64,000 bases of DNA from [Eubacterium] infirmum (GTDB lineage Bacteria; Bacillota; Clostridia; Peptostreptococcales; Anaerovoracaceae): positions 1 through 64,000 of the forward strand of contig UGGN01000002.1 in the NCBI GenBank assembly GCA_900450455.1, given 5' to 3'. The notes below the pieces were generated by a model, which saw only the letters and a list, made by a program, of their open reading frames with translations, was not told the DNA's origin and searched no databases. Shown piece by piece: positions 1 through 64,000 of the stretch. A program made the translations under genes and the position numbers. How positions within the stretch are numbered: position 1 is the first letter of the stretch; the number at the start of each line of letters is the position of its first letter.

Positions 1-36
1 TTTAGGAGAAATATTATCTATGATTAAGTTATAAAC

Positions 37-112
37 AAGGCTTGTGAAAGTCGCTTAAAAACGATTTTAGAGCCTTGTTTTTATGTGGAAAGGTATAGAG
101 ATGGATAAGAAA
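37..112 (+). repeat. Leader repeat copy 1 with stem-loop
   Basis: This leader is nearly identical to 2996-3069, running from AAGGCTT through the start region of the following gene (both begin ATG-RAT-AAG-AAA). An inverted repeat AAACAAGGCT (33-42) / AGCCTTGTTT (71-80), followed by a T-rich tract, makes a stem-loop. It could be a terminator for an upstream operon or a shared regulatory leader; the sequence does not decide. Confidence 0.75.
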
Positions 113-220
113 CAAAATGAGGAAGTAATATTTGTAGATACGGAAACTTTATCTGAAGAAGAAATGCTTCAGGGTGACAGTTATGAAAGAGAGGACGATT
201 CTGATGACGAAGAATTATAG
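101..220 (+). CDS. Small acidic protein upstream of ardC
   Basis: This is a 39-residue ORF starting at the ATG inside the leader repeat, with AAAGG about 10 bases upstream. The product is strongly acidic, ending in EREDDSDDEEL, and I do not recognise a family. It overlaps the start of the ardC remnant (ATG at 204), as translationally coupled genes often do. The same leader precedes the Toprim gene at 3058, which suggests the start is genuinely used. It could instead be the 5' stub of a longer decayed gene. Confidence 0.4.
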   Translation: MDKKQNEEVIFVDTETLSEEEMLQGDSYEREDDSDDEEL

Positions 221-1232
221 AGAAGAAATAGCTGATTTTTATCCTGGCACTCGATGAAGACCCGATTGATTTATTAAGGGATGGAATTTTTCGCAAACAG
301 GAAGTCCAATGAACTCTTTCACATATAAAGAGTATAGTGGAATTAACAAGCTTTATCTTAAAATAATTGAGGTAAAAAACGGTTATGGAGATAACAGATG
401 GCTTACATTTAAACAAATCCAGGACAAGGGGTATCATCTACAAAAGGGTGCTAAAGGTGCCAAGGTTGAATATTATATTCCATATGACAATAAAGAGAAG
501 AAGTGGATAAGCTTCGATGAATATAATAAATATTCTCGTGATCCTGAGTTTGATGACGAAAGATTTAGTTTAAAGCAAAGAATATATACAGTATTTAATG
601 CAAGCTTGATTGATGGAATAGAGTAGTTTAAGCCTTCATATACAGCCAATAAAATAAATGAAGAAGAGGTAATAGAGAGAATATCCGATAGTATAGGGGT
701 TAAATTGTTTGAAAGAAGAAATTCACAAAGTGCTTTTTATGATCCTGGAGAGGATTACATATTAATTCCTGAAAAGGAGCAATTTAAGTCACAAGAGGAC
801 TATTGTAGAACAGCGCTGCATGAACTATCTCATTCAACAGGGCATAAGGATAGACTTAATAGAGAGCAAAATAACAAATTCGGGAGCAAAAAATATGCCT
901 TCGAAGAATTAATTGCCGAAATATCATCAAGTTTTATGGGAGAATATATAGAAGAACCTTTAACAGATGAGATTCTAGATAAGCATAAAGCATATATTCA
1001 GAGCTGGGCAAAGGAAATTAGAAATAATAAAAATTTCCTTTTTAAGGCAATAAAAGAGGCTGAAAAGGCAGCAGATTATATGATTGAAAATGCACAGCTA
1101 TACCAATACAAGAAGGATAATATTATCAATATTGGAAGTTGCGATAAGGAAAATAATAATACGTTTACAGAAAAATGCCAGGAACAAGAAGTAATTTCTT
1201 TTTCAAAAGACGATGAGGAATTGGAGTTTTAA
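204..1232 (+). pseudogene. ardC: ArdC-like antirestriction protein, decayed
   Basis: ArdC-type proteins carry an N-terminal ssDNA-binding domain and a C-terminal zincin metallopeptidase domain, and they protect conjugating DNA. Both halves are visible. The N-terminal part reads GWNFSQTGSPMNSFTYKEY once frames are joined. The C-terminal part carries the zinc motif HELSHSTGH (about 830-856) with a downstream glutamate in FEELIAE. The reading frame is broken three times: an extra T in the run at 236-240, a missing base near 277-280 that restores the frame, and an in-frame TAG at 624-626. The frame stays open and conserved across the TAG, so this is recent decay or sequence error. A TTG at 705 could give a 175-residue protease-only product. 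The tail SKDDEELEF resembles the end of the Toprim protein at 4650. Confidence 0.8.
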
Positions 1233-2648
1233 ATGAACACTTATTTAACGCCCTTGCTATGGAAAATCAGCTTTATAGCTGTAGCAATATTTATAGTTAC
1301 TGCAATTTTAAAGCTAATTTATCTTAAGCTTAGCGGTAAACCTATAAGTAAAATAGCTGGAAAAGATACTGGTGCAAGAAATACTATATTAGGAAGTGGT
1401 CTTAAAAAAGCACTTTCCCCGCATGGTTTTATTTTTGGTTTTCTCAAGAAAAACAAAGTATATCTTGAGAATACTAAAGAAGGACACATTGCCATTTTCG
1501 GTGGCAGCGGTATAGGAAAGACTTCAGCGCTTCTTGTTCCTACGCTTAGAGCCTGGAATGCACCTTTCTTTTCAATAGATATTTCCGGCGATATATCAAA
1601 AAATGTAAAGCTTGCTTCTGAGGAAAAGATAATTATTGAGCCGGAAAACCCGGCAAATAGCGTTACATATAATGTTTTCTATCTTATTGATAAAGCTACT
1701 GATGAAAACGATAAAAGGACAATGCTTGAGCAGCTTGTTATGCTTATAGTAGACATACCATCAAATGCAAACGATGCTAACCTTTACTTTCTTGAAACTG
1801 CAAGGAAAATTTTTTTAGCAGGACTTCTTGCTTTTTATGATATTGGACTAGATTTTACAGATATCTGTAAAACTATATTTTTTAATAATATAAACGAGCT
1901 TGTTAAGCTTATTTCTGAAACTCAAAACGAACTTGCTTTAAGCTACATAAAGCCACTTGCAGGAGAGAACGAGAAAAATATCTCCGGAGCAAAATCAGCG
2001 CTTAATAACAAGATAAAGCTTTTTTCTGATAACGCAAATATGGAAAGTATTCTTTGTAGAGATTATCCAGGTAAAGAAAGCTTCAATCCTGGGATGATCG
2101 AAGAAAAGAAAATTTTTCTTAAAGTATCAGATAAAAAGCAGGAATACTATGCTCCGTTTATCCATATTGTAACAGCACAGCTGCTTGAATATATAGGAAG
2201 CAGAAAATTTGTTCCTGGAAAAGACGAAAGGATACTTCTTGCACTTGATGAATTTACAAGCCTTGGTCATTTTGATGTGCTTGCTCCATTTAGAAAGTTT
2301 AGAAAAAATGGATGTAACTTATGTATCCTAACACAGTCACTTGTGGATATAGATCTTGTTTACAGTGAAAAAGAGAGAAAGGTGATCCTTGATAACTCAA
2401 AATATATTGTTGTTCTTGACTCGACAGATAACAGCACAAGAGAATATTTTTCAAATCTGATTGGAAAGAAAGATGTAGACAAAAAAAGTATATCAAAAGG
2501 AAAGGGCGGAACAAGTACAAGTATAAGTACGCAAAGGGATTATGTAATTCAGCCAGAAGAGTGGAAGGAACTTGGCGATGATCTTATTGTTATACATAAG
2601 GCAGGATATTTAAGACTTAGGAAAAACTACTATTATAATGAAAAATAA
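1233..2648 (+). CDS. VirD4/TraG-type conjugative coupling protein
   Basis: Type IV coupling proteins are membrane ATPases that deliver the relaxase-DNA complex to the conjugation channel. The 471-residue product has an N-terminal membrane segment (about residues 8-30), a Walker A motif GGSGIGKTSA (about 92-101) and a Walker B-like LLALDEFTS (about 335), followed by a VirD4-style ILTQS motif. It is shorter than many TraG proteins (550-800), consistent with the minimal Firmicute form. The ATG abuts the ardC stop with no gap, so the two are one transcription unit. No relaxase or other channel gene is visible here; those would lie left of the window or be lost. Confidence 0.85.
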   Translation: MNTYLTPLLWKISFIAVAIFIVTAILKLIYLKLSGKPISKIAGKDTGARNTILGSGLKKALSPHGFIFGFLKKNKVYLENTKEGHIAIFGGSGIGKTSALLVPTLRAWNAPFFSIDISGDISKNVKLASEEKIIIEPENPANSVTYNVFYLIDKATDENDKRTMLEQLVMLIVDIPSNANDANLYFLETARKIFLAGLLAFYDIGLDFTDICKTIFFNNINELVKLISETQNELALSYIKPLAGENEKNISGAKSALNNKIKLFSDNANMESILCRDYPGKESFNPGMIEEKKIFLKVSDKKQEYYAPFIHIVTAQLLEYIGSRKFVPGKDERILLALDEFTSLGHFDVLAPFRKFRKNGCNLCILTQSLVDIDLVYSEKERKVILDNSKYIVVLDSTDNSTREYFSNLIGKKDVDKKSISKGKGGTSTSISTQRDYVIQPEEWKELGDDLIVIHKAGYLRLRKNYYYNEK

Positions 2649-2662
2649 GGAAAAAGTATAAG

Positions 2663-2974
2663 ATGAGTAAAAATGGAAAAGATAAATTGATATTAGACAA
2701 AGAAATAGAAGTTGTAACAAGTGATAATAAAAAAATCATCGGTAAGCTTGAAAAAATTAAGTACAAAGGTAAAGAAATTTACACATACACCTTAGGGCTT
2801 CCTGAAGAAACGCTTGGACATGTATGGAGCAAAGAAGAACGAAAAAGGCTTTATCAAGGCGAAGAAGTCAATGTAGATGGCTTTATTAGTGATAAGACCG
2901 GAAAGCCTTTTTCAGGAGTAGCTAAATGGGATTCCAAAGGAAATAAAATAATATTAGAGGATAAAAGTGAGTAG
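2663..2974 (+). CDS. Small DUF3945-like protein
   Basis: The 103-residue soluble protein carries the sequence GEEVNVDGFISDKTGKPFSG followed by KWDSKGNKI. This resembles the DUF3945-type module (a gf.sKktGkpFsA pattern) found in conjugative-element proteins, often beside topoisomerases or primases. It begins 14 bases after the coupling protein stop, with GGAAAAAG upstream. It has no signal peptide or membrane segment. Its position between the coupling protein and the Toprim protein suggests a DNA-processing accessory role, which is inference. Confidence 0.6.
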   Translation: MSKNGKDKLILDKEIEVVTSDNKKIIGKLEKIKYKGKEIYTYTLGLPEETLGHVWSKEERKRLYQGEEVNVDGFISDKTGKPFSGVAKWDSKGNKIILEDKSE

Positions 2975-2995
2975 AATAAATAGAATGTAAAGGAT

Positions 2996-3069
2996 AAGGC
3001 TTAAAAGTCGCTTAAAAACGATTTTAGAGCCTTGTTTTTATGTGGAAAGGTAAAGAGATGAATAAGAAA
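2996..3069 (+). repeat. Leader repeat copy 2
   Basis: This is the second copy of the leader at 37-112, with the same GTCGCTTAAAAACGATTTTA core and the same TTATGTGGAAAGGTA Shine-Dalgarno stretch. AAGGCT (2996-3001) can pair with AGCCTT (3028-3033). It lies directly before the Toprim gene start. A weaker third relative (GCTGCTTAAACACTAAAATA) lies near 4751-4770, upstream of the IS30 transposase. Confidence 0.75.
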
Positions 3070-4650
3070 GATTACATTGAACCTAACTTAGTTAAAATTG
3101 CAGCAGATCAGGATGTATTTGATATATTATCAAGAGATGGCGTGCCAATGAAGCTTACCTCAGGAGTGTATAGACATAGAGAACATGACAGTATGGTTAT
3201 ATCACCGGGGAAAGGTTTTTATTGGTTTTCGCAAGGGTACGGATCTAAAAATCCTATAGATTACTATATTAAGGTTGAAGGTATGCCTTTTACTACGGCA
3301 GCATACCATGTTCTTGAGGTGATGAACTATGATTTCACAAGAAAAGATATAGTAATATCAGATAGTTTTGCTGCAAATCCAAACTATATACACGGTGAAT
3401 TTTCTCTTCCGGAAAAGGCTGAGAATAACAAGAACGTCTATGCATATCTTACAAAAACAAGAGGGCTTAACAAAGATATTGTAAAAAGTCTTTTAGACAA
3501 AGGGCTTATTTACCAGGATAAAAAATACAATAACGCTGTTTTTGTAGGTAAAGACTATGACGGTAATATTGTAAGTGCTTTTAAGAGAAGTACAAGAACA
3601 TATGGAAACTCTAACTTCAAAAGTGGTGATGAATACGGTAGCATGAAAGAATATAGATTTAGAGTTGAAAACCATACAAATACTACAGTAAATGTATTTG
3701 AGAGTGAGATTGATCTTTTATCGTACCTTAGCATGCTTCCGGAGCTTGCAAGAAATGAAAACTATATAGCACTCGGTGGCGTAAGCGATAGAGCATTAAC
3801 TGCTTTTTTGGAAAGGAACGCTGCCATAGAACATATTAATATATGTACAGATAATGATAAGTATGGATATAGATTTTGCACAAAGATAGCAGAAACGATA
3901 GGTAAGGACTATTACATTACCCGGGAAATTCCAATAAATAAGGATTTTAACGAGGATTTAACAAAAGGCTTGCAATATGAAAGAAATAGAATAGATGTTA
4001 TAGTCTTCGATGACGCTACAAAGCAAATGACAAAAAAAGAAAAGATAAAGTATATTAATGAAATATTTAGCAATAAGTACCAGGGCATGCAGGTTGAGCT
4101 TCCGTTCCCTGATATAAACGCTTTTTCTGATAAAGAAAAAAATGCAAACATCAATAGAATCACTAATCACCATTTCAAACATATGGATAAAATTGAAAGC
4201 TATAAATCATATAAAACAAAATTAAATATAGGTGTTGAAAAGGACTTGGTTAATTTGATAGAAACATCGACGTATGTTGGAAGTAAGGAAGAAGCTAAAG
4301 AAAACCAAAATTCAATTCATAAAGCAACTGAAGGGTGGCATTACTTTAACAAACCTCTTATTATTGATGATTATATTTGCATGATGATAGTTGATATAAG
4401 AGAAAATAGTAATAATGATTTATTCGTACATAAGATAAGGCTAAAGGAAATAGAGTTTAACTTGTTAAATAGAAAAGATGGCGAGTTCTCCCAAACTCTC
4501 TTTACGAGAGCTTTAACCCGGGAGCAACCGCCATCAGATATATATAATAATAAATGTGATGGGAATAAAAGTCAAGACCTTAAGAAACAAAAAAAGAATG
4601 AAGATGAAGAATTTTTCCTTTCAAAAGATGAGGAGGAATTTGAATTTTAA
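3058..4650 (+). CDS. DUF3991/Toprim domain protein of a conjugative element
   Basis: The product is 530 residues from the ATG at 3058, chosen because GGAAAGG lies just upstream; an ATG 18 bases earlier is possible. The N-terminal 120 residues (SGVYRHREHDSMVISPGKGF, then FSQGYGSKNPIDYY) match the CHC2/DUF3991 zinc-finger-like primase region without the cysteines. A Toprim-like core follows, with VFESEIDLLSYLSM (about residue 215) and ICTDNDKYGYRF (about 265). Such proteins are taken to act in DNA processing or primer synthesis after transfer. The tail FLSKDEEEFEF mirrors the ArdC tail. The gene ends in a very strong terminator. Confidence 0.75.
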   Translation: MNKKDYIEPNLVKIAADQDVFDILSRDGVPMKLTSGVYRHREHDSMVISPGKGFYWFSQGYGSKNPIDYYIKVEGMPFTTAAYHVLEVMNYDFTRKDIVISDSFAANPNYIHGEFSLPEKAENNKNVYAYLTKTRGLNKDIVKSLLDKGLIYQDKKYNNAVFVGKDYDGNIVSAFKRSTRTYGNSNFKSGDEYGSMKEYRFRVENHTNTTVNVFESEIDLLSYLSMLPELARNENYIALGGVSDRALTAFLERNAAIEHINICTDNDKYGYRFCTKIAETIGKDYYITREIPINKDFNEDLTKGLQYERNRIDVIVFDDATKQMTKKEKIKYINEIFSNKYQGMQVELPFPDINAFSDKEKNANINRITNHHFKHMDKIESYKSYKTKLNIGVEKDLVNLIETSTYVGSKEEAKENQNSIHKATEGWHYFNKPLIIDDYICMMIVDIRENSNNDLFVHKIRLKEIEFNLLNRKDGEFSQTLFTRALTREQPPSDIYNNKCDGNKSQDLKKQKKNEDEEFFLSKDEEEFEF

Positions 4651-4695
4651 AAACGGCGGCATGTGAGAGTAATCTCATATGCCGCCGTTTTTTCG
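4651..4695 (+). terminator. Rho-independent terminator after Toprim gene
   Basis: AACGGCGGCAT-GTGAG pairs with CTCAT-ATGCCGCCGTT around a six-base loop. This gives a stem of about 16 bp with G-U pairs, followed by TTTTTT. It closes the mobile-element operon. Confidence 0.92.
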
Positions 4696-4856
4696 TTTTT
4701 AAGAAGATATATAATAAAAGCGAGTTGACTTATATACTAATATGGTTAAAGCTGCTTAAACACTAAAATAGAGGCTTGAAGGAATAGCATTATGTTATAG
4801 ACAAGGGAAAACCTTTTTTGTATAACGATAACAGGGGAAAATATTGGAGATGTTAT

Positions 4857-5915
4857 ATGAGAAAATTTAAGCACCTTGACTATTCAAAGAGACAGCAAAT
4901 CGAGCGTATGCTAAAGAAAAGATATACACCTTCCGAAATATCAAGCTGTCTTGATGTTGCACTTAGTACAATTTATCTTGAGATAAAGAGAGGTACTTGT
5001 GAGCAGTTGAAATCAGATTTAACCAAAGTAATGGAATATAAAGCCGATTTTGCACAATATAAATATGAAGCTAATCTTAAGAAAAAGGGAAGAAGAGCAA
5101 AGATAGAACGAGATCAAAAATTAAATAAGTACATATACAGCCTTATAAAGGATAAAAAGTATTCTCCTAAAGCCATTATATATGAGCTTATAAACAGTGG
5201 TATTAATTTTGATGAAAGTATCAAGTCATATACCACAATATATTCTGCTATAAAAAAAGGGTTTATTCCGGGAATTAAAAGAAAAGATTTACCGAGAGGA
5301 AAGTATAAGGTAAGGCTTCCTAAGGATAAAAAATACAAAAGAAATATCCCTGGTAAAAGCATTGAAGAAAGACCTTTAGAAGTGGATGAAAGAAAGGTTT
5401 TCGGTCACTGGGAAATGGATTGCGTTTTAGGCAAAAAGGAGAATAAGAAGGCAGCACTTGTTTTCACTGAAAGAAAAACAAGATATGAAATTATTGAAAA
5501 ATTAAAGTATCACACAACAGATGAAGTAGTAAAAGCATTGAATCGTGTTGAAAAAAGATGTAAGAGCAGCTTTTATACTGTGTTTAAATCTATTACTGTT
5601 GATAATGGACACGAATTTATGGATTGCAGTGCTATGGAAAAGGCTTTATATCGCAAAGGAAAGCGCACAGAAATATATTATTGCCACCCAAATTCTCCTG
5701 GAGAAAGAGGCAGTAATGAGAATTGTAATTTGCTTGTGAGGAGATTTCTCCACAAGGGTATGGATTTCGATAAATATCTTACAACTGTAAAAGCAAAAGA
5801 AGTTCAGGAATGGATCAACACATACCCAAGGGGAATACATAAAGGAAAAACTTCAAAAGAGCTTTTTATCACTGAACTTATAAAGCTCGGAGTGGCGCAT
5901 TATTACAGATGTTGA
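4857..5915 (+). CDS. IS30 family transposase
   Basis: The 352-residue product starts at the ATG at 4857, with TTGGAGA just upstream. The N-terminus is the IS30 helix-turn-helix (LDYSKRQQIERMLKKRYTPS, then STIYLEIKRG). The DDE catalytic residues are visible as D in GHWEMDCVLG, D in TVDNGHEFMD and E in RGSNENCNLLVRRF, followed by the usual HKGMDFDKY. The gene looks full-length and intact. I could not identify matching terminal inverted repeats, so the IS boundaries are not resolved. Confidence 0.92.
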   Translation: MRKFKHLDYSKRQQIERMLKKRYTPSEISSCLDVALSTIYLEIKRGTCEQLKSDLTKVMEYKADFAQYKYEANLKKKGRRAKIERDQKLNKYIYSLIKDKKYSPKAIIYELINSGINFDESIKSYTTIYSAIKKGFIPGIKRKDLPRGKYKVRLPKDKKYKRNIPGKSIEERPLEVDERKVFGHWEMDCVLGKKENKKAALVFTERKTRYEIIEKLKYHTTDEVVKALNRVEKRCKSSFYTVFKSITVDNGHEFMDCSAMEKALYRKGKRTEIYYCHPNSPGERGSNENCNLLVRRFLHKGMDFDKYLTTVKAKEVQEWINTYPRGIHKGKTSKELFITELIKLGVAHYYRC

Positions 5916-5977
5916 AGTAAATGTAAATGAATTTATAGTATCGAACAGTCAGAAATATATCACGAAAAAATAAAAAT

Positions 5978-6016
5978 CCTTGTATGAATCAATCTATACA
6001 AAAGGATTATTTATAA
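5978..6016 (+). terminator. Probable terminator after IS30
   Basis: ATCCTTGTAT pairs with ATACAAAAGGAT across a short loop, with a two-base bulge, and is followed by an AT-rich stretch. It sits about 65 bases beyond the IS30 transposase. The rest of 5916-6206 is AT-rich, with no gene that I can support. Confidence 0.45.
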
Positions 6017-6206
6017 TGCATAGAAATTACAAATAATCAGTGTTTAATTTAGTAATATGTTCTTAATTTTATATAAACAATTTGATAAACATTTGAGCGT
6101 GCTTATATAATAACTTTATCATATACATGATAAAAAAATTATAATATTATTTGAAAAAAATTCCGATTTAGTGTTGACATTTAATTACAGTTAAATTTTG
6201 GGAAAT

Positions 6207-6518
6207 TTAAGATGTAGATTTTTGATTGGTCGAAACGGAATAGTGTCTCTCGCGGATTTCCTTTATGGCCTTGCTGTAGTTTCCTTTTTTTAGGTCATCG
6301 AGATACTTGGACAGGAATTCCTCGGTGATGTCTTTTCCGTTCTTGTCCTCAACCTTAGAACTTACCGGATTTTGTTCAACCGCCTGTAGAACCTTGGTGA
6401 GTTCTTGATTATTAGCGTTTTGGGTGCGGAAATAATCAAAGCAAACTGTAGCGATTATTACTATAATGATAAATGTTGCTATAGCGATATTCTTCTTTGT
6501 TACTAAACTATATTTCAT
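6207..6518 (-). CDS. Small membrane-anchored protein, unknown function
   Basis: The 103-residue product has a short basic N-terminus (MKYSLVTKK), one strong transmembrane helix (about residues 10-28, IAIATFIIIVIIATVCF) and a charged extracytoplasmic tail with KDITEEFLSKYLDDLKKGNY. An AGAGGTG Shine-Dalgarno sequence lies upstream on the minus strand. I recognise no family. The KDI(T)EEF-KYLDDLKKGNY portion is reminiscent of small DUF4878-like exported proteins that track ongoing growth, but this is only a resemblance. Confidence 0.6.
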   Translation of the reverse strand: MKYSLVTKKNIAIATFIIIVIIATVCFDYFRTQNANNQELTKVLQAVEQNPVSSKVEDKNGKDITEEFLSKYLDDLKKGNYSKAIKEIRERHYSVSTNQKSTS

Positions 6519-6700
6519 AACAGCACCTCTCGTTACTCAAAGAAATATCTCAATCTATATGCATTATGTTTGGAAAGCGGAGTTTCCTTTTATTATTTTC
6601 ATATTACCCCTTGTTTTCGGAAAAATCAATACTATGACTAATTAATGATAATATTCTATTGTAATTCTACAGGCAATAGTTATACATGCCATCAGGCGTA

Positions 6701-6729
6701 TTGTTTCATACAGATAAATATGATATAAT
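6701..6729 (+). promoter_or_regulatory. Promoter of the B12-regulated surface protein
   Basis: TTGTTT (6701-6706), a 17-base spacer and TATAAT (6724-6729) form a good sigma-A promoter. It lies about 25 bases upstream of the start of the cobalamin riboswitch. Confidence 0.7.
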
Positions 6730-6754
6730 ATAAACAATTTAATACGTTGGATTT

Positions 6755-6925
6755 CAGTGCGGATTGGCGCGTGCCATGATGTTAAAAGGAAATCAGGTGA
6801 AAGTCCTGAGCAATCCGGTTACTGTAATCATCTTACTAATCCCCTAATTATGTCATTGCGCACGACGTGAGAAGGCGTGGGGAGATATGGGTGAGAGCCA
6901 GGAAACCTGCTGAATTTTGGTAAGT
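6755..6925 (+). promoter_or_regulatory. Cobalamin riboswitch
   Basis: The B12-box elements appear in order: GTGCC (6771-6775), TTAAAAGGAAA, GGTGAAAGTCCTGAGC, CCGGTTACTGTAATC, and the distal GAGCCAGGAAACCTGC near 6894-6910. This is the conserved cobalamin riboswitch skeleton that binds adenosyl- or other cobalamins and lowers downstream expression. The leader then runs about 170 bases to the surface protein start. The rest of 6519-7093 holds only this leader, its promoter and the terminator hairpin. Confidence 0.93.
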
Positions 6926-7051
6926 TCTTCCGAAGAAAGATAAGCTTGCTTTCCAGATTCAATAGTTGTTACAAAGTCGCTGTAGATTATTGGCTTAATG
7001 GATTTTATCATGACATCAAAGTTTAATGATGTTATGTGTTTTATAGTTTTG

Positions 7052-7083
7052 CTGCTCTCTTTTCGGAGGGCAGTTATTATTTT
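7052..7083 (+). terminator. Riboswitch expression-platform terminator
   Basis: CTGCTCTC pairs with GGAGGGCAG around TTTTC, with two G-U pairs, and is followed by TTATTATTTT. It lies between the riboswitch and the Shine-Dalgarno AGGAGA. It most likely works as the ligand-controlled terminator of the riboswitch. Confidence 0.7.
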
Positions 7084-7093
7084 AGGAGAAACT

Positions 7094-10000
7094 ATGAGGA
7101 AAAAAGGGAAGAGAAATTTTGAGCGCTTGATTGTAGCTCTGCTTGCGCTTGTAATCTGCATGTCAAACATCAGCTTTGATGCTATGGCTAATGAGGCGAA
7201 GACTTCAGCAAAAGAAGAGACGCTTAAGAGCGAAAAAAGTGCTGTCGAGCCGGAAAAACAGGAAGCACCTAAAAGCGAGAAAAGCGCTTCTGAGTCTAAA
7301 AAACCGGAAGTGATAAAAGGCAGTTTGGGAACAAGGGATGCGTCTATATACGATGAGAATGGCAAGCTTAAGGACGGAACCTATTCCGTAACGGCGAATA
7401 CAGACAGCTCCATGTTCGGTGTGACAAGCTGCAAGCTGTTAGTCCAAAATGGACAGATGAATGCGATAATGACCCTAAGAGGAATGGGCTTTAATAAAGT
7501 TTATATGGGTATGGCTGATGAGGCAAAAGCTGCGAAGGAAAGCGATATTATAGGAAGCATCCCGGACTATAGCGAAGAGACAAAGGGAAAGAGAACTTTT
7601 TGGAATATCCCTGTAGACGGATTTGATAAGGATATTACAATATCGGCCAGATCATCAAAGAAGCGCAAGTGGTATGACCATACCATAAGGTTTGAAAAGG
7701 ATTCTCTGAAGTTAATATCAAACAAGATCGAAAGTCCGACTCTTGAGCAGAACGCTCAGAAATATCTTTATCAAAACTTCATTGATGAAAAGATATTTAC
7801 AGCTAATGCGGATGTCATAAGCGTTTCCGGAGACAGTTATACCGTACCTTTCTTTGAGAAGGACGAAGCTACGGAGATAAGCAGCATAAAGTTTAAACAG
7901 AGCGATACCCCTGATTTTAAGCTTGGATGGCATGTATCGGATTGGAGTGTTTTTTCAAACAGGAAAAAGGATCTTCACGCAGCGAGCACTAAATCGCTGA
8001 AGATAAAGGATCGTTCAGCGGGGGATGTCGATTTTGATGTTACCCTCAAGATATACAATGGAAAGGATTTCAGCATAACCAGAAGCACCATTATGGACGA
8101 TAGTGCACCTGCGCTTGCAGAAAAGACCTTTCACATAAAGCTAAAGGGAGCGCCGGCACCGGTAGATGTTGCTTTTGATGTCAAAGACATCAAAACAGGA
8201 AAGTCTGTGCCGAATCCGACTATTAAAATTGAGGCACCCGATGGTACAGAGGTAAAGAGCGTAGGAAACGGAAAGTATAATCTCAAGGTAGGTGTAAAGT
8301 ATAGACTTGAGATAAGTGCACCGGGATATGTTGACAAGGACGGAAATGAAAAGCTTTCGGAAACACTGCGTGTCACAACTGCAGGCACGATAGAAAAACA
8401 GCTGCTTGCAGAAAAGGACAGTAAACACAAGGCTAAATTCCGAATAGTTGATAAGGGCAACAAAGCTATCAAAAATGCAAAGTTTGAAATCATCCACAAG
8501 GCAACAAATAAAAAGCTGGATGCGGAGGCTGACGGCAGTTATATTCTTAAGGATGACCAGGAATATGAATACACGGCAAGCGCAGACGGATATATATCAG
8601 ATAAAAACACAATAAAAATTACAGAGGACAAGGACATTGATGTAGTTCTGAGGGAGAATATAAAGATCTATAAGGCCAATTTCTGGTTTTATTCTCTGAC
8701 AACATACGAAAAATATAGCGGTGAATATGAACTTTCAGTGTACAGTAAAGACGGTGAGCGCAAGGAATATGTGCAGCCCGATTCAGAAGGGAAATATCCT
8801 CTCAAAAGGGATGTAAAATATTATTACGAAGCGAAAGTGCCAAACCACTATTTGACGGAGTACAATGAGATACCTGTTTCCTTTAACGGTGAAGATGAGA
8901 ACGTAGAGGTTCGTTTGGTAATAGATCAAACAGGAGATTATAAGCTGAGTCAGCAAATCGACAAGGCTAAGGACTATTTAAAAACAGTGGTCGTAGGTAC
9001 AAACCCGGGAGAATATCCACAAGGAGCAAAGGAAAAATTAGAAAAGGCAATAGCAGATGCGGAAACACTTCTGGCAAAGCAGGACGCAAGTCAAAAGGAT
9101 AAAGAAGATGGTGGTAAAAAGCTGGCAGAGGCGGTAGATGCATGCAAGAATGTGCAGAACTATGCAGAAATTGATGTTAAGGTAGTACTTCACATCAATA
9201 CGAAAAATAAGTTTAATTCGCCTGCACAAGTCATGACGCTCAAGGTAAGAGGAGACGAATGCCTCAAATACGGCTACCACAAATCGGCAATAGATGCCAA
9301 GAGAAATGTGACAGTGCTTGATATAGCATGTGCAGTTCATAGTAAACTATATGGAGAAGATTTCAAGAAAAATCCCGAGAATTATTTTGCATATGACTTC
9401 GTAATCAGCAAGATGTTCGCTGAGTTTAAAGATATGTATTTCTTTGCCGCAGTAGATAGCAAGAGTATAGAAAAAATTGAGAGAACTGTAGTGGGCTCGG
9501 GTTCAACGGTAACTTTGTCATCATATCCATCAAAAGAAAAAAATACACAGTTCCTTCATTTTAAAGAAAAAAATTTAAGTGCTTATGAGGGAGAAGAAGT
9601 GTCGCTCCATCTTTTGGGAGGAGAAGCATTGATATCCTTCAATGGATATGATAACCCTCAGCAGGGGTATAGGATTTGTTTTGAAAATGTCAATACAAAC
9701 AAAAGTTTTGAAACAAGTACAGCTACGGACAAAAACGGAGAAATCAAAGTCAAATTTCCGTCAGCCGGAACCTATAGAGTTAAAAGCGTTAAGAATGAGA
9801 AACAAAATAGCTTGCTTATGCCACAAATTGAGATAAAGGTTAAGGAAGATAAACCAACGCTTACTATCAGTGCGTCAAAGGACGGAATAAATGTTGATAA
9901 CGATGTTGTATTAGATAGGGATCATGACGATTCAATTACTTATATTCTTGATAAGTCAAAGGGAGTTGCATTAAGTGTGATTGACGGCAATTTTGCGAAC

Positions 10001-10405
10001 TTTACGAACTCTGAAGGCAAGGTCATGATAGATAATGTAGTTCTGAGAAGAGGTATAGACTATGAAGCGAGAGAAGGCAGCATTATCATATCTATAAAAA
10101 AAGAATATCTCAACACTCTGACGGCAGGTAAACATATAGTAAGAATATACGAGAAGAATGGGTATGCACAAGGGACAATAAATATTGCAAGAGCGCAAAA
10201 CAAGAAAGATGATGAGATCGGTGCAAACGACGGTCAGAAGAATGATAAACTGAATAAACCCGGGAATACAAGCGGGAATATCAATGGAAGAAAGGCATTT
10301 GTAAATACTGGAGATAGAGGTGGTTACAAATTATGGATAGGAATTGGTATTGCAGCAATAATTGTATTTTTAGGACTTGTTCTTGTGCGTAGAGATAAAA
10401 AGTAG
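7094..10405 (+). CDS. B12-riboswitch-controlled wall-anchored NEAT-like surface protein
   Basis: The start ATG at 7094 follows AGGAGA and opens a 1103-residue protein with a signal peptide (MRKKGKRNFERLIVALLALV, cleavage near DAMANEA). A lysine/glutamate linker follows, then a NEAT-like domain (about residues 90-200; KLKDGTYSVTANTDSSMFG). Next come several PEGA/carboxypeptidase-regulatory-like beta modules (about 330-590) and a helical FIVAR-like segment (about 610-690). A region with the pattern NVTVLDIACAVHSKLYG follows, recalling the DUF4430 fold of cobalamin-binding proteins, and then another beta domain. The C-terminus has a sortase-type signal, FVNTGD, then a membrane helix and RRDKK. 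The motif departs from LPxTG at its first two positions. Regulation by a cobalamin riboswitch points to corrinoid capture at the cell wall. The ligand is inferred, since NEAT domains classically bind haem. Confidence 0.8.
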   Translation: MRKKGKRNFERLIVALLALVICMSNISFDAMANEAKTSAKEETLKSEKSAVEPEKQEAPKSEKSASESKKPEVIKGSLGTRDASIYDENGKLKDGTYSVTANTDSSMFGVTSCKLLVQNGQMNAIMTLRGMGFNKVYMGMADEAKAAKESDIIGSIPDYSEETKGKRTFWNIPVDGFDKDITISARSSKKRKWYDHTIRFEKDSLKLISNKIESPTLEQNAQKYLYQNFIDEKIFTANADVISVSGDSYTVPFFEKDEATEISSIKFKQSDTPDFKLGWHVSDWSVFSNRKKDLHAASTKSLKIKDRSAGDVDFDVTLKIYNGKDFSITRSTIMDDSAPALAEKTFHIKLKGAPAPVDVAFDVKDIKTGKSVPNPTIKIEAPDGTEVKSVGNGKYNLKVGVKYRLEISAPGYVDKDGNEKLSETLRVTTAGTIEKQLLAEKDSKHKAKFRIVDKGNKAIKNAKFEIIHKATNKKLDAEADGSYILKDDQEYEYTASADGYISDKNTIKITEDKDIDVVLRENIKIYKANFWFYSLTTYEKYSGEYELSVYSKDGERKEYVQPDSEGKYPLKRDVKYYYEAKVPNHYLTEYNEIPVSFNGEDENVEVRLVIDQTGDYKLSQQIDKAKDYLKTVVVGTNPGEYPQGAKEKLEKAIADAETLLAKQDASQKDKEDGGKKLAEAVDACKNVQNYAEIDVKVVLHINTKNKFNSPAQVMTLKVRGDECLKYGYHKSAIDAKRNVTVLDIACAVHSKLYGEDFKKNPENYFAYDFVISKMFAEFKDMYFFAAVDSKSIEKIERTVVGSGSTVTLSSYPSKEKNTQFLHFKEKNLSAYEGEEVSLHLLGGEALISFNGYDNPQQGYRICFENVNTNKSFETSTATDKNGEIKVKFPSAGTYRVKSVKNEKQNSLLMPQIEIKVKEDKPTLTISASKDGINVDNDVVLDRDHDDSITYILDKSKGVALSVIDGNFANFTNSEGKVMIDNVVLRRGIDYEAREGSIIISIKKEYLNTLTAGKHIVRIYEKNGYAQGTINIARAQNKKDDEIGANDGQKNDKLNKPGNTSGNINGRKAFVNTGDRGGYKLWIGIGIAAIIVFLGLVLVRRDKK

Positions 10406-10460
10406 ATATATGGAAAGCTTTCAGTTAGTAGTTATAGGTTTATAGGATAAAAAGTAAATA

Positions 10461-10485
10461 GGGCTATAGGACAAAAAGTGTGTGT
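10461..10485 (+). repeat. IS1249-like left terminal inverted repeat
   Basis: These 25 bases, beginning GGGCTATAGGACAAAAAGTG, are a perfect inverted match to 11780-11804. A second, inner copy of the core GGACAAAAAGTGTGTGTG lies at 10557-10574, and a degenerate one (TATAGGATAAAAAGT) lies just outside at about 10441-10455. The five bases AAATA flank both outer ends. That may be chance, because IS256-group elements usually duplicate 8-9 bp. Confidence 0.85.
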
Positions 10486-10488
10486 AAA

Positions 10489-10535
10489 AACCGACATAAC
10501 AGTTGATATTTCAATAGTTATGTCGGTTTAATCTT
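10489..10535 (+). terminator. Terminator inside the IS left end
   Basis: AACCGACATAAC (10489-10500) pairs perfectly with GTTATGTCGGTT (10517-10528) and is followed by TAATCTTTTTT. It lies between the outer and inner copies of the IS end. It may have been the native terminator of the surface-protein gene, captured by the duplicated end, or a shield against readthrough into the transposase. Confidence 0.8.
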
Positions 10536-10655
10536 TTTTGAAAGAAGATTGAGGGTGGACAAAAAGTGTGTGTGAAAACTCTTTAAAATATTGGAATTTC
10601 AATGATAAAACGTGGTATATCTTCCTTAGAATCAGAGTTCTTGGAGGAATATATT

Positions 10656-11777
10656 ATGAAGCAGGTAAATTGTCCAATTTGTAATTGCAAATGTATAAAA
10701 CACGGTAAGATAAAATCTGGCTCTCAAAGGTGGTTTTGTAAGTCTTGTAAGTTAGCGTTTACGCCAAAGATAGATAATGATACTAAACAGCTTCAGCATT
10801 TCTTGGCTTGGTTATTCAGTAAAGAAGTACAAAGTAATATGTCAGGTGGTGGAAGAACTTTTAGAAGAAAAACCTCCAAGTTTTGGGATATATGGGTTAT
10901 GGCACCAAAGATTGAAAAATCAAAAGATGTACTGTATTTTGATGGTATATATCTATCGCGTAAATCGTGTATTTTGATATGTTGTGACAAAGAACATGTA
11001 TTAGGTTGGTACGTATGCAGATATGAGCATTCAGGAGCTTGGGAGGCTCTAATGAGTCGTATAGCAGAACCTAAGGTGGTTGTATCCGATGGTGGTAAAG
11101 GATTTAGAAAAGCACTTAAGAGAAAGTGGCCAAAGACAAAGCATCAAAGATGCGTATTTCACGTGTTTTCACAGGTTAAAAGATATACAACAAGTAGACC
11201 AAATACTTTAGCCGGGCTAGAGCTTTATGCACTGGCAAGGGATTTGTTTGATGTTAAAAGTATTGAAGACTCAAAGATATGGGTTGATCGTTTTACAGGT
11301 TGGATTGTCAAGCATAAACGTTTTTTAAGCGAAGTAACATATGATGAAAATGGAAAGATAAGACCTAAGCATGAAAGACTGATAAAGGCTGAAAAATCAA
11401 TGCTAAGACTACTTAATGATAATACTCTATTCACGTATCTTAATGAAGAATTAAGGGCTGAGTTTAAAATTCCATCGACAAACAATCGAATTGAAGGTGG
11501 TGTAAATGCTTGTCTTAGGGAGATGCTGCATAACCATAGGGGGTTATCTGTTGAGAGAAGAATTAAAGCGGTTTTTTGGTGGTGCTATATGCACTCACCA
11601 AAACCGCTTTCTGCTTCTGAGATATTAAAAACAATGCCTACAAACAAGAGCATAGATGATATTTACAAGAAGATGACTGCCAAGAAACAACTAGAAGATA
11701 CTATTCCTATGTGGGGTGATGCAGTTGTATGGAGCGAGCTACATCATTCGAGCAATTATCCGGTGTACTGGGATTAG
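10656..11777 (+). CDS. IS1249/IS256-type transposase
   Basis: The 373-residue product starts at the ATG at 10656, chosen over the upstream ATG at 10602 because TTGGAGGA precedes it. The N-terminal zinc ribbon has CPICNCKCIKHG and CKSC. The DDE core shows D in VLYFDGIYLS, D in VVVSDGGKGFRKAL with the typical QRCVFHVF following, and E in NNRIEGGVNACLREML. The length and motifs are complete, so the enzyme may be active. Confidence 0.92.
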   Translation: MKQVNCPICNCKCIKHGKIKSGSQRWFCKSCKLAFTPKIDNDTKQLQHFLAWLFSKEVQSNMSGGGRTFRRKTSKFWDIWVMAPKIEKSKDVLYFDGIYLSRKSCILICCDKEHVLGWYVCRYEHSGAWEALMSRIAEPKVVVSDGGKGFRKALKRKWPKTKHQRCVFHVFSQVKRYTTSRPNTLAGLELYALARDLFDVKSIEDSKIWVDRFTGWIVKHKRFLSEVTYDENGKIRPKHERLIKAEKSMLRLLNDNTLFTYLNEELRAEFKIPSTNNRIEGGVNACLREMLHNHRGLSVERRIKAVFWWCYMHSPKPLSASEILKTMPTNKSIDDIYKKMTAKKQLEDTIPMWGDAVVWSELHHSSNYPVYWD

Positions 11778-11821
11778 TCACACACACTTTTTGTCCTATA
11801 GCCCAAATATCAATGATAAAT

Positions 11822-11866
11822 AAAAGGGAAAGGTTCAGCAGAATTGCGAAACCTTTCCCTTTGTTA
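11822..11866. terminator. Bidirectional terminator
   Basis: AAAGGGAAAGGTT pairs with AACCTTTCCCTTT across a 13-base loop, with A-rich and T-rich flanks on either side. It lies between the IS and the convergent radical SAM gene, so it could end transcription from both strands. Confidence 0.75.
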
Positions 11867-11924
11867 TGTGATATAAGAAGAACAGCAGTTAGTATCTGCT
11901 CTATTATTTTTCTGAATTAGATAA

Positions 11925-13343
11925 TCAGTATCTGTTTTCCGGAGCGTAGTTTTGATATCCCTGTTTTTTGTGTGTGTCCGCATTCCAAATTTCGGAAGCA
12001 GGTCCTTCCCAATTTTGGGCATACTGCTTACATTTATCGCATAGATGATCTACTTCTTCTATCGATTCTAAATCCGTGCTTCTTGCATTTGTAGAGTGAA
12101 CTATCTTGCGGAGAAGTTCAGGATTTTCGAGCATAGGACAAGGTCTCAAGTGATTCCTGTTAAAAGGCTGTCCCTTGTAATAAGCCATGAAGAGCGGACT
12201 CTTGAGAATCTCGAGGATGCTCTTGTCATGAATGTTCGAATCGGAGTAGTGTATGAATACACATGGTTCGGCATCACCTGCAGAATTTACATGGAAGTAG
12301 TTTCGCCCACCTGCAATACAACCGCCGACGAATTCGCCGTCGTTTTGGAAGTCCATAGGGAAGAACTCTATAGGACATTCATCGCTGCGTATGTAACGGA
12401 TTCGCTTAATCATGTATTTGCGCTGTTCAGGGGTAGGTAGTAGCTCAGGTGCAGCTTTGTTACCTGTAGGCATGTAGTGGAAATAGAATCCGAAGCGAGC
12501 ACCTTTGTCGGTAATCATCTTTAGAAACTCATCGCTTGTCACCGCCTCAATATTGTCTCTTGTATAGCAAATTGAAGTGCCAAATATGATACCGTATTTC
12601 TTTAATAAATCCATTGCCTGCATAACTTTATCAAAATGACCTGCGCCACGTCGTCCGTCATTTGTCTCAGGTGTCCCCTCTATTGAAAGCTGGAAGGTTA
12701 TATTGCCCAGTTCAGCGACTTTCTTGCAAAACTCCTCATCTATCAATGTCGAATTTGTGTAAATAGAAAATTCTACATCGTTATGCTTCTTTGCCAGTTT
12801 CAGAATATCGTCCTTGCGCACAAGCGGCTCACCGCCTGTTAGCATATATAGATAGATCCCAAGTTCCTTGCCTTCACTGATAAGCTTGTCCATATCCTCA
12901 AAACTGAGGTTGTTTTGGTTTCCATATGTTCCTGCCCAGCATCCGGTACAGTGCATATTGCACGCGCTGGTTGGATCAAACAGGATAAGCCAAGGGATAT
13001 TGCAAGCGTATTTTTCTCTATTTGCACGTATTGTCTTTGTACCGCGGAAGAAAGCTTCATATCCGAGATTGAGCGCAGCCATCTTTGCTACATTAGGATT
13101 GGTTTCATCTAAAATTCGGTTGATATATCTGTTCCACTTATTGTTATGATCAGTGATGAGATTTCTAGCTTTCTCATATGATTCAGGTGATAAATTTTTT
13201 CCATAGAAGGTCTTTGCAATATCTAATATCTGCAAGAATGCCTTTTCTCTGGCATCACCATCCTGCTTTAAAACTCGATCAATTAAAGTGCTAAGTGTTT
13301 TTCTTTGCGCCCCGTGTGACAGGTTTTTCAATGACAGTTCCAT
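11925..13343 (-). CDS. Radical SAM protein with SPASM-like C-terminus
   Basis: The 472-residue product has the radical SAM cluster motif CNMHCTGC (C128, C132, C135), the SAM-binding TGGEP (about 168) and an N-terminal helical domain of about 110 residues. The C-terminal part has more cysteines that could bind auxiliary Fe-S clusters: GGCIAGG, AEPCVF, RPCPML and DHLCDKCKQY. The start is supported by a Shine-Dalgarno AAGGTGAG upstream. It is transcribed divergently from a TetR regulator across a 110-base gap with palindromes. The substrate is unknown; peptide or cofactor modification are typical for SPASM relatives. Confidence 0.8.
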   Translation of the reverse strand: MELSLKNLSHGAQRKTLSTLIDRVLKQDGDAREKAFLQILDIAKTFYGKNLSPESYEKARNLITDHNNKWNRYINRILDETNPNVAKMAALNLGYEAFFRGTKTIRANREKYACNIPWLILFDPTSACNMHCTGCWAGTYGNQNNLSFEDMDKLISEGKELGIYLYMLTGGEPLVRKDDILKLAKKHNDVEFSIYTNSTLIDEEFCKKVAELGNITFQLSIEGTPETNDGRRGAGHFDKVMQAMDLLKKYGIIFGTSICYTRDNIEAVTSDEFLKMITDKGARFGFYFHYMPTGNKAAPELLPTPEQRKYMIKRIRYIRSDECPIEFFPMDFQNDGEFVGGCIAGGRNYFHVNSAGDAEPCVFIHYSDSNIHDKSILEILKSPLFMAYYKGQPFNRNHLRPCPMLENPELLRKIVHSTNARSTDLESIEEVDHLCDKCKQYAQNWEGPASEIWNADTHKKQGYQNYAPENRY

Positions 13344-13363
13344 ATTATCTCACCTTTCTTATT

Positions 13364-13403
13364 GATTATTATACAATTGTATAGTATTATACTTATGTAT
13401 AAT
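13364..13403. promoter_or_regulatory. Putative TetR operator between divergent genes
   Basis: The perfect palindrome ATACAATTGTAT (13371-13382) is followed by ATTATACTTATGTATAAT, a second imperfect dyad. Both lie in the intergenic region between the radical SAM gene and the TetR gene. TetR regulators commonly bind such dyads overlapping divergent promoters. Confidence 0.55.
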
Positions 13404-13457
13404 AATTCAATGGCCAAATTAAGCAAAAGTGAGTAAAAATACGCATAATAAGAGGTG

Positions 13458-14108
13458 ATGGGTATGAACGAAGAAAGAGTTTTTAGTGATAGACGAGTAA
13501 AGAAGACTAAAAAAGCAATTCAGAATGCACTTTTAACCTTAATGGACAGAAAGAATATATCTGACATTACAATAATAGAGTTGACTAGGGAAGCAGATGT
13601 AAACAGGAAGACATTCTATAACCATTATTCTGATATCTATCAGGTAATGGACGAAATCGAAGATAATATAGTGGACAACCTCAATGGACTGCTTGTAGAC
13701 TGTATTGCCAAATCACATGTAAATATGGCTCAGTTTGAAGGAAGCAGTAAAATGACCAAGGGGCAGGAACAACTATCGAAGTTGATTTTACCGTTCTTCG
13801 AGAACATGATTAACGAGCTTAGATATAACCCGGAGCTCTTTAAGCTGGTTATGTATTTTGGCGGACATTCCAAACTCATAAAGAAAATTGTAAAGAAAGA
13901 GAAAATGACATTGATTGCCTGCGTGGGATCAAGTGAGAAAAGCATGCCATGGATGGACTTTTATTTGACTTTCATGATGGAAGGGATGCTCGCGACAATT
14001 TTCCTTTGGAAGGAGATGGATTATCCGGTCAGCGGTGATGAGATAGCTGTATTTTTGAGCGGAATTACTGCAAGTATAGGAACTACAGGGATGGCTTTGA
14101 TGGATTGA
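13458..14108 (+). CDS. TetR/AcrR family transcriptional regulator
   Basis: The product is about 216 residues. The N-terminal TetR helix-turn-helix is clear: RRVKKTKKAIQNALLTLMD, then ISDITIIELTREADVNRKTF and YNHYSDIYQVMDEIE. The C-terminal half is the TetR_C_7-like ligand or dimer domain, with hydrophobic helices toward the end. The start could be GTG 13455, ATG 13458 or ATG 13464; AGAGGTG upstream suits the last best. It probably controls the divergent radical SAM gene and itself. The ligand is not predictable. Confidence 0.85.
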   Translation: MGMNEERVFSDRRVKKTKKAIQNALLTLMDRKNISDITIIELTREADVNRKTFYNHYSDIYQVMDEIEDNIVDNLNGLLVDCIAKSHVNMAQFEGSSKMTKGQEQLSKLILPFFENMINELRYNPELFKLVMYFGGHSKLIKKIVKKEKMTLIACVGSSEKSMPWMDFYLTFMMEGMLATIFLWKEMDYPVSGDEIAVFLSGITASIGTTGMALMD

Positions 14109-14182
14109 GCCGATAGTTTACAATTTAAAAAATATATATTTGAATAATTAATATTTATTTAACAAAATCTCTTCGTAATGTC

Positions 14183-14188
14183 GTATAA
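14183..14188 (+). promoter_or_regulatory. -10 element upstream of apeB
   Basis: TATAAT lies 39 bases before the apeB start, with TAACAA 18 bases further upstream as a weak -35. The spacing is acceptable. Confidence 0.5.
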
Positions 14189-14226
14189 TAGTAATAGTAC
14201 AATTGATAGAGATTTTGGAGGATGAA

Positions 14227-15567
14227 ATGTACGAAAATTCAACGAAGGTGCTTATGGGCTTCCTGGAAAAGTCGCATACGCCCTTTCATGTCGTGGCAAA
14301 CGTGCGTGCGATACTGAAAGAGCAAGGCTTTGAGGAACTCAGCGAGGGCAGTTCGTGGAATCTAAAAAATAAGGGTAAATACTTTGTGGTCAGAAACGAA
14401 TCGTCGGTTCTGGCTTTTAGGCTGCCCAAAAAAGATTTTAAAGGATTCCAGATTGCTTCAGCACACACGGATTCACCGTGCTTTAAGATTAAGGGAGAGA
14501 GGCCCGAAATTGAAGAGGGTGAACTATATGTCAAGCTGGATGTAGAAGGCTATGGCGGTATGCTAATGGCTCCATGGTTTGACAGGCCGCTTTCGGTTGC
14601 AGGTAGAGTTGTTGTGAGTGAGGAATGTGACGAGGGTGGAGGCAAGGTTAGACTAAGCACCAAGCTAGTCAATATTGACCGTGATCTCCTTATGATTCCA
14701 AATCTTGCAATCCACATGAACCGTAAAGCAAACGACGGAATTGCGTTAAATGTGCAAAATGACTTGTTGCCACTCTTTTCCCAGAAGGGATCAAAGGGAG
14801 AACTCATGGAACTTGTGGCGGATTCTGCCGGTGTATGTAAGGATAATATTGTCGGAAGTGATCTGTTTCTATATAACAGGATGAAGCCGACTTTCTGGGG
14901 AGCTAGGAATGAGTTCTTTTCGGCTCCGCACATCGATGATCTGCAGTGTGTATTTTCTGCGATGCAGGCACTCATATCATCGGAGAGCAGGGATGCAGTC
15001 CCGATGTTTGTGGCTTTTGATAATGAAGAGGTCGGAAGCGAAACTAAGCAGGGGGCAAGTTCAACCTTCCTAAGCGATACCATAAACAGGATAGGAGAAG
15101 CTTGTGGAAAGAGCAGCTCGGATATTGCAAAGCTGATTGCTTCGAGCATGATGGTCTCGGCAGATAATGCACATGCTGTGCACCCGAATGCATCATCAAA
15201 GGCTGACCCGATAAATAGACCTGAGATGAACAAGGGCATAGTTATAAAGCATAGTGCCAACCAGAAATATACGACAGATGCGGTTTCTGCCGCTATGTTC
15301 AAACAGATTTGTAAGAGGGCAGAGGTTCCCTACCAGGAGTTTGCAAATCGCTCAGATATGGCGGGCGGTTCGACACTCGGAAATATATCGAGCGCTCAGG
15401 TATCATTAAACACAGTCGATATAGGGCTGGCGCAGCTTGCGATGCATTCGCCATACGAAACGGCAGGCAGTGAGGATACTGACTATTTAATCAAAGTGCT
15501 AAAGTGCTTCTACGAGACCGTTGTGGTTTTTGACGGAGCAGGAAGTTATTCGCTAAGTTTTAATTAA
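14227..15567 (+). CDS. apeB: M18 family aminopeptidase
   Basis: The product is 446 residues from the ATG at 14227, which lies six bases after GGAGG. M18 enzymes are dodecameric cytosolic di-metal aminopeptidases that release acidic or neutral N-terminal residues. Metal ligands and catalytic residues are visible: H in SAHTDSPCFKIKG, D in HIDDLQCVF, EE in AFDNEEVGSETKQG, D in SADNAHAVHPN and the late H in AMHSPYE. The motif DMAGGSTLGNI is typical of the family. It is 29 bases upstream of pckA on the same strand and may be co-transcribed. The role is peptide-derived amino acid supply in a proteolytic anaerobe (inference). Confidence 0.93.
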   Translation: MYENSTKVLMGFLEKSHTPFHVVANVRAILKEQGFEELSEGSSWNLKNKGKYFVVRNESSVLAFRLPKKDFKGFQIASAHTDSPCFKIKGERPEIEEGELYVKLDVEGYGGMLMAPWFDRPLSVAGRVVVSEECDEGGGKVRLSTKLVNIDRDLLMIPNLAIHMNRKANDGIALNVQNDLLPLFSQKGSKGELMELVADSAGVCKDNIVGSDLFLYNRMKPTFWGARNEFFSAPHIDDLQCVFSAMQALISSESRDAVPMFVAFDNEEVGSETKQGASSTFLSDTINRIGEACGKSSSDIAKLIASSMMVSADNAHAVHPNASSKADPINRPEMNKGIVIKHSANQKYTTDAVSAAMFKQICKRAEVPYQEFANRSDMAGGSTLGNISSAQVSLNTVDIGLAQLAMHSPYETAGSEDTDYLIKVLKCFYETVVVFDGAGSYSLSFN

Positions 15568-15596
15568 TATATTAACTTGGATATAGGAGGAAACAA

Positions 15597-17165
15597 ATGG
15601 AAACCTACGGACTGGAGAAATCCGGCATTATCAATACAAAGGCAATTTATCGCAATCTATCACCGGCTGAACTTATTGAGCACGCTTTGAGAAGAGGTGA
15701 GGGTAAACTCTCAAATACTGGAGCACTGGTTGTAAAGACAGGTAAATATACAGGAAGAAGCGCAAAGGATAAGTTTATCGTTGACACTCCGGCTGTTCAC
15801 GATGAAATCGCTTGGGGAAAGGTAAATCGCCCAATCGAGGAATCAAAGTTCAATGCGCTAAAGGCTAAGATAATATCATATCTGCAGGGAAAGGAAGTCT
15901 TTATCTTCGATGGCTTTGCAGGTGGAGATGACAAGTACAAGCAGTCATTTAGAATAATAAACGAGCTCGCATCACAGAATCTGTTCATTCATCAGCTTCT
16001 GAGAAGACCTACTACAGAACAGCTTGATAATTTCAAACAGGACTACACCATCTATGTAGCACCGGGGTTTAAAAGTATTCCCGAACTAGACGGAACAAAT
16101 TCGGAAGCTGCAATCATAATTAACTACGAATCACATGAGGCAATAATCTGTGGTACATACTATTGTGGAGAAATCAAGAAGTCCGTTTTCTCAATCATGA
16201 ACTATGTGCTTCCTAAGAAGAATGTCTTTCCAATGCATTGCTCGGCAAATGTCGGCAAGGATAATGACAGCGCAGTGTTCTTCGGACTTTCGGGAACAGG
16301 TAAGACAACTCTTTCGGCGGATGCTAACCGCAAGCTTATCGGTGATGATGAGCACGGCTGGTCCGATGATTCGATATTCAACTTTGAAGGCGGGTGCTAT
16401 GCTAAGTGCATCAACCTTTCTGCAGATGGTGAGCCGGAAATCTATAATGCTATCAAGTTTGGCGCCTTAGTGGAAAACGTGGTCATGGACGAGGAGACAA
16501 GGGAGTTTGACTTCTTTGATGATTCACTGGCAGTAAATACAAGAGTGGGATATCCTATAGAGCATATACCTAATGCAGAGCTTTCGGGAATGTGCAAGAG
16601 CGTGCCTAAGACTGTAATATTCCTAACTGCGGACGCTTACGGAGTGCTTCCTCCGATTTCCAAGCTCGACAGAAACCAGGCCATGTACTACTTCGTTTCC
16701 GGGTTCACATCAAAGGTAGCCGGCACAGAGATCGGCATAACCGAGCCTGTTCCAACATTCTCAACATGTTTCGGAGAACCGTTCCTGCCGTTAGATCCTT
16801 CCGTTTATGCGAAGATGCTGGCCGAAAAGGTTGAAAAATCAGGTGCTAATGTATACCTGATCAACACAGGATGGAACGGCACAGGCAAGAGAATGAAGCT
16901 ATCTTACACAAGAGCGATGGTAACTGCTGCTCTAACGGGAGATATTGAAAAGTCAGAGTTCATCAAAGACGATACCTTCGGTGTAGCGGTCCCTACAACT
17001 ATAGAGGGCGTTCCTTCAGAACTTCTAGTTCCTGCAAACACATGGGAGGATAAGAAGGCTTATGAGGATAGATGTCAGAAGCTCGCTTCAAGCTTTGTGG
17101 AAAACTTCAAGAAGTACACAAAGATGGATGCAGAGGTTGTAGCTGCAGGACCTAAGCTAAAGTAG
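15597..17165 (+). CDS. pckA: Phosphoenolpyruvate carboxykinase (ATP)
   Basis: The enzyme interconverts oxaloacetate + ATP and PEP + CO2 + ADP, linking C4 acids to PEP. The 522-residue product carries the P-loop GLSGTGKTTLS (about 230-240), the substrate-binding TGKYTGRSAKDKF (about 43-55), the metal-binding HCSANVG and the kinase-2 DDEHGWSDD. GGAGGAAAC precedes the ATG. In anaerobic Clostridia it often runs toward ATP formation or CO2 fixation, depending on substrate. It is closed by a terminator at 17170-17204. Confidence 0.96.
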   Translation: METYGLEKSGIINTKAIYRNLSPAELIEHALRRGEGKLSNTGALVVKTGKYTGRSAKDKFIVDTPAVHDEIAWGKVNRPIEESKFNALKAKIISYLQGKEVFIFDGFAGGDDKYKQSFRIINELASQNLFIHQLLRRPTTEQLDNFKQDYTIYVAPGFKSIPELDGTNSEAAIIINYESHEAIICGTYYCGEIKKSVFSIMNYVLPKKNVFPMHCSANVGKDNDSAVFFGLSGTGKTTLSADANRKLIGDDEHGWSDDSIFNFEGGCYAKCINLSADGEPEIYNAIKFGALVENVVMDEETREFDFFDDSLAVNTRVGYPIEHIPNAELSGMCKSVPKTVIFLTADAYGVLPPISKLDRNQAMYYFVSGFTSKVAGTEIGITEPVPTFSTCFGEPFLPLDPSVYAKMLAEKVEKSGANVYLINTGWNGTGKRMKLSYTRAMVTAALTGDIEKSEFIKDDTFGVAVPTTIEGVPSELLVPANTWEDKKAYEDRCQKLASSFVENFKKYTKMDAEVVAAGPKLK

Positions 17166-17169
17166 AAAA

Positions 17170-17204
17170 TAGGAGTGTATGAGAATCTCGTACACTCTTT
17201 TTAA
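17170..17204 (+). terminator. Terminator of pckA
   Basis: GAGTGTATGAG pairs with CTCGTACACTC around a short loop and is followed by TTTTTAA. Confidence 0.88.
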
Positions 17205-17206
17205 TG

Positions 17207-17237
17207 GGAAAGCCCTGCGTTTAATGCGGGGCTTAAC
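17207..17237 (-). terminator. Terminator of the folT-folC operon
   Basis: AAGCCCTGC and GCGGGGCTT form a stem around GTTTAAT. On the minus strand it follows the stop of the folC fusion within a few bases. Confidence 0.7.
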
Positions 17238-19079
17238 TTATTTTTCCGTGATTACTTTTGTAAGCGGTACATCATGCGTCTGAGCAAGTATTCTCTTTAC
17301 CTTTTGGCAATCAAAGGCTACTCCTATGACATCCGCCGATTTTGCTTTTGCGAGGAACCTATCGTAGTATCCCCCACCCATGCCTATGCGATTTCCGTTT
17401 TCATCAAAGGCAGTAAGTGGACAGATTATCAAATCAAGCTCGCTTGGTTTAGCCTCGCTGGAGCCGGCCTCACTAGGTTCTGAAATTCCGAAGGAACCTC
17501 TGAGCCAAACTATCTCTGCTTCCGGTTTAAGGGCGAGCATTTCGCCTTCACCCTTGCAGAGCGGATAATATATTTCTTTACCAAGAGCAGTTGCTTTATC
17601 TATAAGATAATCGAGTCTGACCTCACTGGCTACAGCCTTGTAAACGAATATCTTCTTGGCTTTTTGAAACTCATCGCTGGAGATAAGCTTTTTGCAGATA
17701 GTGTTAGATGCGACCTCTATATAGTCTTTGCTAAGTGAATTTCTTGCAGATAGGGCTTCTTTTCTTTGCTTTTTCTGAAGGAGTTTGGCTGCGCTTTCTC
17801 TAAGCTCTCCTGCCAGGTAGAGTGAGCCGAAGGCCATTATAGCTTGCTCACTTACTGATTCTAGAAGTTTTGATAGACATTCTTCACTTGAAGAATAGCT
17901 CTTTGCGCTTAGTCCCTTTGACATAATCAAAGCTGCAAGTTCATCTGCCGGCATTGCTCTATCGCTATCTGGCGTCAGGCAGTAGAACTCGCCGACCTTA
18001 GGTGCAAGTATATCTATGACATCACTGACGTTCTTGTCTGCCAGCATTCCGATTATGAGTCTAAGCTTTTGATCAGGAAGATAGTCTGAAATTGCCTGAG
18101 AAATTGAACTCGCACACTGCGGGTTGTGTCCGCCATCTAAGATAAAGATAGGGTCAAGTGATAGAATTTCAAACCTTGCCGGCCATTTAGCATCACGAAG
18201 TCCGAATCTGAGTGCCTCGTCAGAGATTGTCCAGCCTCTTGAGCGGAGCACCTTGACAGCCTCTATTGCAACAGAGGCGTTTTTGCATTGATGCTTGCCT
18301 AGTAGCGATATTGAGTATTTTGCGCCTTCGTAGCTGAAAGATTGCGATTTCAAGCTCCGGCTTAGGCAGTTCAGGTTGTCAAACTTTGATATGTGAAGAG
18401 GAGTGTTTAGCTCCTTGCATCTATTTTCTATGATTGATAGTGCTTCACTTGCCATTTCATAACACACTACTTCACAGCCCGGCTTTATGATACCTGCCTT
18501 GTTTTCGGCTATTTCAGCAAGGGTGCTTCCAAGGAAATCCGTATGATCAAGTCCGATGTTACAGATTACTGCAAGTTCCGGTGCTTTTATAACATTGGTG
18601 CTATCCAGGCTTCCGCCCATGCCAACTTCCAGGACAACTATGTCACAACTTTGGGTTTTGAAGTATAGGAAGGCTATGGCTGTTGAAATTTCAAACTGGC
18701 TGGGGTGATCGCCAAGACTATCTGCAGCAGCTGCAACCTTTCTTGTCGTGTCTATGAAATCCTCTTCAGAGATTTGCATTCCGTCTATCTGAAAGCGCTC
18801 ACAAAAACCGGAAAGATGGGGGGATAGGTAGAAACCTGTCTTAAGACCTGACTTTGACAGTATGGATGAAAGCATGGCGCAGGTACTTCCCTTGCCGTTA
18901 CTTCCGGCTACATGGACAAACTTAAGCGCATCCTGTGGATTTTCGAGCACTTCAAGAAGCTCGTAGGTTCTTGAAAGACCTGGACGAGTCTTGCTCCATG
19001 TATAGTTTTCAATATAGCTGAGCGCGTCATCGTAGGTGAGAATTTGGTCAGCCTTAATTCTTTGATTTGTGTTTTCCAT
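17238..19079 (-). CDS. folC: FolC / 5-formyl-THF cyclo-ligase fusion
   Basis: This 613-residue fusion joins two folate enzymes usually encoded separately. Residues 1 to about 420 are dihydrofolate/folylpolyglutamate synthase, with the P-loop HVAGSNGKGSTCAM (about 57-70), the GLDHTDFLG loop and FILDGGHNPQC. Residues from about 425 to the end are 5-formyltetrahydrofolate cyclo-ligase, with the N-terminal KKQRKEALSARNSLS and the signature RIGMGGGYYDRFL (about 565). FolC retains folates by polyglutamylation; the ligase returns the storage form 5-formyl-THF to the active 5,10-methenyl pool. The gene is 12 bases downstream of folT, under the same THF riboswitch. Confidence 0.93.
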   Translation of the reverse strand: MENTNQRIKADQILTYDDALSYIENYTWSKTRPGLSRTYELLEVLENPQDALKFVHVAGSNGKGSTCAMLSSILSKSGLKTGFYLSPHLSGFCERFQIDGMQISEEDFIDTTRKVAAAADSLGDHPSQFEISTAIAFLYFKTQSCDIVVLEVGMGGSLDSTNVIKAPELAVICNIGLDHTDFLGSTLAEIAENKAGIIKPGCEVVCYEMASEALSIIENRCKELNTPLHISKFDNLNCLSRSLKSQSFSYEGAKYSISLLGKHQCKNASVAIEAVKVLRSRGWTISDEALRFGLRDAKWPARFEILSLDPIFILDGGHNPQCASSISQAISDYLPDQKLRLIIGMLADKNVSDVIDILAPKVGEFYCLTPDSDRAMPADELAALIMSKGLSAKSYSSSEECLSKLLESVSEQAIMAFGSLYLAGELRESAAKLLQKKQRKEALSARNSLSKDYIEVASNTICKKLISSDEFQKAKKIFVYKAVASEVRLDYLIDKATALGKEIYYPLCKGEGEMLALKPEAEIVWLRGSFGISEPSEAGSSEAKPSELDLIICPLTAFDENGNRIGMGGGYYDRFLAKAKSADVIGVAFDCQKVKRILAQTHDVPLTKVITEK

Positions 19080-19091
19080 CGTACCCTAATA

Positions 19092-19610
19092 TTATTTTGA
19101 TATTTTTTGAAGCGGCTTCACTATCTGAGGTGCAATCAGTGAAAATGCAATTCCCTTTGCAATGCAGATTCCAAGCCTTGGAAGCAGAAGTCCGACAATC
19201 AAAGCGGGATAGTAGTATCCATAGATATGGCTGTCTATGTAGAGTGAAATCGTGTTGATTATCGTAATTAGAAGTTCTCCTGAAATTACGATGAAGAATG
19301 TCTGCTTGGTACTCAGTTTGAAGCCGTGGCGCTTTGCATAGTAGCCCACATACAGTCCGTAGAGGGTGTACGGTAGGATCCAAAGCGGTGTTGTAATGGT
19401 GACACCGAATTTGAGCAGCTGATAGATTATGGTACCAAGCGTGCCTATTGCAGCTCCGCTTAGTGGTCCAAATAACAATGCACCTATGAGAACGGGAAGG
19501 CTCTCAAAGGTAATCTTTAATCCCTGCGTTGAAATTGCAAGGAAGGCGAGGGTCGCGCATATAGCGGACAGCACTGAATTCAGCGTCATCTGTTTTGTGT
19601 TTGTTTTCAT
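19092..19610 (-). CDS. folT: Folate ECF transporter S component
   Basis: The product is 172 residues from the ATG at 19610, which is preceded by AAAGGAG. It is an integral membrane protein of about six helices with the ECF S-component features (SALCATLAFLAI-like first helix; LPVLIGALLFGPLSGAAIG). S components bind the vitamin and dock with the shared EcfAA'T module encoded elsewhere. Assignment to folate rests on the tetrahydrofolate riboswitch just upstream and the folC fusion just downstream, together with family resemblance. Longer upstream starts would read through the riboswitch and are rejected. Confidence 0.9.
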   Translation of the reverse strand: MKTNTKQMTLNSVLSAICATLAFLAISTQGLKITFESLPVLIGALLFGPLSGAAIGTLGTIIYQLLKFGVTITTPLWILPYTLYGLYVGYYAKRHGFKLSTKQTFFIVISGELLITIINTISLYIDSHIYGYYYPALIVGLLLPRLGICIAKGIAFSLIAPQIVKPLQKISK

Positions 19611-19656
19611 TAAAAAAACTCCTTTCATGGCTATGCCACAAAAGAAGAATCTAAAG

Positions 19657-19752
19657 TGGCAGCGGATGCGGAATTGGCACCGCAGGAATAAATTCCTTTC
19701 GTTCGCAGACAACTCCCATCCTGCGACACTTAACGCGCCAAATCCTACTCTG
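19657..19752 (-). promoter_or_regulatory. Tetrahydrofolate (THF) riboswitch
   Basis: Read on the minus strand, the region has the folT-type THF riboswitch order: AGAGTAG, then GGCGCGTTAAGTG, GGATGGGA, a TTGTC loop, ACGAAAGGAA, GCGGTGCC and the closing CGCATCCGCTGCCA. These match the conserved pseudoknotted aptamer that binds reduced folates. It ends about 45 bases before the folT start, so it probably acts on translation initiation or early termination. It would link folate salvage to the reduced folate level. Confidence 0.92.
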
Positions 19753-19783
19753 ACATTAAAATATTTAGTTAAAACTTGGTAGT

Positions 19784-20644
19784 CTATCTAGAGCATGCTT
19801 GTCTTGCTGCTGCTTCGACAAGATGCTTAACTAGTATGGTTGATGTAACGCCGCCCACACCACCGGGAACCGGGGTTATGGAAGCGACCTTATCGGAAAC
19901 CGCATCATAATCTACATCTCCGCAAAGTTTCTGCTTTGCCTCGCTATAGCTGACACCGACATCTATTATACACTGGTTTTTGTTTACATATTTAGGACCT
20001 ACGCTCTCAGGTCGACCTGTGCATGCTATGAGTATGTCTGCTGAGCGAGAAATCTCATCTGCATTATTGGTTCTGCTATGGCATATGGTCACGCTTGCGT
20101 TCCTTCTAAGAAGCATCATCGCAACAGGCTTTCCGATTACGAGGGAACGTCCTAAGACAACGGCATTCTTGCCGCTAATCTCAATTCCGTAGAAATCTAA
20201 TATTTCCATTGCTGCCTGAGCAGTGCACGGTGGGAAGCCGACTTCGCTATCCGTAAAAATTCCTGTAAGGGAAGCGTCGGTTGAACCGTCTACGTCCTTT
20301 GATGCAGTAATTATATTACGTGCTTTATCGCCATCTATGTGTGCAGGAAGAGGTCTAAACATCAGTATTCCGTGGACACCGCTGTCTTCATTCAGCTTTT
20401 CCAGTTCAGCATAGAAGTCATCTGCAGGAATATCATCGGCAAGAACTACCTGTTTTGCAAGTACGCCTATCTTGTCGCAACGCTTTAGGATGGTGTTTTC
20501 GTAGCTTATGTCATTAGGCTTTGCACCAACTCTAACTATGGCAAGACAAGGTTTGATATTTTGCTTTGATAGCTCTTCAACCTTAGCGATTAACTCTTTG
20601 CAGAGCTTGTCAACGAGTGGTGCTCCCTTTAATATATTTGCCAT
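19784..20644 (-). CDS. folD: FolD-type methylene-THF dehydrogenase, cyclohydrolase residues lost
   Basis: The 286-residue protein has the FolD fold: the dehydrogenase motif VVLGRSLVIGKPVAMML (about 160) and ITPVPGGVGGVTS near the end. In bifunctional FolD the cyclohydrolase lysine sits in the YVxxKxKxC block and a glutamine in LVQLPLP. Here the equivalent positions read SYENTILKRC, with Ile at the catalytic Lys by column, and ILMFRPLP with no Gln. The aspartate in KDVDG is kept. This favours a dehydrogenase-only enzyme, with methenyl-THF hydrolysis done by the adjacent FchA. The ATG directly follows the fchA stop. Confidence 0.9.
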   Translation of the reverse strand: MANILKGAPLVDKLCKELIAKVEELSKQNIKPCLAIVRVGAKPNDISYENTILKRCDKIGVLAKQVVLADDIPADDFYAELEKLNEDSGVHGILMFRPLPAHIDGDKARNIITASKDVDGSTDASLTGIFTDSEVGFPPCTAQAAMEILDFYGIEISGKNAVVLGRSLVIGKPVAMMLLRRNASVTICHSRTNNADEISRSADILIACTGRPESVGPKYVNKNQCIIDVGVSYSEAKQKLCGDVDYDAVSDKVASITPVPGGVGGVTSTILVKHLVEAAARQACSR

Positions 20645-21256
20645 TTAAAATCTCTCCAATATATTATAGAAAATTTCCTCTGAAAGCTTGCAGTACTGGT
20701 CCGCAAGGGTTTCCGCCTCTGCATTGACCATATCCGCATAGCATCTATCCTTCATCAGCTTGGTGTTTACTTTTACATTAACCAGTGCCCCCATAAGTGA
20801 GGCGCGGCAAAGGGCAACTCCTGTCGCTGCATCTGAGACAACGAGTGGACTTCCGACGATTGCAAACTCCCTCTGAATTTCTATAGCCTGAGCTGCTAAT
20901 TGCATGATGCGAAGTGGAACTGAGGCAGCCTGCTGAAGACAGCCCTCCATAATCCTGTCTCTACCGGGCGTATCCTTTGGAAGTGCATAGCACCTTGCCA
21001 GAGGAGCAAAGGCATCTGCGTCCTTTTGAATACAATCTGTGAGACTTCTTGTGAGTTCCTCCGCCTGCTTCAGCAGTATTTCGATTTCGCCCTGCACATT
21101 CTCATATTTTTTCTTTCCGCTGGTTAAAGCTCCTACCATATGCCCGAGAGATACACCGATTGCACCTGCCAGAGCGCTGGCACCGCCACCTCCCGGAGTA
21201 GGACTTGATGAAGACAATACATCGAGAAATTCTTCTATGTTATATGATTTTATCAT
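20645..21256 (-). CDS. fchA: Formimino-THF cyclodeaminase / methenyl-THF cyclohydrolase
   Basis: The 203-residue helical protein has the family signature SPTPGGGGASALAGAIG at residues 16-32 and the full cyclodeaminase length. In Clostridia FchA interconverts 5,10-methenyl-THF and 10-formyl-THF, or releases ammonia from formimino-THF. It lies between fhs and folD on the same strand and touches folD without a gap, so all three one-carbon interconversions are together. Given the altered FolD, FchA is probably the main cyclohydrolase. Confidence 0.92.
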   Translation of the reverse strand: MIKSYNIEEFLDVLSSSSPTPGGGGASALAGAIGVSLGHMVGALTSGKKKYENVQGEIEILLKQAEELTRSLTDCIQKDADAFAPLARCYALPKDTPGRDRIMEGCLQQAASVPLRIMQLAAQAIEIQREFAIVGSPLVVSDAATGVALCRASLMGALVNVKVNTKLMKDRCYADMVNAEAETLADQYCKLSEEIFYNILERF

Positions 21257-21352
21257 TTAATACCTATACCCTTCAATCTGAGGCGTAAAATAGCATCCTC
21301 AAACCGTACACAATGAAATATTTATAAAACTATAAAAATCACCTCTGAAAAA

Positions 21353-23026
21353 CTAGAACAGCCCCGTAATCTTTCCTTCGTTATCGACATCTATTCTCTC
21401 AGCTGCCGGTTTCTTTGGAAGCCCGGGCATGGTCATGATATCTCCAGTCAGGGCAACGATGAAGCCTGCTCCTGCAGATATCTTGAGGTTTCTAACTGAG
21501 ATGCTGAAATTCCTCGGTGCTCCGAGCAAAGCCGGATTATCCGAGAAGGAATACTGAGTTTTTGCCATGCAGATAGGAAGCTTGCCGAAGCCGAGTTCTT
21601 CGAGCTCCGCAAGTTGCTTAGGCGCCTTCTCGACAAAATTCACTGAATCAGCGTGATATATCTTCTTTGCTATAGCTTCGATTTTTTCTTTGATTGAAAG
21701 CGAGTTATCGTAAGCAAATCGGAATTCGTTTGGCTTTTCGCAGAGTCTAATCACCTCTTCTGCCAGCTCTTTTCCGCCGATGCCACCCTTTGCCCAAACT
21801 TCACTTAGCGCTACATTTACGCCCAGTTCCTCGCACTTTGTCCTTATGAGATCAAGCTCGGCTTCCGTGTCCGTAGGAAATGCATTGATTGCAACAACTG
21901 CGGGGAGATTGTAAACTTCAGTGATATTTGATACGTGCCTGAGCAGGTTAGGGAGCCCTTTCTCAAGTGCCTTTAGGTTCTCATTGTTTAGCTGATCCTT
22001 TGGTACTCCACCGTTGAACTTGAGCGCTCTTACGGTAGCTACGATGACGACTGCATCCGGCTTAAGCCCTGCTATGCGGCACTTGATATCCAAAAACTTT
22101 TCGGCACCGAGGTCTGCACCGAAGCCGGCCTCTGTAACGGTGTATTCGCTGAGCGCAAGAGCCATACGAGTAGCTGTTATCGAGTTGCAACCGTGTGCGA
22201 TGTTGGCGAACGGTCCGCAGTGTACGAATGCCGGTGTTCCCTCTAGTGACTGAACAAGGTTAGGCTTGAGTGCATCCTTTAGAAGTGCAGACATAGCACC
22301 CTGAGCCTTGAGGTCGCCCGCTGTTACCGGTTTGTTATCGTAGGAATATCCAACTATTATTCTTGCCAGTCTATTTTTTAGGTCTTCGATGTCGCTTGAG
22401 AGACAAAGAACTGCCATTATCTCGCTTGCGACTGTTATATCAAAGCCATCCTCTCTAGGTGTCCCGTTGGCCTTGCCGCCTAGTCCTATTACTATGTTTC
22501 TGAGCTGGCGATCGTTCATATCTACAGCCCTACGCCATGTGATACGGCGAGGATCTATGTTTAACTCATTTCCCTGCTGGATGTGGTTATCAAGCATAGC
22601 TGCGAGGAGATTGTTTGCCGCACCGATAGCGTGGAAATCTCCTGTAAAGTGAAGGTTGATGTCCTCCATAGGTACTATCTGTGCATATCCACCACCTGCG
22701 GCACCACCCTTTACTCCAAAAACAGGTCCCAGGGAAGGCTCTCTAATAGCCATCATTGAATTTTTACCGAGCTTGCGAAGAGCATCTGCAAGACCGACAG
22801 TCGTGGTCGTCTTGCCCTCTCCTGCCGGGGTCGGATTTATCGCTGTAACAAGGATAAGCTTACCATGTTTCTTGTTAATGTCTTTTAGTAATTTATAGTT
22901 TACCTTTGCCTTATAATTACCGTATAGCTCCAAATATTTCTCGTCGATTCCGGCAAGTTTTGCTATCTCGGTTATCTTTTGCATTTTACATGCTTGAGCA
23001 ATATCAATATCAGATTTGAAAGCCAT
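21353..23026 (-). CDS. fhs: Formate-tetrahydrofolate ligase
   Basis: Fhs makes 10-formyl-THF from formate, THF and ATP. The 557-residue product has the usual length and the P-loop [19 protein letters not shown] (about 67-85). It also has [20 protein letters not shown] and the C-terminal [24 protein letters not shown] precedes the ATG on the minus strand. It is the first gene of the fhs-fchA-folD group. No other Wood-Ljungdahl genes are seen in the window, so the set may serve purine, serine or formate metabolism rather than acetogenesis. Confidence 0.97.
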
Positions 23027-23197
23027 CTAAATCCTCCGCATTTTCGACTGACTATAACGTTACTAAAGTATATCACACATTGTATGTTAATTAAACAGAA
23101 ACTATGTATCAAAAGAATATAATAAATGGTATAATCAAAGTGTAATAATAGTAAGATAAGCAATGCGATTTTTTATAAAATTTTTCGAGGTGGGAAT

Positions 23198-24502
23198 ATG
23201 GATATTACAAAGCTAAAGGTGATGTACCCAGTAGTTGCGGAAATGGCCGATGCCAAAGAGGTTTTTTGGTTAAACGAGAGAGCTGATGAGGAGAGAAAGC
23301 TCGAGTATGGAATGAGCGATATCGATGATGCGGAGGCAAGGCTTGCTCGCTTTGCAGCATATATACAGGCTGCTTTTCCTGAGACTGAGAAAACAAAGGG
23401 AATCATAGAGTCTCCGCTAAGAGAAATTCCTAAGATGAAGAAGGAACTTGAGAAGATGACCGGTTGTGATTTTGATGGAAAGCTATTCCTTAAGATGGAC
23501 TCACATCTGCCTGTTTCCGGCTCAATCAAAGCTAGAGGAGGCATCTACGAGGTGCTTAAGTTTGCCGAGAAAGTAGCTATGGAACACGGACTTCTTAATG
23601 AAGATGACGACTACTCAAAGCTTATGAGTGAGGATTGCATGAGGCTGTTTTCGGAGTACAGCGTTGCTGTAGGATCAACAGGGAACCTTGGACTTTCGAT
23701 AGGAATAATCAGTGCTAAGCTTGGCTTTAAGGTGACAGTTCATATGTCAGCCGATGCCAGAGAGTGGAAAAAGGCTCTTTTGAGATCCAAGGGCGTTACT
23801 GTAATTGAGTACGAAGACGACTACCAGAAGGCTGTTGCTGAGGGTCGTAAGATCGCTGCGGGTGATGACAAGTGCCACTTCGTAGATGATGAGGGATCGC
23901 TTGACCTATTCATGGGGTATTCAGTTGCCGCAAAGAGAATCGTAAAGCAGTTTGAAGATGCGGGAATAGTTTGCGATGATGAACATCCGGTATTTGTTTA
24001 CATACCTTGTGGAGTTGGCGGAGCACCTGGCGGAGTCACTTTTGGACTTAAGGAAATCTATGGAAAGAACATACATGTTTTGTTTGCAGAACCTACTCAT
24101 GCGCCTTGCATGACTTTAGGTCTTGCTACAGGGCTGAACGACGGCATAGCTGTCTCAGATATAGGATTAGATGGAAAAACCGCTGCCGATGGACTTGCTG
24201 TGGGCAGGGCATCCAGACTCGTTGGAGATATAATGTCAACTTTGCTAGAAGCATGCTTTACAATAGAGGATGACAAGCTTTATCCTTTCCTGACAAAACT
24301 CGCTGACTCCGAGAATATTTTTATTGAGCCTTCGGCATGCGCTTCCTTTACAGGACCAATGCACGTGACTAAAAATCTGGAAAGGCTAAGCGATAAGAAT
24401 TTAAAATCAAAGATGAAGAACGCAACTCACATCCTTTGGGCTACCGGCGGAAGCATGGTTCCGGAGGCTGAGATGAAGAGCTACTACGAGCAGGGCAAAT
24501 AG
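23198..24502 (+). CDS. dsdA: D-serine ammonia-lyase
   Basis: DsdA is a PLP enzyme that deaminates D-serine to pyruvate and ammonia. The 434-residue product has the PLP lysine in SGSIKARGG (about residue 108), the phosphate- or substrate-binding [15 protein letters not shown] (about 150) and the glycine-rich [16 protein letters not shown] (about 270). Length and order match DsdA better than the threonine dehydratases. GAGGTGGGA precedes the ATG. It could supply pyruvate or detoxify D-serine. Confidence 0.93.
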
Positions 24503-24506
24503 ATTT

Positions 24507-25058
24507 ATGAAAATACTTGTTATTAGCGACACACATGGTGATATAAAAAGAGCAGTCAATCTTGTAAACAGCATCAAGGCCATAGAACTTATAATTCACT
24601 GCGGAGATAATAAAAGGGATGCGGAGAAGCTGTCAGAAAGGTTTCCCGATATCGAGGTTATAGCAGTGAACGGCAATTGTGATATGCATATGGGTGTTGA
24701 CTTTACGATTGTCGATACTGAGGCAGGGGATATCTTTGTAACGCATGGTCACGACTATGGAGTGGGATATGCTCTTGATGGTATAGTCGAAGAGGCAAAG
24801 AATTACGATTGCAGGGCTATATGCTTCGGGCATACTCATAAGCCTCTCTGTATGGTTCTGGGTGACGTTGTGATTGTGAATCCCGGAAGCCTGAGCGAGC
24901 CGAGAGGCGGCAGCAAACCTTCGTGTGCGGTGATAACGACCGAAGGAGATAAGCTCTTTGCAAATATAGTTCTTTACAGCACTGTATGCGGTGTTAAGGA
25001 GGAACGGAGGAAGAGCGGTAATCTTAGGAATATGCTCAACTACAGCGACGGATTTTAG
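24507..25058 (+). CDS. YfcE-family metallophosphoesterase
   Basis: The 183-residue calcineurin-like phosphoesterase has all five metal-site motifs: ISDTHGD, HCGDNKRD, GNCD, THGHDYGVG and FGHTHKP. It starts four bases after the dsdA stop, suggesting co-transcription. Members of this family hydrolyse phosphodiesters in vitro; the physiological substrate is uncertain. Confidence 0.88.
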   Translation: MKILVISDTHGDIKRAVNLVNSIKAIELIIHCGDNKRDAEKLSERFPDIEVIAVNGNCDMHMGVDFTIVDTEAGDIFVTHGHDYGVGYALDGIVEEAKNYDCRAICFGHTHKPLCMVLGDVVIVNPGSLSEPRGGSKPSCAVITTEGDKLFANIVLYSTVCGVKEERRKSGNLRNMLNYSDGF

Positions 25059-25084
25059 ACAGGTTAAGGAAGAAGGAGTTTAGG

Positions 25085-26320
25085 GTGAAAAAACTACTTA
25101 AAAGCAGGTATACGAAGCTGATGCTCAGGTTTTTTATCGTTGGAGCGCTTTTGATTATCTTCAACCAGATTGTGGGAAATTACGATTCTTTTAAGGAAAG
25201 TCTGGACACAATTAAAACAATAATTTCACCATTTATCTACGGATTTGTAATGGCGTACTTGCTGTGCCCGGTATATAATGGTACGGTGCGCGTTCTATAT
25301 AGAACTCTGGGGAAGCGCTTTAGGAACAAAAAGAGAATTTTTTCCATATGCAAGCTTATAGCATCGGTAGTTTCTGTAATCTGCCTGATTGGGGTAGTCG
25401 CAGGGCTTGTCGCTTTGATAGTACCTCAGGTAATAGAGAGCATTACGGGGATTTTGAATACGCTGCCACAGAGACTTGAGCAGCTCAGCGCCTTTTTCTC
25501 GGATATTACCGCTAAGATGGAAAACAGAAGGATGGCGATGCGAATAACTGAGATATACAGTCAGGTTCAGACAAATTTAGTCGAGCTCGCACAGACCAAG
25601 CTTCTTCCCGGGATGGGAACCGTGGTAACTCAGATTTCTACACAGGTGTTGCTCACTCTCAAAACCATAATGAATGTGATGATTGGAGTCATAGCATGTG
25701 TGTATATGTTAAACAGCAAGGAACGCTTTCAGGGACAGTTCAAAAAGCTGATAATGGCGATGCTGCCAAAGGAGAAGGCGGATTCTATATTTGATTTTGC
25801 CAGACATACTAACAGAACCTTCGGCGGATTTATCAACGGTAAGATAATCGACTCAATAATCATCGGAATCATATGCTTTATACTAATGAAAATCTTAGGC
25901 TTTCCATACCCGATTTTGATAAGCGTAATTATAGGAATAACGAATATCATTCCGTTCTTTGGACCGTTTATCGGGGCAATTCCGTCTGCGATTATAATTT
26001 TGCTCGTAAGTCCGATATACTCGCTTTATTTCCTGATTTTGATTTTCGTGTTGCAGCAGGTTGACGGTAACATCATAGGGCCTGCAATACTGGGCAATAC
26101 AACGGGTATCGCAAGCTTTTGGGTTCTGTTCTCCATCGTGATCGGAGGAGGCTTATTCGGGTTTATAGGAATGGTGCTCGGTGTTCCGGTCTTTGCGATA
26201 ATCAACTATTATCTATCGCTAAGTATAAACAGGAGGCTTGAAGCAAAGGGTATGGATTCTGATACCATCAGCTATGAGGATTTCAGTAAATACAAAATTG
26301 ATAAGGAGGAAATCCGTTAA
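25085..26320 (+). CDS. AI-2E family transporter (PF01594)
   Basis: The 411-residue membrane protein starts at a GTG with AAGGAG upstream. The layout is typical: two or three N-terminal helices, an amphipathic segment (about 110-190), then five helices, with the family motifs FINGKIIDSIIIGI and PFFGPFIGAIPSAII. Members include the autoinducer exporter TqsA and Na+/H+ antiporters, so the substrate is open. The stop overlaps the murB start (TAATG). Confidence 0.88.
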   Translation: MKKLLKSRYTKLMLRFFIVGALLIIFNQIVGNYDSFKESLDTIKTIISPFIYGFVMAYLLCPVYNGTVRVLYRTLGKRFRNKKRIFSICKLIASVVSVICLIGVVAGLVALIVPQVIESITGILNTLPQRLEQLSAFFSDITAKMENRRMAMRITEIYSQVQTNLVELAQTKLLPGMGTVVTQISTQVLLTLKTIMNVMIGVIACVYMLNSKERFQGQFKKLIMAMLPKEKADSIFDFARHTNRTFGGFINGKIIDSIIIGIICFILMKILGFPYPILISVIIGITNIIPFFGPFIGAIPSAIIILLVSPIYSLYFLILIFVLQQVDGNIIGPAILGNTTGIASFWVLFSIVIGGGLFGFIGMVLGVPVFAIINYYLSLSINRRLEAKGMDSDTISYEDFSKYKIDKEEIR

Positions 26321-27207
26321 TGAATATAATAGACAATGCGCCTATGTCAAAATATACCAGCTTCAGGTGCGGCGGACGTGCCAAGAAGCTTGTAATTTGC
26401 GATAGCGTTTCTGAACTTGAACAGGTTATGAACGAGATTGCAGAATCAAAGGAGGAGTATCTCTTTCTTGGAAACGGAAGCAACACGTTGTTTTTAGACG
26501 GTGTATACGATGGCACAGTTGTAACTATTGGAAAGGGTTTTGATGAGATAGAGGTAATCGATGATGGAGACGAAGTTCGTCTAAAGTGCATGGCGGCCGC
26601 TCTCTTGTCAAAGATTGCTAAGAAAGCGCTCGAAGAGAGCCTCTCCGGATTTGAATTTGCTTCGGGAATCCCCGGAAGCATAGGCGGCGCAGTGTTTATG
26701 AACGCCGGTGCATACGGTGGTGAAATGATTGATGTTCTGGAATCGGTGGAACTTCTTTCACCTAACGCAGATGGCAAGTGGGAGCTAAAGACAGTGCCCG
26801 CAGATAATCTAGGGCTTAGTTATAGACACAGCAGGCTACAGGAGACGAAGGAGATTGTTGTTTCGGCAACTTTGAGACTTCCGAGGGGAGATAGAACCGA
26901 GATAGAGGAAAAACTGGCAGAACTGACAAAGAAGAGAACATCAAAGCAACCGCTCGAGTTTCCGAGTGCCGGAAGCTTTTTCAAAAGGCCTGAGGGATAT
27001 TTCGCAGCGAAGCTGATAGAGGATGCGGGTCTCAAAGGATTAAGCGTCGGTGGTGCTCAGGTTTCGAGCAAGCACTGCGGTTTCGTTATTAATACCGGTA
27101 ATGCGACGACCGAAGACATTGTAGACCTTATGCATCTGGTCCAAAATACCGTTTTTGATAAGTTCGGAGTCAAACTTGAACCGGAGGTGAGGATAATTGG
27201 CTTATAG
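26320..27207 (+). CDS. murB: UDP-N-acetylenolpyruvoylglucosamine reductase
   Basis: MurB is the FAD- and NADPH-dependent enzyme making UDP-MurNAc for peptidoglycan. The 295-residue product shows NTSF-type binding (KYTSFRCGGRAK), the FAD loop LGNGSNTLF, GIPGSIGGAVFMNAGAYGGE, the catalytic serine in SAGSFFKRP and the C-terminal EPEVRIIG glutamate. The length and lack of an insertion fit type II MurB. Translation is coupled to the preceding transporter. Confidence 0.96.
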   Translation: MNIIDNAPMSKYTSFRCGGRAKKLVICDSVSELEQVMNEIAESKEEYLFLGNGSNTLFLDGVYDGTVVTIGKGFDEIEVIDDGDEVRLKCMAAALLSKIAKKALEESLSGFEFASGIPGSIGGAVFMNAGAYGGEMIDVLESVELLSPNADGKWELKTVPADNLGLSYRHSRLQETKEIVVSATLRLPRGDRTEIEEKLAELTKKRTSKQPLEFPSAGSFFKRPEGYFAAKLIEDAGLKGLSVGGAQVSSKHCGFVINTGNATTEDIVDLMHLVQNTVFDKFGVKLEPEVRIIGL

Positions 27208-27961
27208 CGTAAGCGAAATAGAAAGCTTTGTATCACAGTACCGCATGACTTTTGATTATCATACTCACACAACTTTTTCGCACGGAAAAGGATCCATTGA
27301 GGATAATGTAAAGGTTGCGCTATCAAAGGGGCTGAAGGGGCTTGCAATATCTGATCATGGACCGGGACATTTGACCTACGGGATAAAGAGGTCTTCGCTT
27401 CCTGTGATGAGAGCTGAGATAGATAGGCTGAAGAGCGTATATCCGGAAATCGAACTTTACCTCAGTGTAGAGGCGAATGTTTTGAACTGTGGCAATCATA
27501 CGGATGTGAATGCAGAGGATTTAAGGTATTTGGATTTTCTGCATGCGGGCTATCATTACGGGGTTTTACATGGCTATTGTGTAAAAAACTGGCTGGATTT
27601 CAGACACGCTTACCCGGAGAATTGGGGAAAGAAGCTGCTCATAAAAAATACGGATATGTGTGTTAAGTGCATATATGAAAACGAACTTAAGATATTCACA
27701 CATCCCGGAGATAAGGGTAGGTTCGACATTGATGAGATTGCAAAGGCGTGTGAGGATAGGGGCACATGGCTTGAGATAAACATGAAGCATCCATTCCTTA
27801 ACGATGAAGGTATTAAGATAGCATCAAAGTATGACGTAAGTTTTGTTATAAGCAGTGACGCTCATATACCCGAGAATGTAGGACTGTATGAGGGAGGACT
27901 CGGCAGAGCCTATGTCGCAGGACTTGATTTTGATAGGATTGTAAACATAGAGCATATTTAA
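27197..27961 (+). CDS. PHP-domain phosphoesterase
   Basis: The 254-residue PHP protein probably starts at TTG 27197, inside the murB end, with GGAGGTGAGG upstream. Metal-binding motifs are DYHTHTTFSHGKG, SDHGPGH, HAGYHYG, FTHPGDKG and SSDAHIPENVG. It is related to histidinol-phosphatase and YcdX-like enzymes. In Clostridia a PHP gene commonly sits between murB and rapZ, as here. The substrate is not known. Confidence 0.88.
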   Translation: MAYSVSEIESFVSQYRMTFDYHTHTTFSHGKGSIEDNVKVALSKGLKGLAISDHGPGHLTYGIKRSSLPVMRAEIDRLKSVYPEIELYLSVEANVLNCGNHTDVNAEDLRYLDFLHAGYHYGVLHGYCVKNWLDFRHAYPENWGKKLLIKNTDMCVKCIYENELKIFTHPGDKGRFDIDEIAKACEDRGTWLEINMKHPFLNDEGIKIASKYDVSFVISSDAHIPENVGLYEGGLGRAYVAGLDFDRIVNIEHI

Positions 27962-27972
27962 GAGGTTGTATA

Positions 27973-28833
27973 ATGGAAAAGATGAAACTTGTAGTTGTAA
28001 CCGGACTTTCCGGAGCGGGAAAGACCAATGCCATGGACTGGTTTGAGGACAGGGGATACTATTGTGTCGACAATATGCCTCCTGCTTTGATTACCAACTT
28101 TATTGAGCTTACAAAGTCGTCCAAGAAACAGATAGAAAAGGCGGTATTCGTTTTCGATGCGCGTGGCGGTGCATACTTCTCCGATATGAAAGAGTATATT
28201 AATCTTCTCAAGTCGGATGAGAATATCGATTGTAGAATACTGTTTATCGAGGCTTCGGAGAGGGCTTTGATAAAACGTTTTAACGAGACCAGAAGGGCTC
28301 ACCCGCTGGCAACGGGAAGTACGACAAAGGAAGTAATTGCAGCTGAAAGAGAGGAACTCAAGGAAATAAGAGATCTTTCGGACTACATCATAGACACTAC
28401 AAATCTTAAGGTGGCGGAGCTCAAGCAGGAGATAAGTAAAATCTTTGAGCAAGGAAGTGATAAGTCATCATTTTTGATTAATATAAAATCGTTCGGATAT
28501 AAGAGAGGTATTCCTATCGAGGCGGACCTGGTACTCGATATGAGATTTATTCCCAACCCTTATTATCTACCGAGTCTAAAGAGACTCACAGGTAACAATA
28601 AGAAAGTTTCTGCCTATGTTTTGAGACAGAAGATTACTCAGGATTTTATAAAGGCGGAGCTGGAAATGTTGGAAATGCTGATTCCGGCATATATCAAAGA
28701 GGGAAAATATCACCTAAATATAGCCTTCGGTTGTACCGGCGGACAACACAGATCCGTAGCTATGGCGGACATTATTGCAAAGGAGCTGAGGGCAAAAGGT
28801 TATAGAGTTACACTTGAACACAGGGACATTTGA
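27973..28833 (+). CDS. rapZ: RNase adapter / nucleotide-binding protein RapZ (YvcJ)
   Basis: The 286-residue P-loop protein has GLSGAGKTNAMDW at residues 11-23, the FNETRRAHPLA block and the C-terminal CTGGQHRSVAMADIIAK signature. In Firmicutes the homologue YvcJ is an ATPase/GTPase encoded next to yvcK and whiA; in E. coli RapZ controls GlmZ decay. Here yvcK does not follow, and whiA lies 6.8 kb further on. Confidence 0.95.
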   Translation: MEKMKLVVVTGLSGAGKTNAMDWFEDRGYYCVDNMPPALITNFIELTKSSKKQIEKAVFVFDARGGAYFSDMKEYINLLKSDENIDCRILFIEASERALIKRFNETRRAHPLATGSTTKEVIAAEREELKEIRDLSDYIIDTTNLKVAELKQEISKIFEQGSDKSSFLINIKSFGYKRGIPIEADLVLDMRFIPNPYYLPSLKRLTGNNKKVSAYVLRQKITQDFIKAELEMLEMLIPAYIKEGKYHLNIAFGCTGGQHRSVAMADIIAKELRAKGYRVTLEHRDI

Positions 28834-28842
28834 TGTTATAAT
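28814..28842 (+). promoter_or_regulatory. Promoter for kce
   Basis: TTGAAC (28814-28819), a 17-base spacer and TATAAT (28837-28842) overlap the end of rapZ. This is a strong match to a sigma-A promoter and would give kce its own transcript. Confidence 0.8.
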
Positions 28843-28922
28843 GAATCTATAAAAACAAGTGAACCAAAAATGAATCACTTATATAATATCAAGCTTTATA
28901 TGGTAGATTTAAGGAGAGAGAA

Positions 28923-29756
28923 ATGGAAAAACTAATTATCAGCGCTTGTATCTGCGGTGCAGAGGTTACTAAAGAGCAGAATCCGGCGGTTCCTTACACT
29001 GTAGAGGAAATCGTTAGAGAAGCCAAGTCAGCTTATGATGCAGGAGCTGCTTTAATTCACCTTCACGTTAGAGAAGATGACGGTACACCTACACAGAGTA
29101 AGGAGAGATTTCAGGTATGTGTAGATGCTATTCGCAAGGAATGTCCGGATGCAATCATCCAGCCTTCAACAGGCGGTGCAGTTGGAATGACAGACCTGGA
29201 GAGACTTCAGTCAACAGAAATCGTTCCTACACCGGAGATGGCAACACTGGACTGCGGTACTGTTAATTTCGGTGGAGATGAGGTTTTCACAAATACAAAC
29301 ACAACAATAGAGAACTTTGCTAAAATTCTTAAGGAGAGAGGCATTAAGCCTGAGCTTGAGGTGTTCGATAAGGGTATGATAGACCTAGCTCTAAGAGTAG
29401 CTGATCGCAAGGGGCTTCTAGTTCACCCACTTCACTGGGACTTCGTTCTAGGTGTTCAGATGGAAGCATCAGTTAGAGACCTTGTATACATGGCAACATC
29501 AATTCCTGCAGGTTCAACATGGACAGCTACAGGTCTCGGTAAGAATGCATGGCACATCGCAGCAGCGACAATTTCGCTAGGTGGACACGTAAGAGTAGGC
29601 TTTGAGGATAACTTATACCTTGAGAAGGGTGTTCTTGCAAAGAGCAACGGAGAAATGGTAGAGAAGGCTGTTAAGCTTGCAAAGCTGCTCGGAAGAGAAA
29701 TCGCTACACCGGACGAAGCAAGAGAAATCCTTGGACTGCCAAAGAGAACTTGGTAA
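28923..29756 (+). CDS. kce: 3-keto-5-aminohexanoate cleavage enzyme (BKACE family)
   Basis: BKACE enzymes use Zn to condense acetyl-CoA with a beta-keto acid and split it. Kce itself acts in lysine fermentation. The 277-residue product has the Zn-binding LIHLHVRED (about 45-53), the STGGAVGMT loop, LDCGTVNFGG and HPLHWDFVLG. AAGGAGAG precedes the ATG. No other lysine-fermentation gene (kamA, kamDE, kdd, kal) is in the window. The true beta-keto substrate could therefore differ. Confidence 0.9.
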   Translation: MEKLIISACICGAEVTKEQNPAVPYTVEEIVREAKSAYDAGAALIHLHVREDDGTPTQSKERFQVCVDAIRKECPDAIIQPSTGGAVGMTDLERLQSTEIVPTPEMATLDCGTVNFGGDEVFTNTNTTIENFAKILKERGIKPELEVFDKGMIDLALRVADRKGLLVHPLHWDFVLGVQMEASVRDLVYMATSIPAGSTWTATGLGKNAWHIAAATISLGGHVRVGFEDNLYLEKGVLAKSNGEMVEKAVKLAKLLGREIATPDEAREILGLPKRTW

Positions 29757-29784
29757 TATAAACATACTTAAATACATGTGGATA

Positions 29785-29823
29785 AAAAAGTGGTGCTTGT
29801 AGTTTACGAGCACCACTTTTGCA
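29785..29823 (+). terminator. Terminator of kce
   Basis: AAAAGTGGTGCT pairs with AGCACCACTTTT across an 11-base loop, with flanking A and T tracts. It could act on both strands. Confidence 0.88.
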
Positions 29824-29898
29824 ATATTAAGAGCATGCCTTCAATCTAAAAGGAAATCTAAGTTAGACATAATCGTCTTATAATATCGGACTTGCTAA

Positions 29899-30336
29899 TC
29901 AAGAATATTTTCCGCTCTTGTCCTCAATATTAACGAGGCTGTAGACATCAGCAACTTTATTTAATGTATATTCTTTGCCTTCGAGGCCCAGAATTTGAGC
30001 TTTTCTGTTATATATTGAGATATAAATAGTGACATTGTCCGTTTTTAATCGACATATGACATTCTTTTCTTTCTTAAACACAGTCTCATATTTACCGAAG
30101 GCGAGGACATTGGCAGGAGCATCTGCTGTATAGATTATAATTTTATGGTCACTTTCTCGAACTGAAAGGGTTAATGTATCGCTTGGATTTTTTGGACGTG
30201 TCTGGTAACATCCGGTGATGTCAACCGGATCGGAATAGACCATTTTTATATACGCGATAAATGCACAGCTTGTCAAAAGAATGGATAAAACTATAAAAAG
30301 GATTATCTTTGGTGCGTTTTTCTTTGATAAAAACAT
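29899..30336 (-). CDS. Putative lipoprotein or membrane-anchored protein, unknown function
   Basis: The 145-residue product starts at the ATG at 30336, eight bases after GGAGGG. It has a basic start and a hydrophobic segment with a lipobox-like LLTSC (C24), followed by more hydrophobic residues, so it may be lipidated or simply anchored. The rest is a beta-rich extracytoplasmic domain with GCYQTRPKNPSDTLTLSV. I recognise no family. It is transcribed away from the second cobalamin riboswitch. Confidence 0.6.
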   Translation of the reverse strand: MFLSKKNAPKIILFIVLSILLTSCAFIAYIKMVYSDPVDITGCYQTRPKNPSDTLTLSVRESDHKIIIYTADAPANVLAFGKYETVFKKEKNVICRLKTDNVTIYISIYNRKAQILGLEGKEYTLNKVADVYSLVNIEDKSGKYS

Positions 30337-30534
30337 ACTGAACCCTCCTTTCATAAGCTGGATACCTTTCTAATTAAAATATAACTTAATTTTAAAAAAA
30401 TGCAATATATTCTTGATAATGATTTATGTATTTGATAAAACCGGGGGTGTCTGCACTGCTAAAACCGGGGATTCAGGAAGTCTCGTTTATATTATTCCCT
30501 TGCGGAAAAGGGGCTATAAGATATATAATATATA

Positions 30535-30715
30535 TGCGAATATGTGCAGCAAAACAGAACTTCCGGGAATACGGTGAGAATCCGTAGCAGTCTGCGCTAC
30601 TGTATGGGGGACGATGATACAAGATGTCACTGTTTGGGAGCTTGCTGTGAGGCAAGATGCTTAGATGGGAAGACGTATCTCAGGATGAACCTAAGTCAGG
30701 ATACCGGATGTTTTG
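30535..30715 (+). promoter_or_regulatory. Cobalamin riboswitch (second copy)
   Basis: The conserved cobalamin aptamer elements are present: GGGAATACGGTGAGAATCCG (about 30564-30583), GCGCTACTGTATGGGGGACG and the distal AAGTCAGGATACCGG (about 30693-30707). The leader continues about 170 bases to the NEAT-like gene. A short hairpin ACGGT/ACCGT before TTATTTATTTTT (30809-30835) may be the terminator of the expression platform. The gap 30337-30882 holds nothing else that I can support. Confidence 0.93.
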
Positions 30716-30882
30716 CATTTAGATATTCAAAGCTTCGACAGTAAGGTTTTGATATTGTATCGCGTGTTTGTTCGGATGCAATTGAAATGTGGATACATTT
30801 ACCAGATGACGGTCGAAGTACCGTTATTTATTTTTGGGGCAAGGGTATTTGAGATACTCGGTTTATGAAAAGGAGAGAACAG

Positions 30883-31674
30883 GTGAGAAATTTTAGCAAG
30901 GCAATGAGAAGCTTGGCTGTGACAGCATTGCTGGCAGTTTTTATCATGGTAAGTGCGATTCCGTCATTTGCTGCGACCTATCAGGACGGAACATACAGCG
31001 TTCCCGTAAGTCTGAGCAAAGGAAGAATGTCACATAATGCCATAGTATCACCGTGTACGGTGACGGTATCCGGAGGACAGCTTTATGCAACTTTAGTATT
31101 TAAAAGAACTTCAGATAATGGAACACCAAAATATACATATCTAAGTACAGGTTTAGGAACTGTGTATCCGCAGCAATACGGACCACATGCACAGATATTC
31201 TACAATGTTCCTATTTCAGGATTAGGCAATATACCTGTGAAGATGGAGACGGAAGCAATGTCCGAATTATATGTCATTGACTACACAATTTATTTTGATG
31301 AATCGGCAATTCCCACAGTAGGTGGAGGAAGCTCGGGAACAAGCGAAAGCAGTACACCTGCTGTAAACAACTCAGATGGAAGCCACTCCAAGGCTTCGGA
31401 GAAGAAGGCTGAGGAGAAGAAAGAGGAAAAAGCTAAGGAGTCCGATAAGGACGGCAAGGAAAGCAAGAGCGGAGATAAAACGAAGGGCTCCAAGTCGAGA
31501 GACAAGTCTAAGAAGGACAATAAGAAGGGCAATCAAAACAAGAAGACGACAAAAGCAAATGCTGCAGCGGAAAAGAACAGCAAGCTACCGCTATATGTAG
31601 GAGGACTTGTCGTTTCAATTGCGGTTGCAGGTGTCGGTGTATTTATGTTGCTTAAGGGAAGGAAGATTAAATAG
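30883..31674 (+). CDS. Membrane-anchored NEAT-like protein of the corrinoid locus
   Basis: The GTG at 30883 is preferred because AAGGAGAG lies eight bases upstream; an ATG at 30865 lacks such a site. The 263-residue product has a signal peptide ending in PSFAATY. One NEAT-like domain follows (about residues 25-145, starting YQDGTYSVPVSLSKG, then NAIVSPCTVTVSGGQLYATL). A long Ser/Lys/Glu linker (about 150-230) leads to a C-terminal membrane helix with GRKIK. There is no sortase motif, so it would stay membrane-bound, below the wall-anchored protein at 7094-10405. Position behind a B12 riboswitch and before an ABC importer suggests it hands over corrinoid. Confidence 0.8.
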   Translation: MRNFSKAMRSLAVTALLAVFIMVSAIPSFAATYQDGTYSVPVSLSKGRMSHNAIVSPCTVTVSGGQLYATLVFKRTSDNGTPKYTYLSTGLGTVYPQQYGPHAQIFYNVPISGLGNIPVKMETEAMSELYVIDYTIYFDESAIPTVGGGSSGTSESSTPAVNNSDGSHSKASEKKAEEKKEEKAKESDKDGKESKSGDKTKGSKSRDKSKKDNKKGNQNKKTTKANAAAEKNSKLPLYVGGLVVSIAVAGVGVFMLLKGRKIK

Positions 31675-31675
31675 T

Positions 31676-32848
31676 ATGGCTAAGAAGAATCGTGCTATTT
31701 TAATAGGAGTAATCGGTCTTGCAGTTGCAATAGCTATAGGATGTATTATTTTGATATTTGCCGACCTCGGGTCAGGTGATTCAAAAGAGGGCGGTGCTCC
31801 TGTTATCGAAGGACTTAAGTTTCAGGAAAAGGTAAAGCTGAAATATGCAAATCAGTTTTCGATATATAAGTACAAGGGTGGATATGCATATTTGGAGATT
31901 GTCGATGGAGACAAGCTGCTCGTTGTGCCTAAGGGCAAGAAAGTTCCTAAGAATCTTGATAAGAATGTAATAGTTGTAAAACAGCCTCTGCAGAATACAT
32001 ACCTTGTTTCTACTGCTGTTATGGCACTGTTCGATTCGCTAGATGCACTTGACAACATCAAATTTGTGGGAACGAATCACTGGTATATAGAAAATGCAAA
32101 GAGAGCTGTCGAGGAGAAGAAGTGGATAAATGCGGGTAAGTACAACACGCCTGACTATGAGGCGTTGATTAATGGAAAGTGCGAGCTCGCCATCCAAAAC
32201 ACAATGATTCTTCATAATCCTGAGGTTAAGGAGAAACTTGTCGATCTTGGGATTAAGACTATGATTGAAAAATCAAGCTATGAGTCACATCCGCTTGGAA
32301 GAACTGAGTGGATAAAGTTCTTCGGTGTACTTCTAGATAAGGAAGAACTGGCGAACAAGGTCTTTGATGAGGAAGCGGCAAAGGTTGAAAAACTCGAAAA
32401 CACCAAGTCCACAGGCAAGAAGGTAATATTTTTCTACGTGAATACTAGAGGTAATGTAGTAACATATAAGTCTAAGGGCTATGTTCCTGAGATGATTAAA
32501 ATTGCCGGAGGCAAGTACGCATTCTCTGACCTTGGAAAGGAAGAGGACAACAAGCTCAGTACAATAAACATGAGCATGGAGGAGTTCTACAATACAGCAA
32601 AGGATGCTGACATACTCATATACAACTGTAGCATAGTTGAGCAGATTCATACGCTCGACGAGCTATTTGAAAAAAGTCCGGTTCTGAAGGACTTTAAGGC
32701 AGTCAAAGAGGGAAATGCTTGGTGTACAAGCCGCAGCATGTTCCAGCAGACAAATAAGATGGGAAGCATTATACAGGAGATGAACGCAATATTCTCGGGA
32801 GACAAGGAAGCTCAGAAGAAGATGGAATACCTGTTTAAGCTAAAGTAA
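31676..32848 (+). CDS. ABC transporter substrate-binding protein (corrinoid/iron-siderophore type)
   Basis: The 390-residue product starts at the ATG at 31676, one base after the upstream stop. It has an N-terminal hydrophobic anchor (about residues 8-30), with only a poor lipobox (AIGC). The class III periplasmic-binding fold follows: NTYLVSTAVMALFDSLDALD, then IKFVGTNHWYIENAKRAV, AIQNTMILHNPEVKEKL and a C-terminal helical lobe. This is the BtuF/FhuD/FepB type. The riboswitch argues for corrinoids over iron chelates. Confidence 0.85.
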   Translation: MAKKNRAILIGVIGLAVAIAIGCIILIFADLGSGDSKEGGAPVIEGLKFQEKVKLKYANQFSIYKYKGGYAYLEIVDGDKLLVVPKGKKVPKNLDKNVIVVKQPLQNTYLVSTAVMALFDSLDALDNIKFVGTNHWYIENAKRAVEEKKWINAGKYNTPDYEALINGKCELAIQNTMILHNPEVKEKLVDLGIKTMIEKSSYESHPLGRTEWIKFFGVLLDKEELANKVFDEEAAKVEKLENTKSTGKKVIFFYVNTRGNVVTYKSKGYVPEMIKIAGGKYAFSDLGKEEDNKLSTINMSMEEFYNTAKDADILIYNCSIVEQIHTLDELFEKSPVLKDFKAVKEGNAWCTSRSMFQQTNKMGSIIQEMNAIFSGDKEAQKKMEYLFKLK

Positions 32849-32859
32849 AGAGGAAGAAC

Positions 32860-33897
32860 ATGACACTTCAACAAAATCATAGAATCAGCGACAGATGGAG
32901 ATACCTTGCGGTCTTCATCTGTCTAATAGTTGCCTTTATTATTTTGATGGTCTGGAATATCAATTCAGGAGCTGTGGATATTTCCTTCACGGAAATAATG
33001 AAGATAATATTCACAAAGAAAGGCAATCCAACAAACGTAAATATAATCTGGGAGATTAGACTGCCTAGAATAATAAGTGCCGCTATACTCGGAGGAGGAC
33101 TTGCAGTATCAGGATTTCTTATGCAGACATTTTTCAGTAACCCTATCGCAGGACCTTATGTTTTGGGCATATCATCGGGTTCAAAACTCTTTGTTGCCGT
33201 AGCGATGATTCTCGCACTAAAGTATGTTCACCATACAAATTCTTGGATGATAGTTATGGCGGCATTCATAGGTGCTTTGATAGCTATGGGCTTCGTACTA
33301 CTTGCGGCTAGAGCGATAAAGCAGATGTCGATGCTTCTGGTTGCCGGAATCATGATAAGCTATATTTGTTCTGCGATAACGGAGTTTCTGATTACATTCG
33401 CTCAGGACTCGGACATAGTCAATTTACATAACTGGTCGCAGGGAAGCTTTTCCGGCGTGAGCTGGAGTGACGTTGGGCTTTCGAGCAAAATTGTGCTGGT
33501 TTGCTTTGTCATAGTGTTTGCTATGTCAAAGCCTATCGGAGCCTACCAGATGGGCGAATCCTACGCGCAGAGCATGGGTGTAAACGTAAAGCGTTTCAGA
33601 GTTTACTTGATTATGATGTCCAGCCTTCTAGCCGGATGTGTTACGGCCTTTGTCGGACCAATTTCATTTGTTGGAATCGCAGTTCCTCACGTTGTGAAGA
33701 TAGGACTAAAGACGGCGAAGCCAATTCTGGTAATTCCTTGCTCATTCATGGCAGGAAGCGTATTCTGTATGTTCTGCGATTACATTGCGAGAACGGCATT
33801 TGCACCGGTGGAACTTTCTATAAGCACGGTAACAGCTATGTTCGGTGCACCGATAGTTATTGGAATGCTCGTGAAGAGGCATGGTACTAAGTATTAG
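32860..33897 (+). CDS. FecCD/BtuC-type ABC transporter permease
   Basis: The 345-residue protein has about ten transmembrane helices and the family motifs: IWEIRLPRIISAAILGGGLAV (first 20 shown here as IWEIRLPRIISAAILGGGLA), the NPIAGPYVLGISSG loop, and GPISFVGIAVPHVVK near residue 265, the coupling region. It starts 11 bases after the binding-protein gene. It would form the membrane channel for the corrinoid in the operon. Confidence 0.93.
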   Translation: MTLQQNHRISDRWRYLAVFICLIVAFIILMVWNINSGAVDISFTEIMKIIFTKKGNPTNVNIIWEIRLPRIISAAILGGGLAVSGFLMQTFFSNPIAGPYVLGISSGSKLFVAVAMILALKYVHHTNSWMIVMAAFIGALIAMGFVLLAARAIKQMSMLLVAGIMISYICSAITEFLITFAQDSDIVNLHNWSQGSFSGVSWSDVGLSSKIVLVCFVIVFAMSKPIGAYQMGESYAQSMGVNVKRFRVYLIMMSSLLAGCVTAFVGPISFVGIAVPHVVKIGLKTAKPILVIPCSFMAGSVFCMFCDYIARTAFAPVELSISTVTAMFGAPIVIGMLVKRHGTKY

Positions 33898-33906
33898 AGA
33901 AAATAA

Positions 33907-35007
33907 ATGGAAAAAATGTATTTTAGAACATCGGACCTGACGGTCGGATATAATAAGAAGCCGCTCATAAAGGACATAAATATAAACGTGGATTTAGGCG
34001 AAATCGTTACCATGATAGGACCGAACGGAGCGGGAAAGTCAACTATACTTAAGAGTATAACGAAACATCTTGAGGTGATTGGCGGGGATGCCTTTATTGC
34101 TGACGCCTCGCTTTCTAACCTTAGCTTTAAAGCGCTGGCCCGGCAGATGTCGGTTGTCCTAACGGAGAAGATTAAGGGTGAACTTTTGACGTGCTATGAC
34201 GTTGTGGCAACGGGAAGGTACCCGTATACAAACTCGCTCGGCGTCCTTGACGAAAAGGATAGAATCAAGGTATCTGAGGCGATGGAAAAGGCTCATGTTG
34301 AAGAACTGGCAGATAGGGACTTCAGCGCCATAAGTGATGGACAAAGGCAGAGGGTTCTGCTTGCAAGAGCTATATGCCAGGAACCAAAGATTATAGTTTT
34401 GGACGAGCCGACTTCCTTCCTTGATGTAAAGCATAAGCTTGAGCTTTTGAACATACTGCACACGATGGCAAAGAAGGAAAACATAGCCGTTTTGATGTCC
34501 CTTCACGAAATAGATCTTGCTCAGAAGATTTCCGACAAGGTTATCTGCGTTCATGGTGACTCGATTGAGCACTTTGGCAGACCTAAAGATATTTTTACGG
34601 ACGAAATCATTAAAGACCTTTACAATATAGAAAAGGGATCCTACAACATCACCTTCGGTAGTGTCGAGCTTCCTAAACCAAGTGGAGAGCCGGAGGTGTT
34701 TGTAATCGCAGGAGACGGTAAAGGCATTCCCGTATTTAGGGAGATGACAAGACTTGGAATTCCGTTTTGTACAGGCATACTCCACGAAAACGATGTGGAC
34801 TTCTACGTGGCTAAGAACCTTGCCGGCGAGCTGATATCGGTACCTGCATTTGAGGAAATCAGCGAAGAGAGTCTTGAGAGAGCCCTTGAGTTCATCAAAA
34901 ATTGTAGACGCGTAATCCTTGCTAATGATAAAATAGGAGTATCAAATAAACGCGTGGCGGCCTTAATAGAGGAGGCGGAAGCGCAGGGTAAGCTTGAGAG
35001 GGCATAG
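33907..35007 (+). CDS. Corrinoid-type ABC transporter ATPase with C-terminal extension
   Basis: Residues 1-255 are a FecE/BtuD-type ATPase: Walker A GPNGAGKST (38-46), signature AISDGQRQRVLLAR (about 138, with SDGQ in place of SGGQ), Walker B IIVLDEPTS and switch His in MSLHE. About 105 further residues from SGEPEVFVIAGDGKG form a small alpha/beta domain with FYVAKNLAGELISVP, not found in the minimal family. It may be regulatory. The gene is 9 bases behind the permease. Confidence 0.92.
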   Translation: MEKMYFRTSDLTVGYNKKPLIKDININVDLGEIVTMIGPNGAGKSTILKSITKHLEVIGGDAFIADASLSNLSFKALARQMSVVLTEKIKGELLTCYDVVATGRYPYTNSLGVLDEKDRIKVSEAMEKAHVEELADRDFSAISDGQRQRVLLARAICQEPKIIVLDEPTSFLDVKHKLELLNILHTMAKKENIAVLMSLHEIDLAQKISDKVICVHGDSIEHFGRPKDIFTDEIIKDLYNIEKGSYNITFGSVELPKPSGEPEVFVIAGDGKGIPVFREMTRLGIPFCTGILHENDVDFYVAKNLAGELISVPAFEEISEESLERALEFIKNCRRVILANDKIGVSNKRVAALIEEAEAQGKLERA

Positions 35008-35595
35008 ATGAACGATAGAATGCGTAAGCAGATGGAATTTGCTCTGCTTATGGACAAACAAAAGAATATCTTCAGGCAGAACCACATAGCGGATGGCAGC
35101 CGCAGGGAAAATGATGCTGAGCACGCATGGCATATGGCGATTATGGCCTACCTTTTTAGGGAATATGCGAACGAGGATATTGATATATCAAAGGTAATTC
35201 TCATGTGCCTGATTCACGATGTCGTGGAAATCGAAGCGGGAGACACCTATGCCTATGATGAAGAGGCGAAAAAGTCTCAGCGCGAGCGTGAGGAAAGAGC
35301 AAAGAAGCACATCTTCGGAATGCTTCCGAGCGACCAGGGGAGCGAGCTGGAGGCACTGTTTGATGAGTTTGAAACTCAGGAAACTGCAGAGGCTAAATTT
35401 GCAAAGGCTTTGGATAATCTACAACCTGTACTTCTTCACGAAGCCAATGGTGGCGGAGACTGGAAGGAACACGGAGTTACCAAGGAGCAAATCATGCGTA
35501 GGCAGGAGAAGACGAGACAGGGCTCCGATGGGCTCTTTGAAGTGATTAAAGGGATAATAGATAGGCACATTGCTGAGGGCAATATAAAGGAATAG
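35008..35595 (+). CDS. HD-domain phosphohydrolase
   Basis: The 195-residue HD protein has HAWHMAIMAYLF, the HD dyad in CLIHDVVEIEAGD and a later D in KALDNLQPVLLHE. These resemble YfbR-type 5'-nucleotidases. Its ATG touches the stop of the ABC ATPase, so it is probably translated with the transporter. A role in nucleotide or cobamide-precursor metabolism is conceivable but unproven. Confidence 0.85.
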   Translation: MNDRMRKQMEFALLMDKQKNIFRQNHIADGSRRENDAEHAWHMAIMAYLFREYANEDIDISKVILMCLIHDVVEIEAGDTYAYDEEAKKSQREREERAKKHIFGMLPSDQGSELEALFDEFETQETAEAKFAKALDNLQPVLLHEANGGGDWKEHGVTKEQIMRRQEKTRQGSDGLFEVIKGIIDRHIAEGNIKE

Positions 35596-35638
35596 AATTG
35601 CGCTTGTACCGCGTAGCCGAGCGCAGGGAGAAGGGATT

Positions 35639-36595
35639 ATGAGCTTCGCAACAGAGGTGAAGAATGAACTTGCCAGAACAGAGATAGAAAAAAAGTGCTG
35701 CCAACTTGCTGAATTGGCAGGTTTTTTACGTGTTTCCGGAAGTCTTCGCCTTGCCGGAGCGGGAAAATTTAAGATAGTTGTTTCCACTGAAATACCGGCT
35801 GTAGCAAGACATTATAAGCGTTTGATTAAAGAATATTTCAAGGTCGATGCAAAGCTTGAAATTGGAGAAGGCTCAGGTTTTAACAAGCAGAGAAGTTATC
35901 TTCTTACCATAGGACCTGAGGAAAGATCTGAGCAGATTCTGCGTGAAACGGGAATCCTGCTCGTAAGAGAGGGTAACAACTTTATTTCAGATGGTATTTA
36001 CGACGATGTTGTCAGGACAAAGTGTTGTCGTAAATCTTATCTCAGGGGAGTTTTCCTCGCCTGCGGTTCGGTAAACAACCCCGACAAAACCTACCACCTC
36101 GAGTTCGTTTGTAACAGCGAGAGATTGGCTCTCGACCTAAAGAAGTTAATCAATGGTTTTGTCGAAATGACAGCAAAGACGATGGAAAGGCGAGGAAAAT
36201 ACATTGTGTATGTCAAGAGCCTCTCAAATATAAGGGATATGCTCGCAATAATCGGGGCGTATAGCCACGTTTTAAGCTTTGACAACACAGTGATAAAGAA
36301 GCAGATGAGGAACCGCACTGTGCGCATTACAAATTGCGACAATGCGAACATGGACAGGGCTCTTGACGCGGCGCAGCGGCAGCTTGCAGCCATCCGCGCT
36401 ATCGAGGCCTGCGGTCTTTTCGACAAGCTGCCGCCGAGGCTGCGCGAAACCGCAAGGCTCCGCGCCGAGAACCCCGACGCCAGCCTCACACAGCTCGGAG
36501 AGCTGTGTGCGCCGCCGCTCAAGAAAGCCGGAATCAATAGCCGAATACAGAAGATACTTTCTTTCGCGGAAGAGCACGGATGCTTGGATAAATAA
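35639..36595 (+). CDS. whiA: DNA-binding regulator WhiA
   Basis: The 318-residue protein has the WhiA layout: an N-terminal degenerate LAGLIDADG half (FLRVSGSLRLAG), a second half (RGVFLACGSVNNPDKTYHLE) and a C-terminal helix-turn-helix (LRAENPDASLTQLGELC, then GINSRIQKI). WhiA influences cell division and chromosome segregation in Firmicutes. The last third is much richer in GC than the first two thirds (about 36361-36520), suggesting recombination. The AGGGAGAAGG site precedes the ATG. Confidence 0.95.
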   Translation: MSFATEVKNELARTEIEKKCCQLAELAGFLRVSGSLRLAGAGKFKIVVSTEIPAVARHYKRLIKEYFKVDAKLEIGEGSGFNKQRSYLLTIGPEERSEQILRETGILLVREGNNFISDGIYDDVVRTKCCRKSYLRGVFLACGSVNNPDKTYHLEFVCNSERLALDLKKLINGFVEMTAKTMERRGKYIVYVKSLSNIRDMLAIIGAYSHVLSFDNTVIKKQMRNRTVRITNCDNANMDRALDAAQRQLAAIRAIEACGLFDKLPPRLRETARLRAENPDASLTQLGELCAPPLKKAGINSRIQKILSFAEEHGCLDK

Positions 36596-36649
36596 AGCGG
36601 GAAGGATTTTGTAGAAAAATAATGAACTCAAATGTTGGACAAATTATTG

Positions 36650-36655
36650 TATAAT
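36650..36655 (+). promoter_or_regulatory. -10 element for the lipoprotein gene
   Basis: TGTATAAT, an extended -10 (TATAAT at 36650-36655), lies 54 bases before the lipoprotein start. No good -35 is seen at standard spacing. Confidence 0.5.
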
Positions 36656-36708
36656 ATTTTTCATATAAAAAGCTGTAGGTAAAACATATTATATGAGGAG
36701 AAAGAACA

Positions 36709-37314
36709 ATGAAAAGAAAACTTAGAGTTAGAGGAGTTACTGTTATAGCTTTTATCTCGATGGTAGTTATGATTTTCTGTGTAGGATGCGGTAATAACAG
36801 TGACACGGACAAATCAACTAAGCAGGAGACGGAAAAAAAGACGGAGACATTGAATAAGAATGCCCAAAAGGCAGGAGAAACATATAAACTTGAACAGGGT
36901 AGCTTTGTAATACCCAAAGGATGGAAACTACACGAAGGTGATTCAACTGCGGAAAAACCGTTTTTCATTCCGGAAAACTCTGATAGTGACAATCCGTCAG
37001 GCATCATTTCTGTACAATATATGACAAATCACTACTCCAAGGATGATTCACAGACGCTTGCTGAATCGATACTTTGGCAGCTGAACATGCAGCTAAAAGG
37101 ACATCTGAGCGGAGAGGTTACCGCTTCCGGAACCTCAAGCAAGGAAGGCTATACTGTTTTGGTATATAATTTTACTGCAGATGGTACGGCGAACACTCAG
37201 TACTACATTCTGGGAGACCATTGTCATGTTATGGTGTATGCGACGAACGTCAGCGGCACAGAGGATGTAGACACAGCGGCGAAGAGCATAGTAGATACAT
37301 ATAAGTGGAAATAG
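36709..37314 (+). CDS. Lipoprotein, unknown function
   Basis: The 201-residue product has a basic start, a hydrophobic segment and a lipobox FCVGC (Cys27), so it should be lipid-anchored outside the membrane. A short Asn/Lys/Glu linker follows, then a globular domain starting YKLEQGSFVIPKGWKLHEGD, similar in outline to small PsbP/DUF1795-like folds. AGGAGAAAG precedes the ATG. It stands alone between whiA and a surface protein. No function can be assigned. Confidence 0.7.
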   Translation: MKRKLRVRGVTVIAFISMVVMIFCVGCGNNSDTDKSTKQETEKKTETLNKNAQKAGETYKLEQGSFVIPKGWKLHEGDSTAEKPFFIPENSDSDNPSGIISVQYMTNHYSKDDSQTLAESILWQLNMQLKGHLSGEVTASGTSSKEGYTVLVYNFTADGTANTQYYILGDHCHVMVYATNVSGTEDVDTAAKSIVDTYKWK

Positions 37315-37317
37315 ATT

Positions 37318-37356
37318 CCTAATGGTGTATGCCAAAAGCATACACTATTTTTTGTG
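37318..37356 (+). terminator. Terminator of the lipoprotein gene
   Basis: TGGTGTATGC pairs with GCATACACTA around CAAAA and is followed by TTTTTTGTG. Confidence 0.85.
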
Positions 37357-37461
37357 TACTTTTTTGTGTATGCATTTTTGGGATATCATATTTTGATCTT
37401 AATATGTATAATTTTGGTATAACAAATCGAGGAGCGTGAAAGATGTTTAAAGTAAAATCAA

Positions 37462-37590
37462 ATGAGGAGAACAGATGGAAATCTATATGTTAGAGTCTCA
37501 GATGACTGTGCCATGGATTTAGAAAGTGGAGAACTCAATTTTACAAGTGGTTGGGATAGCTATGAGGATGAGCAGGATGACCTTTGGTAG
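37462..37590 (+). CDS. Possible small acidic protein or gene remnant
   Basis: A 42-residue frame ends in WDSYEDEQDDLW, preceded by NLYVRVSDDCAMDLESG. The Shine-Dalgarno site GGAGCG lies before a different frame (ATG 37443), so this may be one gene with a one-base loss. The gap 37315-37724 otherwise holds a terminator and an AT-rich promoter region for the next gene. Confidence 0.25.
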   Translation: MRRTDGNLYVRVSDDCAMDLESGELNFTSGWDSYEDEQDDLW

Positions 37591-37724
37591 CTTTGTAATT
37601 AGAGTATGGGCAGCACTGTCTATCATATCCAAGATTGATAAAAATTGTGAGCATAAAGGCTTTACTTATATAAATATTCTGTTAAAATAGAAATGTATAG
37701 ACTTTGTATAAAGGTGGTGAAATT

Positions 37725-40700
37725 ATGAAAGTATCAAAGAAACTGTTTACAGTAGGAATCATCTGTATATTGGTGATACAGATGATATCAATAGGCTTTG
37801 TAAAAACTTCATATGCGGAAGAAAAATCTCAGGCAGAGGAACTGACTGAGAAGCAGCAGATAAAAGAAGACAAAATCGATAAGCCTAAAGATGAGAACAA
37901 GGCAGGTGAAATTAAAAACGGAGATGAGAATAATTATGTAAGTAATCCTGCAAGCAAAAATGAATTGTTTTCGATTGCCGGAACTGAGTCGACTCTGAGA
38001 GAAGACCCTACCCAAAAGATTAATCTGCGAGTAGGCTATTTGGACAACGGAGGTTTTGAAACGACAAAGACTGAATTTTGGACGGATGAGCCGGTTGGGG
38101 CAGCAGTAGATATGGGAATATCAGGATATGGAGTGAACATATATAATGCAAAACTCAGAATTACGGTTCCCAAAACGGACGGAATTAAAAATTCGCTCAA
38201 ATTTACTGATTCAGTTAATGCCAAATTGAATGAAAAAACAGAGGACGCCAATAATTGGTATATGACCTATACCTTTGATCCTTTGACGGGTGCGAATGCA
38301 GGAACGTATGCGTTGCCGTTTACTTTTGATTCGGCTACAACCAATGAAAATGAAGAGGTAAAAGTCAAAGCGGAACTTTTTGATGGAGATGGCAAGCTAT
38401 TGAAGTCAGCTGAACATTTATATAAGTCAAAGGTTCATAAGATGGACTCAGAACTTAGAGCTGTAGAAACAATAAAATATGATTCCTCAGACAAGTCATA
38501 TGTATATCGTGTATCACCCTCAGATGATCATCCCGGTGTTACTAATACAGTGAATGGTGTGCCAATCAACTCTTTTGCAACTATCGTAAGATTAGACATG
38601 AAAAACGGAGATATTAAAGGCTTGGGGCATCCGAATCCTAAAAATATTGAATTTGTCATATATCTTCCACCTGAAGCCAGTGCCAAGGATGATAATGGAT
38701 GGAAGTATGATAAGGCTACGAATACACTAAGACTGTTGGAAAATAAGCCGACGCTTTTGGACGTAGGAAACGGCGAAGGATATGGACGCAGATTTAGCAT
38801 GAATTTCAAGGGTGCGCCTATCAATAAAGTATATAAGGTGAGGGCTGAGTATACTGTAAACAAGGGCGAAAGTGGAGAATATAGACTTCCGGATCGTGAA
38901 GTAAATTTGAAATTCGAGGCTATACCTTTTTCGGAAGGTGGAACTGTTCAGATATATAAATCAGGGCATGATCTTTTTAAATATAATACCGATCCCAGTG
39001 TGCATCCTGTTGATAGAGCGCACAACTACTACTACATGAAGGATGGCCGTTATTTTGTAGGTAATACTGAATTTACAGAGCTCGGGATGCGATATTTGAC
39101 GAATATTACTGCCCTAAATAACGGAAAAGGGCCTAACGAACCCAAAGGCGGTCGCATAGCACAAATATATGATATAACGACTGCTATAGACGATGATCGT
39201 GTGCATTTTGTCGGTTACTCAGTTGAAGGTTTTGTACCGGCAGTTACTCCTGAGGGATGGGCTGAATTAGTTAAAAAGGCCAATGAGAATTTCTCTAAAA
39301 CGCCTAATACACTCTATGGTGTAGACAAGGATGGAAATTTGACCAAACTTGCAAGAAATATCAAAACACAGCACGAAGCTCACGGAGAAAAGGAATCCTA
39401 TGTAAAGATAAAAGATCCCGACAGAAAATTTGTAGCTCTTAAACTCGTCTTTGATACGCCGCTGGAGCTGGATAATGTCCATTTATCTATTTATGATTAT
39501 GTAGATTTGATGTCTGCTGAAAAAGCCAAATGGAATAATAAGGAAAACGGAAATAAGCAGACATACAGCGGTCATTCGAGTATTACGGCAACGTTTAAGG
39601 GTGTAAATATGGCAAAAACCGTATACAATGATGCTAAAGGCGGAAAAGAAGGCTATCTCAATCTAATTCCTACCTATCCGCTTGCTTCAGCTGAACAAAA
39701 TCCGAATCAAAATGTTGTATACGAATCCGGTGGTACTCAAACCTCATATATAGTGGGTCCGGATATGACAAAAGGAAATTGGGGCGCATATAAGATTGCC
39801 AAAAATGTAAAGTCCGTTACGCTTCTGCCGCCCGGATACACCTGCGGCAAGGATGAAAAAGGAAATGCTTTACCGTTGTTTAAAGATGCACAGATTGGTG
39901 ATGGGCATGGAGGCTTTGATCCTTGGAGGGATTTTGATGCTTCAAAGATAAAAGTCATAGAAAACTATAAAAATACCGGTCGAACCGCTGTTATAGTTGA
40001 TTATGGAGACGTCAATTGTAAGGAAACCCGAAGGGTAAAACTCAATATTGTGGCGACCAAACAGGTAAGACACGGTGAGGGAATTGTAGAAAACTATTAT
40101 ATATATGACGACAATGATTACATCAGCCCATATAAGGATGAAATGAAGTATGTAGATAAGCTTGATTTGGATAACGACGGCAATACGAATGAGACATTTA
40201 CACAGATGAAAAGCATATTGAACTTCATACCGCCATATGAATTGATAATGAACAAGTACGTCAAACTGGCGGATGACACTTCCACAGCTCTTGGAGCAAG
40301 TGGTGATCTTGGCGGGAATATCGATTATAATATTTCCATATATAATCAAACAATACATCCGGTAAAGAAGTTCAGCATGATTGATACCATGCCGGCAAAA
40401 GGAGACCACTCAATTGTCGAAAATGATGAACATAAATATTTACCAAGAGGTTCAGGCTTTTCAACTCCACTTCGTATGGCGATAGAAGATTATGCTCCGA
40501 ATGCTGAAGTGATGGAGTTTTTCGATGTTTTCTATCAACTTTCTCCACAAGGTAAGGACTTGGCAAGTGTAAGAGACGGAGAGTGGTTGACAAAAGCCCA
40601 AATAAGTGATTTCAGCAAAGTGAAATCTTTCAAATTAGTGCTTAAAAACGGCAAGGAAATCGTTTCAAAGAGAGAGATGATTGTTGCCATACCGTCACGA

Positions 40701-41959
40701 ATTCCGTTTGATTTAAATCTGAAGGAAGTGACAGCGGATTCAATACAGCAGCGATATCAACAAATGATGTTGATTACCTCGAAGGCAACAGTGCGAAAGT
40801 AAACTTTGTAAAATATGGAATCAGCGGTAAGGTTTACTATGATCTTAACGGTAACGGAATCTTTGATTCCGATGATAAACCGGCAAAAAATGTAAGTATA
40901 AGCTTGATAAATAAAAATACCGGGGAAACTGCGGTTATTCCGGACGGTCATAATACTCCTATAACAGCAGTGACTGACTCCGAAGGTAATTATAAAGCAA
41001 TGGTATATAACCGCGGTGATTATACTGTTAAATTCTCATTGGATGGCAATAACAAAAATGAAGAATTTAATAAAAAGGCGACTATAGGTCATGGAGTCTC
41101 CGATGTTGATGTTACCCAAAAGTCCGGAAATTCTATATTGCCGGAAAGTGTTTCGGCTGACGGAAAATCTGCGCTGTCAAGCAACTTCAGTCTAAATCCG
41201 GTTCAAAAGAAATCTGTTCAAAATGCAGCACTTATCGGATATAACGATATAAAGATAACAAAGACCGGTAAGGACGGTAACAAGACTGAGAGACTAAAAG
41301 ATGTTGAGTTTGCTCTTTACAAAATAGAGACTGTAAACGGCAAGGAAAAGGAAGTAAAGGTTGGAGAATGCAAGACAGACGGAAGCGGTGAATATGTATT
41401 TAAGAGACTTGGATTCGGACAATATATAGTAAAGGAAACTTCAGCAGCTCCATCATATAACAACGACAATGTCGAAGGAAAGAAAATATATGTAAACAGC
41501 TCTACAGCTGAGTACCGCATAGACTTTGTGGATACAAAAATTAAAGGAAATATCAAAGTTCATAAAGTCGATGAAAAGGGAAATTCCTTGCAGGGAGTGG
41601 AATTTACGCTTAGACAGGATAATCGCATAATAGCAAAGTCGGTGACTGATGAATCCGGATATGCTCAATTCAAGAATGTTGCATATGGAAGCTATGAGAT
41701 TATTGAAAGCAAGGGCCTTGACGGCTATGAGGCAAGTAAGGAAGTTTATCAGGTTGAAATAAAGAAAAATGACCAACTTATCAGTTTTGAGGTTGTGAAT
41801 AAGAAGATTCCGCGAAAGCCACCTGTAAATCCTCCTAAAGATAAGCCTAAGCGCCCTAACACGTCAGATATATCAGGAATAGTAAAATGGAGTACGCTAT
41901 GCATTTTATCTATAGCGCTGCTCACAACAATTTTCGCTAAGCGACGTAAAATTGATTAA
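37725..41959 (+). pseudogene. Large SpaA/SdrD-type surface protein, frameshifted
   Basis: The ATG at 37725 follows GGTGGTG and begins a signal peptide ending in TSYAEE. The first frame runs about 1025 residues of beta-rich adhesin-like sequence to a stop at 40800-40802. The second frame is open from about 40700 and reads SGFNTAAISTNDVDYLEGN, then an SdrD-type GKVYYDLNGNGIFDSDD. Two SpaA/Cna-B-like modules follow (IKITKTGKDGNK..., IKVHKVDEKGNSLQGVEFTL), then the wall signal RPNTSD, a membrane helix and KRRKID. A single base lost in the GG at 40724-40725 explains the break. The full protein would be about 1410 residues. It is a pseudogene, phase-variable, or affected by a sequence error. Confidence 0.82.
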
Positions 41960-42035
41960 AACAAATACGCTGAATGACACTGTTCCTGTCATATATAGGA
42001 TGGGTAATTAAGCAAATGAAATAAACTCAAAATTA

Positions 42036-42080
42036 AACCGATACTACTGTTGTTTCAACGGTAGTATCGGTTTTTACACG
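42036..42080. terminator. Terminator between convergent surface-protein genes
   Basis: ACCGATACTAC pairs with GTAGTATCGGT around a 12-base loop, with TTTTT to the right and AT-rich sequence to the left. It serves the plus-strand gene and probably both. Confidence 0.88.
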
Positions 42081-42132
42081 TGTTTTTATTATATATATTA
42101 TGTATCGTTTTTAACGCTTTTGTACTGTAAAC

Positions 42133-43911
42133 CTATCTTACTTTTCTTCTCTTGATAACACTTAAAGCGATTACGCTGCCTGCTGCAAGCAATATTACCG
42201 ATGCATACAGGGGCAGATTTGTTATGTCGCCTGTTTCCGGCGCCTTCTTAACTTTCTTATTATTAGTTGCACCCGGAGTTTTTACTTTATCATCAGTTAC
42301 TTTTAATGTAAGTTGTATAGCTTTTTTATCTGCGTTCGCATCGTTTTCAAGAATGGAATCTCTTCCGGCTTCCGATTGAACCGCATCCCATCCCATAAAC
42401 ATCATAGTATATTCTGAAGCACCGACATTATCATATCTTATCCCACCATATTGAGGATTTGTCAGAAGCTCTTGTAATGCGAATCCGTCAATGTACGTCT
42501 CTACTATGGAATTGCGTGCTTCAAATTCTCGCATTGAGATCTCATATAATCTTCCTTTATCCGTGCTTCCAAATTCGCGCGCGCGCTTTAACATCTCTTC
42601 GAGCTTGTCTATTACGGGTTTATCTTTAGCCTTTTGTTCATCGCTTATATTTCTGCTCCAATACTTATATAATTTTGGAACTTTCGCGATATTATTGCTT
42701 AATAAATTAATCTCTCCATATAGAGAATATGCCTTTGCAGGTTTGTTTGCTGCCTTATTGCCGTAATCCACGTCAGAATGCCCGTCGTGCTGATAAGCTC
42801 TGTTATAGAGTCTCTCAGTCATCATCTTAAAAGGTTCACCTGTAGGAAATTCAAAATTCTTTTCGTCAGAATAATTTTCATCGAGAGTTTTGTCATAAGG
42901 ATCATTATTAAGATACCTGTCAATTACCTCTCTGTTATCAGCAACAAACTTATTAAATTCATCCCTCAATGCCTTTACTTCATCAGCGAGTTTTTGAATA
43001 TCTTCTACAGCTTGAGTGAGCTTTTTCACTTGAGCTTGATACTCCTGGTATTCAGCAGGCATAATGTTTTTGAACTTATCGACTTTTGACGGATCTTTTA
43101 AATATTCGTCTCGTAAGGTTCTCATTCTAGGGTCATAATGAGCGGTAACAAGCTTTTCCATTTTATAATTTCCGGATAGTGTTCCCTTTACAGTCAGAAC
43201 ATCTCCGACTTTAACCTTCGTTTTGTCAAACTTAACTCCCGGAATAGTAACCTCCAGTTGACCTTCAACCTTGTTTAGAGCATTATTTAAATCCTTGACG
43301 ATATACGGTTTGTTTTCTTTCTTTGCTTTCTTTAGTACAGGATCAACAAATTCCATCATTACCGTAACTTTTTGACCCTCTACCTTTACATCCGTCACCT
43401 CAAATATATCTTGAGCATTTTTAAGCTTCACATTATCTTTGGTGAGTTCTTTGCTGTAAATCATTCCGTCCGGAATAACAAATTCAGCCATAAACTGACT
43501 GCTAACGCCATCAAGCTTTGCGAAAGCTCCAACTCCCGGGGTTACCATACCTACTGCCTTTTTAATAACATCAACATTTAGGGTTCCGGTAAAATTCATA
43601 GTATCATTGATATTTACAGTCTTGATTTCGTTATGCTGCGTATCTGTGCCTAGCAGAATATCTCCATCCAATCTTGTGAGTTTCTCGTACTCAGCCTTAG
43701 CTTCCTCTTCATTATCAAATGAAAATCCCAGAAGCATTGAAAGAGCAGCTCTTAAGTCGTTCCAACCGTCAGGGGTTTTGCTTACAGCAGTTGTTCCCGC
43801 TCCCGGTAAAGGCGAATTGTCATCAGCATGCACCGTTGCTGCCGGTATGGCTGAAAAGACCAGCGTTAAGCTCAATGCGATACTTAACAAGTGTTTTTTT
43901 AGATCCTTCAT
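42133..43911 (-). CDS. Wall-anchored surface protein
   Basis: The product is 592 residues from the ATG at 43911, chosen because GAAAGG lies at good spacing; an ATG nine bases upstream is too close. It has a signal peptide ending in VHADD, beta domains (about 60-260), a coiled-coil stretch (about 290-340, QAQVKKLTQAVEDIQKLADE) and a C-terminal signal APETGD with a membrane helix and KRRKVR. It is convergent with the frameshifted surface protein. The binding partner is unknown. Confidence 0.82.
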   Translation of the reverse strand: MKDLKKHLLSIALSLTLVFSAIPAATVHADDNSPLPGAGTTAVSKTPDGWNDLRAALSMLLGFSFDNEEEAKAEYEKLTRLDGDILLGTDTQHNEIKTVNINDTMNFTGTLNVDVIKKAVGMVTPGVGAFAKLDGVSSQFMAEFVIPDGMIYSKELTKDNVKLKNAQDIFEVTDVKVEGQKVTVMMEFVDPVLKKAKKENKPYIVKDLNNALNKVEGQLEVTIPGVKFDKTKVKVGDVLTVKGTLSGNYKMEKLVTAHYDPRMRTLRDEYLKDPSKVDKFKNIMPAEYQEYQAQVKKLTQAVEDIQKLADEVKALRDEFNKFVADNREVIDRYLNNDPYDKTLDENYSDEKNFEFPTGEPFKMMTERLYNRAYQHDGHSDVDYGNKAANKPAKAYSLYGEINLLSNNIAKVPKLYKYWSRNISDEQKAKDKPVIDKLEEMLKRAREFGSTDKGRLYEISMREFEARNSIVETYIDGFALQELLTNPQYGGIRYDNVGASEYTMMFMGWDAVQSEAGRDSILENDANADKKAIQLTLKVTDDKVKTPGATNNKKVKKAPETGDITNLPLYASVILLAAGSVIALSVIKRRKVR

Positions 43912-43920
43912 GTTAAACAT

Positions 43921-44351
43921 CCTTTCTCATAAATCGCTTTTCAAATTACTTGATCAGATAAATATAAATTTTTATGTTGCCATTTTTAGATTATATTTAT
44001 ATTTCGTATTAATTATATATTAAACACAAATATAAAACAATATATACTTAGTTTCATAGCTTCTGTTATTTTGATATATTATCAGAAATCTATAGGTCTT
44101 AATTAAGGATTCACAGTAGAATTGTGCTGTATTAATAGAATATCCTGTAATTGTCGATCGATTTAATACGGAGCTTTCACTTAAATAAATGATAGTGTAA
44201 AATGCATAAAAAATGGGTATGATTATAGTATCTTATCCAAGTTAGGAAATGCATGCAGGAATCAAAGTAATAATTATTCATATTTATTTGATAATTGTAT
44301 ACATGTACGTTATAATTTGGGTATGATTCAGTTAATTTAGGAGGACATTAA
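43921..44351. other. Intergenic region upstream of the V-ATPase operon
   Basis: This AT-rich stretch separates the divergent surface-protein gene from the ATPase operon. I see only the ATPase promoter (44288-44316) and the Shine-Dalgarno site AGGAGG before 44352. No convincing gene or RNA was found. Confidence 0.6.
44288..44316 (+). promoter_or_regulatory. Promoter of the V-ATPase operon
   Basis: TTGATA (44288-44293), a spacer of exactly 17 bases and TATAAT (44311-44316) lie 35 bases before the first gene. This is a near-consensus sigma-A promoter. Confidence 0.85.
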
Positions 44352-44663
44352 ATGGTAAGCGATACAATCAAAGCAATCCATAAAGTCGAGCTGGAGGCTG
44401 ATAAAATCATTGCGGATGGAAAGGCTTCCGAGTTAGAACTGATTGAAAGAACAAAGAGCGAAAGTTCTTCAAAGTGTGAGCAGGAGATTTCGCAAGCAAA
44501 ATCCGAGTCTGATGAGAGGATTAAAGCCGCTCAGCAGGAGGCAGAGGAACAGAGACGAGAGTCGCTTAAGGGATTGGAATCCGAACTTGAAGAACTCAGA
44601 CAGGATGCTAAACGCAAAGAAAAAAACGCAATTCAAAAGATAATCGACGCAGTAGTAAGTTGA
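44352..44663 (+). CDS. V-type ATPase subunit G/H (NtpF-like)
   Basis: The 103-residue, highly charged helical protein (ADKIIADGKASELELIERTK..., QEAEEQRRESL) is the peripheral-stalk partner that pairs with subunit E. It is the first gene of the operon, preceded by AGGAGGAC. Between it and the I subunit are 165 bases with no clear gene. Confidence 0.8.
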   Translation: MVSDTIKAIHKVELEADKIIADGKASELELIERTKSESSSKCEQEISQAKSESDERIKAAQQEAEEQRRESLKGLESELEELRQDAKRKEKNAIQKIIDAVVS

Positions 44664-44828
44664 ATAAGGTGCGTGTGAATCGAGATTATAGCCGCAGAGA
44701 TGCTTAGATATTAAGGCGAATGTAGCGGAAAACAAAGGAAACTCGGTTTATGGCAAGCACTTAATTTAACTGTGCACGGTCGATTATTATTTATTTTGAA
44801 AATATATTTTCGGGAAGGAGAATGAAGT

Positions 44829-46841
44829 ATGGCAGTATTGCAGATGCAAAAAATCGGTATCTGCGCATTGAAAAAAGATAGGCAAGAAATCCTGGAAAAA
44901 ATCCAAACGCTCGGCACTATAGAGCTAAGTGATGATAAATCACTAAAAGCGCTTGACGGCTTTGTAACGACGAATACAAAGGAACTCAGCAGAGAACTTA
45001 GCAAGAAGCTAAGCTTAACTGAACAGGCACTTGATGTGATGGATACTTTCTCTCCGGAGACAAAGGGAATGTTCAGTTCACTTGAAGGCAAGCCTTTGAT
45101 AGATAAAGAAAAGTTGACGCATGATATGCAGAATGCGGAAGCGATTACAGAGCTTGCAGATCAGGTGATCAAATGGTCCAAGGAATATACCGAAAACAAA
45201 GCTCTCGTATCAAAGCTTAACGAGAAAATTGAGGGGCTAAAACCTTGGCAGGAACTTGATATACCTTTTGATTTGACAGAGACAAAGAAAACTAAGATTT
45301 TGATAGGAACCATGCCGCCTGATATGGACGAGGCAAAAATACACGAGCTCGTACAGAAGAAATGCGATGAAGATATAAACATCGATTTGGAAGTTGTCTG
45401 TATGGACTCAGATGCCAGCTATATAGTGGTAATAGCGAAGAAGGATATTTCAGGTAAGGTAGAAGATGCGCTAAGAAGCGGAGGTTTTGCAAAGAGCTCA
45501 CTAGGCTATGATAAGACGCCAAAAGAGCAAATCGAAAAGCTTGAAACTGACATTGATTCAACTAATCAGGCAAATATAGAGCTTGGGAATAGGATTATAG
45601 AATCGGCAGAGAAAAGAGACAAGCTCAGAGAAGCCGGAGATTACTTCAGAATGAGGCTGAAGAATGTCGAGGTTAGCGGAGAACTGAAGCAGTCAGAGAG
45701 AACTTTCGTAATGACAGGCTTCATACCGAAGGACAAGGCTTCAAGAGTTAAGGAACTCCTAGAAGGAAGCTTTGACTGTGTAATTGAGCTTGCAGATGTA
45801 ACGGATGATGATGAGGCACCGACTGTGCTGAAAAACAACGCGTTCTCATCGAGTGCCGAGGGAGTGCTGGAATCATACGGACTTCCAAAACTCAGAGATA
45901 TAGATCCGACGAAGGTAATGTCCTATTTCTACGTGTTCTTCTTTGGAATGATGCTTTCGGACGCGGCCTATGGACTTCTGATGTCAATCGGTTGTTTCAT
46001 AGTACTGAAGAAGTTCCCGAAGATGGAAGACGGAATGAAGAAGATGCTCAAACTGTTCGGCTTCTGTGGACTTTCAACACTGTTTTGGGGAGTGATGTTC
46101 GGAGGGTATTTCGGGGATGCACCTACGGTGATTGCAAAGACCTTCTTCAACAAGGATTTTACAATTAAACCGCTATGGTTTGCTCCACTTGATAATCCGA
46201 TGAGACTTTTGATCTGGTGTATGCTGTTTGGTGTAATTCATCTCTTTGCAGGACTTGCGATTAAAGGCTTTCAGGAACTCAAGGAAGGCAAGGTCGTCGA
46301 CTGTATCTGCGATGTAGTATTTTGGTATATGTTCCTAATCGGACTTATACTGTTACTGCTACCAACAGATATATTCGCATCGATTTCTCAGATGACAATC
46401 AAGTTCCCGGCAGCAGTGGTAATGATATCAAAGGTACTCACAATCGCAGGAATGCTGGGAATTTTGCTTATGTCAGGTAGAGGACACAAGAATGTGGCTC
46501 TCAGAATAGCACTGGGTGCGTATGACATATATGGAGTCACAGGTTGGCTCAGCGATGTGCTATCGTATTCCAGACTTCTTGCACTAGGACTTGCAACAGG
46601 TGTAATCGCCAGCGTTATCAACATGATGGGTAGCATGGTCGGCGGAGGAGTCCTTGGAGCAATTATATTTACAGTAGTGTTCATCTTTGGACACGCAATG
46701 AATATGGCAATCAATGTGCTCGGCGCATACGTCCATACGAACAGGCTTCAGTTTGTCGAATTCTTCGGCAAGTTCTATGAGGCCGGAGGAAAGCCATTTG
46801 AACCGTTAACAACAGAAAGTAAGTATATAGAGATAAAATAA
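44829..46841 (+). CDS. ntpI: V-type ATPase subunit I
   Basis: The 670-residue product has a cytoplasmic N-terminal half with coiled-coil segments (about 1-340) and a membrane C-terminal half with about seven or eight helices. Family motifs include YFYVFFFGMMLSDAAYGL and the conserved arginine helix SYSRLLALGLATGVIA. Subunit I is the stator that conducts ions past the K ring. AAGGAG precedes the ATG. Confidence 0.95.
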   Translation: MAVLQMQKIGICALKKDRQEILEKIQTLGTIELSDDKSLKALDGFVTTNTKELSRELSKKLSLTEQALDVMDTFSPETKGMFSSLEGKPLIDKEKLTHDMQNAEAITELADQVIKWSKEYTENKALVSKLNEKIEGLKPWQELDIPFDLTETKKTKILIGTMPPDMDEAKIHELVQKKCDEDINIDLEVVCMDSDASYIVVIAKKDISGKVEDALRSGGFAKSSLGYDKTPKEQIEKLETDIDSTNQANIELGNRIIESAEKRDKLREAGDYFRMRLKNVEVSGELKQSERTFVMTGFIPKDKASRVKELLEGSFDCVIELADVTDDDEAPTVLKNNAFSSSAEGVLESYGLPKLRDIDPTKVMSYFYVFFFGMMLSDAAYGLLMSIGCFIVLKKFPKMEDGMKKMLKLFGFCGLSTLFWGVMFGGYFGDAPTVIAKTFFNKDFTIKPLWFAPLDNPMRLLIWCMLFGVIHLFAGLAIKGFQELKEGKVVDCICDVVFWYMFLIGLILLLLPTDIFASISQMTIKFPAAVVMISKVLTIAGMLGILLMSGRGHKNVALRIALGAYDIYGVTGWLSDVLSYSRLLALGLATGVIASVINMMGSMVGGGVLGAIIFTVVFIFGHAMNMAINVLGAYVHTNRLQFVEFFGKFYEAGGKPFEPLTTESKYIEIK

Positions 46842-46848
46842 TTCATAG

Positions 46849-47343
<495 letters not shown>

Positions 47344-47377
47344 TATATTTGTTTAGCATAGGTTAAGGAGAGAGAAA

Positions 47378-47971
47378 ATGACCGGATTAGATAAGATAAA
47401 ACAGAGCATTCTCGATGAAGCCACCGAGTCTGCAAAGTCATCCATGGATGAAGCAAAGGCTAAGGCAAGGCAAATCGAAGAACAAAATAAGGCGGAAGCC
47501 GAAAAGAAATGTGCGGAAATCTCTCAAAAAACTGAAGCTCAGCTTGTACAAATCAAAGAAAGAACAAAGTCATCTATGGAGCTTGAGCGCAGTCGCAAGA
47601 TGCTCGAGACTAAGCAGACTTTGATTGCTGAGGTAATAGATAAGGCTAAGGCGCAAATCAGAGAATTGCCGGATGAGGAATACTTTGAATTGCTTCTCAA
47701 GATAGCAGATAAGGCTATTCACGAGGGCGAGGGCATCGTTTCCCTATCATCAAAGGACTTAGCCAGAATGCCTAAGGACTTTGAGGACAAGATCAAAGTA
47801 ATCGCAGAAGGCAGGCAGGCTAAGATGAGCGTATCAAAGGATGCCATAGATATTGAGGGCGGATTTGTACTATCATACGGCGGCATCGAAGAGAACTGCA
47901 CACTTGAAGCCATCTTTGAAGATAAGAAGGAAGAGCTTTCCGACTTGGTTCAGAAATTATTATTTCAGTGA
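47378..47971 (+). CDS. ntpE: V-type ATPase subunit E
   Basis: The 197-residue protein has a long N-terminal helix rich in Lys/Glu/Ala (about 10-90) and a globular C-terminal domain with DIEGGFVLSYGGIEENC (about 155), typical of the peripheral-stalk E subunit. AAGGAGAG precedes the ATG. Confidence 0.92.
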   Translation: MTGLDKIKQSILDEATESAKSSMDEAKAKARQIEEQNKAEAEKKCAEISQKTEAQLVQIKERTKSSMELERSRKMLETKQTLIAEVIDKAKAQIRELPDEEYFELLLKIADKAIHEGEGIVSLSSKDLARMPKDFEDKIKVIAEGRQAKMSVSKDAIDIEGGFVLSYGGIEENCTLEAIFEDKKEELSDLVQKLLFQ

Positions 47972-47993
47972 GAATAGGCTATAAGGAGAAAAT

Positions 47994-48959
47994 ATGGGAG
48001 AAAATTATGTTTACGAGGTCGCGAGAATTCGTGCGCTAGAGACATCCCTCCTGAAGGATACAGATATCGAGCAGCTTATCTCACTCGGCACTTATGAGCA
48101 GTGCATTCAATTTCTTGAGGAAAGGTCTTGGGGAAGCTCAGACTCAAAGGGTGACGGTGAGAGAATCCTTGCAGCAGAAGAAGACAAGATTTGGGCTTTG
48201 ATAAAGGAGTTCAAAATCGATTTGAGACAATTTGCTGTTTTGAGTATTCCAAAGCTATATCACAATCTAAAGGCTGCGGTGAAGGCGGCTGTGAGCAGTC
48301 CTAAGGGCATTAGCATCTACTACGACACGAATCCAAGCGGCGAGGAGATGAGAGCGGCTATTCAGGAGGGCAACTATAAGCTCCTGCCTGGCGATATGCA
48401 GGAGGTAGCGAAGGAAGCCTACGAGAGCCTTGTTCATACAGGAGACGGACAGCTTTGCGATATCGTAATTGACAGGGATTGCATGGAGGCAATATACCTC
48501 GCGGGACATAGATCAAAGATTGATATCATCAAAGATTATGCAGAGTCCGTTGTTGCAGTGGCGAACATCAAGATTGCCGTGAGAGCTCAGCTGACAGGAA
48601 AAAGCGCTGATTTTATGAAGAGGGCGATGTCAAGCTGCGATTCAATAAATACAGATGCACTCATAAAAGCTGCGATAGCAGGTAAGGATGAGATAGCTGC
48701 ATATCTTGCGACAACGCTGTATCGAGATGGAGTAGATGCACTGAAGAGCTCACAATCCATATTCGAGTGCTGGTGTGATAATCGCATAATAAGGGCTATG
48801 AAACCGCAAAAATACAATGCATTTACACTAGGTCCAATATTTGCCTATGTAATTGCAAGACAGAATGAAATAAAGACAATTAGAATCATACTCACAGGAA
48901 AGCAAAACAATCTTTCTGAAGAGTCAATCAGGGAAAGAGTAAGGGAAATGTATGCGTGA
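47994..48959 (+). CDS. ntpC: V-type ATPase subunit C
   Basis: The 321-residue, all-helical protein has the start MGENYVYEVARIRALETSLL and three repeated helical domains of the family. It connects the central stalk to the K ring. The stop overlaps the subunit F start by 8 bases, indicating coupling. Confidence 0.9.
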   Translation: MGENYVYEVARIRALETSLLKDTDIEQLISLGTYEQCIQFLEERSWGSSDSKGDGERILAAEEDKIWALIKEFKIDLRQFAVLSIPKLYHNLKAAVKAAVSSPKGISIYYDTNPSGEEMRAAIQEGNYKLLPGDMQEVAKEAYESLVHTGDGQLCDIVIDRDCMEAIYLAGHRSKIDIIKDYAESVVAVANIKIAVRAQLTGKSADFMKRAMSSCDSINTDALIKAAIAGKDEIAAYLATTLYRDGVDALKSSQSIFECWCDNRIIRAMKPQKYNAFTLGPIFAYVIARQNEIKTIRIILTGKQNNLSEESIRERVREMYA

Positions 48960-49275
48960 TATTGCTGTAATAGGAGATTATGACAGCATTTACGGATTTG
49001 CGGCTTTGGGCTTTGATACTATACCGGTAGCAGAGTCCAACGAGGCAAAGCATAAGCTGTCAGAGCTTGCCGAGCAGGGATATGGAATAATCTATATTAC
49101 GGAAGTCTTGGCGGCAGATTTAAAAGAAGAAATTGCAAAATATCAGGACAAGATTGTGCCGGCAATCATAGAGATACCGGGCACACACGGAAACACCGGA
49201 GCAGGAATAGCCGAAGTAAAGAAATCCGTTGAGAGAGCGGTAGGATCGGATATTTTGTTTTCACACGATAACTGA
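48952..49275 (+). CDS. ntpG: V-type ATPase subunit F
   Basis: The 107-residue small alpha/beta protein (IAVIGDYDSIYGFAALG at the start) is the central-stalk regulator that binds subunit D. The AGGGAAATG region and overlap with the C gene fix the start. Confidence 0.9.
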   Translation: MRDIAVIGDYDSIYGFAALGFDTIPVAESNEAKHKLSELAEQGYGIIYITEVLAADLKEEIAKYQDKIVPAIIEIPGTHGNTGAGIAEVKKSVERAVGSDILFSHDN

Positions 49276-49296
49276 TATCAGGAGGCAGTATAGTAC

Positions 49297-51063
49297 ATGA
49301 ATAGTAAAGGTACGATTAAAAAAGTAGCAGGCCCCTTAGTAATAGCTACAGGCATGCGCGATGCAAACATGTTTGACGTTGTGCATGTAAGCGACCAGAT
49401 GCTAACGGGCGAGATTATAGAGATGCACGAAGACGAGGCATCGATTCAGGTATACGAGGAGACTTCGGGTCTAGGACCGGGAGAACCGGTAGTTTCAACC
49501 GGTGTACCTATGTCGGTTGAACTTGGTCCCGGACTTATAACAAGCATCTACGACGGTATTCAAAGACCGCTCGATGCTATTATGAAGGTCTGTGGTAACA
49601 ACCTAAAGAGAGGAATACACGTTGATTCGCTCGACAGAGAAAAAAAATGGAGCTTTGTTCCAACAGCTGAAATCGGTGAAGAGGTGAGTGGCGGTGACGT
49701 GCTCGGTACAGTTCAGGAGACAGATGTTGTAGAGCAGAAGATAATGGTTCCACCTGATGTAAAGGGTAAGGTAAAGGAACTTAAGTCAGGCGAGTTCACA
49801 GTTACGGAAACAATTGCTGTAATTGAAACGGAAAAAGGCGACAGAGAGATTCAGCTCATGCAGAGATGGCCGGTTAGAAAGAGCAGGCCTTACACTGAGA
49901 AGCTTAGACCTGACAAGCCTTTGATTACAGGGCAGCGTGTTATCGATGCTTTCTTCCCTATCGCAAAGGGAGGTACAGCGGCGGTCCCAGGACCATTCGG
50001 TTCAGGAAAGACGGTTATCCAGCACCAGCTTGCAAAATGGGCTGAGGCTGACATCGTCGTATATATCGGATGCGGAGAGCGTGGAAACGAGATGACAGAT
50101 GTACTTAACGAGTTCCCGGCTCTTGTCGATCCAAAGACAGGTCGTTCTTTGATGGAAAGAACAGTTCTCATCGCAAATACATCGGATATGCCGGTTGCTG
50201 CGCGTGAGGCGTCAATTTATACAGGTATTACCATCGCTGAGTACTTCAGAGATATGGGATACTCAGTAGCTTTGATGGCTGACTCAACATCAAGATGGGC
50301 AGAGGCTCTTCGTGAGATGTCCGGAAGACTTGAGGAAATGCCCGGTGAAGAAGGTTACCCTGCATACCTGGGAAGCCGTCTTGCACAGTTCTACGAGAGA
50401 GCCGGTCATGTTATCGCACTTGGTAAAGACGGAAGAGATGGTGCTCTTTCTGTAATCGGTGCGGTTTCACCACAGGGTGGAGATATTTCCGAGCCGGTAT
50501 CACAGGCAACGCTCAGAATTGTAAAGGTGTTCTGGGGTCTTGATTCAAATCTCGCATACCAGAGACACTTCCCTGCAATCAACTGGCTGACAAGCTACTC
50601 TCTATATCTGGACAGCATGGAAAAATGGTTTAATGAAGAAGTCGAGCCGGGTTGGATGAACGCTCGTCAGGAAATGATGTCGCTTCTTCAGGACGAATCA
50701 AAGCTGAATGAAATCGTTCAGATGGTAGGTATGGATGCGCTTTCGCCTGCCGACAGACTCAAGATGGAAGCTGCCAAGTCTATCAGGGAGGACTTCCTAA
50801 ACCAGAACAGCTTTGACGAGGTTGATACATATTCATCACTTCGCAAGCAGTATCTGATGATGAGACTGGTTATGAGCTTCTACGAAAAGGCTAAGCTTGC
50901 ACTTGAGAAAGGTGCAAATGTGGAAGATCTTATCGCCATGCCTTCAAGAGAGCCTATCGGAAGGTTCAAATATACACCTGAAGATAAGATAGAAGATGAA
51001 TTTACAAGAATCAACGACTTGCTCGACGGAGAAGTTGCTGAAGCACTGAAGAAGGAGGACTAA
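49297..51063 (+). CDS. ntpA: V-type ATPase catalytic subunit A
   Basis: The 588-residue catalytic subunit has the P-loop [17 protein letters not shown] (about 229), the Walker B-like [19 protein letters not shown] and the A-subunit-specific non-homologous insert (about 110-200). It is preceded by CAGGAGG and followed three bases later by subunit B. It hydrolyses or makes ATP, driving the ion pump in either direction. Confidence 0.97.
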
Positions 51064-51066
51064 ATA

Positions 51067-52440
51067 ATGCCAAAGGAATATAGAACTATTCAAGAGGTCG
51101 CAGGTCCTTTGATGATGGTCCGCGGCGTTGAGAATGTAAAATACGATGAGCTTGGTGAAATCGAACTTGCAGACGGTGAAAGACGTCGCTGCAAGGTTCT
51201 CGAGATAAACGGAGACACAGCGGTAGTTCAGCTCTTTGAGAACTCCGCAGGTATAAACCTCAGTGACAGTAAGGTCAGGTTTTTGGGCAAGAGCCTCGAA
51301 CTTGGTGTATCTGAGGATATGCTGGGAAGAGTTTTTGACGGAATGGGACGACCAAAGGACGGAGGTCCCGAGATTCTTCCCGTAGAGAGAAGAGACATAA
51401 ACGGCCTGCCTATGAATCCGGCTGCCCGCGTTTACCCTGCCGAATTCATTCAGACAGGTGTATCGGCTATAGACGGCCTTAACACTCTAGTTAGAGGACA
51501 GAAGCTGCCTATTTTCTCGGCTTCAGGTCTTCCACACGCAAACCTCGCGGCACAGATTGCAAAGCAGGCTAAGGTTCGCGGCACGAACGAGAAGTTTGCA
51601 GTAGTATTTGCTGCCATGGGTATCACTTTTGAGGAGTCGAACTTCTTCGTTGAATCCTTCAAAGAAACCGGTGCGATAGATAGAACCGTAATGTTTGTAA
51701 ACCTTGCAAATGATCCTGCGGTTGAGAGAATCTCGACACCAAGAATGGCACTAACTGCAGCTGAGTATCTGGCTTTTGACTGCAACATGCATGTCTTGGT
51801 AATTTTGACGGATATCACAAACTACGCTGATGCTTTGAGAGAGGTATCGGCTGCTCGTAAGGAAGTTGCAGCGAGAAGAGGATATCCGGGATATATGTAC
51901 ACCGACTTTGCTACGATATATGAGAGAGCAGGAAGACAGTATGGCAAGAACGGTTCAATCACCATGATTCCAATCCTTTCAATGCCTGAGGATGACAAGA
52001 CTCACCCAATTCCTGACCTTACCGGATACATCACAGAGGGACAGATCATTCTTTCCAGAGACCTTTATCGCAAGGGGGTTAAACCACCTATCAACGTTCT
52101 TCCGTCTCTATCGAGACTTAAGGACAAAGGCATCGGTGAAGGAAAGACGAGAGGCGACCACGCTAACACGATGAACCAGCTGTTTGCCGCTTATGCTAGA
52201 GGTAAGGATGCGAAGGAGCTTATGACCATCCTCGGTGAAGCTGCTTTGACGGAAATCGATTTGAAGTATGCCAAGTTTGCAGACGAGTTTGAAGAGAAAT
52301 ATGTAAATCAGGGTTATAATACTGAGAGAACTATTGAGGAGACTTTGGACATCGGTTGGGAACTTTTGAGAATTCTTCCTCGAAGCGAGCTCAAGAGAAT
52401 AAGTGATAAGTGGCTCGATATGTATTATGAGGCGAAGTAA
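51067..52440 (+). CDS. ntpB: V-type ATPase regulatory subunit B
   Basis: The 457-residue subunit forms the hexamer with A. It keeps the fold but lacks a canonical P-loop, having [20 protein letters not shown] at that place, and carries the arginine-finger region [10 protein letters not shown]. The length and C-terminal [19 protein letters not shown] match the family. Confidence 0.97.
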
Positions 52441-52457
52441 GGATAAGGAGGCGTGAT

Positions 52458-53114
52458 ATGGCATCAAGTCAAATAATTCCTACTCGTATGGAGCTCTCCA
52501 GAATCAAAGATAAGCTGGCCGTTGCCCGCAAGGGTCACAAGCTTCTCAAAGACAAGAGGGACGAGCTGATGCGTCAATTCCTCATCATGGTTCGTGAGAA
52601 TATGGAGCTCAGAAAGCATGTCGAAGAGGGTATACGTCAGGCTAACATCAACTTCGTTGTTGCCAAGGCCGGCATGGACGCCGAAACTCTTAACACCGCT
52701 TTGATGGCTGCTAAGCAGAAGGTTACGCTGGGCGTAAGCACAAAGAACGTCATGAGCGTTAACATTCCTGTCTTTGATGTAAAGACTAAGACCGCAAGTG
52801 AGGCGGATATCTACTCATACGGATATGCCTTCACTTCTTCGGATCTAGACGGAGCAATCAAATCGCTTGCCGATATCAGAGACGACATGATTTTGCTCGC
52901 CGAAAAGGAAAAGGCTTGCAAGCTCATGGCTGCCGAGATTGAGAAGACTAGAAGACGTGTAAATGCGCTTGAGCATGTAATTATCCCTGAGGCTCAGAAG
53001 AATATCAAATATATTTCGATGAAGCTTGAGGAGACTGCAAGGGACAACACAATCAGGCTAATCAAGGTTAAGGACATGGTTCTTGAGGATGCCCACCACT
53101 ACAGCGAAAGATAG
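52458..53114 (+). CDS. ntpD: V-type ATPase subunit D
   Basis: The 218-residue central-shaft subunit has long N- and C-terminal helices (start PTRMELSRIKDKLAVARKGH; end RRVNALEHVIIPEAQKNIKY). It is the last gene of the operon, with AAGGAGGCGTG before the ATG. Confidence 0.95.
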   Translation: MASSQIIPTRMELSRIKDKLAVARKGHKLLKDKRDELMRQFLIMVRENMELRKHVEEGIRQANINFVVAKAGMDAETLNTALMAAKQKVTLGVSTKNVMSVNIPVFDVKTKTASEADIYSYGYAFTSSDLDGAIKSLADIRDDMILLAEKEKACKLMAAEIEKTRRRVNALEHVIIPEAQKNIKYISMKLEETARDNTIRLIKVKDMVLEDAHHYSER

Positions 53115-53196
53115 ACTAAAGATAAGTTAGATATGAGTTAGAGATTGGCTGCAGACAAGCGGCAAATACTCTTAAGTTATCAGATGAGTCACGACC

Positions 53197-53290
53197 GCGG
53201 ACAGGTATATATACGCAGTTCAGCTTGGCTCCACCAAAGACGTTGGTTATCACGCTCTTTCCGCGGACAGGTATATATGCAGCTCAGTGG
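53197..53290 (+). repeat. Direct repeat pair downstream of the V-ATPase operon
   Basis: CCGCGGACAGGTATATAT occurs twice, beginning near 53196 and 53260, each followed by a similar GCAG-TTCAG/GCAG-CTCAG stretch, about 64 bases apart. The segment lies in the untranslated region 53115-53442. No coding potential is seen there apart from the terminator at 53345-53370 and a -10 TATAAT near 53391. Confidence 0.7.
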
Positions 53291-53344
53291 CGGATAAGCT
53301 GAAGTGTCATAAGAGGCATAAGAGTAGAAAAAATTAAGAGATAG

Positions 53345-53372
53345 GGAGGTAGCTTAGGTTATCTCCTTTTGC
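53345..53372 (+). terminator. Terminator of the V-ATPase operon
   Basis: GGAGGTAGC (53345-53353) pairs with GTTATCTCC (53358-53366), including G-U pairs, around TTAG. It is followed by TTTT and later TATTTT. Confidence 0.75.
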
Positions 53373-53442
53373 TATTTTGTGATATAGAATGTATAATGTT
53401 TTGGACGATTAAATAAGCAGTTTACATAAGGGAGATAGATAA

Positions 53443-53988
53443 ATGGAAGCTTTAGAATGTATAAAATCAAGGCGAAGTGTTCGTAAGTATAAGGAGGAGA
53501 GCATCTCAAGGGAGACTATCGAAAAGATTATCGAGTCTGCAGCTTTTGCACCATCTTGGAAGAACACTCAGATTACAAGGTACACCATTGTTGAGAACGA
53601 GACCATCAAAGCTAAAATCGCTGAAGAGGCGGTTCTCGGTTTCACCTTCAACGAGAAGACAATCAAGCGAGCTCCTGCAATAGCGGTGCAGTCAATCGTA
53701 AAGGGAAAGAGCGGCTTTGAGCCTGACGGCAGCTACTCGACACCAAAGAAGGACGGCTGGGAAATGTTTGATGCAGGAATCTCTGCAGAGGCCTTCTGCC
53801 TAGCTGCGCACACATATGGTGTGGGAACAGTAATCCTAGGATACGCAGACTACGATATGATTAGAGAAATCCTTGGCCTTCCAGAGGACAAGGAGGTTGT
53901 AGCAATAATCGCCATGGGATATCACGAAACAGATAACCCGGCACCGGCAAGACTTTCAGTCGATGAACTTTTGAATTTTGTGGAATAA
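53443..53988 (+). CDS. Nitroreductase family protein
   Basis: The 181-residue flavoprotein begins with the family signature CIKSRRSVRKYKEE (residues 5-18) and has APSWKNTQITRY (FMN binding), GISAEAFCLAAHTYGVGTV and the C-terminal IIAMGYHE. Substrates for this family vary widely; a role in reducing nitro compounds or quinones with NAD(P)H is general. It lies 3 bases upstream of rlmD. Confidence 0.9.
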   Translation: MEALECIKSRRSVRKYKEESISRETIEKIIESAAFAPSWKNTQITRYTIVENETIKAKIAEEAVLGFTFNEKTIKRAPAIAVQSIVKGKSGFEPDGSYSTPKKDGWEMFDAGISAEAFCLAAHTYGVGTVILGYADYDMIREILGLPEDKEVVAIIAMGYHETDNPAPARLSVDELLNFVE

Positions 53989-53991
53989 CAA

Positions 53992-55359
53992 ATGGAAAAG
54001 AATCAATTAGTAGAGCTTACAATCAAAGATCAAAGTCAGGACGGTAGGGGCATCGCTAGCTGCGATGGCCTTATTGTCTTTGCCGAAGGCTGTGTAGTCG
54101 GAGACAGGGTCAGTGCAAGGCTTACAAAGATAAAGAAGCGCTATGCACTCGCTAGGGTTGAGGAATTTCTCGAGTCATCAGAGTACAGACTGGATGATGT
54201 CTGTCCTTACATAGATGAGTGTGGAGGCTGCTCCTTTGGAAAGCTGAAATACGAAAAGCAACTAGAGCTCAAGGAAAGACATGTCCGCGATGTTCTCGAG
54301 CGCATAGGCGGCATAGAAAGCCCTGAGCTAGAACCGATAATCTCGATGTCTGAGCCTTATTTCTACAGAAATAAGGCAAGGCTTGCGATTTACCCTAAAA
54401 CCCGTTCAGTGGGCTTTTTAGGGCGCATGAGCCATAAGGTTATAGACTGCCACGAGTGCAGGCTTCAGAGTGAACCGGTGGTAGCGGTAGCAGATGCGCT
54501 TAGAGATAGCTTTGATGAGTGCGAGGATGCTAAAAAGATAAAAAATCTAGTTGTAAAAACCTCGTTCACAAGCGGCGAAGTTATGGTCGTTCCGACCGTG
54601 GAAGAAAAGGATGTGGACCTAGAGAGTTTCATATATACAGTGGACGATAGGATAAATGCTATTCCTGGCTTTGATGACGGATTCGAATACTATCTTTCAT
54701 CGGTGGCCCTAGACGTATCCGATAATAAGCCATCAAAGCAGCACCTAAACCGTGCAGAAATCATCGCAGGAAGGCATGTGATAGAAGACGAGATGTTAGG
54801 TCTTAGATTCGAAATCTCACCATACTCATTCTATCAGGTAAATCCGGTGCAGGCAGAACACCTTTACGAAAAGGCCGTAGAGTATGCTGGAATAAAGGGT
54901 GGGGAAACAGTTCTCGACCTCTACTGCGGAGTCGGAACCATAGGGCTGTTCATGGCGAGAGCCGGAGCCGGAAAAGTAATAGGCATAGAGTTAGTCAAAG
55001 AAGCCGTCCTAAATGCAAACAGAAACGCAGTAATAAATGGGATCGTAAACGCCATATACTACACCGGCAAGGCAGAAGAAGAGTTACCAAAGCTAAGAGA
55101 AGAAGGCAAAATCGAAAAGGCAGATGTTGTAATCCTAGACCCACCGAGAAAAGGCTGCGACGAAGTTTTGCTAAAGGCAGTCGTAGATACCGAAGCTGAT
55201 AGAATTGTTTATATATCGTGTAATCCTGCAACAATGAGCAGAGACATTAAATATTTGGTTGAAAAGGGATATGAGTATGTAAAAGGAACCCCAGTGGATA
55301 TGTTCCCACATACGGGGCATGTGGAGTGCATAGCGTTGATACAAAGAGTGAAATCGTGA
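53992..55359 (+). CDS. rlmD: 23S rRNA (uracil-5-)-methyltransferase RlmD/RlmC family
   Basis: The 455-residue product has an N-terminal TRAM domain (about 1-60) and an Fe-S motif (CPYIDECGGC with a later HECRL). The methyltransferase core shows VLDLYCGVGTIGLFMA, the DPPRKGC loop and the nucleophile cysteine in YISCNPATMSRD. The 3' end (coding HTGHVEC) is a known integration site for conjugative elements in this gene family, and mobile-element genes follow directly. Confidence 0.93.
   Translation: MEKNQLVELTIKDQSQDGRGIASCDGLIVFAEGCVVGDRVSARLTKIKKRYALARVEEFLESSEYRLDDVCPYIDECGGCSFGKLKYEKQLELKERHVRDVLERIGGIESPELEPIISMSEPYFYRNKARLAIYPKTRSVGFLGRMSHKVIDCHECRLQSEPVVAVADALRDSFDECEDAKKIKNLVVKTSFTSGEVMVVPTVEEKDVDLESFIYTVDDRINAIPGFDDGFEYYLSSVALDVSDNKPSKQHLNRAEIIAGRHVIEDEMLGLRFEISPYSFYQVNPVQAEHLYEKAVEYAGIKGGETVLDLYCGVGTIGLFMARAGAGKVIGIELVKEAVLNANRNAVINGIVNAIYYTGKAEEELPKLREEGKIEKADVVILDPPRKGCDEVLLKAVVDTEADRIVYISCNPATMSRDIKYLVEKGYEYVKGTPVDMFPHTGHVECIALIQRVKS
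55305..55335 (+). other. Putative ICE attachment region in rlmD
   Basis: CCCACATACGGGGCATGTGGA encodes the conserved PHTGHVE of RlmD and includes an imperfect dyad around CACAT/ATGTGG. Integration in rumA/rlmD 3' ends at this motif is known for several Firmicute elements. Everything to the right up to the window end looks mobile. I did not find a second copy (attR) before 64000. Confidence 0.45.
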
Positions 55360-55514
55360 AAATCCTGCATTTTAAGCAGTTTTACAAGCATTATGTATTT
55401 GTAGAAGATGGCGAAGGTGGACGAAAAAAAGTCCTAAAAAATTATATAGATGTGAATGTTTGCATTGATATGGTGTGTGGAGACACAAGGAATGAATTGG
55501 GAAGTGAGGAATAA
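55356..55514 (+). CDS. Small protein at the element border
   Basis: The GTG at 55356 overlaps the rlmD stop (GTGA) and gives 52 residues with KQFYKHYVFVEDGEGGRKK. No family is recognised. Its position as the first frame beyond the putative attachment site suggests it belongs to the element. Confidence 0.35.
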   Translation: MKILHFKQFYKHYVFVEDGEGGRKKVLKNYIDVNVCIDMVCGDTRNELGSEE

Positions 55515-55517
55515 GAA

Positions 55518-55802
55518 ATGATTAGGTGGATAGTAAAAATAATCTTGTTTCCAATCAGCTTGCTGCTGAGTATCCTCACAGCATTTCTGACATTTATACT
55601 TGGCATAGGAACAACTATTCTGTATTTCTTAATGCTGATGTGTATAGTTGCTGCAATAGGCTCGTTTATGCAGAAAGATGTATCACTAGGTATTGAAGCA
55701 TTGATTATTGGATTCTTAGTTAGTCCATATGGAATACCAATGGTTGGAGCAACAGTTATAGCATTTCTTAAAGGTATCAATGAAGCAATAAAATCAATAT
55801 AA
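55518..55802 (+). CDS. CD1845-like small membrane protein
   Basis: The 94-residue protein has two or three hydrophobic helices, an N-terminal IVKIILFPISLLLSILTAFL and the conserved GFLVSPYGIPM near the C-terminus, matching the CD1845 family found in Tn1549-like conjugative transposons. It supports assignment of this region to such an element. A terminator follows at 55831-55856. Confidence 0.75.
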   Translation: MIRWIVKIILFPISLLLSILTAFLTFILGIGTTILYFLMLMCIVAAIGSFMQKDVSLGIEALIIGFLVSPYGIPMVGATVIAFLKGINEAIKSI

Positions 55803-55830
55803 AAAATTTCATAAAAATGGTTACCAAAGG

Positions 55831-55856
55831 CGATAGAAGAAAACTATCGTCTTTTT
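55831..55856 (+). terminator. Terminator after the CD1845-like gene
   Basis: CGATAG (55831-55836) pairs with CTATCG (55844-55849) and is followed by TCTTTTTC. Confidence 0.7.
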
Positions 55857-55889
55857 CTTTGCAAAATTTTAAGGAAAGGAGGTAAAGCG

Positions 55890-56669
55890 ATGGACTTTGA
55901 CTATTTCTATAACAGAGAAGCAGAAAGATTTAACTTTCTAAAAGTACCTGAAATATTGGTAGACGGAGAAGAATTTAAGGGACTGTCTGCTGAAGCAATT
56001 ATCCTTTATTCTATGCTTTTGAAACGAACAGGAATGTCCTTTAAGAATAACTGGATAGACAAGGAAGGTAGAGTATTTATCTATTTCACAGTAGAGGAAA
56101 TTATGAAAAGAAGAAATATTTCAAAGCCTACTGCCATAAAAACATTAGATGAGTTAGACAGCAAAAAAGGGATAGGACTGATTGAAAGAGTAAGGCTTGG
56201 ACTTGGTAAACCGAATATCATATATGTCAAAGATTTCATGAGTGTATTTCAGGTAAAAGAAAATGACTTTCAGAAGTTAAAAAACTTTACTTCAGAAGTA
56301 AAAGATGTTGACCTCAGAAGTAAAGAAAATGAACTTCAAGAGGTTAAAAATGTTGACCGTAACTATATAGAGAATAATAAGAGTAAGTATAGTAAGAGAG
56401 AATATAGTTTTGGTGTAAACGGACTTGGAACATTTCAAAATGTATTTTTAGCTGCTGAAGATATATCCGATTTACAAATCATAATGAACTCACAGCTTGA
56501 TAATTACATTGAAAGACTATCAGCATATATCAAAAGCACCGGAAAGACCTATAAAGACCATAAAGCGACAATCCTTTCTTGGTTTTATAAAGATCAGGGA
56601 AGAAGTAAAGAAGTGAAAACATCAAATATCCCGACATGGGAAGAATATGATAAAGGAGAACACCTATGA
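55890..56669 (+). CDS. repA: Replication initiator protein A (RepA N-terminal family)
   Basis: The 259-residue product has the RepA_N domain: FYNREAERFNFLKVPEIL, then LSAEAIILYSMLLKRTGMS and the winged-helix FTVEEIMKRRNISKPTAIKT. It is characteristic of Tn1549/Tn916-like elements, where it supports element replication after excision or transfer. GGAAAGGAGG precedes the ATG. The stop overlaps the next start. Confidence 0.88.
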   Translation: MDFDYFYNREAERFNFLKVPEILVDGEEFKGLSAEAIILYSMLLKRTGMSFKNNWIDKEGRVFIYFTVEEIMKRRNISKPTAIKTLDELDSKKGIGLIERVRLGLGKPNIIYVKDFMSVFQVKENDFQKLKNFTSEVKDVDLRSKENELQEVKNVDRNYIENNKSKYSKREYSFGVNGLGTFQNVFLAAEDISDLQIIMNSQLDNYIERLSAYIKSTGKTYKDHKATILSWFYKDQGRSKEVKTSNIPTWEEYDKGEHL

Positions 56670-57517
56670 TGAAAGAATTAGAAAAAGTAATGATAGAAGA
56701 TGTAGAGTATTCTTACGATCCTGAAAAAGAATATATCAAGGATGGACACGCATTTTGTAAAGTTTGCCATGAAAGAAAAGACGGAAAAGTGATGGAGTTC
56801 TTTGATAACAAGATGATATTTAAGATTTCTTGCAAATGCGATAGAGATAGAGAGGCAAGAGAAAAAGAAAGACAAAAGCAGATGGAGATTGAACGATTAA
56901 AGAGTAGCTGCTTTAACTCGATTATTCAGTGGTCATACACATTTGAAAATTATCAGGGAGAAGAAAACCAAAGCCTTATCATTGCAAAGAACTTTGTAAA
57001 AGACTATGAGGAAATGAAAAAAGAAAATATCGGACTTCTTTTTTATGGCTCAGTAGGTAGCGGAAAGACCTATCTTGCCTGCTCCATTGCAAATAGCCTT
57101 ATTGAACAGTATCAAATAGGCGTTAAAATAAGAAATTTTGCACAGATTATCAATGAGCTGCAAAAGGGAGGATTTGATTTTGACAAGAACGTATATATTG
57201 AATCCCTTGTAAATACTTCCGTTCTTATCTTGGATGACTTAGGAATAGAAAGAGATACAAGCTATGCCAAAGAGCAAGTATATAACATCGTGAATAACAG
57301 GTACTTAAAACAGAAACCGACTATCTTTACCACTAATCTTTCTTATGACACAATTCTAAATTGCACAGAAAGTGTGGAGTATCAGAGGATTTATTCACGA
57401 ATCGTAGAGATGTGTATTCCTGTTATGGCTGTAGGAGAAGATTTTAGAAAGGTTATTCAAAAGGACAAACTGAATCGGAATAAGGACAGACTGCTGAATG
57501 GAGGTGAGAGAAGTTGA
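56666..57517 (+). CDS. DnaC/IstB-like ATP-binding protein
   Basis: The 283-residue AAA+ protein has Walker A GSVGSGKTYLACSI (about 127), Walker B SVLILDDLGIE and sensor TNLSYD, with an N-terminal cysteine cluster (CKVCHERK, CKCDRD). It is the helicase-loader-like partner of RepA in conjugative transposons. It overlaps repA and pcfB by 4 bases each, so the three are coupled. Confidence 0.9.
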   Translation: MMKELEKVMIEDVEYSYDPEKEYIKDGHAFCKVCHERKDGKVMEFFDNKMIFKISCKCDRDREAREKERQKQMEIERLKSSCFNSIIQWSYTFENYQGEENQSLIIAKNFVKDYEEMKKENIGLLFYGSVGSGKTYLACSIANSLIEQYQIGVKIRNFAQIINELQKGGFDFDKNVYIESLVNTSVLILDDLGIERDTSYAKEQVYNIVNNRYLKQKPTIFTTNLSYDTILNCTESVEYQRIYSRIVEMCIPVMAVGEDFRKVIQKDKLNRNKDRLLNGGERS

Positions 57518-58329
57518 TCAATGAAGAAATAGCAAGAAAAACGCTGAATATGGAAGTTAGAGCTGCCAAAGTAACAGGAAAGCTAATTCTGAACTTATTA
57601 AAGAAATTGATGAAAGAAGCAGAAAAGCTTGGAGGACTTGAAAAGCTGGTTAATGCTAACGGAAATGAAGTAAAGCTAAAAGATATGGTAAAAAAAGGAC
57701 AGCTTGAGGAAATTCCGGTTGAAGAAGCGGAGCTGAAAGAACTGAAAAAAGAGCTAAATAGACACGGTGTTAAGTTTTCGGTGATGAAAGATAAGGAAAC
57801 AGGTAAATTCTCAGTATTTTTCCAAGCCAAAGATATGAAAGTAATGGACAAAGCATTTAAGCACGCTCTTTCCGAATCAGAAAAGAAAACGGAAAGAAAG
57901 GAGTCCATTCATAAGAATATTGAAAAGTTCAAGGAAATGGCAAAGAACTCTGTTTCTAAGGATAAAATCAAGAATAAACAGAAGGAGCAGAGCCTATGTG
58001 CATGTGGGTTTCCGTCATTTTTATCGTGTAAAGCAATGTCGGCACACATACCTACTTTTACAAAATTTTCTTTTACATACTCTCGCACAAGTTCTATCTG
58101 TTTTCCCCTATTTAATTCTTTGGGTAAGGCGATTTCTATTTCTCTTGCAAGCTGTGAGTTTTTACTTTTTTCTATTTTCTCTACGCTGTTCCACAATATT
58201 CCTCTATCTAAAAATTTCTGTGGTGCATTTTGTGGTAATAGGATTTCAGTATGTGCTATTCCGCCTTTTCTTGTAAAGTCATGGACTATTCCGTCATATT
58301 CGTTTTTTATCTTTTCGCCACTTCGATAG
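57514..58329 (+). CDS. pcfB: PcfB-family protein, 3' end fused to antisense mobA
   Basis: Residues 1 to about 161 are PcfB-like (ARKTLNMEVRAAKVTGKLIL, then GVKFSVMKDKETGKFSVFFQ), a small protein next to VirD4 in Tn1549-type elements. From about 57996 the frame runs on for some 110 residues, but that part is the reverse strand of the relaxase gene and has no family meaning. The native stop and the following virD4 gene were lost at the junction. The chimeric tail may destabilise the product. Confidence 0.8.
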   Translation: MINEEIARKTLNMEVRAAKVTGKLILNLLKKLMKEAEKLGGLEKLVNANGNEVKLKDMVKKGQLEEIPVEEAELKELKKELNRHGVKFSVMKDKETGKFSVFFQAKDMKVMDKAFKHALSESEKKTERKESIHKNIEKFKEMAKNSVSKDKIKNKQKEQSLCACGFPSFLSCKAMSAHIPTFTKFSFTYSRTSSICFPLFNSLGKAISISLASCEFLLFSIFSTLFHNIPLSKNFCGAFCGNRISVCAIPPFLVKSWTIPSYSFFIFSPLR

Positions 58330-58400
58330 GCGGAAGCTGCTACCGCACTTTTGCCTTTTCCTCTTGAGATAATCTTTATGCAAAGATGGTATATCGCCAT
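57996..58400 (-). pseudogene. mobA: MobA/MobL (MOBQ) relaxase, 5' fragment
   Basis: The first 135 residues of a MOBQ relaxase are intact: MAIYHLCIKIISRGKGKSAV, the catalytic tyrosine in AASAYRSGE and the metal-binding motif HDKNDGNPHAH. The gene stops exactly inside the HUH metal site, and the remaining several hundred residues are absent. After that the frame reads into reverse pcfB. The fragment cannot nick DNA by itself. The preceding oriT-like region and DUF3847 gene are typical for this relaxase class. Confidence 0.88.
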
Positions 58401-58464
58401 AGCTAAAAACCTCCTCTCTTTTTCTTATATGGATATGGTGGCGATAGATAAGACTTCCTAAAAA

Positions 58465-58640
58465 AATCGGATAGCTTTTATCCGATTTCTTTTGGGAAGT
58501 ACACAAGGGGTAGGAAATGTATTTCCGTAGGGGAGTGTAGCTCCCCTGTATCAGCGTTAGCTGATATGCCCTCTGCAAGAGCCTTCGGAGAACGCACGCA
58601 CCTGTTAAGGTGTATATGTGCGCCCTTGTAAACAAGGGAC
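58465..58640 (-). other. Candidate MOBQ oriT with multiple hairpins
   Basis: Between mobA and the DUF3847 gene lie several inverted repeats. These include AAATCGGATA/TATCCGATTT, GGGGAG/CTCCCC, CGCACCT/AGGTG and CCCTTGT/ACAAGGG. GTGCGCCCTTG (58618-58628) resembles the nic core TAAGTGCGCCCT of RSF1010-type origins, served by the same relaxase class. Confidence 0.55.
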
Positions 58641-58960
58641 TATTCCTCTGTTTCCATTACTTCCTCTTGTGTTTCTGTAATTTTGTTTTCGCTTTGTTCT
58701 CGCTTCTCTATGATTTTTAGGACTTCTTGATTGACTATTTCTTTGATATTTGGAAATGTGATTAGCTGATAGAATTCATCTTTGGTAAAATCCTTGCTTT
58801 CGGTAAAGATACTTTCAAAGACTGCTCCTTTTTCATAAAGCCGCCTATCTCTTTTCTTTCGTTCTTCCTGTTTCTGTTGATTGATGAGCTTTTTTCTTTT
58901 GTTTTGTAACTGCTTGATTTCTTCTTCTGCCATTAAAATTTTTTCATCTATGTTTTTCAT
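58640..58960 (-). CDS. DUF3847 domain protein
   Basis: The product is 106 residues from the ATG at 58960, preceded by AAAGGAAAAC. It is a basic coiled-coil protein (ILMAEEEIKQLQNKRKKLIN, then RKKRDRRLYEKGAVFES), with the family segment FTKDEFYQLITFP. DUF3847 genes usually sit just upstream of MobA/MobL relaxases and may act like MobC accessory proteins. It is on the same strand as the mobA fragment. Confidence 0.78.
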   Translation of the reverse strand: MKNIDEKILMAEEEIKQLQNKRKKLINQQKQEERKKRDRRLYEKGAVFESIFTESKDFTKDEFYQLITFPNIKEIVNQEVLKIIEKREQSENKITETQEEVMETEE

Positions 58961-59075
58961 TTTCTGTTTTCCTTTCTTTCTAATTTTGAGCAAAGAAAAA
59001 ACAGTAAACCGATTTGATTTACTGTTCTTATGGTATCTCTTATCAAATTATTAAATTGTTTATGCAACTCTAAAT

Positions 59076-59582
59076 TTATCTTCCTAATAATCCAACAATC
59101 AAAGCCTGAATCGCTGCTACAAACGGTATAATCAAAAACGGAGCCACTACAAAATGCTCCATAATGGCTCTATGCTTCATCCAATTGCCGAACCCATAAT
59201 CAGGGTGTCCTTCTGTCCCGGGTATGACGATTTTTTCCTTATATTTCCCCAGAAACAACAGACAATCCAGCAGTAAAAAATCCCCTAAGTTTAATATGCT
59301 CCACTGAATATACCCCATCCAAAAAAGAGTCCAATAGTCAGAAATGCCTAAATGAAAAAGACTTGCTATTGAATATATGAAACAAATCCCACAAATTATA
59401 ATTGTTAGCATGAGATTTATGTTTTTCTCTTTTTTGGTCATCTGTTCAGGTGCAGCTTTTTGAATTGCCTTTGGATAAGAATCAAAAAAATATCTCGGAT
59501 TGATTAGTGCCAAAGCTGCCACGGCACCATTAAAGATTGCAGCTATTGCAAATCCGTCCAGAATCGCTCGCATTACATCCAT
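59076..59582 (-). CDS. Four-helix membrane protein, cargo cluster (paralogue 2)
   Basis: The 168-residue protein has four predicted membrane helices and the segment LGDFLLLDCLLFLGKYKEKI, followed by IPGTEGHPDYGFGN. It resembles the neighbouring 59662-60201 product, which carries FDIICFDYLML and YPETAGAKGYDNFGFN at the same place, so the pair arose by duplication. I recognise no family. It is the last gene of a four-gene minus-strand cluster. Confidence 0.7.
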   Translation of the reverse strand: MDVMRAILDGFAIAAIFNGAVAALALINPRYFFDSYPKAIQKAAPEQMTKKEKNINLMLTIIICGICFIYSIASLFHLGISDYWTLFWMGYIQWSILNLGDFLLLDCLLFLGKYKEKIVIPGTEGHPDYGFGNWMKHRAIMEHFVVAPFLIIPFVAAIQALIVGLLGR

Positions 59583-59661
59583 AAAACCCTCTCCTTCTTA
59601 AATTCTATTCTTTCTTGCCATGTACTCTGCTTAAAACTTTGGAAAATCAAAGTACATAAAC

Positions 59662-60201
59662 TTATCGCCATAAGGGAATAATTACCGTTAAAATGAACGC
59701 CAAAAGAAGACTTATCCCACAAAATACAATAAGCTTAGTTATCTGGCTTTTGGCATTAAATCCAAAGTTATCATATCCCTTTGCCCCTGCCGTTTCAGGA
59801 TAAATTCTTTCAGGTAATTTCAACTTTGTAAGCATAAGATAATCAAAGCATATAATATCAAATAATTTATATCCTTCAGTGATAATGAAAAATCTGATAA
59901 AAGCTTCTATAAAAGACAGTTCAGTTTTTACCGTATCAACCATTGCCCATATAAGTACCAACGTTACTCCTACAAAACCGGCGATCATAATACATACGCC
60001 AAGTAAATTCACCCAAGGAGCTCTATCCGGCATTTTTTCCATCATTTCCTTTATATCATCCGGTGCGCCGAAATGTTTAGAGCCGAATTTTGGAATCACA
60101 AGAATAAAGTCCATTATCATAAGTGTCGCGAATAGGCACACCAATCCCAGCATAATAAGCGTCTTAATCATCTGACTCATACTCCTATAAATTAAATCCA
60201 T
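59662..60201 (-). CDS. Four-helix membrane protein, cargo cluster (paralogue 1)
   Basis: The 179-residue product has four membrane helices and the shared C-terminal motif FDYLMLTKLKLPERIYPETA, followed by YDNFGF. It starts two bases after the stop of the alpha/beta hydrolase gene, indicating tight coupling. No known function is evident; a channel, transporter or enzyme anchor is possible. Confidence 0.7.
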   Translation of the reverse strand: MDLIYRSMSQMIKTLIMLGLVCLFATLMIMDFILVIPKFGSKHFGAPDDIKEMMEKMPDRAPWVNLLGVCIMIAGFVGVTLVLIWAMVDTVKTELSFIEAFIRFFIITEGYKLFDIICFDYLMLTKLKLPERIYPETAGAKGYDNFGFNAKSQITKLIVFCGISLLLAFILTVIIPLWR

Positions 60202-60202
60202 T

Positions 60203-60952
60203 TTATTCTTGCAAAAATATTTTCAGCTTCTCCGCATATTCTTTCGGATGCTCGTGCAAAAATTGTCCGTGTCCCATGTTTTCAAAAACTTCGCTTGCCA
60301 TTTGCGGCAGATATTCTTTCAATTTCTTTTCACCCTTAGCCGGAATAGGCTCTTCACTTCCACGCCAAAATAAGACCGGATTAGAAAATTTTTTTAAATT
60401 TTCAGGTATCTTATAATGATAAAGATATTGACAAGCATTCTGAATTGTTTTTTTACGAATATGCGTATACATCATTTCAATCACGCTATGGTTATCTTTT
60501 CCCATCATCTTATTCAGCAAAAACCGAGGTATTGGTTTCCCATGCCTGATTCTACTTGTTCCGATCATAAAAACCCATTGAAACGGCAACGCCATAAGTC
60601 CCATTTCAATGACAATTGCCGCATCCAACAATACCTTTTCAACAGAGATGTTTCCTCGTGCAATCAACTCAACCGCCATGGTAGCCCCCATGGAAAAACC
60701 ACAAAGACCATATACCTTCCCGTTCATTTCCTCTTGCATGTAATTTTCTATATCATCGATACTATCTTTTAGCGATAACATATCATCCGGTTTGGAGGCA
60801 CAATGTCCATCCAGTTCACAAAGAACGATATAATAATCCTGTAAATAAGGCAGAAGCGATTCAAAGCATAGCTTCGCCGTAGAAGCAAGTCCGTGAATAA
60901 ATAACAGGGACTTGTTTTTCTTATTTCCATATGTAATATAGTTCATGTGCAC
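60203..60952 (-). CDS. Alpha/beta hydrolase
   Basis: The 249-residue hydrolase has the oxyanion segment LLFIHGLAS, the nucleophile elbow GFSMG (about residue 93) and the late histidine in MGHGQFLHEHP. The acid is in or near FWRGSEEPIP. It resembles small esterases/lipases of the BioH/MenH type without a clear substrate. It lies between the second hydrolase and the membrane proteins. Confidence 0.82.
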   Translation of the reverse strand: MHMNYITYGNKKNKSLLFIHGLASTAKLCFESLLPYLQDYYIVLCELDGHCASKPDDMLSLKDSIDDIENYMQEEMNGKVYGLCGFSMGATMAVELIARGNISVEKVLLDAAIVIEMGLMALPFQWVFMIGTSRIRHGKPIPRFLLNKMMGKDNHSVIEMMYTHIRKKTIQNACQYLYHYKIPENLKKFSNPVLFWRGSEEPIPAKGEKKLKEYLPQMASEVFENMGHGQFLHEHPKEYAEKLKIFLQE

Positions 60953-61031
60953 TAAGCTCCTTAAAACGATATTTAAAGCAGGAAAATCGTTGTGCTATTC
61001 AAACATATTTTTCCAATCGGTTTTTACTTCT

Positions 61032-61937
61032 CTATACAACATGGAAAAGCGGGTAACAGTGATACAAATTTTCTCCTATTTTCGAAATAACCTTTACACC
61101 ACATTCTTCCAATCTGTTTTTTATTATTTCGTATACGACATATAATACTTCATCACTTCCATCGGAAAAATAAACCTTCTCCAATCCGTGATAATCTCCC
61201 TTTTCAAGATAAAGCATGTATTCCGGAATAGTTTTCCCATGAGTCATGATTTTATCAATAATTTCCATATAAGATACACTTAATAAAATATCCTTTTTAT
61301 CAAGTATGCGCCCTTTCCTGATCAACTCTTCATCTGTAAAACACTGTCCGGGAGATGATGCATATATTCGTTTGGGCACTTCAATATTCTCATGCATTAC
61401 ATTTATATGCGACACAAGACCTAATGCAAGTGTCGCGCCTGAAGAACTTCCTGTAATAAGAATATTCGAAGCACTATAAGTATTTAGCATGGACTTATAC
61501 AAAGCATAGATCCAGTCAAAGACTTCATCAATTGTATGGTTTATGCAAAGTGGATAATATGGAATTACCATATCACGACCGCTTTCAACAGCTATTTCCA
61601 AAGCCTTTTTAATAGAATTAGGACGAGGATGTACAAGCATTCCACCTCCTATTATAAACAAACATACTTCCTTTGTCGGTTCCTTGTGAGTTATGTAAAC
61701 AACTTTCTCTCCATAAAAATCTTTAATTTCATAATTTATTTCACTATGGGAAAGCACAGGAATTTTTGTTTTATCCATACTCTTTCGAGCTTTTGCAATC
61801 ATATCCCGTTCATTTGTATTAAAATAATTTTTAAATCCTATTAGTTTAAGAATCAGTTTTAATAAACGATATTTTAATGATAATCCAGACATTATTTCAC
61901 CTATCCCTTTCTTTGCTTGTTCGTTTTTATACATCAA
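61032..61937 (-). CDS. Alpha/beta hydrolase, HSL/acetyl-esterase type
   Basis: The 301-residue protein has the HSL-type oxyanion segment LFIIGGGMLVHPRP, the nucleophile elbow GSSSGATLALG (about residue 160), the acid in FSDGSDEVLY and a C-terminal histidine in YHCYPLF. It ends about 20-30 residues earlier than typical members, right after the histidine. It is first in the four-gene cluster. The start may be at MSGLSLKYR, about 16 codons downstream. Confidence 0.8.
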   Translation of the reverse strand: MMYKNEQAKKGIGEIMSGLSLKYRLLKLILKLIGFKNYFNTNERDMIAKARKSMDKTKIPVLSHSEINYEIKDFYGEKVVYITHKEPTKEVCLFIIGGGMLVHPRPNSIKKALEIAVESGRDMVIPYYPLCINHTIDEVFDWIYALYKSMLNTYSASNILITGSSSGATLALGLVSHINVMHENIEVPKRIYASSPGQCFTDEELIRKGRILDKKDILLSVSYMEIIDKIMTHGKTIPEYMLYLEKGDYHGLEKVYFSDGSDEVLYVVYEIIKNRLEECGVKVISKIGENLYHCYPLFHVV

Positions 61938-62263
61938 ATCAGTGCCTTTGATTGTTCATTTTCTTTTTGTGACCCAGGCATTTTTCTAGGTTAGTTTATT
62001 CTAACATCATATTCCTGTTTACCTTAATTCTCAAGAATTTTGTTTTTCTCTTTATTATAACAATACCGTTTTTTTCAATCAAATGCCTTTCTTCCGACCA
62101 AATCACCTAAACATTTATTTTCTCACACATTCATATCTAATATAAAGTCCGGTTCGTGAATCTTAAGTACTTCCCCCGGTTTATACATTTTTAATATTCA
62201 TGAATCGTTCATTTGCCTTTATCATTTTTTCTATGCCTGCTTTTCATAGCACTTGACAGTTGC
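61938..62263. other. Intergenic region upstream of the cargo cluster
   Basis: AT-rich sequence with no gene that I can support. GTTAG (61990-61994) and CTAAC (62001-62005), six bases apart, form a dyad that could be an operator for the hydrolase cluster. The right part borders the broken recombinase. Confidence 0.45.
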
Positions 62264-62677
62264 CTATAAAGTTAAAATATACATCAACCTGTTGTTTTCT
62301 ATAGATTGTATTTTTCTCGAGGTATCTCTTGCGTACCATTCGTTCATAATATTTAGAAATGGGGTGAAGTCGCTTTCTGCTTGTTTCTCACTATCTATTC
62401 CGTTATTGATAGCAATAAATCTTACTCCCTTTTCTTTGAAGAGTATTTCGGTGTAAAAACCTACTTTGAGGTAATCTCTGCCAAACCTACTCATATCTTT
62501 TACTATCACAGTAGATACTTTGTTTTCTTCTACTGCTTTTATCATTTTTTGAAATCCCTCTCTATCAAAGGTTGTTCCGCTTACTCCGTCATCGGTATAG
62601 TGATAGATATTGACAAAGCCGTTTCTTGCACCACAAGAGATAAGAATAGATTTTGCCGTTTTTCCTGTTGCTACTTG
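62264..62677 (-). pseudogene. Large serine recombinase fragment (TnpX-like)
   Basis: An open frame of about 137 residues carries the core of a Tn4451/TnpX-type recombinase: YHYTDDGVSGTTFDREGFQK, then VIVKDMSRFGRDYLKVGFYT, FIAINNGIDS and NEWYARDTSRKI. The N-terminal part with the catalytic serine is missing, as is everything after RKI, including the DNA-binding domain. The element it served can no longer use it. Confidence 0.88.
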
Positions 62678-62688
62678 TCAAGGACTTT

Positions 62689-62874
62689 TTAATCAAAATC
62701 ATCTTTTTTTTCGTCCGATTTTCTCCGAAATTCCCTCAACATTATCCTTTTTAGTTTATCTTGCATAGTTTCACTGCTTTTATCATTAAAATGGACAATC
62801 ACCTCATAAGTGGTCTTTCCAATCTTCTTTATCGTCTTTGTTCCTGTAGTTTGTTCATTTCTTTTTTCTTGCAT
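62689..62874 (-). CDS. tnpW: TnpW-like transposon protein
   Basis: The 61-residue protein has IGKTTYEVIVHFNDKSSETM followed by KLKRIMLREF, matching the TnpW family that accompanies TnpX in Tn4451/Tn4453 elements. AGGAGAAAA precedes the ATG on the minus strand. It lies directly upstream of the recombinase fragment, as in intact elements. Confidence 0.82.
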   Translation of the reverse strand: MQEKRNEQTTGTKTIKKIGKTTYEVIVHFNDKSSETMQDKLKRIMLREFRRKSDEKKDDFD

Positions 62875-62962
62875 ATTTTCTCCTTTCTTTGCAATAAAAA
62901 ATGACGATTAGTGATTTTTTCCAATCGTCATTAGCCAATATTTATTCATTTCTTTGATGTTT

Positions 62963-64000
62963 TTAATTATCCGTATCTATTTCTTTGATCTTTTTCTCTA
63001 TTTCTTCAATACTCGGCAAACTGCTCTTATATTCTGCTTCAAGTAATTTAGTAATCTCATATTTGCTTATACCTATAGGTTGCGATATTTGTTCTAATGA
63101 ATATTCACAAACGACATCGTTTTTATCTTTGCAAATAAGAAGTCCAATCGTAGCATTATCTCTATCAGTTTTTAGCTCTCTATTCACTGCTGTTACATAG
63201 AAATTAAGCTGTCCTAAATGTTCCGGCTTAAACTTCTCCGCTTTCAGTTCTATAACAATGTAAGAATGGAGTTTCAAATTGTAAAACAGTAAATCAATAT
63301 AAAAATCATCCCCCATTTATATTTATATGATATTCTTTGCCTATGTAGGCAAATCCCTCGCCAAGTTCAAGTAAAAAATCAGAAATCTTGTCAACCAGTT
63401 CTTTTTGAAGTTCCCTTTCATCATATCCTTCACGAATGGTAAGAAAATCAAAATTATATGGATCTTTTAATGTCTGTCTTGCAAGATCTGATTGCAAAGC
63501 GGGTAGCCTTTTTTCAAAGTTTGTTATAGATTTTCCTTCCCTGCCATATAATCCACTTTCAATTTGATGTACAAGTACATTCCTACTCCATCCGTTCTCA
63601 ATAGTTTTATCAACATAATATATGGCTTCATCAATGGTCTTGCACTTATTTATTATCCTTTGATTATGTCCCCAAGGTATCTGTTTAATATGGTTGATAA
63701 CTCTTTCATCAAATTGGGCTACAGGCTGTAGTCCTTTTGAATTTCTGTCGTTATTTTCTATTTCGGCTACACCTTGTAGCCCTTTTATATAAAATGAATA
63801 CCATCTTCTGATATACTTAATATTTGTTTCAGAAAAACCTTTCATATCAGGAAATTCTTTTTGTAAATCTTTAGCTAACGATTTTATAAAGGCATCTCCC
63901 CATGAATGTTGTTCTTGATTTTTTACAATGTATTCTCCCAAAGTCCAATATAAATCTAACAACTCATAATTTACCTTTATTGCAGCTTTAAGTTGGCTAC
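62963..64000 (-). pseudogene. DUF1016/YhcG-type nuclease, frameshifted, runs off the window
   Basis: YhcG-type proteins have an N-terminal DUF1016 domain and a C-terminal PD-(D/E)XK nuclease domain. The N-terminal part ends in GEGFAYIGKEYHIN (stop near 63306); the nuclease part resumes as DDFYIDLLFYNLKL, IVIELKAEKFKPEHLGQLNF, in another frame. A single extra base in the C5 run at 63310-63314 explains the break. The frame continues upstream past 64000. It is a pseudogene, a phase-variable gene, or a sequence error. Confidence 0.85.

Follow-up and report, generated by a model that had tools for sequence, protein, structure and literature searches.

Why should a very large surface protein be encoded behind a vitamin B12 sensor? 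The question is raised by P0001, a predicted wall protein of 1103 residues encoded in the stretch of [Eubacterium] infirmum DNA analysed here (the window, 64,000 nucleotides). The features of its locus were the following.

6738 to 6928, forward strand: cobalamin riboswitch aptamer of the P0001 gene (RF00174, 79.3 bits)
7009 to 7074, forward strand: two hairpins (7009-7036 and 7051-7074) just 5' of the ribosome-binding site, a candidate expression platform
7094 to 10405, forward strand: P0001, predicted exported wall protein (open frame preceded by AGGAG at 7084-7088; four other genomes have full-length homologues)
7364 to 7708, forward strand: NEAT domain, residues ~91-205, with lysine 190 at the haem-ligand tyrosine position (AlphaFold2 pLDDT 92.2; IsdX1 Z 10.4)
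8441 to 8650, forward strand: carboxypeptidase-regulatory-like (prealbumin-type) repeat, residues 450-519 (PF13620, 49.2 bits, cut-off 32.3)
9164 to 9613, forward strand: possible DUF4430-like fold, residues ~691-840, unproven (profile comparison suggestive; Pfam, PDB profile and model negative or uninformative)
10301 to 10402, forward strand: C-terminal end resembling a sorting signal, residues 1070-1103 (VNTGD, hydrophobic stretch, basic tail), putatively sortase-dependent

The riboswitch and the ends of the wall protein

A sequence-only reading of this DNA had placed a cobalamin riboswitch ahead of the wall-protein gene, and the Rfam covariance model bore this out: RF00174 matched positions 6738-6928 over model positions 1-189, the full aptamer, against a gathering score of 31.5 bits. 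The match begins 17 nt upstream of position 6755, where that reading had begun, and the start of P0001 lies 165 nt past it. From this position the riboswitch probably controls the P0001 gene, and the candidate element is predicted from its sequence to bind cobalamin and to change P0001 expression with B12. Cobalamin riboswitches are usually OFF-switches, which permit gene expression at low B12. A terminator hairpin had also been claimed. The hairpin at 7051-7074 is strong and is followed by a T-rich tail, TATTATTTTA, and terminator-like sites over 5900-10700 numbered 9 on both strands versus 2.5 in shuffles; however, a clear antiterminator pairing was sought in the P0001 leader and none was found (longest pairing 7 nt), so that the two hairpins are treated as a candidate terminator or expression platform only.

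The frame was as first read, from the ATG at 7094 to the stop at 10405, and it stays open 5' to an ATG at 6998, which would give 1135 residues. The description of P0001 as a sortase-type surface protein fits a signal-like segment at its N-terminus and a C-terminus consisting of a VNTGD variant, a hydrophobic stretch and RRDKK, but VNTGD is not the canonical LPXTG and the anchor models of Pfam and NCBIfam gave no match in P0001. Similar C-terminal ends were found in five more riboswitch-linked proteins of the same genome. Anchoring of P0001 to the wall is predicted from these ends.

A NEAT domain with lysine at the haem-ligand position

Residues ~91-205 of P0001 were confirmed as a NEAT beta-sandwich by predicted fold, in agreement with the NEAT-like domain proposed earlier. 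The AlphaFold2 model had three matches in the PDB at E ≤ 0.001, every one a NEAT domain, with VIA-align Z scores of 10.4 to IsdX1 (3sik), 9.8 to IsdX2 NEAT5 (4h8p) and 9.7 to 4myp, and the sequence profile matched IsdX2 NEAT5 with E 7.7e-5. Comparison of folds and profiles was needed because Pfam and NCBIfam miss this domain: the Pfam model PF05031 had no match in P0001 at E ≤ 1, NCBIfam did not detect the domain, and in three relatives PF05031 reached 17.7, 26.1 and 26.4 bits, all under its cut-off of 32.8.

The first tyrosine of the YxxxY motif is the haem ligand. Its column, the register of which comes from a single profile alignment, held lysine in 67 sequences, arginine in 3 and glutamate in 1 (n = 71), and hence a tyrosine in none and a basic residue in 70. 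The second tyrosine was retained in 70 of the 71. The structure alignment took in 69 of the 80 loci described below, with 11 left out, and both NEAT domains of the window. The solved structures that match the P0001 domain best all belong to haem systems, which counts against a corrinoid ligand; no corrinoid binder was among the matches listed in the fold search, a result that excludes nothing. Haem binding stays compatible with the loss of the tyrosine, since passages of PMC5026354 report that the NEAT domains of Clostridium perfringens ChtD and ChtE bind haem although both tyrosines are absent.

The partner operon, its relatives and the riboswitch regulon

About 20 kb from the P0001 unit, the window carries a second unit (30523-35007), in which a cobalamin riboswitch precedes genes for a NEAT protein and for homologues of BtuF, BtuC and BtuD.

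30523 to 30728, forward strand: second cobalamin riboswitch, 5' of the partner operon (RF00174, 68.7 bits)
30865 to 31674, forward strand: small membrane-anchored NEAT protein of 269 residues, second NEAT type (profile match to NEAT alignments)
31673 to 32848, forward strand: BtuF-like substrate-binding protein (PF01497, 112.9 bits)
32860 to 33897, forward strand: BtuC-like permease (PF01032, 269.5 bits; top NCBIfam match the BtuC model, below cut-off)
33907 to 35007, forward strand: BtuD-like ATPase (PF00005, 93.8 bits; top NCBIfam match a corrinoid ABC transporter ATPase, below cut-off)

This riboswitch is followed by an 8-nt candidate antiterminator, in which 30732 would pair with 30812. 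Pfam did not detect the NEAT domain of the small protein, and one of the seed alignments used for its profile match contains the protein itself. Pfam found Peripla_BP_2, a FecCD permease and an ABC ATPase together in the operon, and the sole NCBIfam match of the BtuF-like protein was IsdE, at 30.2 of 298.65 bits and far under the cut-off. The operon resembles the BtuFCD vitamin B12 ABC transporter in encoding F, C and D homologues; it differs in that these score under the NCBIfam equivalog cut-offs and are preceded by a NEAT gene, elsewhere by CbiK plus NEAT.

Full-length homologues of P0001 were found in four of 197 family genomes (G085, G016, G118 and G170) by a search in which no more than three candidate places were scored in each genome; none was found in four congeners (G007, G008, G009 and G012). 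The homologues of G085 and G016 stand directly under a cobalamin riboswitch, that of G016 at 30.8 bits, just below the cut-off. Those of G118 and G170 have no riboswitch directly 5' and are the last gene of an array of riboswitch, NEAT, BtuF, BtuC, BtuD, NEAT wall protein and homologue; their link to the riboswitch is this same-strand array, in which promoters could be hidden in the ~95-231 nt gaps that precede the last two genes. Three genomes (G007, G009 and G011) encode, between the riboswitch and the genes of the small NEAT protein and BtuFCD, a wall protein in which 4 to 6 NEAT matches were seen, some of them weak. Wall NEAT proteins are thus encoded with a binding protein, a permease and an ATPase in G007, G009, G011, G118 and G170.

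The association extends beyond full-length homologues. Across 61 genomes, at least 32 of 41 NEAT-like rows had a cobalamin riboswitch on the same strand within 5 kb upstream and, among the matches listed, 0 of 41 had one downstream; 9 of the 41 had none within 5 kb among the riboswitches listed. The list behind this count and the DUF4430 count below held 174 places, without the weak sites of most genomes, and rows from the same protein or genus cannot count as independent. Named clostridial loci, the best 80 of 193 relatives found with ten query sequences, had a same-strand riboswitch upstream in 61 of 80 cases and downstream in 0 of 72 with enough sequence, while 10 of the 64 with 2.2 kb of upstream sequence had none. 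Of the 15 sites known in the own genome, the first riboswitch motif used in this search recovered only 4, and it hit 0 of 80 shuffled loci; loci picked by that motif supplied 22 of the 26 sequences on which the riboswitch model R1 was trained. Since both downstream controls were empty over the riboswitches and sequence covered, we rejected the idea that the link between NEAT genes and riboswitches is a chance effect of abundant riboswitches.

Most of these best 80 loci place a NEAT domain of the P0001 type with CbiK and BtuF/BtuC behind the riboswitch. Among loci with enough sequence, the NEAT gene has CbiK 5' of it in 67 of 70 and is flanked by BtuF/BtuC in 68 of 71. The CbiK linkage is partly built in because several query sequences were themselves CbiK-linked (own genome, G008, G032 and G007); the linkage to BtuFC and the riboswitch position were not built in by the choice of queries. 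NEAT-BtuF fusions occur in seven loci, six of which have the order NEAT (P0001 type), NEAT (second type), BtuF; CbiK-NEAT fusions occur in two. CbiK of the related operons has a lipoprotein-type leader, so that a non-corrin tetrapyrrole or cobalt could be handled outside the cell.

The 1.9-Mb genome that contains the window has 13 cobalamin riboswitches above cut-off, 9 of them located before surface-type proteins with a length of 873 residues or more; a crude background for such large proteins is the 2 found among 60 window frames. Leucine-rich, GLUG, CWB2 or Ig-like modules are present in other surface proteins of this regulon, and its operons include one with Opp/Nik-like transporter genes and one with a cbi gene set. 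No riboswitch above cut-off was found for the own-genome NEAT protein whose gene lies close to a second CbiK-like gene (L059) or for the NEAT proteins of L060 and L061; below cut-off, a search before the 657-residue NEAT protein of L060 gave RF01482 at 19.1 bits (E 0.6), which was not accepted. In passages of a 2013 catalogue of 535 cobalamin riboswitch sites in 197 genomes (PMC3766115), B12 synthesis and transport operons are likewise among the targets, but the four functional classes given there do not include surface proteins.

The sequence-only reading had further recognised in P0001 a region recalling DUF4430, and this part was not upheld. Pfam DUF4430 (PF14478) had no match in residues 691-840, comparison of this segment alone with the DUF4430 profile gave P 0.13, the best E in a PDB profile search was 0.82, and the single-sequence structure model was unusable (pLDDT 46.4). 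The model could not be improved because the viral contigs searched yielded no homologues. Three homologues taken together gave P 5.6e-4 in the profile comparison, the best control window 0.035. Elsewhere in this genome, several surface proteins linked to riboswitches do match DUF4430; it is there, and not established for P0001, that we see a likeness to the Transcobalamin / intrinsic factor C-terminal domain, to which we take DUF4430 to be related. As a class, DUF4430 is less tightly linked to riboswitches than NEAT: for cobalamin riboswitches within 5 kb, the counts were at least 26 of 87 rows upstream and at least 6 of 87 downstream.

A proposed corrinoid relay and its alternatives

P0001 is probably the outer, wall-attached part of a B12-switched relay, similar to Isd, that scavenges a corrinoid or a B12 precursor. 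At low B12 the riboswitch would allow expression of the P0001 gene, and the protein would be exported and fixed to the wall, where its NEAT domain would capture a corrinoid or a close B12 precursor from the surroundings. The ligand would be handed to the small membrane-anchored NEAT protein (30865-31674), and from there to BtuF and the BtuCD transporter, likewise under a cobalamin riboswitch. This proposal builds on the riboswitches, the NEAT fold, the loss of the ligand tyrosine, the conserved linkage and the BtuF fusion; we infer the identity of the ligand, the order of hand-over, the anchoring and the direction of regulation. Surface capture of corrinoids, as proposed in the sequence-only reading, gains from the context (the NEAT-BtuFCD operon, the four homologues under riboswitches and the NEAT-BtuF fusions) but not from the DUF4430 part.

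The relay would work as the Gram-positive Isd haem relay does, except that B12 and not iron would control it and that a lysine occupies the position of the haem-ligand tyrosine. Both have a wall-type NEAT protein, a membrane-near NEAT protein, a Peripla_BP_2 protein (the lipoprotein IsdE in Isd) and a FecCD-family permease (IsdF in Isd). Unlike Isd, the loci described here have cobalamin riboswitches, lysine or arginine for the ligand tyrosine, frequent CbiK linkage and some NEAT domains fused to BtuF. Passages of PMC8941943 describe cell-surface capture of B12 by BtuG and BtuH of Bacteroidetes, whose genes lie in transport loci that carry cobamide riboswitches; these are Gram-negative lipoproteins that feed BtuB, with no NEAT domain described there, whereas ours are Gram-positive wall-type NEAT proteins. 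The same passages state that cobamide acquisition in Firmicutes is little known.

The best structural matches of the NEAT model would suit a relay that carries haem or another non-corrin tetrapyrrole (a porphyrin, sirohydrochlorin or a cobalt-loaded intermediate from exported CbiK) as raw material at B12 shortage, and not finished corrinoids. CbiK, of the tetrapyrrole chelatase family, also points this way through its leader, its position 5' of NEAT and its two fusions, as does IsdE as the only NCBIfam match of the window BtuF. We nevertheless consider this reading unlikely: the same operons are under cobalamin-riboswitch control, B12 transporter models are the best matches of BtuC and BtuD, the haem-ligand position has no tyrosine in any of the 71 sequences, and NEAT-BtuFCD occurs without CbiK in the window operon and in the arrays of two full-length homologues.

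That P0001 is an adhesin or wall-remodelling protein, for which B12 merely serves as an environmental cue that times expression, would account for the regulon surface proteins whose modules have no obvious corrinoid role. It is improbable given that the NEAT domain of P0001 is of a kind linked and fused to BtuF, that P0001 homologues adjoin BtuFCD, and that several other regulon members match DUF4430. Capture of cobalt ions for B12 synthesis is more improbable still, even with CbiK belonging to a cobalt chelatase family and with the Opp/Nik-like and cbi operons in the regulon, the former of which is the better candidate for cobalt uptake; to our knowledge, the ligands of NEAT and BtuFCD-type proteins are tetrapyrroles or resemble siderophores, and are never bare metal.

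The corrinoid relay can be framed more broadly, and here we see the chances as even. Throughout Clostridia, relays that bring B12 from the wall to the membrane may be formed by a corrinoid-specific NEAT branch with lysine for tyrosine. In this lineage the branch would belong to a regulon under cobalamin riboswitches that comprises about ten giant surface proteins, of which several have alpha-toroid or transcobalamin-like DUF4430 domains; together these would be a Gram-positive surface apparatus for B12 capture. How B12 passes through the thick Gram-positive wall is little known. If true, the proposal would mean that a fold familiar from haem piracy now serves another tetrapyrrole; it would identify the outer components still missing from B12 uptake in many Clostridia, and a single shared RNA switch would account for a group of giant surface proteins that lack annotation. 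The titles, abstracts and passages of the open-access literature consulted contained no description of NEAT proteins under cobalamin riboswitches.

P0001 had no match at E ≤ 1e-5 in 72,556 plasmid records, and the DNA 5' of it (1-6700) had a single weak match in the same records. A transposase gene (10602-11777) adjoins P0001; it was dropped as a clue to mobility and carries little weight because its DNA matches 18 places in the genome, its own site included, over at least 885 bases.

Leader and NEAT domain of P0001

The RF00174 covariance model recovered a cobalamin riboswitch directly ahead of the gene for P0001, the 1103-residue wall-type protein, where the sequence-only reading had placed it, and a second one ahead of the partner operon:

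6738-6928, + strand, cobalamin riboswitch (RF00174, 79.3 bits against a cut-off of 31.5)
7094, + strand, start of the P0001 gene (AGGAG at 7084-7088; 1103 residues encoded)
30523-30728, + strand, second cobalamin riboswitch (RF00174, 68.7 bits)

In the P0001 leader, two hairpins lay between the aptamer and the start, the second of which (7051-7074) was followed by a T-rich tail; a strong antiterminator partner for them was not found in a leader pairing search. Terminator-like sites were enriched over 5900-10700 on both strands (9 versus 2.5 in shuffles). The partner-operon leader contained a candidate antiterminator, an 8-nt pairing of 30732 with 30812.

P0001 showed a signal-like N-terminus, a C-terminus consisting of VNTGD, a hydrophobic stretch and RRDKK, and a carboxypeptidase-regulatory-like repeat at residues 450-519 (Pfam). 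Pfam matched neither NEAT nor DUF4430 in P0001, where a DUF4430-like region is a possibility. For the proposed NEAT-like domain, a model of residues ~91-205, built together with 70 related sequences (69 of 80 loci from named genomes plus the window's second NEAT), reached a pLDDT of 92.2 and a pTM of 0.83. A PDB fold search with it returned 654 matches at E up to 10, and the three at E ≤ 0.001 were two IsdX1 chains and one Hbp2 NEAT2. VIA-align gave Z 10.4 for IsdX1 (rmsd 2.7, 105 residues), 9.8 for IsdX2 NEAT5 and 9.7 for Hbp2, and the 71-sequence profile matched IsdX2 NEAT5 at E 7.7e-5. As modelled, residues ~91-205 form a real NEAT domain.

Just before P0001, the region 1-5915 contained, judged by eye, an IS30-like transposase (4818-5915) and a VirD4-like gene (1233-2648) whose neighbours likewise resembled parts of a conjugative element. 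The DNA of a transposase gene at 10602-11777 matched 18 genome places, its own included, in stretches no shorter than 885 bases, and a copy was also present behind the riboswitch-linked surface gene of locus L022.

Linkage of NEAT genes to cobalamin riboswitches, BtuF and CbiK

The second riboswitch preceded a 269-residue membrane-anchored NEAT protein followed by BtuF, BtuC and BtuD homologues. A three-sequence NEAT profile run over 61 genomes (our own and 60 relatives) gave 41 rows in 15 genomes. For 32 of these a same-strand cobalamin riboswitch lay upstream within 5 kb, and for none downstream; the same comparison for DUF4430 rows gave 26/87 and 6/87. We then considered the best 80 of 193 relatives found in named genomes, mostly Lachnospiraceae and other Clostridia. 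Among these, the covariance model placed a same-strand riboswitch upstream in 61/80 loci (54/64 having at least 2.2 kb upstream) and downstream in 0/72 having at least 2.2 kb there. CbiK immediately preceded the NEAT gene in 67 of the 70 with at least 1.5 kb upstream, and BtuF or BtuC flanked it in 68 of the 71 with at least 2.5 kb downstream, on the downstream side in 59. NEAT and BtuF formed a single open frame in seven loci (L132, L135, L087, L096, L138, L120 and L097), and in six of these a P0001-type NEAT came first, then the second NEAT type, then BtuF; CbiK and NEAT were one frame in L149 and L145. Searches of an open-access library turned up no description of NEAT proteins under cobalamin riboswitches.

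Among 197 family genomes, own included, P0001 had matches of some kind in 57 (E ≤ 1e-5) and matches of at least 825 residues in four genomes besides its own, all under a cobalamin riboswitch. In G085 a 97.4-bit riboswitch stood directly ahead of the homologue, after which came a further riboswitch and genes for a NEAT protein, BtuF and BtuC; in G016 the one directly ahead scored 30.8 bits (E 1.3e-5), just below the cut-off. G118 and G170 showed the order riboswitch, small NEAT, BtuF, BtuC, BtuD, NEAT wall protein and, last, the homologue. Directly ahead of these two homologues no riboswitch was found; their link to the one at the head of the array is thus the array itself, whose genes share a strand and whose last two follow gaps of 95-231 nt. 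A NEAT wall protein of 987 to 1419 residues lay between the riboswitch and small NEAT-BtuF-BtuC-BtuD in G007, G009 and G011; it had four to six matches to NEAT, of which some were weak. The P0001 search found no full-length homologue in the one-contig relative G008. Two tandem c-di-GMP-I riboswitches were seen in G016 (L066:10876-11109), a few kilobases downstream of a NEAT gene that is linked to a cobalamin riboswitch.

A putative corrinoid relay and its main rival

From the observed riboswitch, NEAT fold, haem-ligand loss, and BtuF linkage and fusion, we infer a relay in which B12 would repress P0001 through the riboswitch, P0001 would be anchored to the wall, and a corrinoid would pass from wall NEAT to membrane NEAT, BtuF and BtuCD. 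Of the sequence evidence for a NEAT domain that serves the BtuF ligand, the fusions are the strongest, and their domain order agrees with such a relay. The main rival is a relay carrying another tetrapyrrole, because haem systems supply the solved structures that match best and because CbiK in the NEAT operons has the look of an exported protein. In the register read from the IsdX2 NEAT5 profile alignment, the first tyrosine of YxxxY aligned with lysine 190 of P0001; this column held K in 67, R in 3 and E in 1 of 71 sequences, and the second tyrosine was kept in 70. PMC5026354 assigns haem coordination to the first tyrosine and a hydrogen bond with the haem to the second; it also states that two NEAT domains of C. 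perfringens lacking these tyrosines may coordinate haem by other means. Given these roles and that exception, the loss speaks against ordinary haem chemistry while leaving room for haem. The corrinoid relay would work like Isd, yet the Isd-type ligand tyrosine is replaced, so the P0001 system was not classed as a haem system. Its likeness to BtuG/BtuH of Bacteroidetes (PMC8941943) lies in proposed function only.

Among CbiK genes, L018:515-1408 (Pfam match) had a lipoprotein-type leader and lay under a riboswitch. A second CbiK-like frame was seen by eye at L059:5824-6636; nearby were hemC/cobA-hemD/cbiL-like frames and a gene for a NEAT protein that had no above-cut-off riboswitch.

Surface proteins behind cobalamin riboswitches

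Frames downstream of all 15 riboswitch matches in our own genome (1.9 Mb, two contigs) were read. Behind nine of the 13 above the cut-off lay surface-type proteins (P0001 and eight others) with lengths of 873 to 1791 residues, a binomial probability of 3e-11 against a rough background of 2/60, the window frames of at least 850 residues. The other four preceded a CbiK-NEAT-cbi operon, the NEAT-BtuFCD operon, methyltransferase and Opp/Nik-like transporter genes, and a TIM-barrel gene. Of the two below it, one lay ahead of a 1297-residue frame and the other ahead of 330- and then 1198-residue frames. These proteins differ from the classes named in a published regulon survey (535 sites, 197 genomes; PMC3766115), namely synthesis, B12 transport, cobalt transport and isozymes, which are without large surface proteins. 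P0001-like C-terminal ends recurred in five of the own-genome proteins, as NTGD (L020, L023, L026, L028b) or LTGD (L021), and four others (L019, L022, L025, L027) ended in CWB2 wall-binding repeats. DUF4430 was above the Pfam cut-off in L020, L026 and L028b (L028b has a riboswitch that scored under its own cut-off), just under the Pfam cut-off in L021, and covered in L023 by our own profile, which itself includes L023. In G008, 5/10 riboswitches above the cut-off and 7/12 overall were followed by surface-type proteins, all 646 residues or longer; six of the seven were orthologous to members of our regulon (~77 to 87% identity across most of their length) and one was a NEAT protein.

Besides P0001, the surface-type proteins behind the riboswitches of loci L019-L028 (G000:C2; eight riboswitches above the cut-off and two below) carried CWB2, leucine-rich, GLUG, DUF4430 or SHIRT domains. 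A 1311-residue CWB2 protein (L025:6512-10447) weakly matched the prenyltransferase alpha-toroid (23.0 bits versus a cut-off of 26.5), the fold type of the transcobalamin N-terminal domain. In the order's other families, too, DUF4430 matches followed cobalamin riboswitches at a distance of ~290-355 nt (genome:contig G044:C62, G055:C33, G047:C48, G058:C307, G060:C17, G042:C1 and G053:C86). Elsewhere in the window, a THF riboswitch (19658-19754, - strand, 83.4 bits) lay where the frame of a small membrane protein (19092-19712) begins; this protein may be a folate transporter. At 37704-41959 there was a large surface-type protein and a SpaA-type pilin-like frame, with no cobalamin riboswitch.
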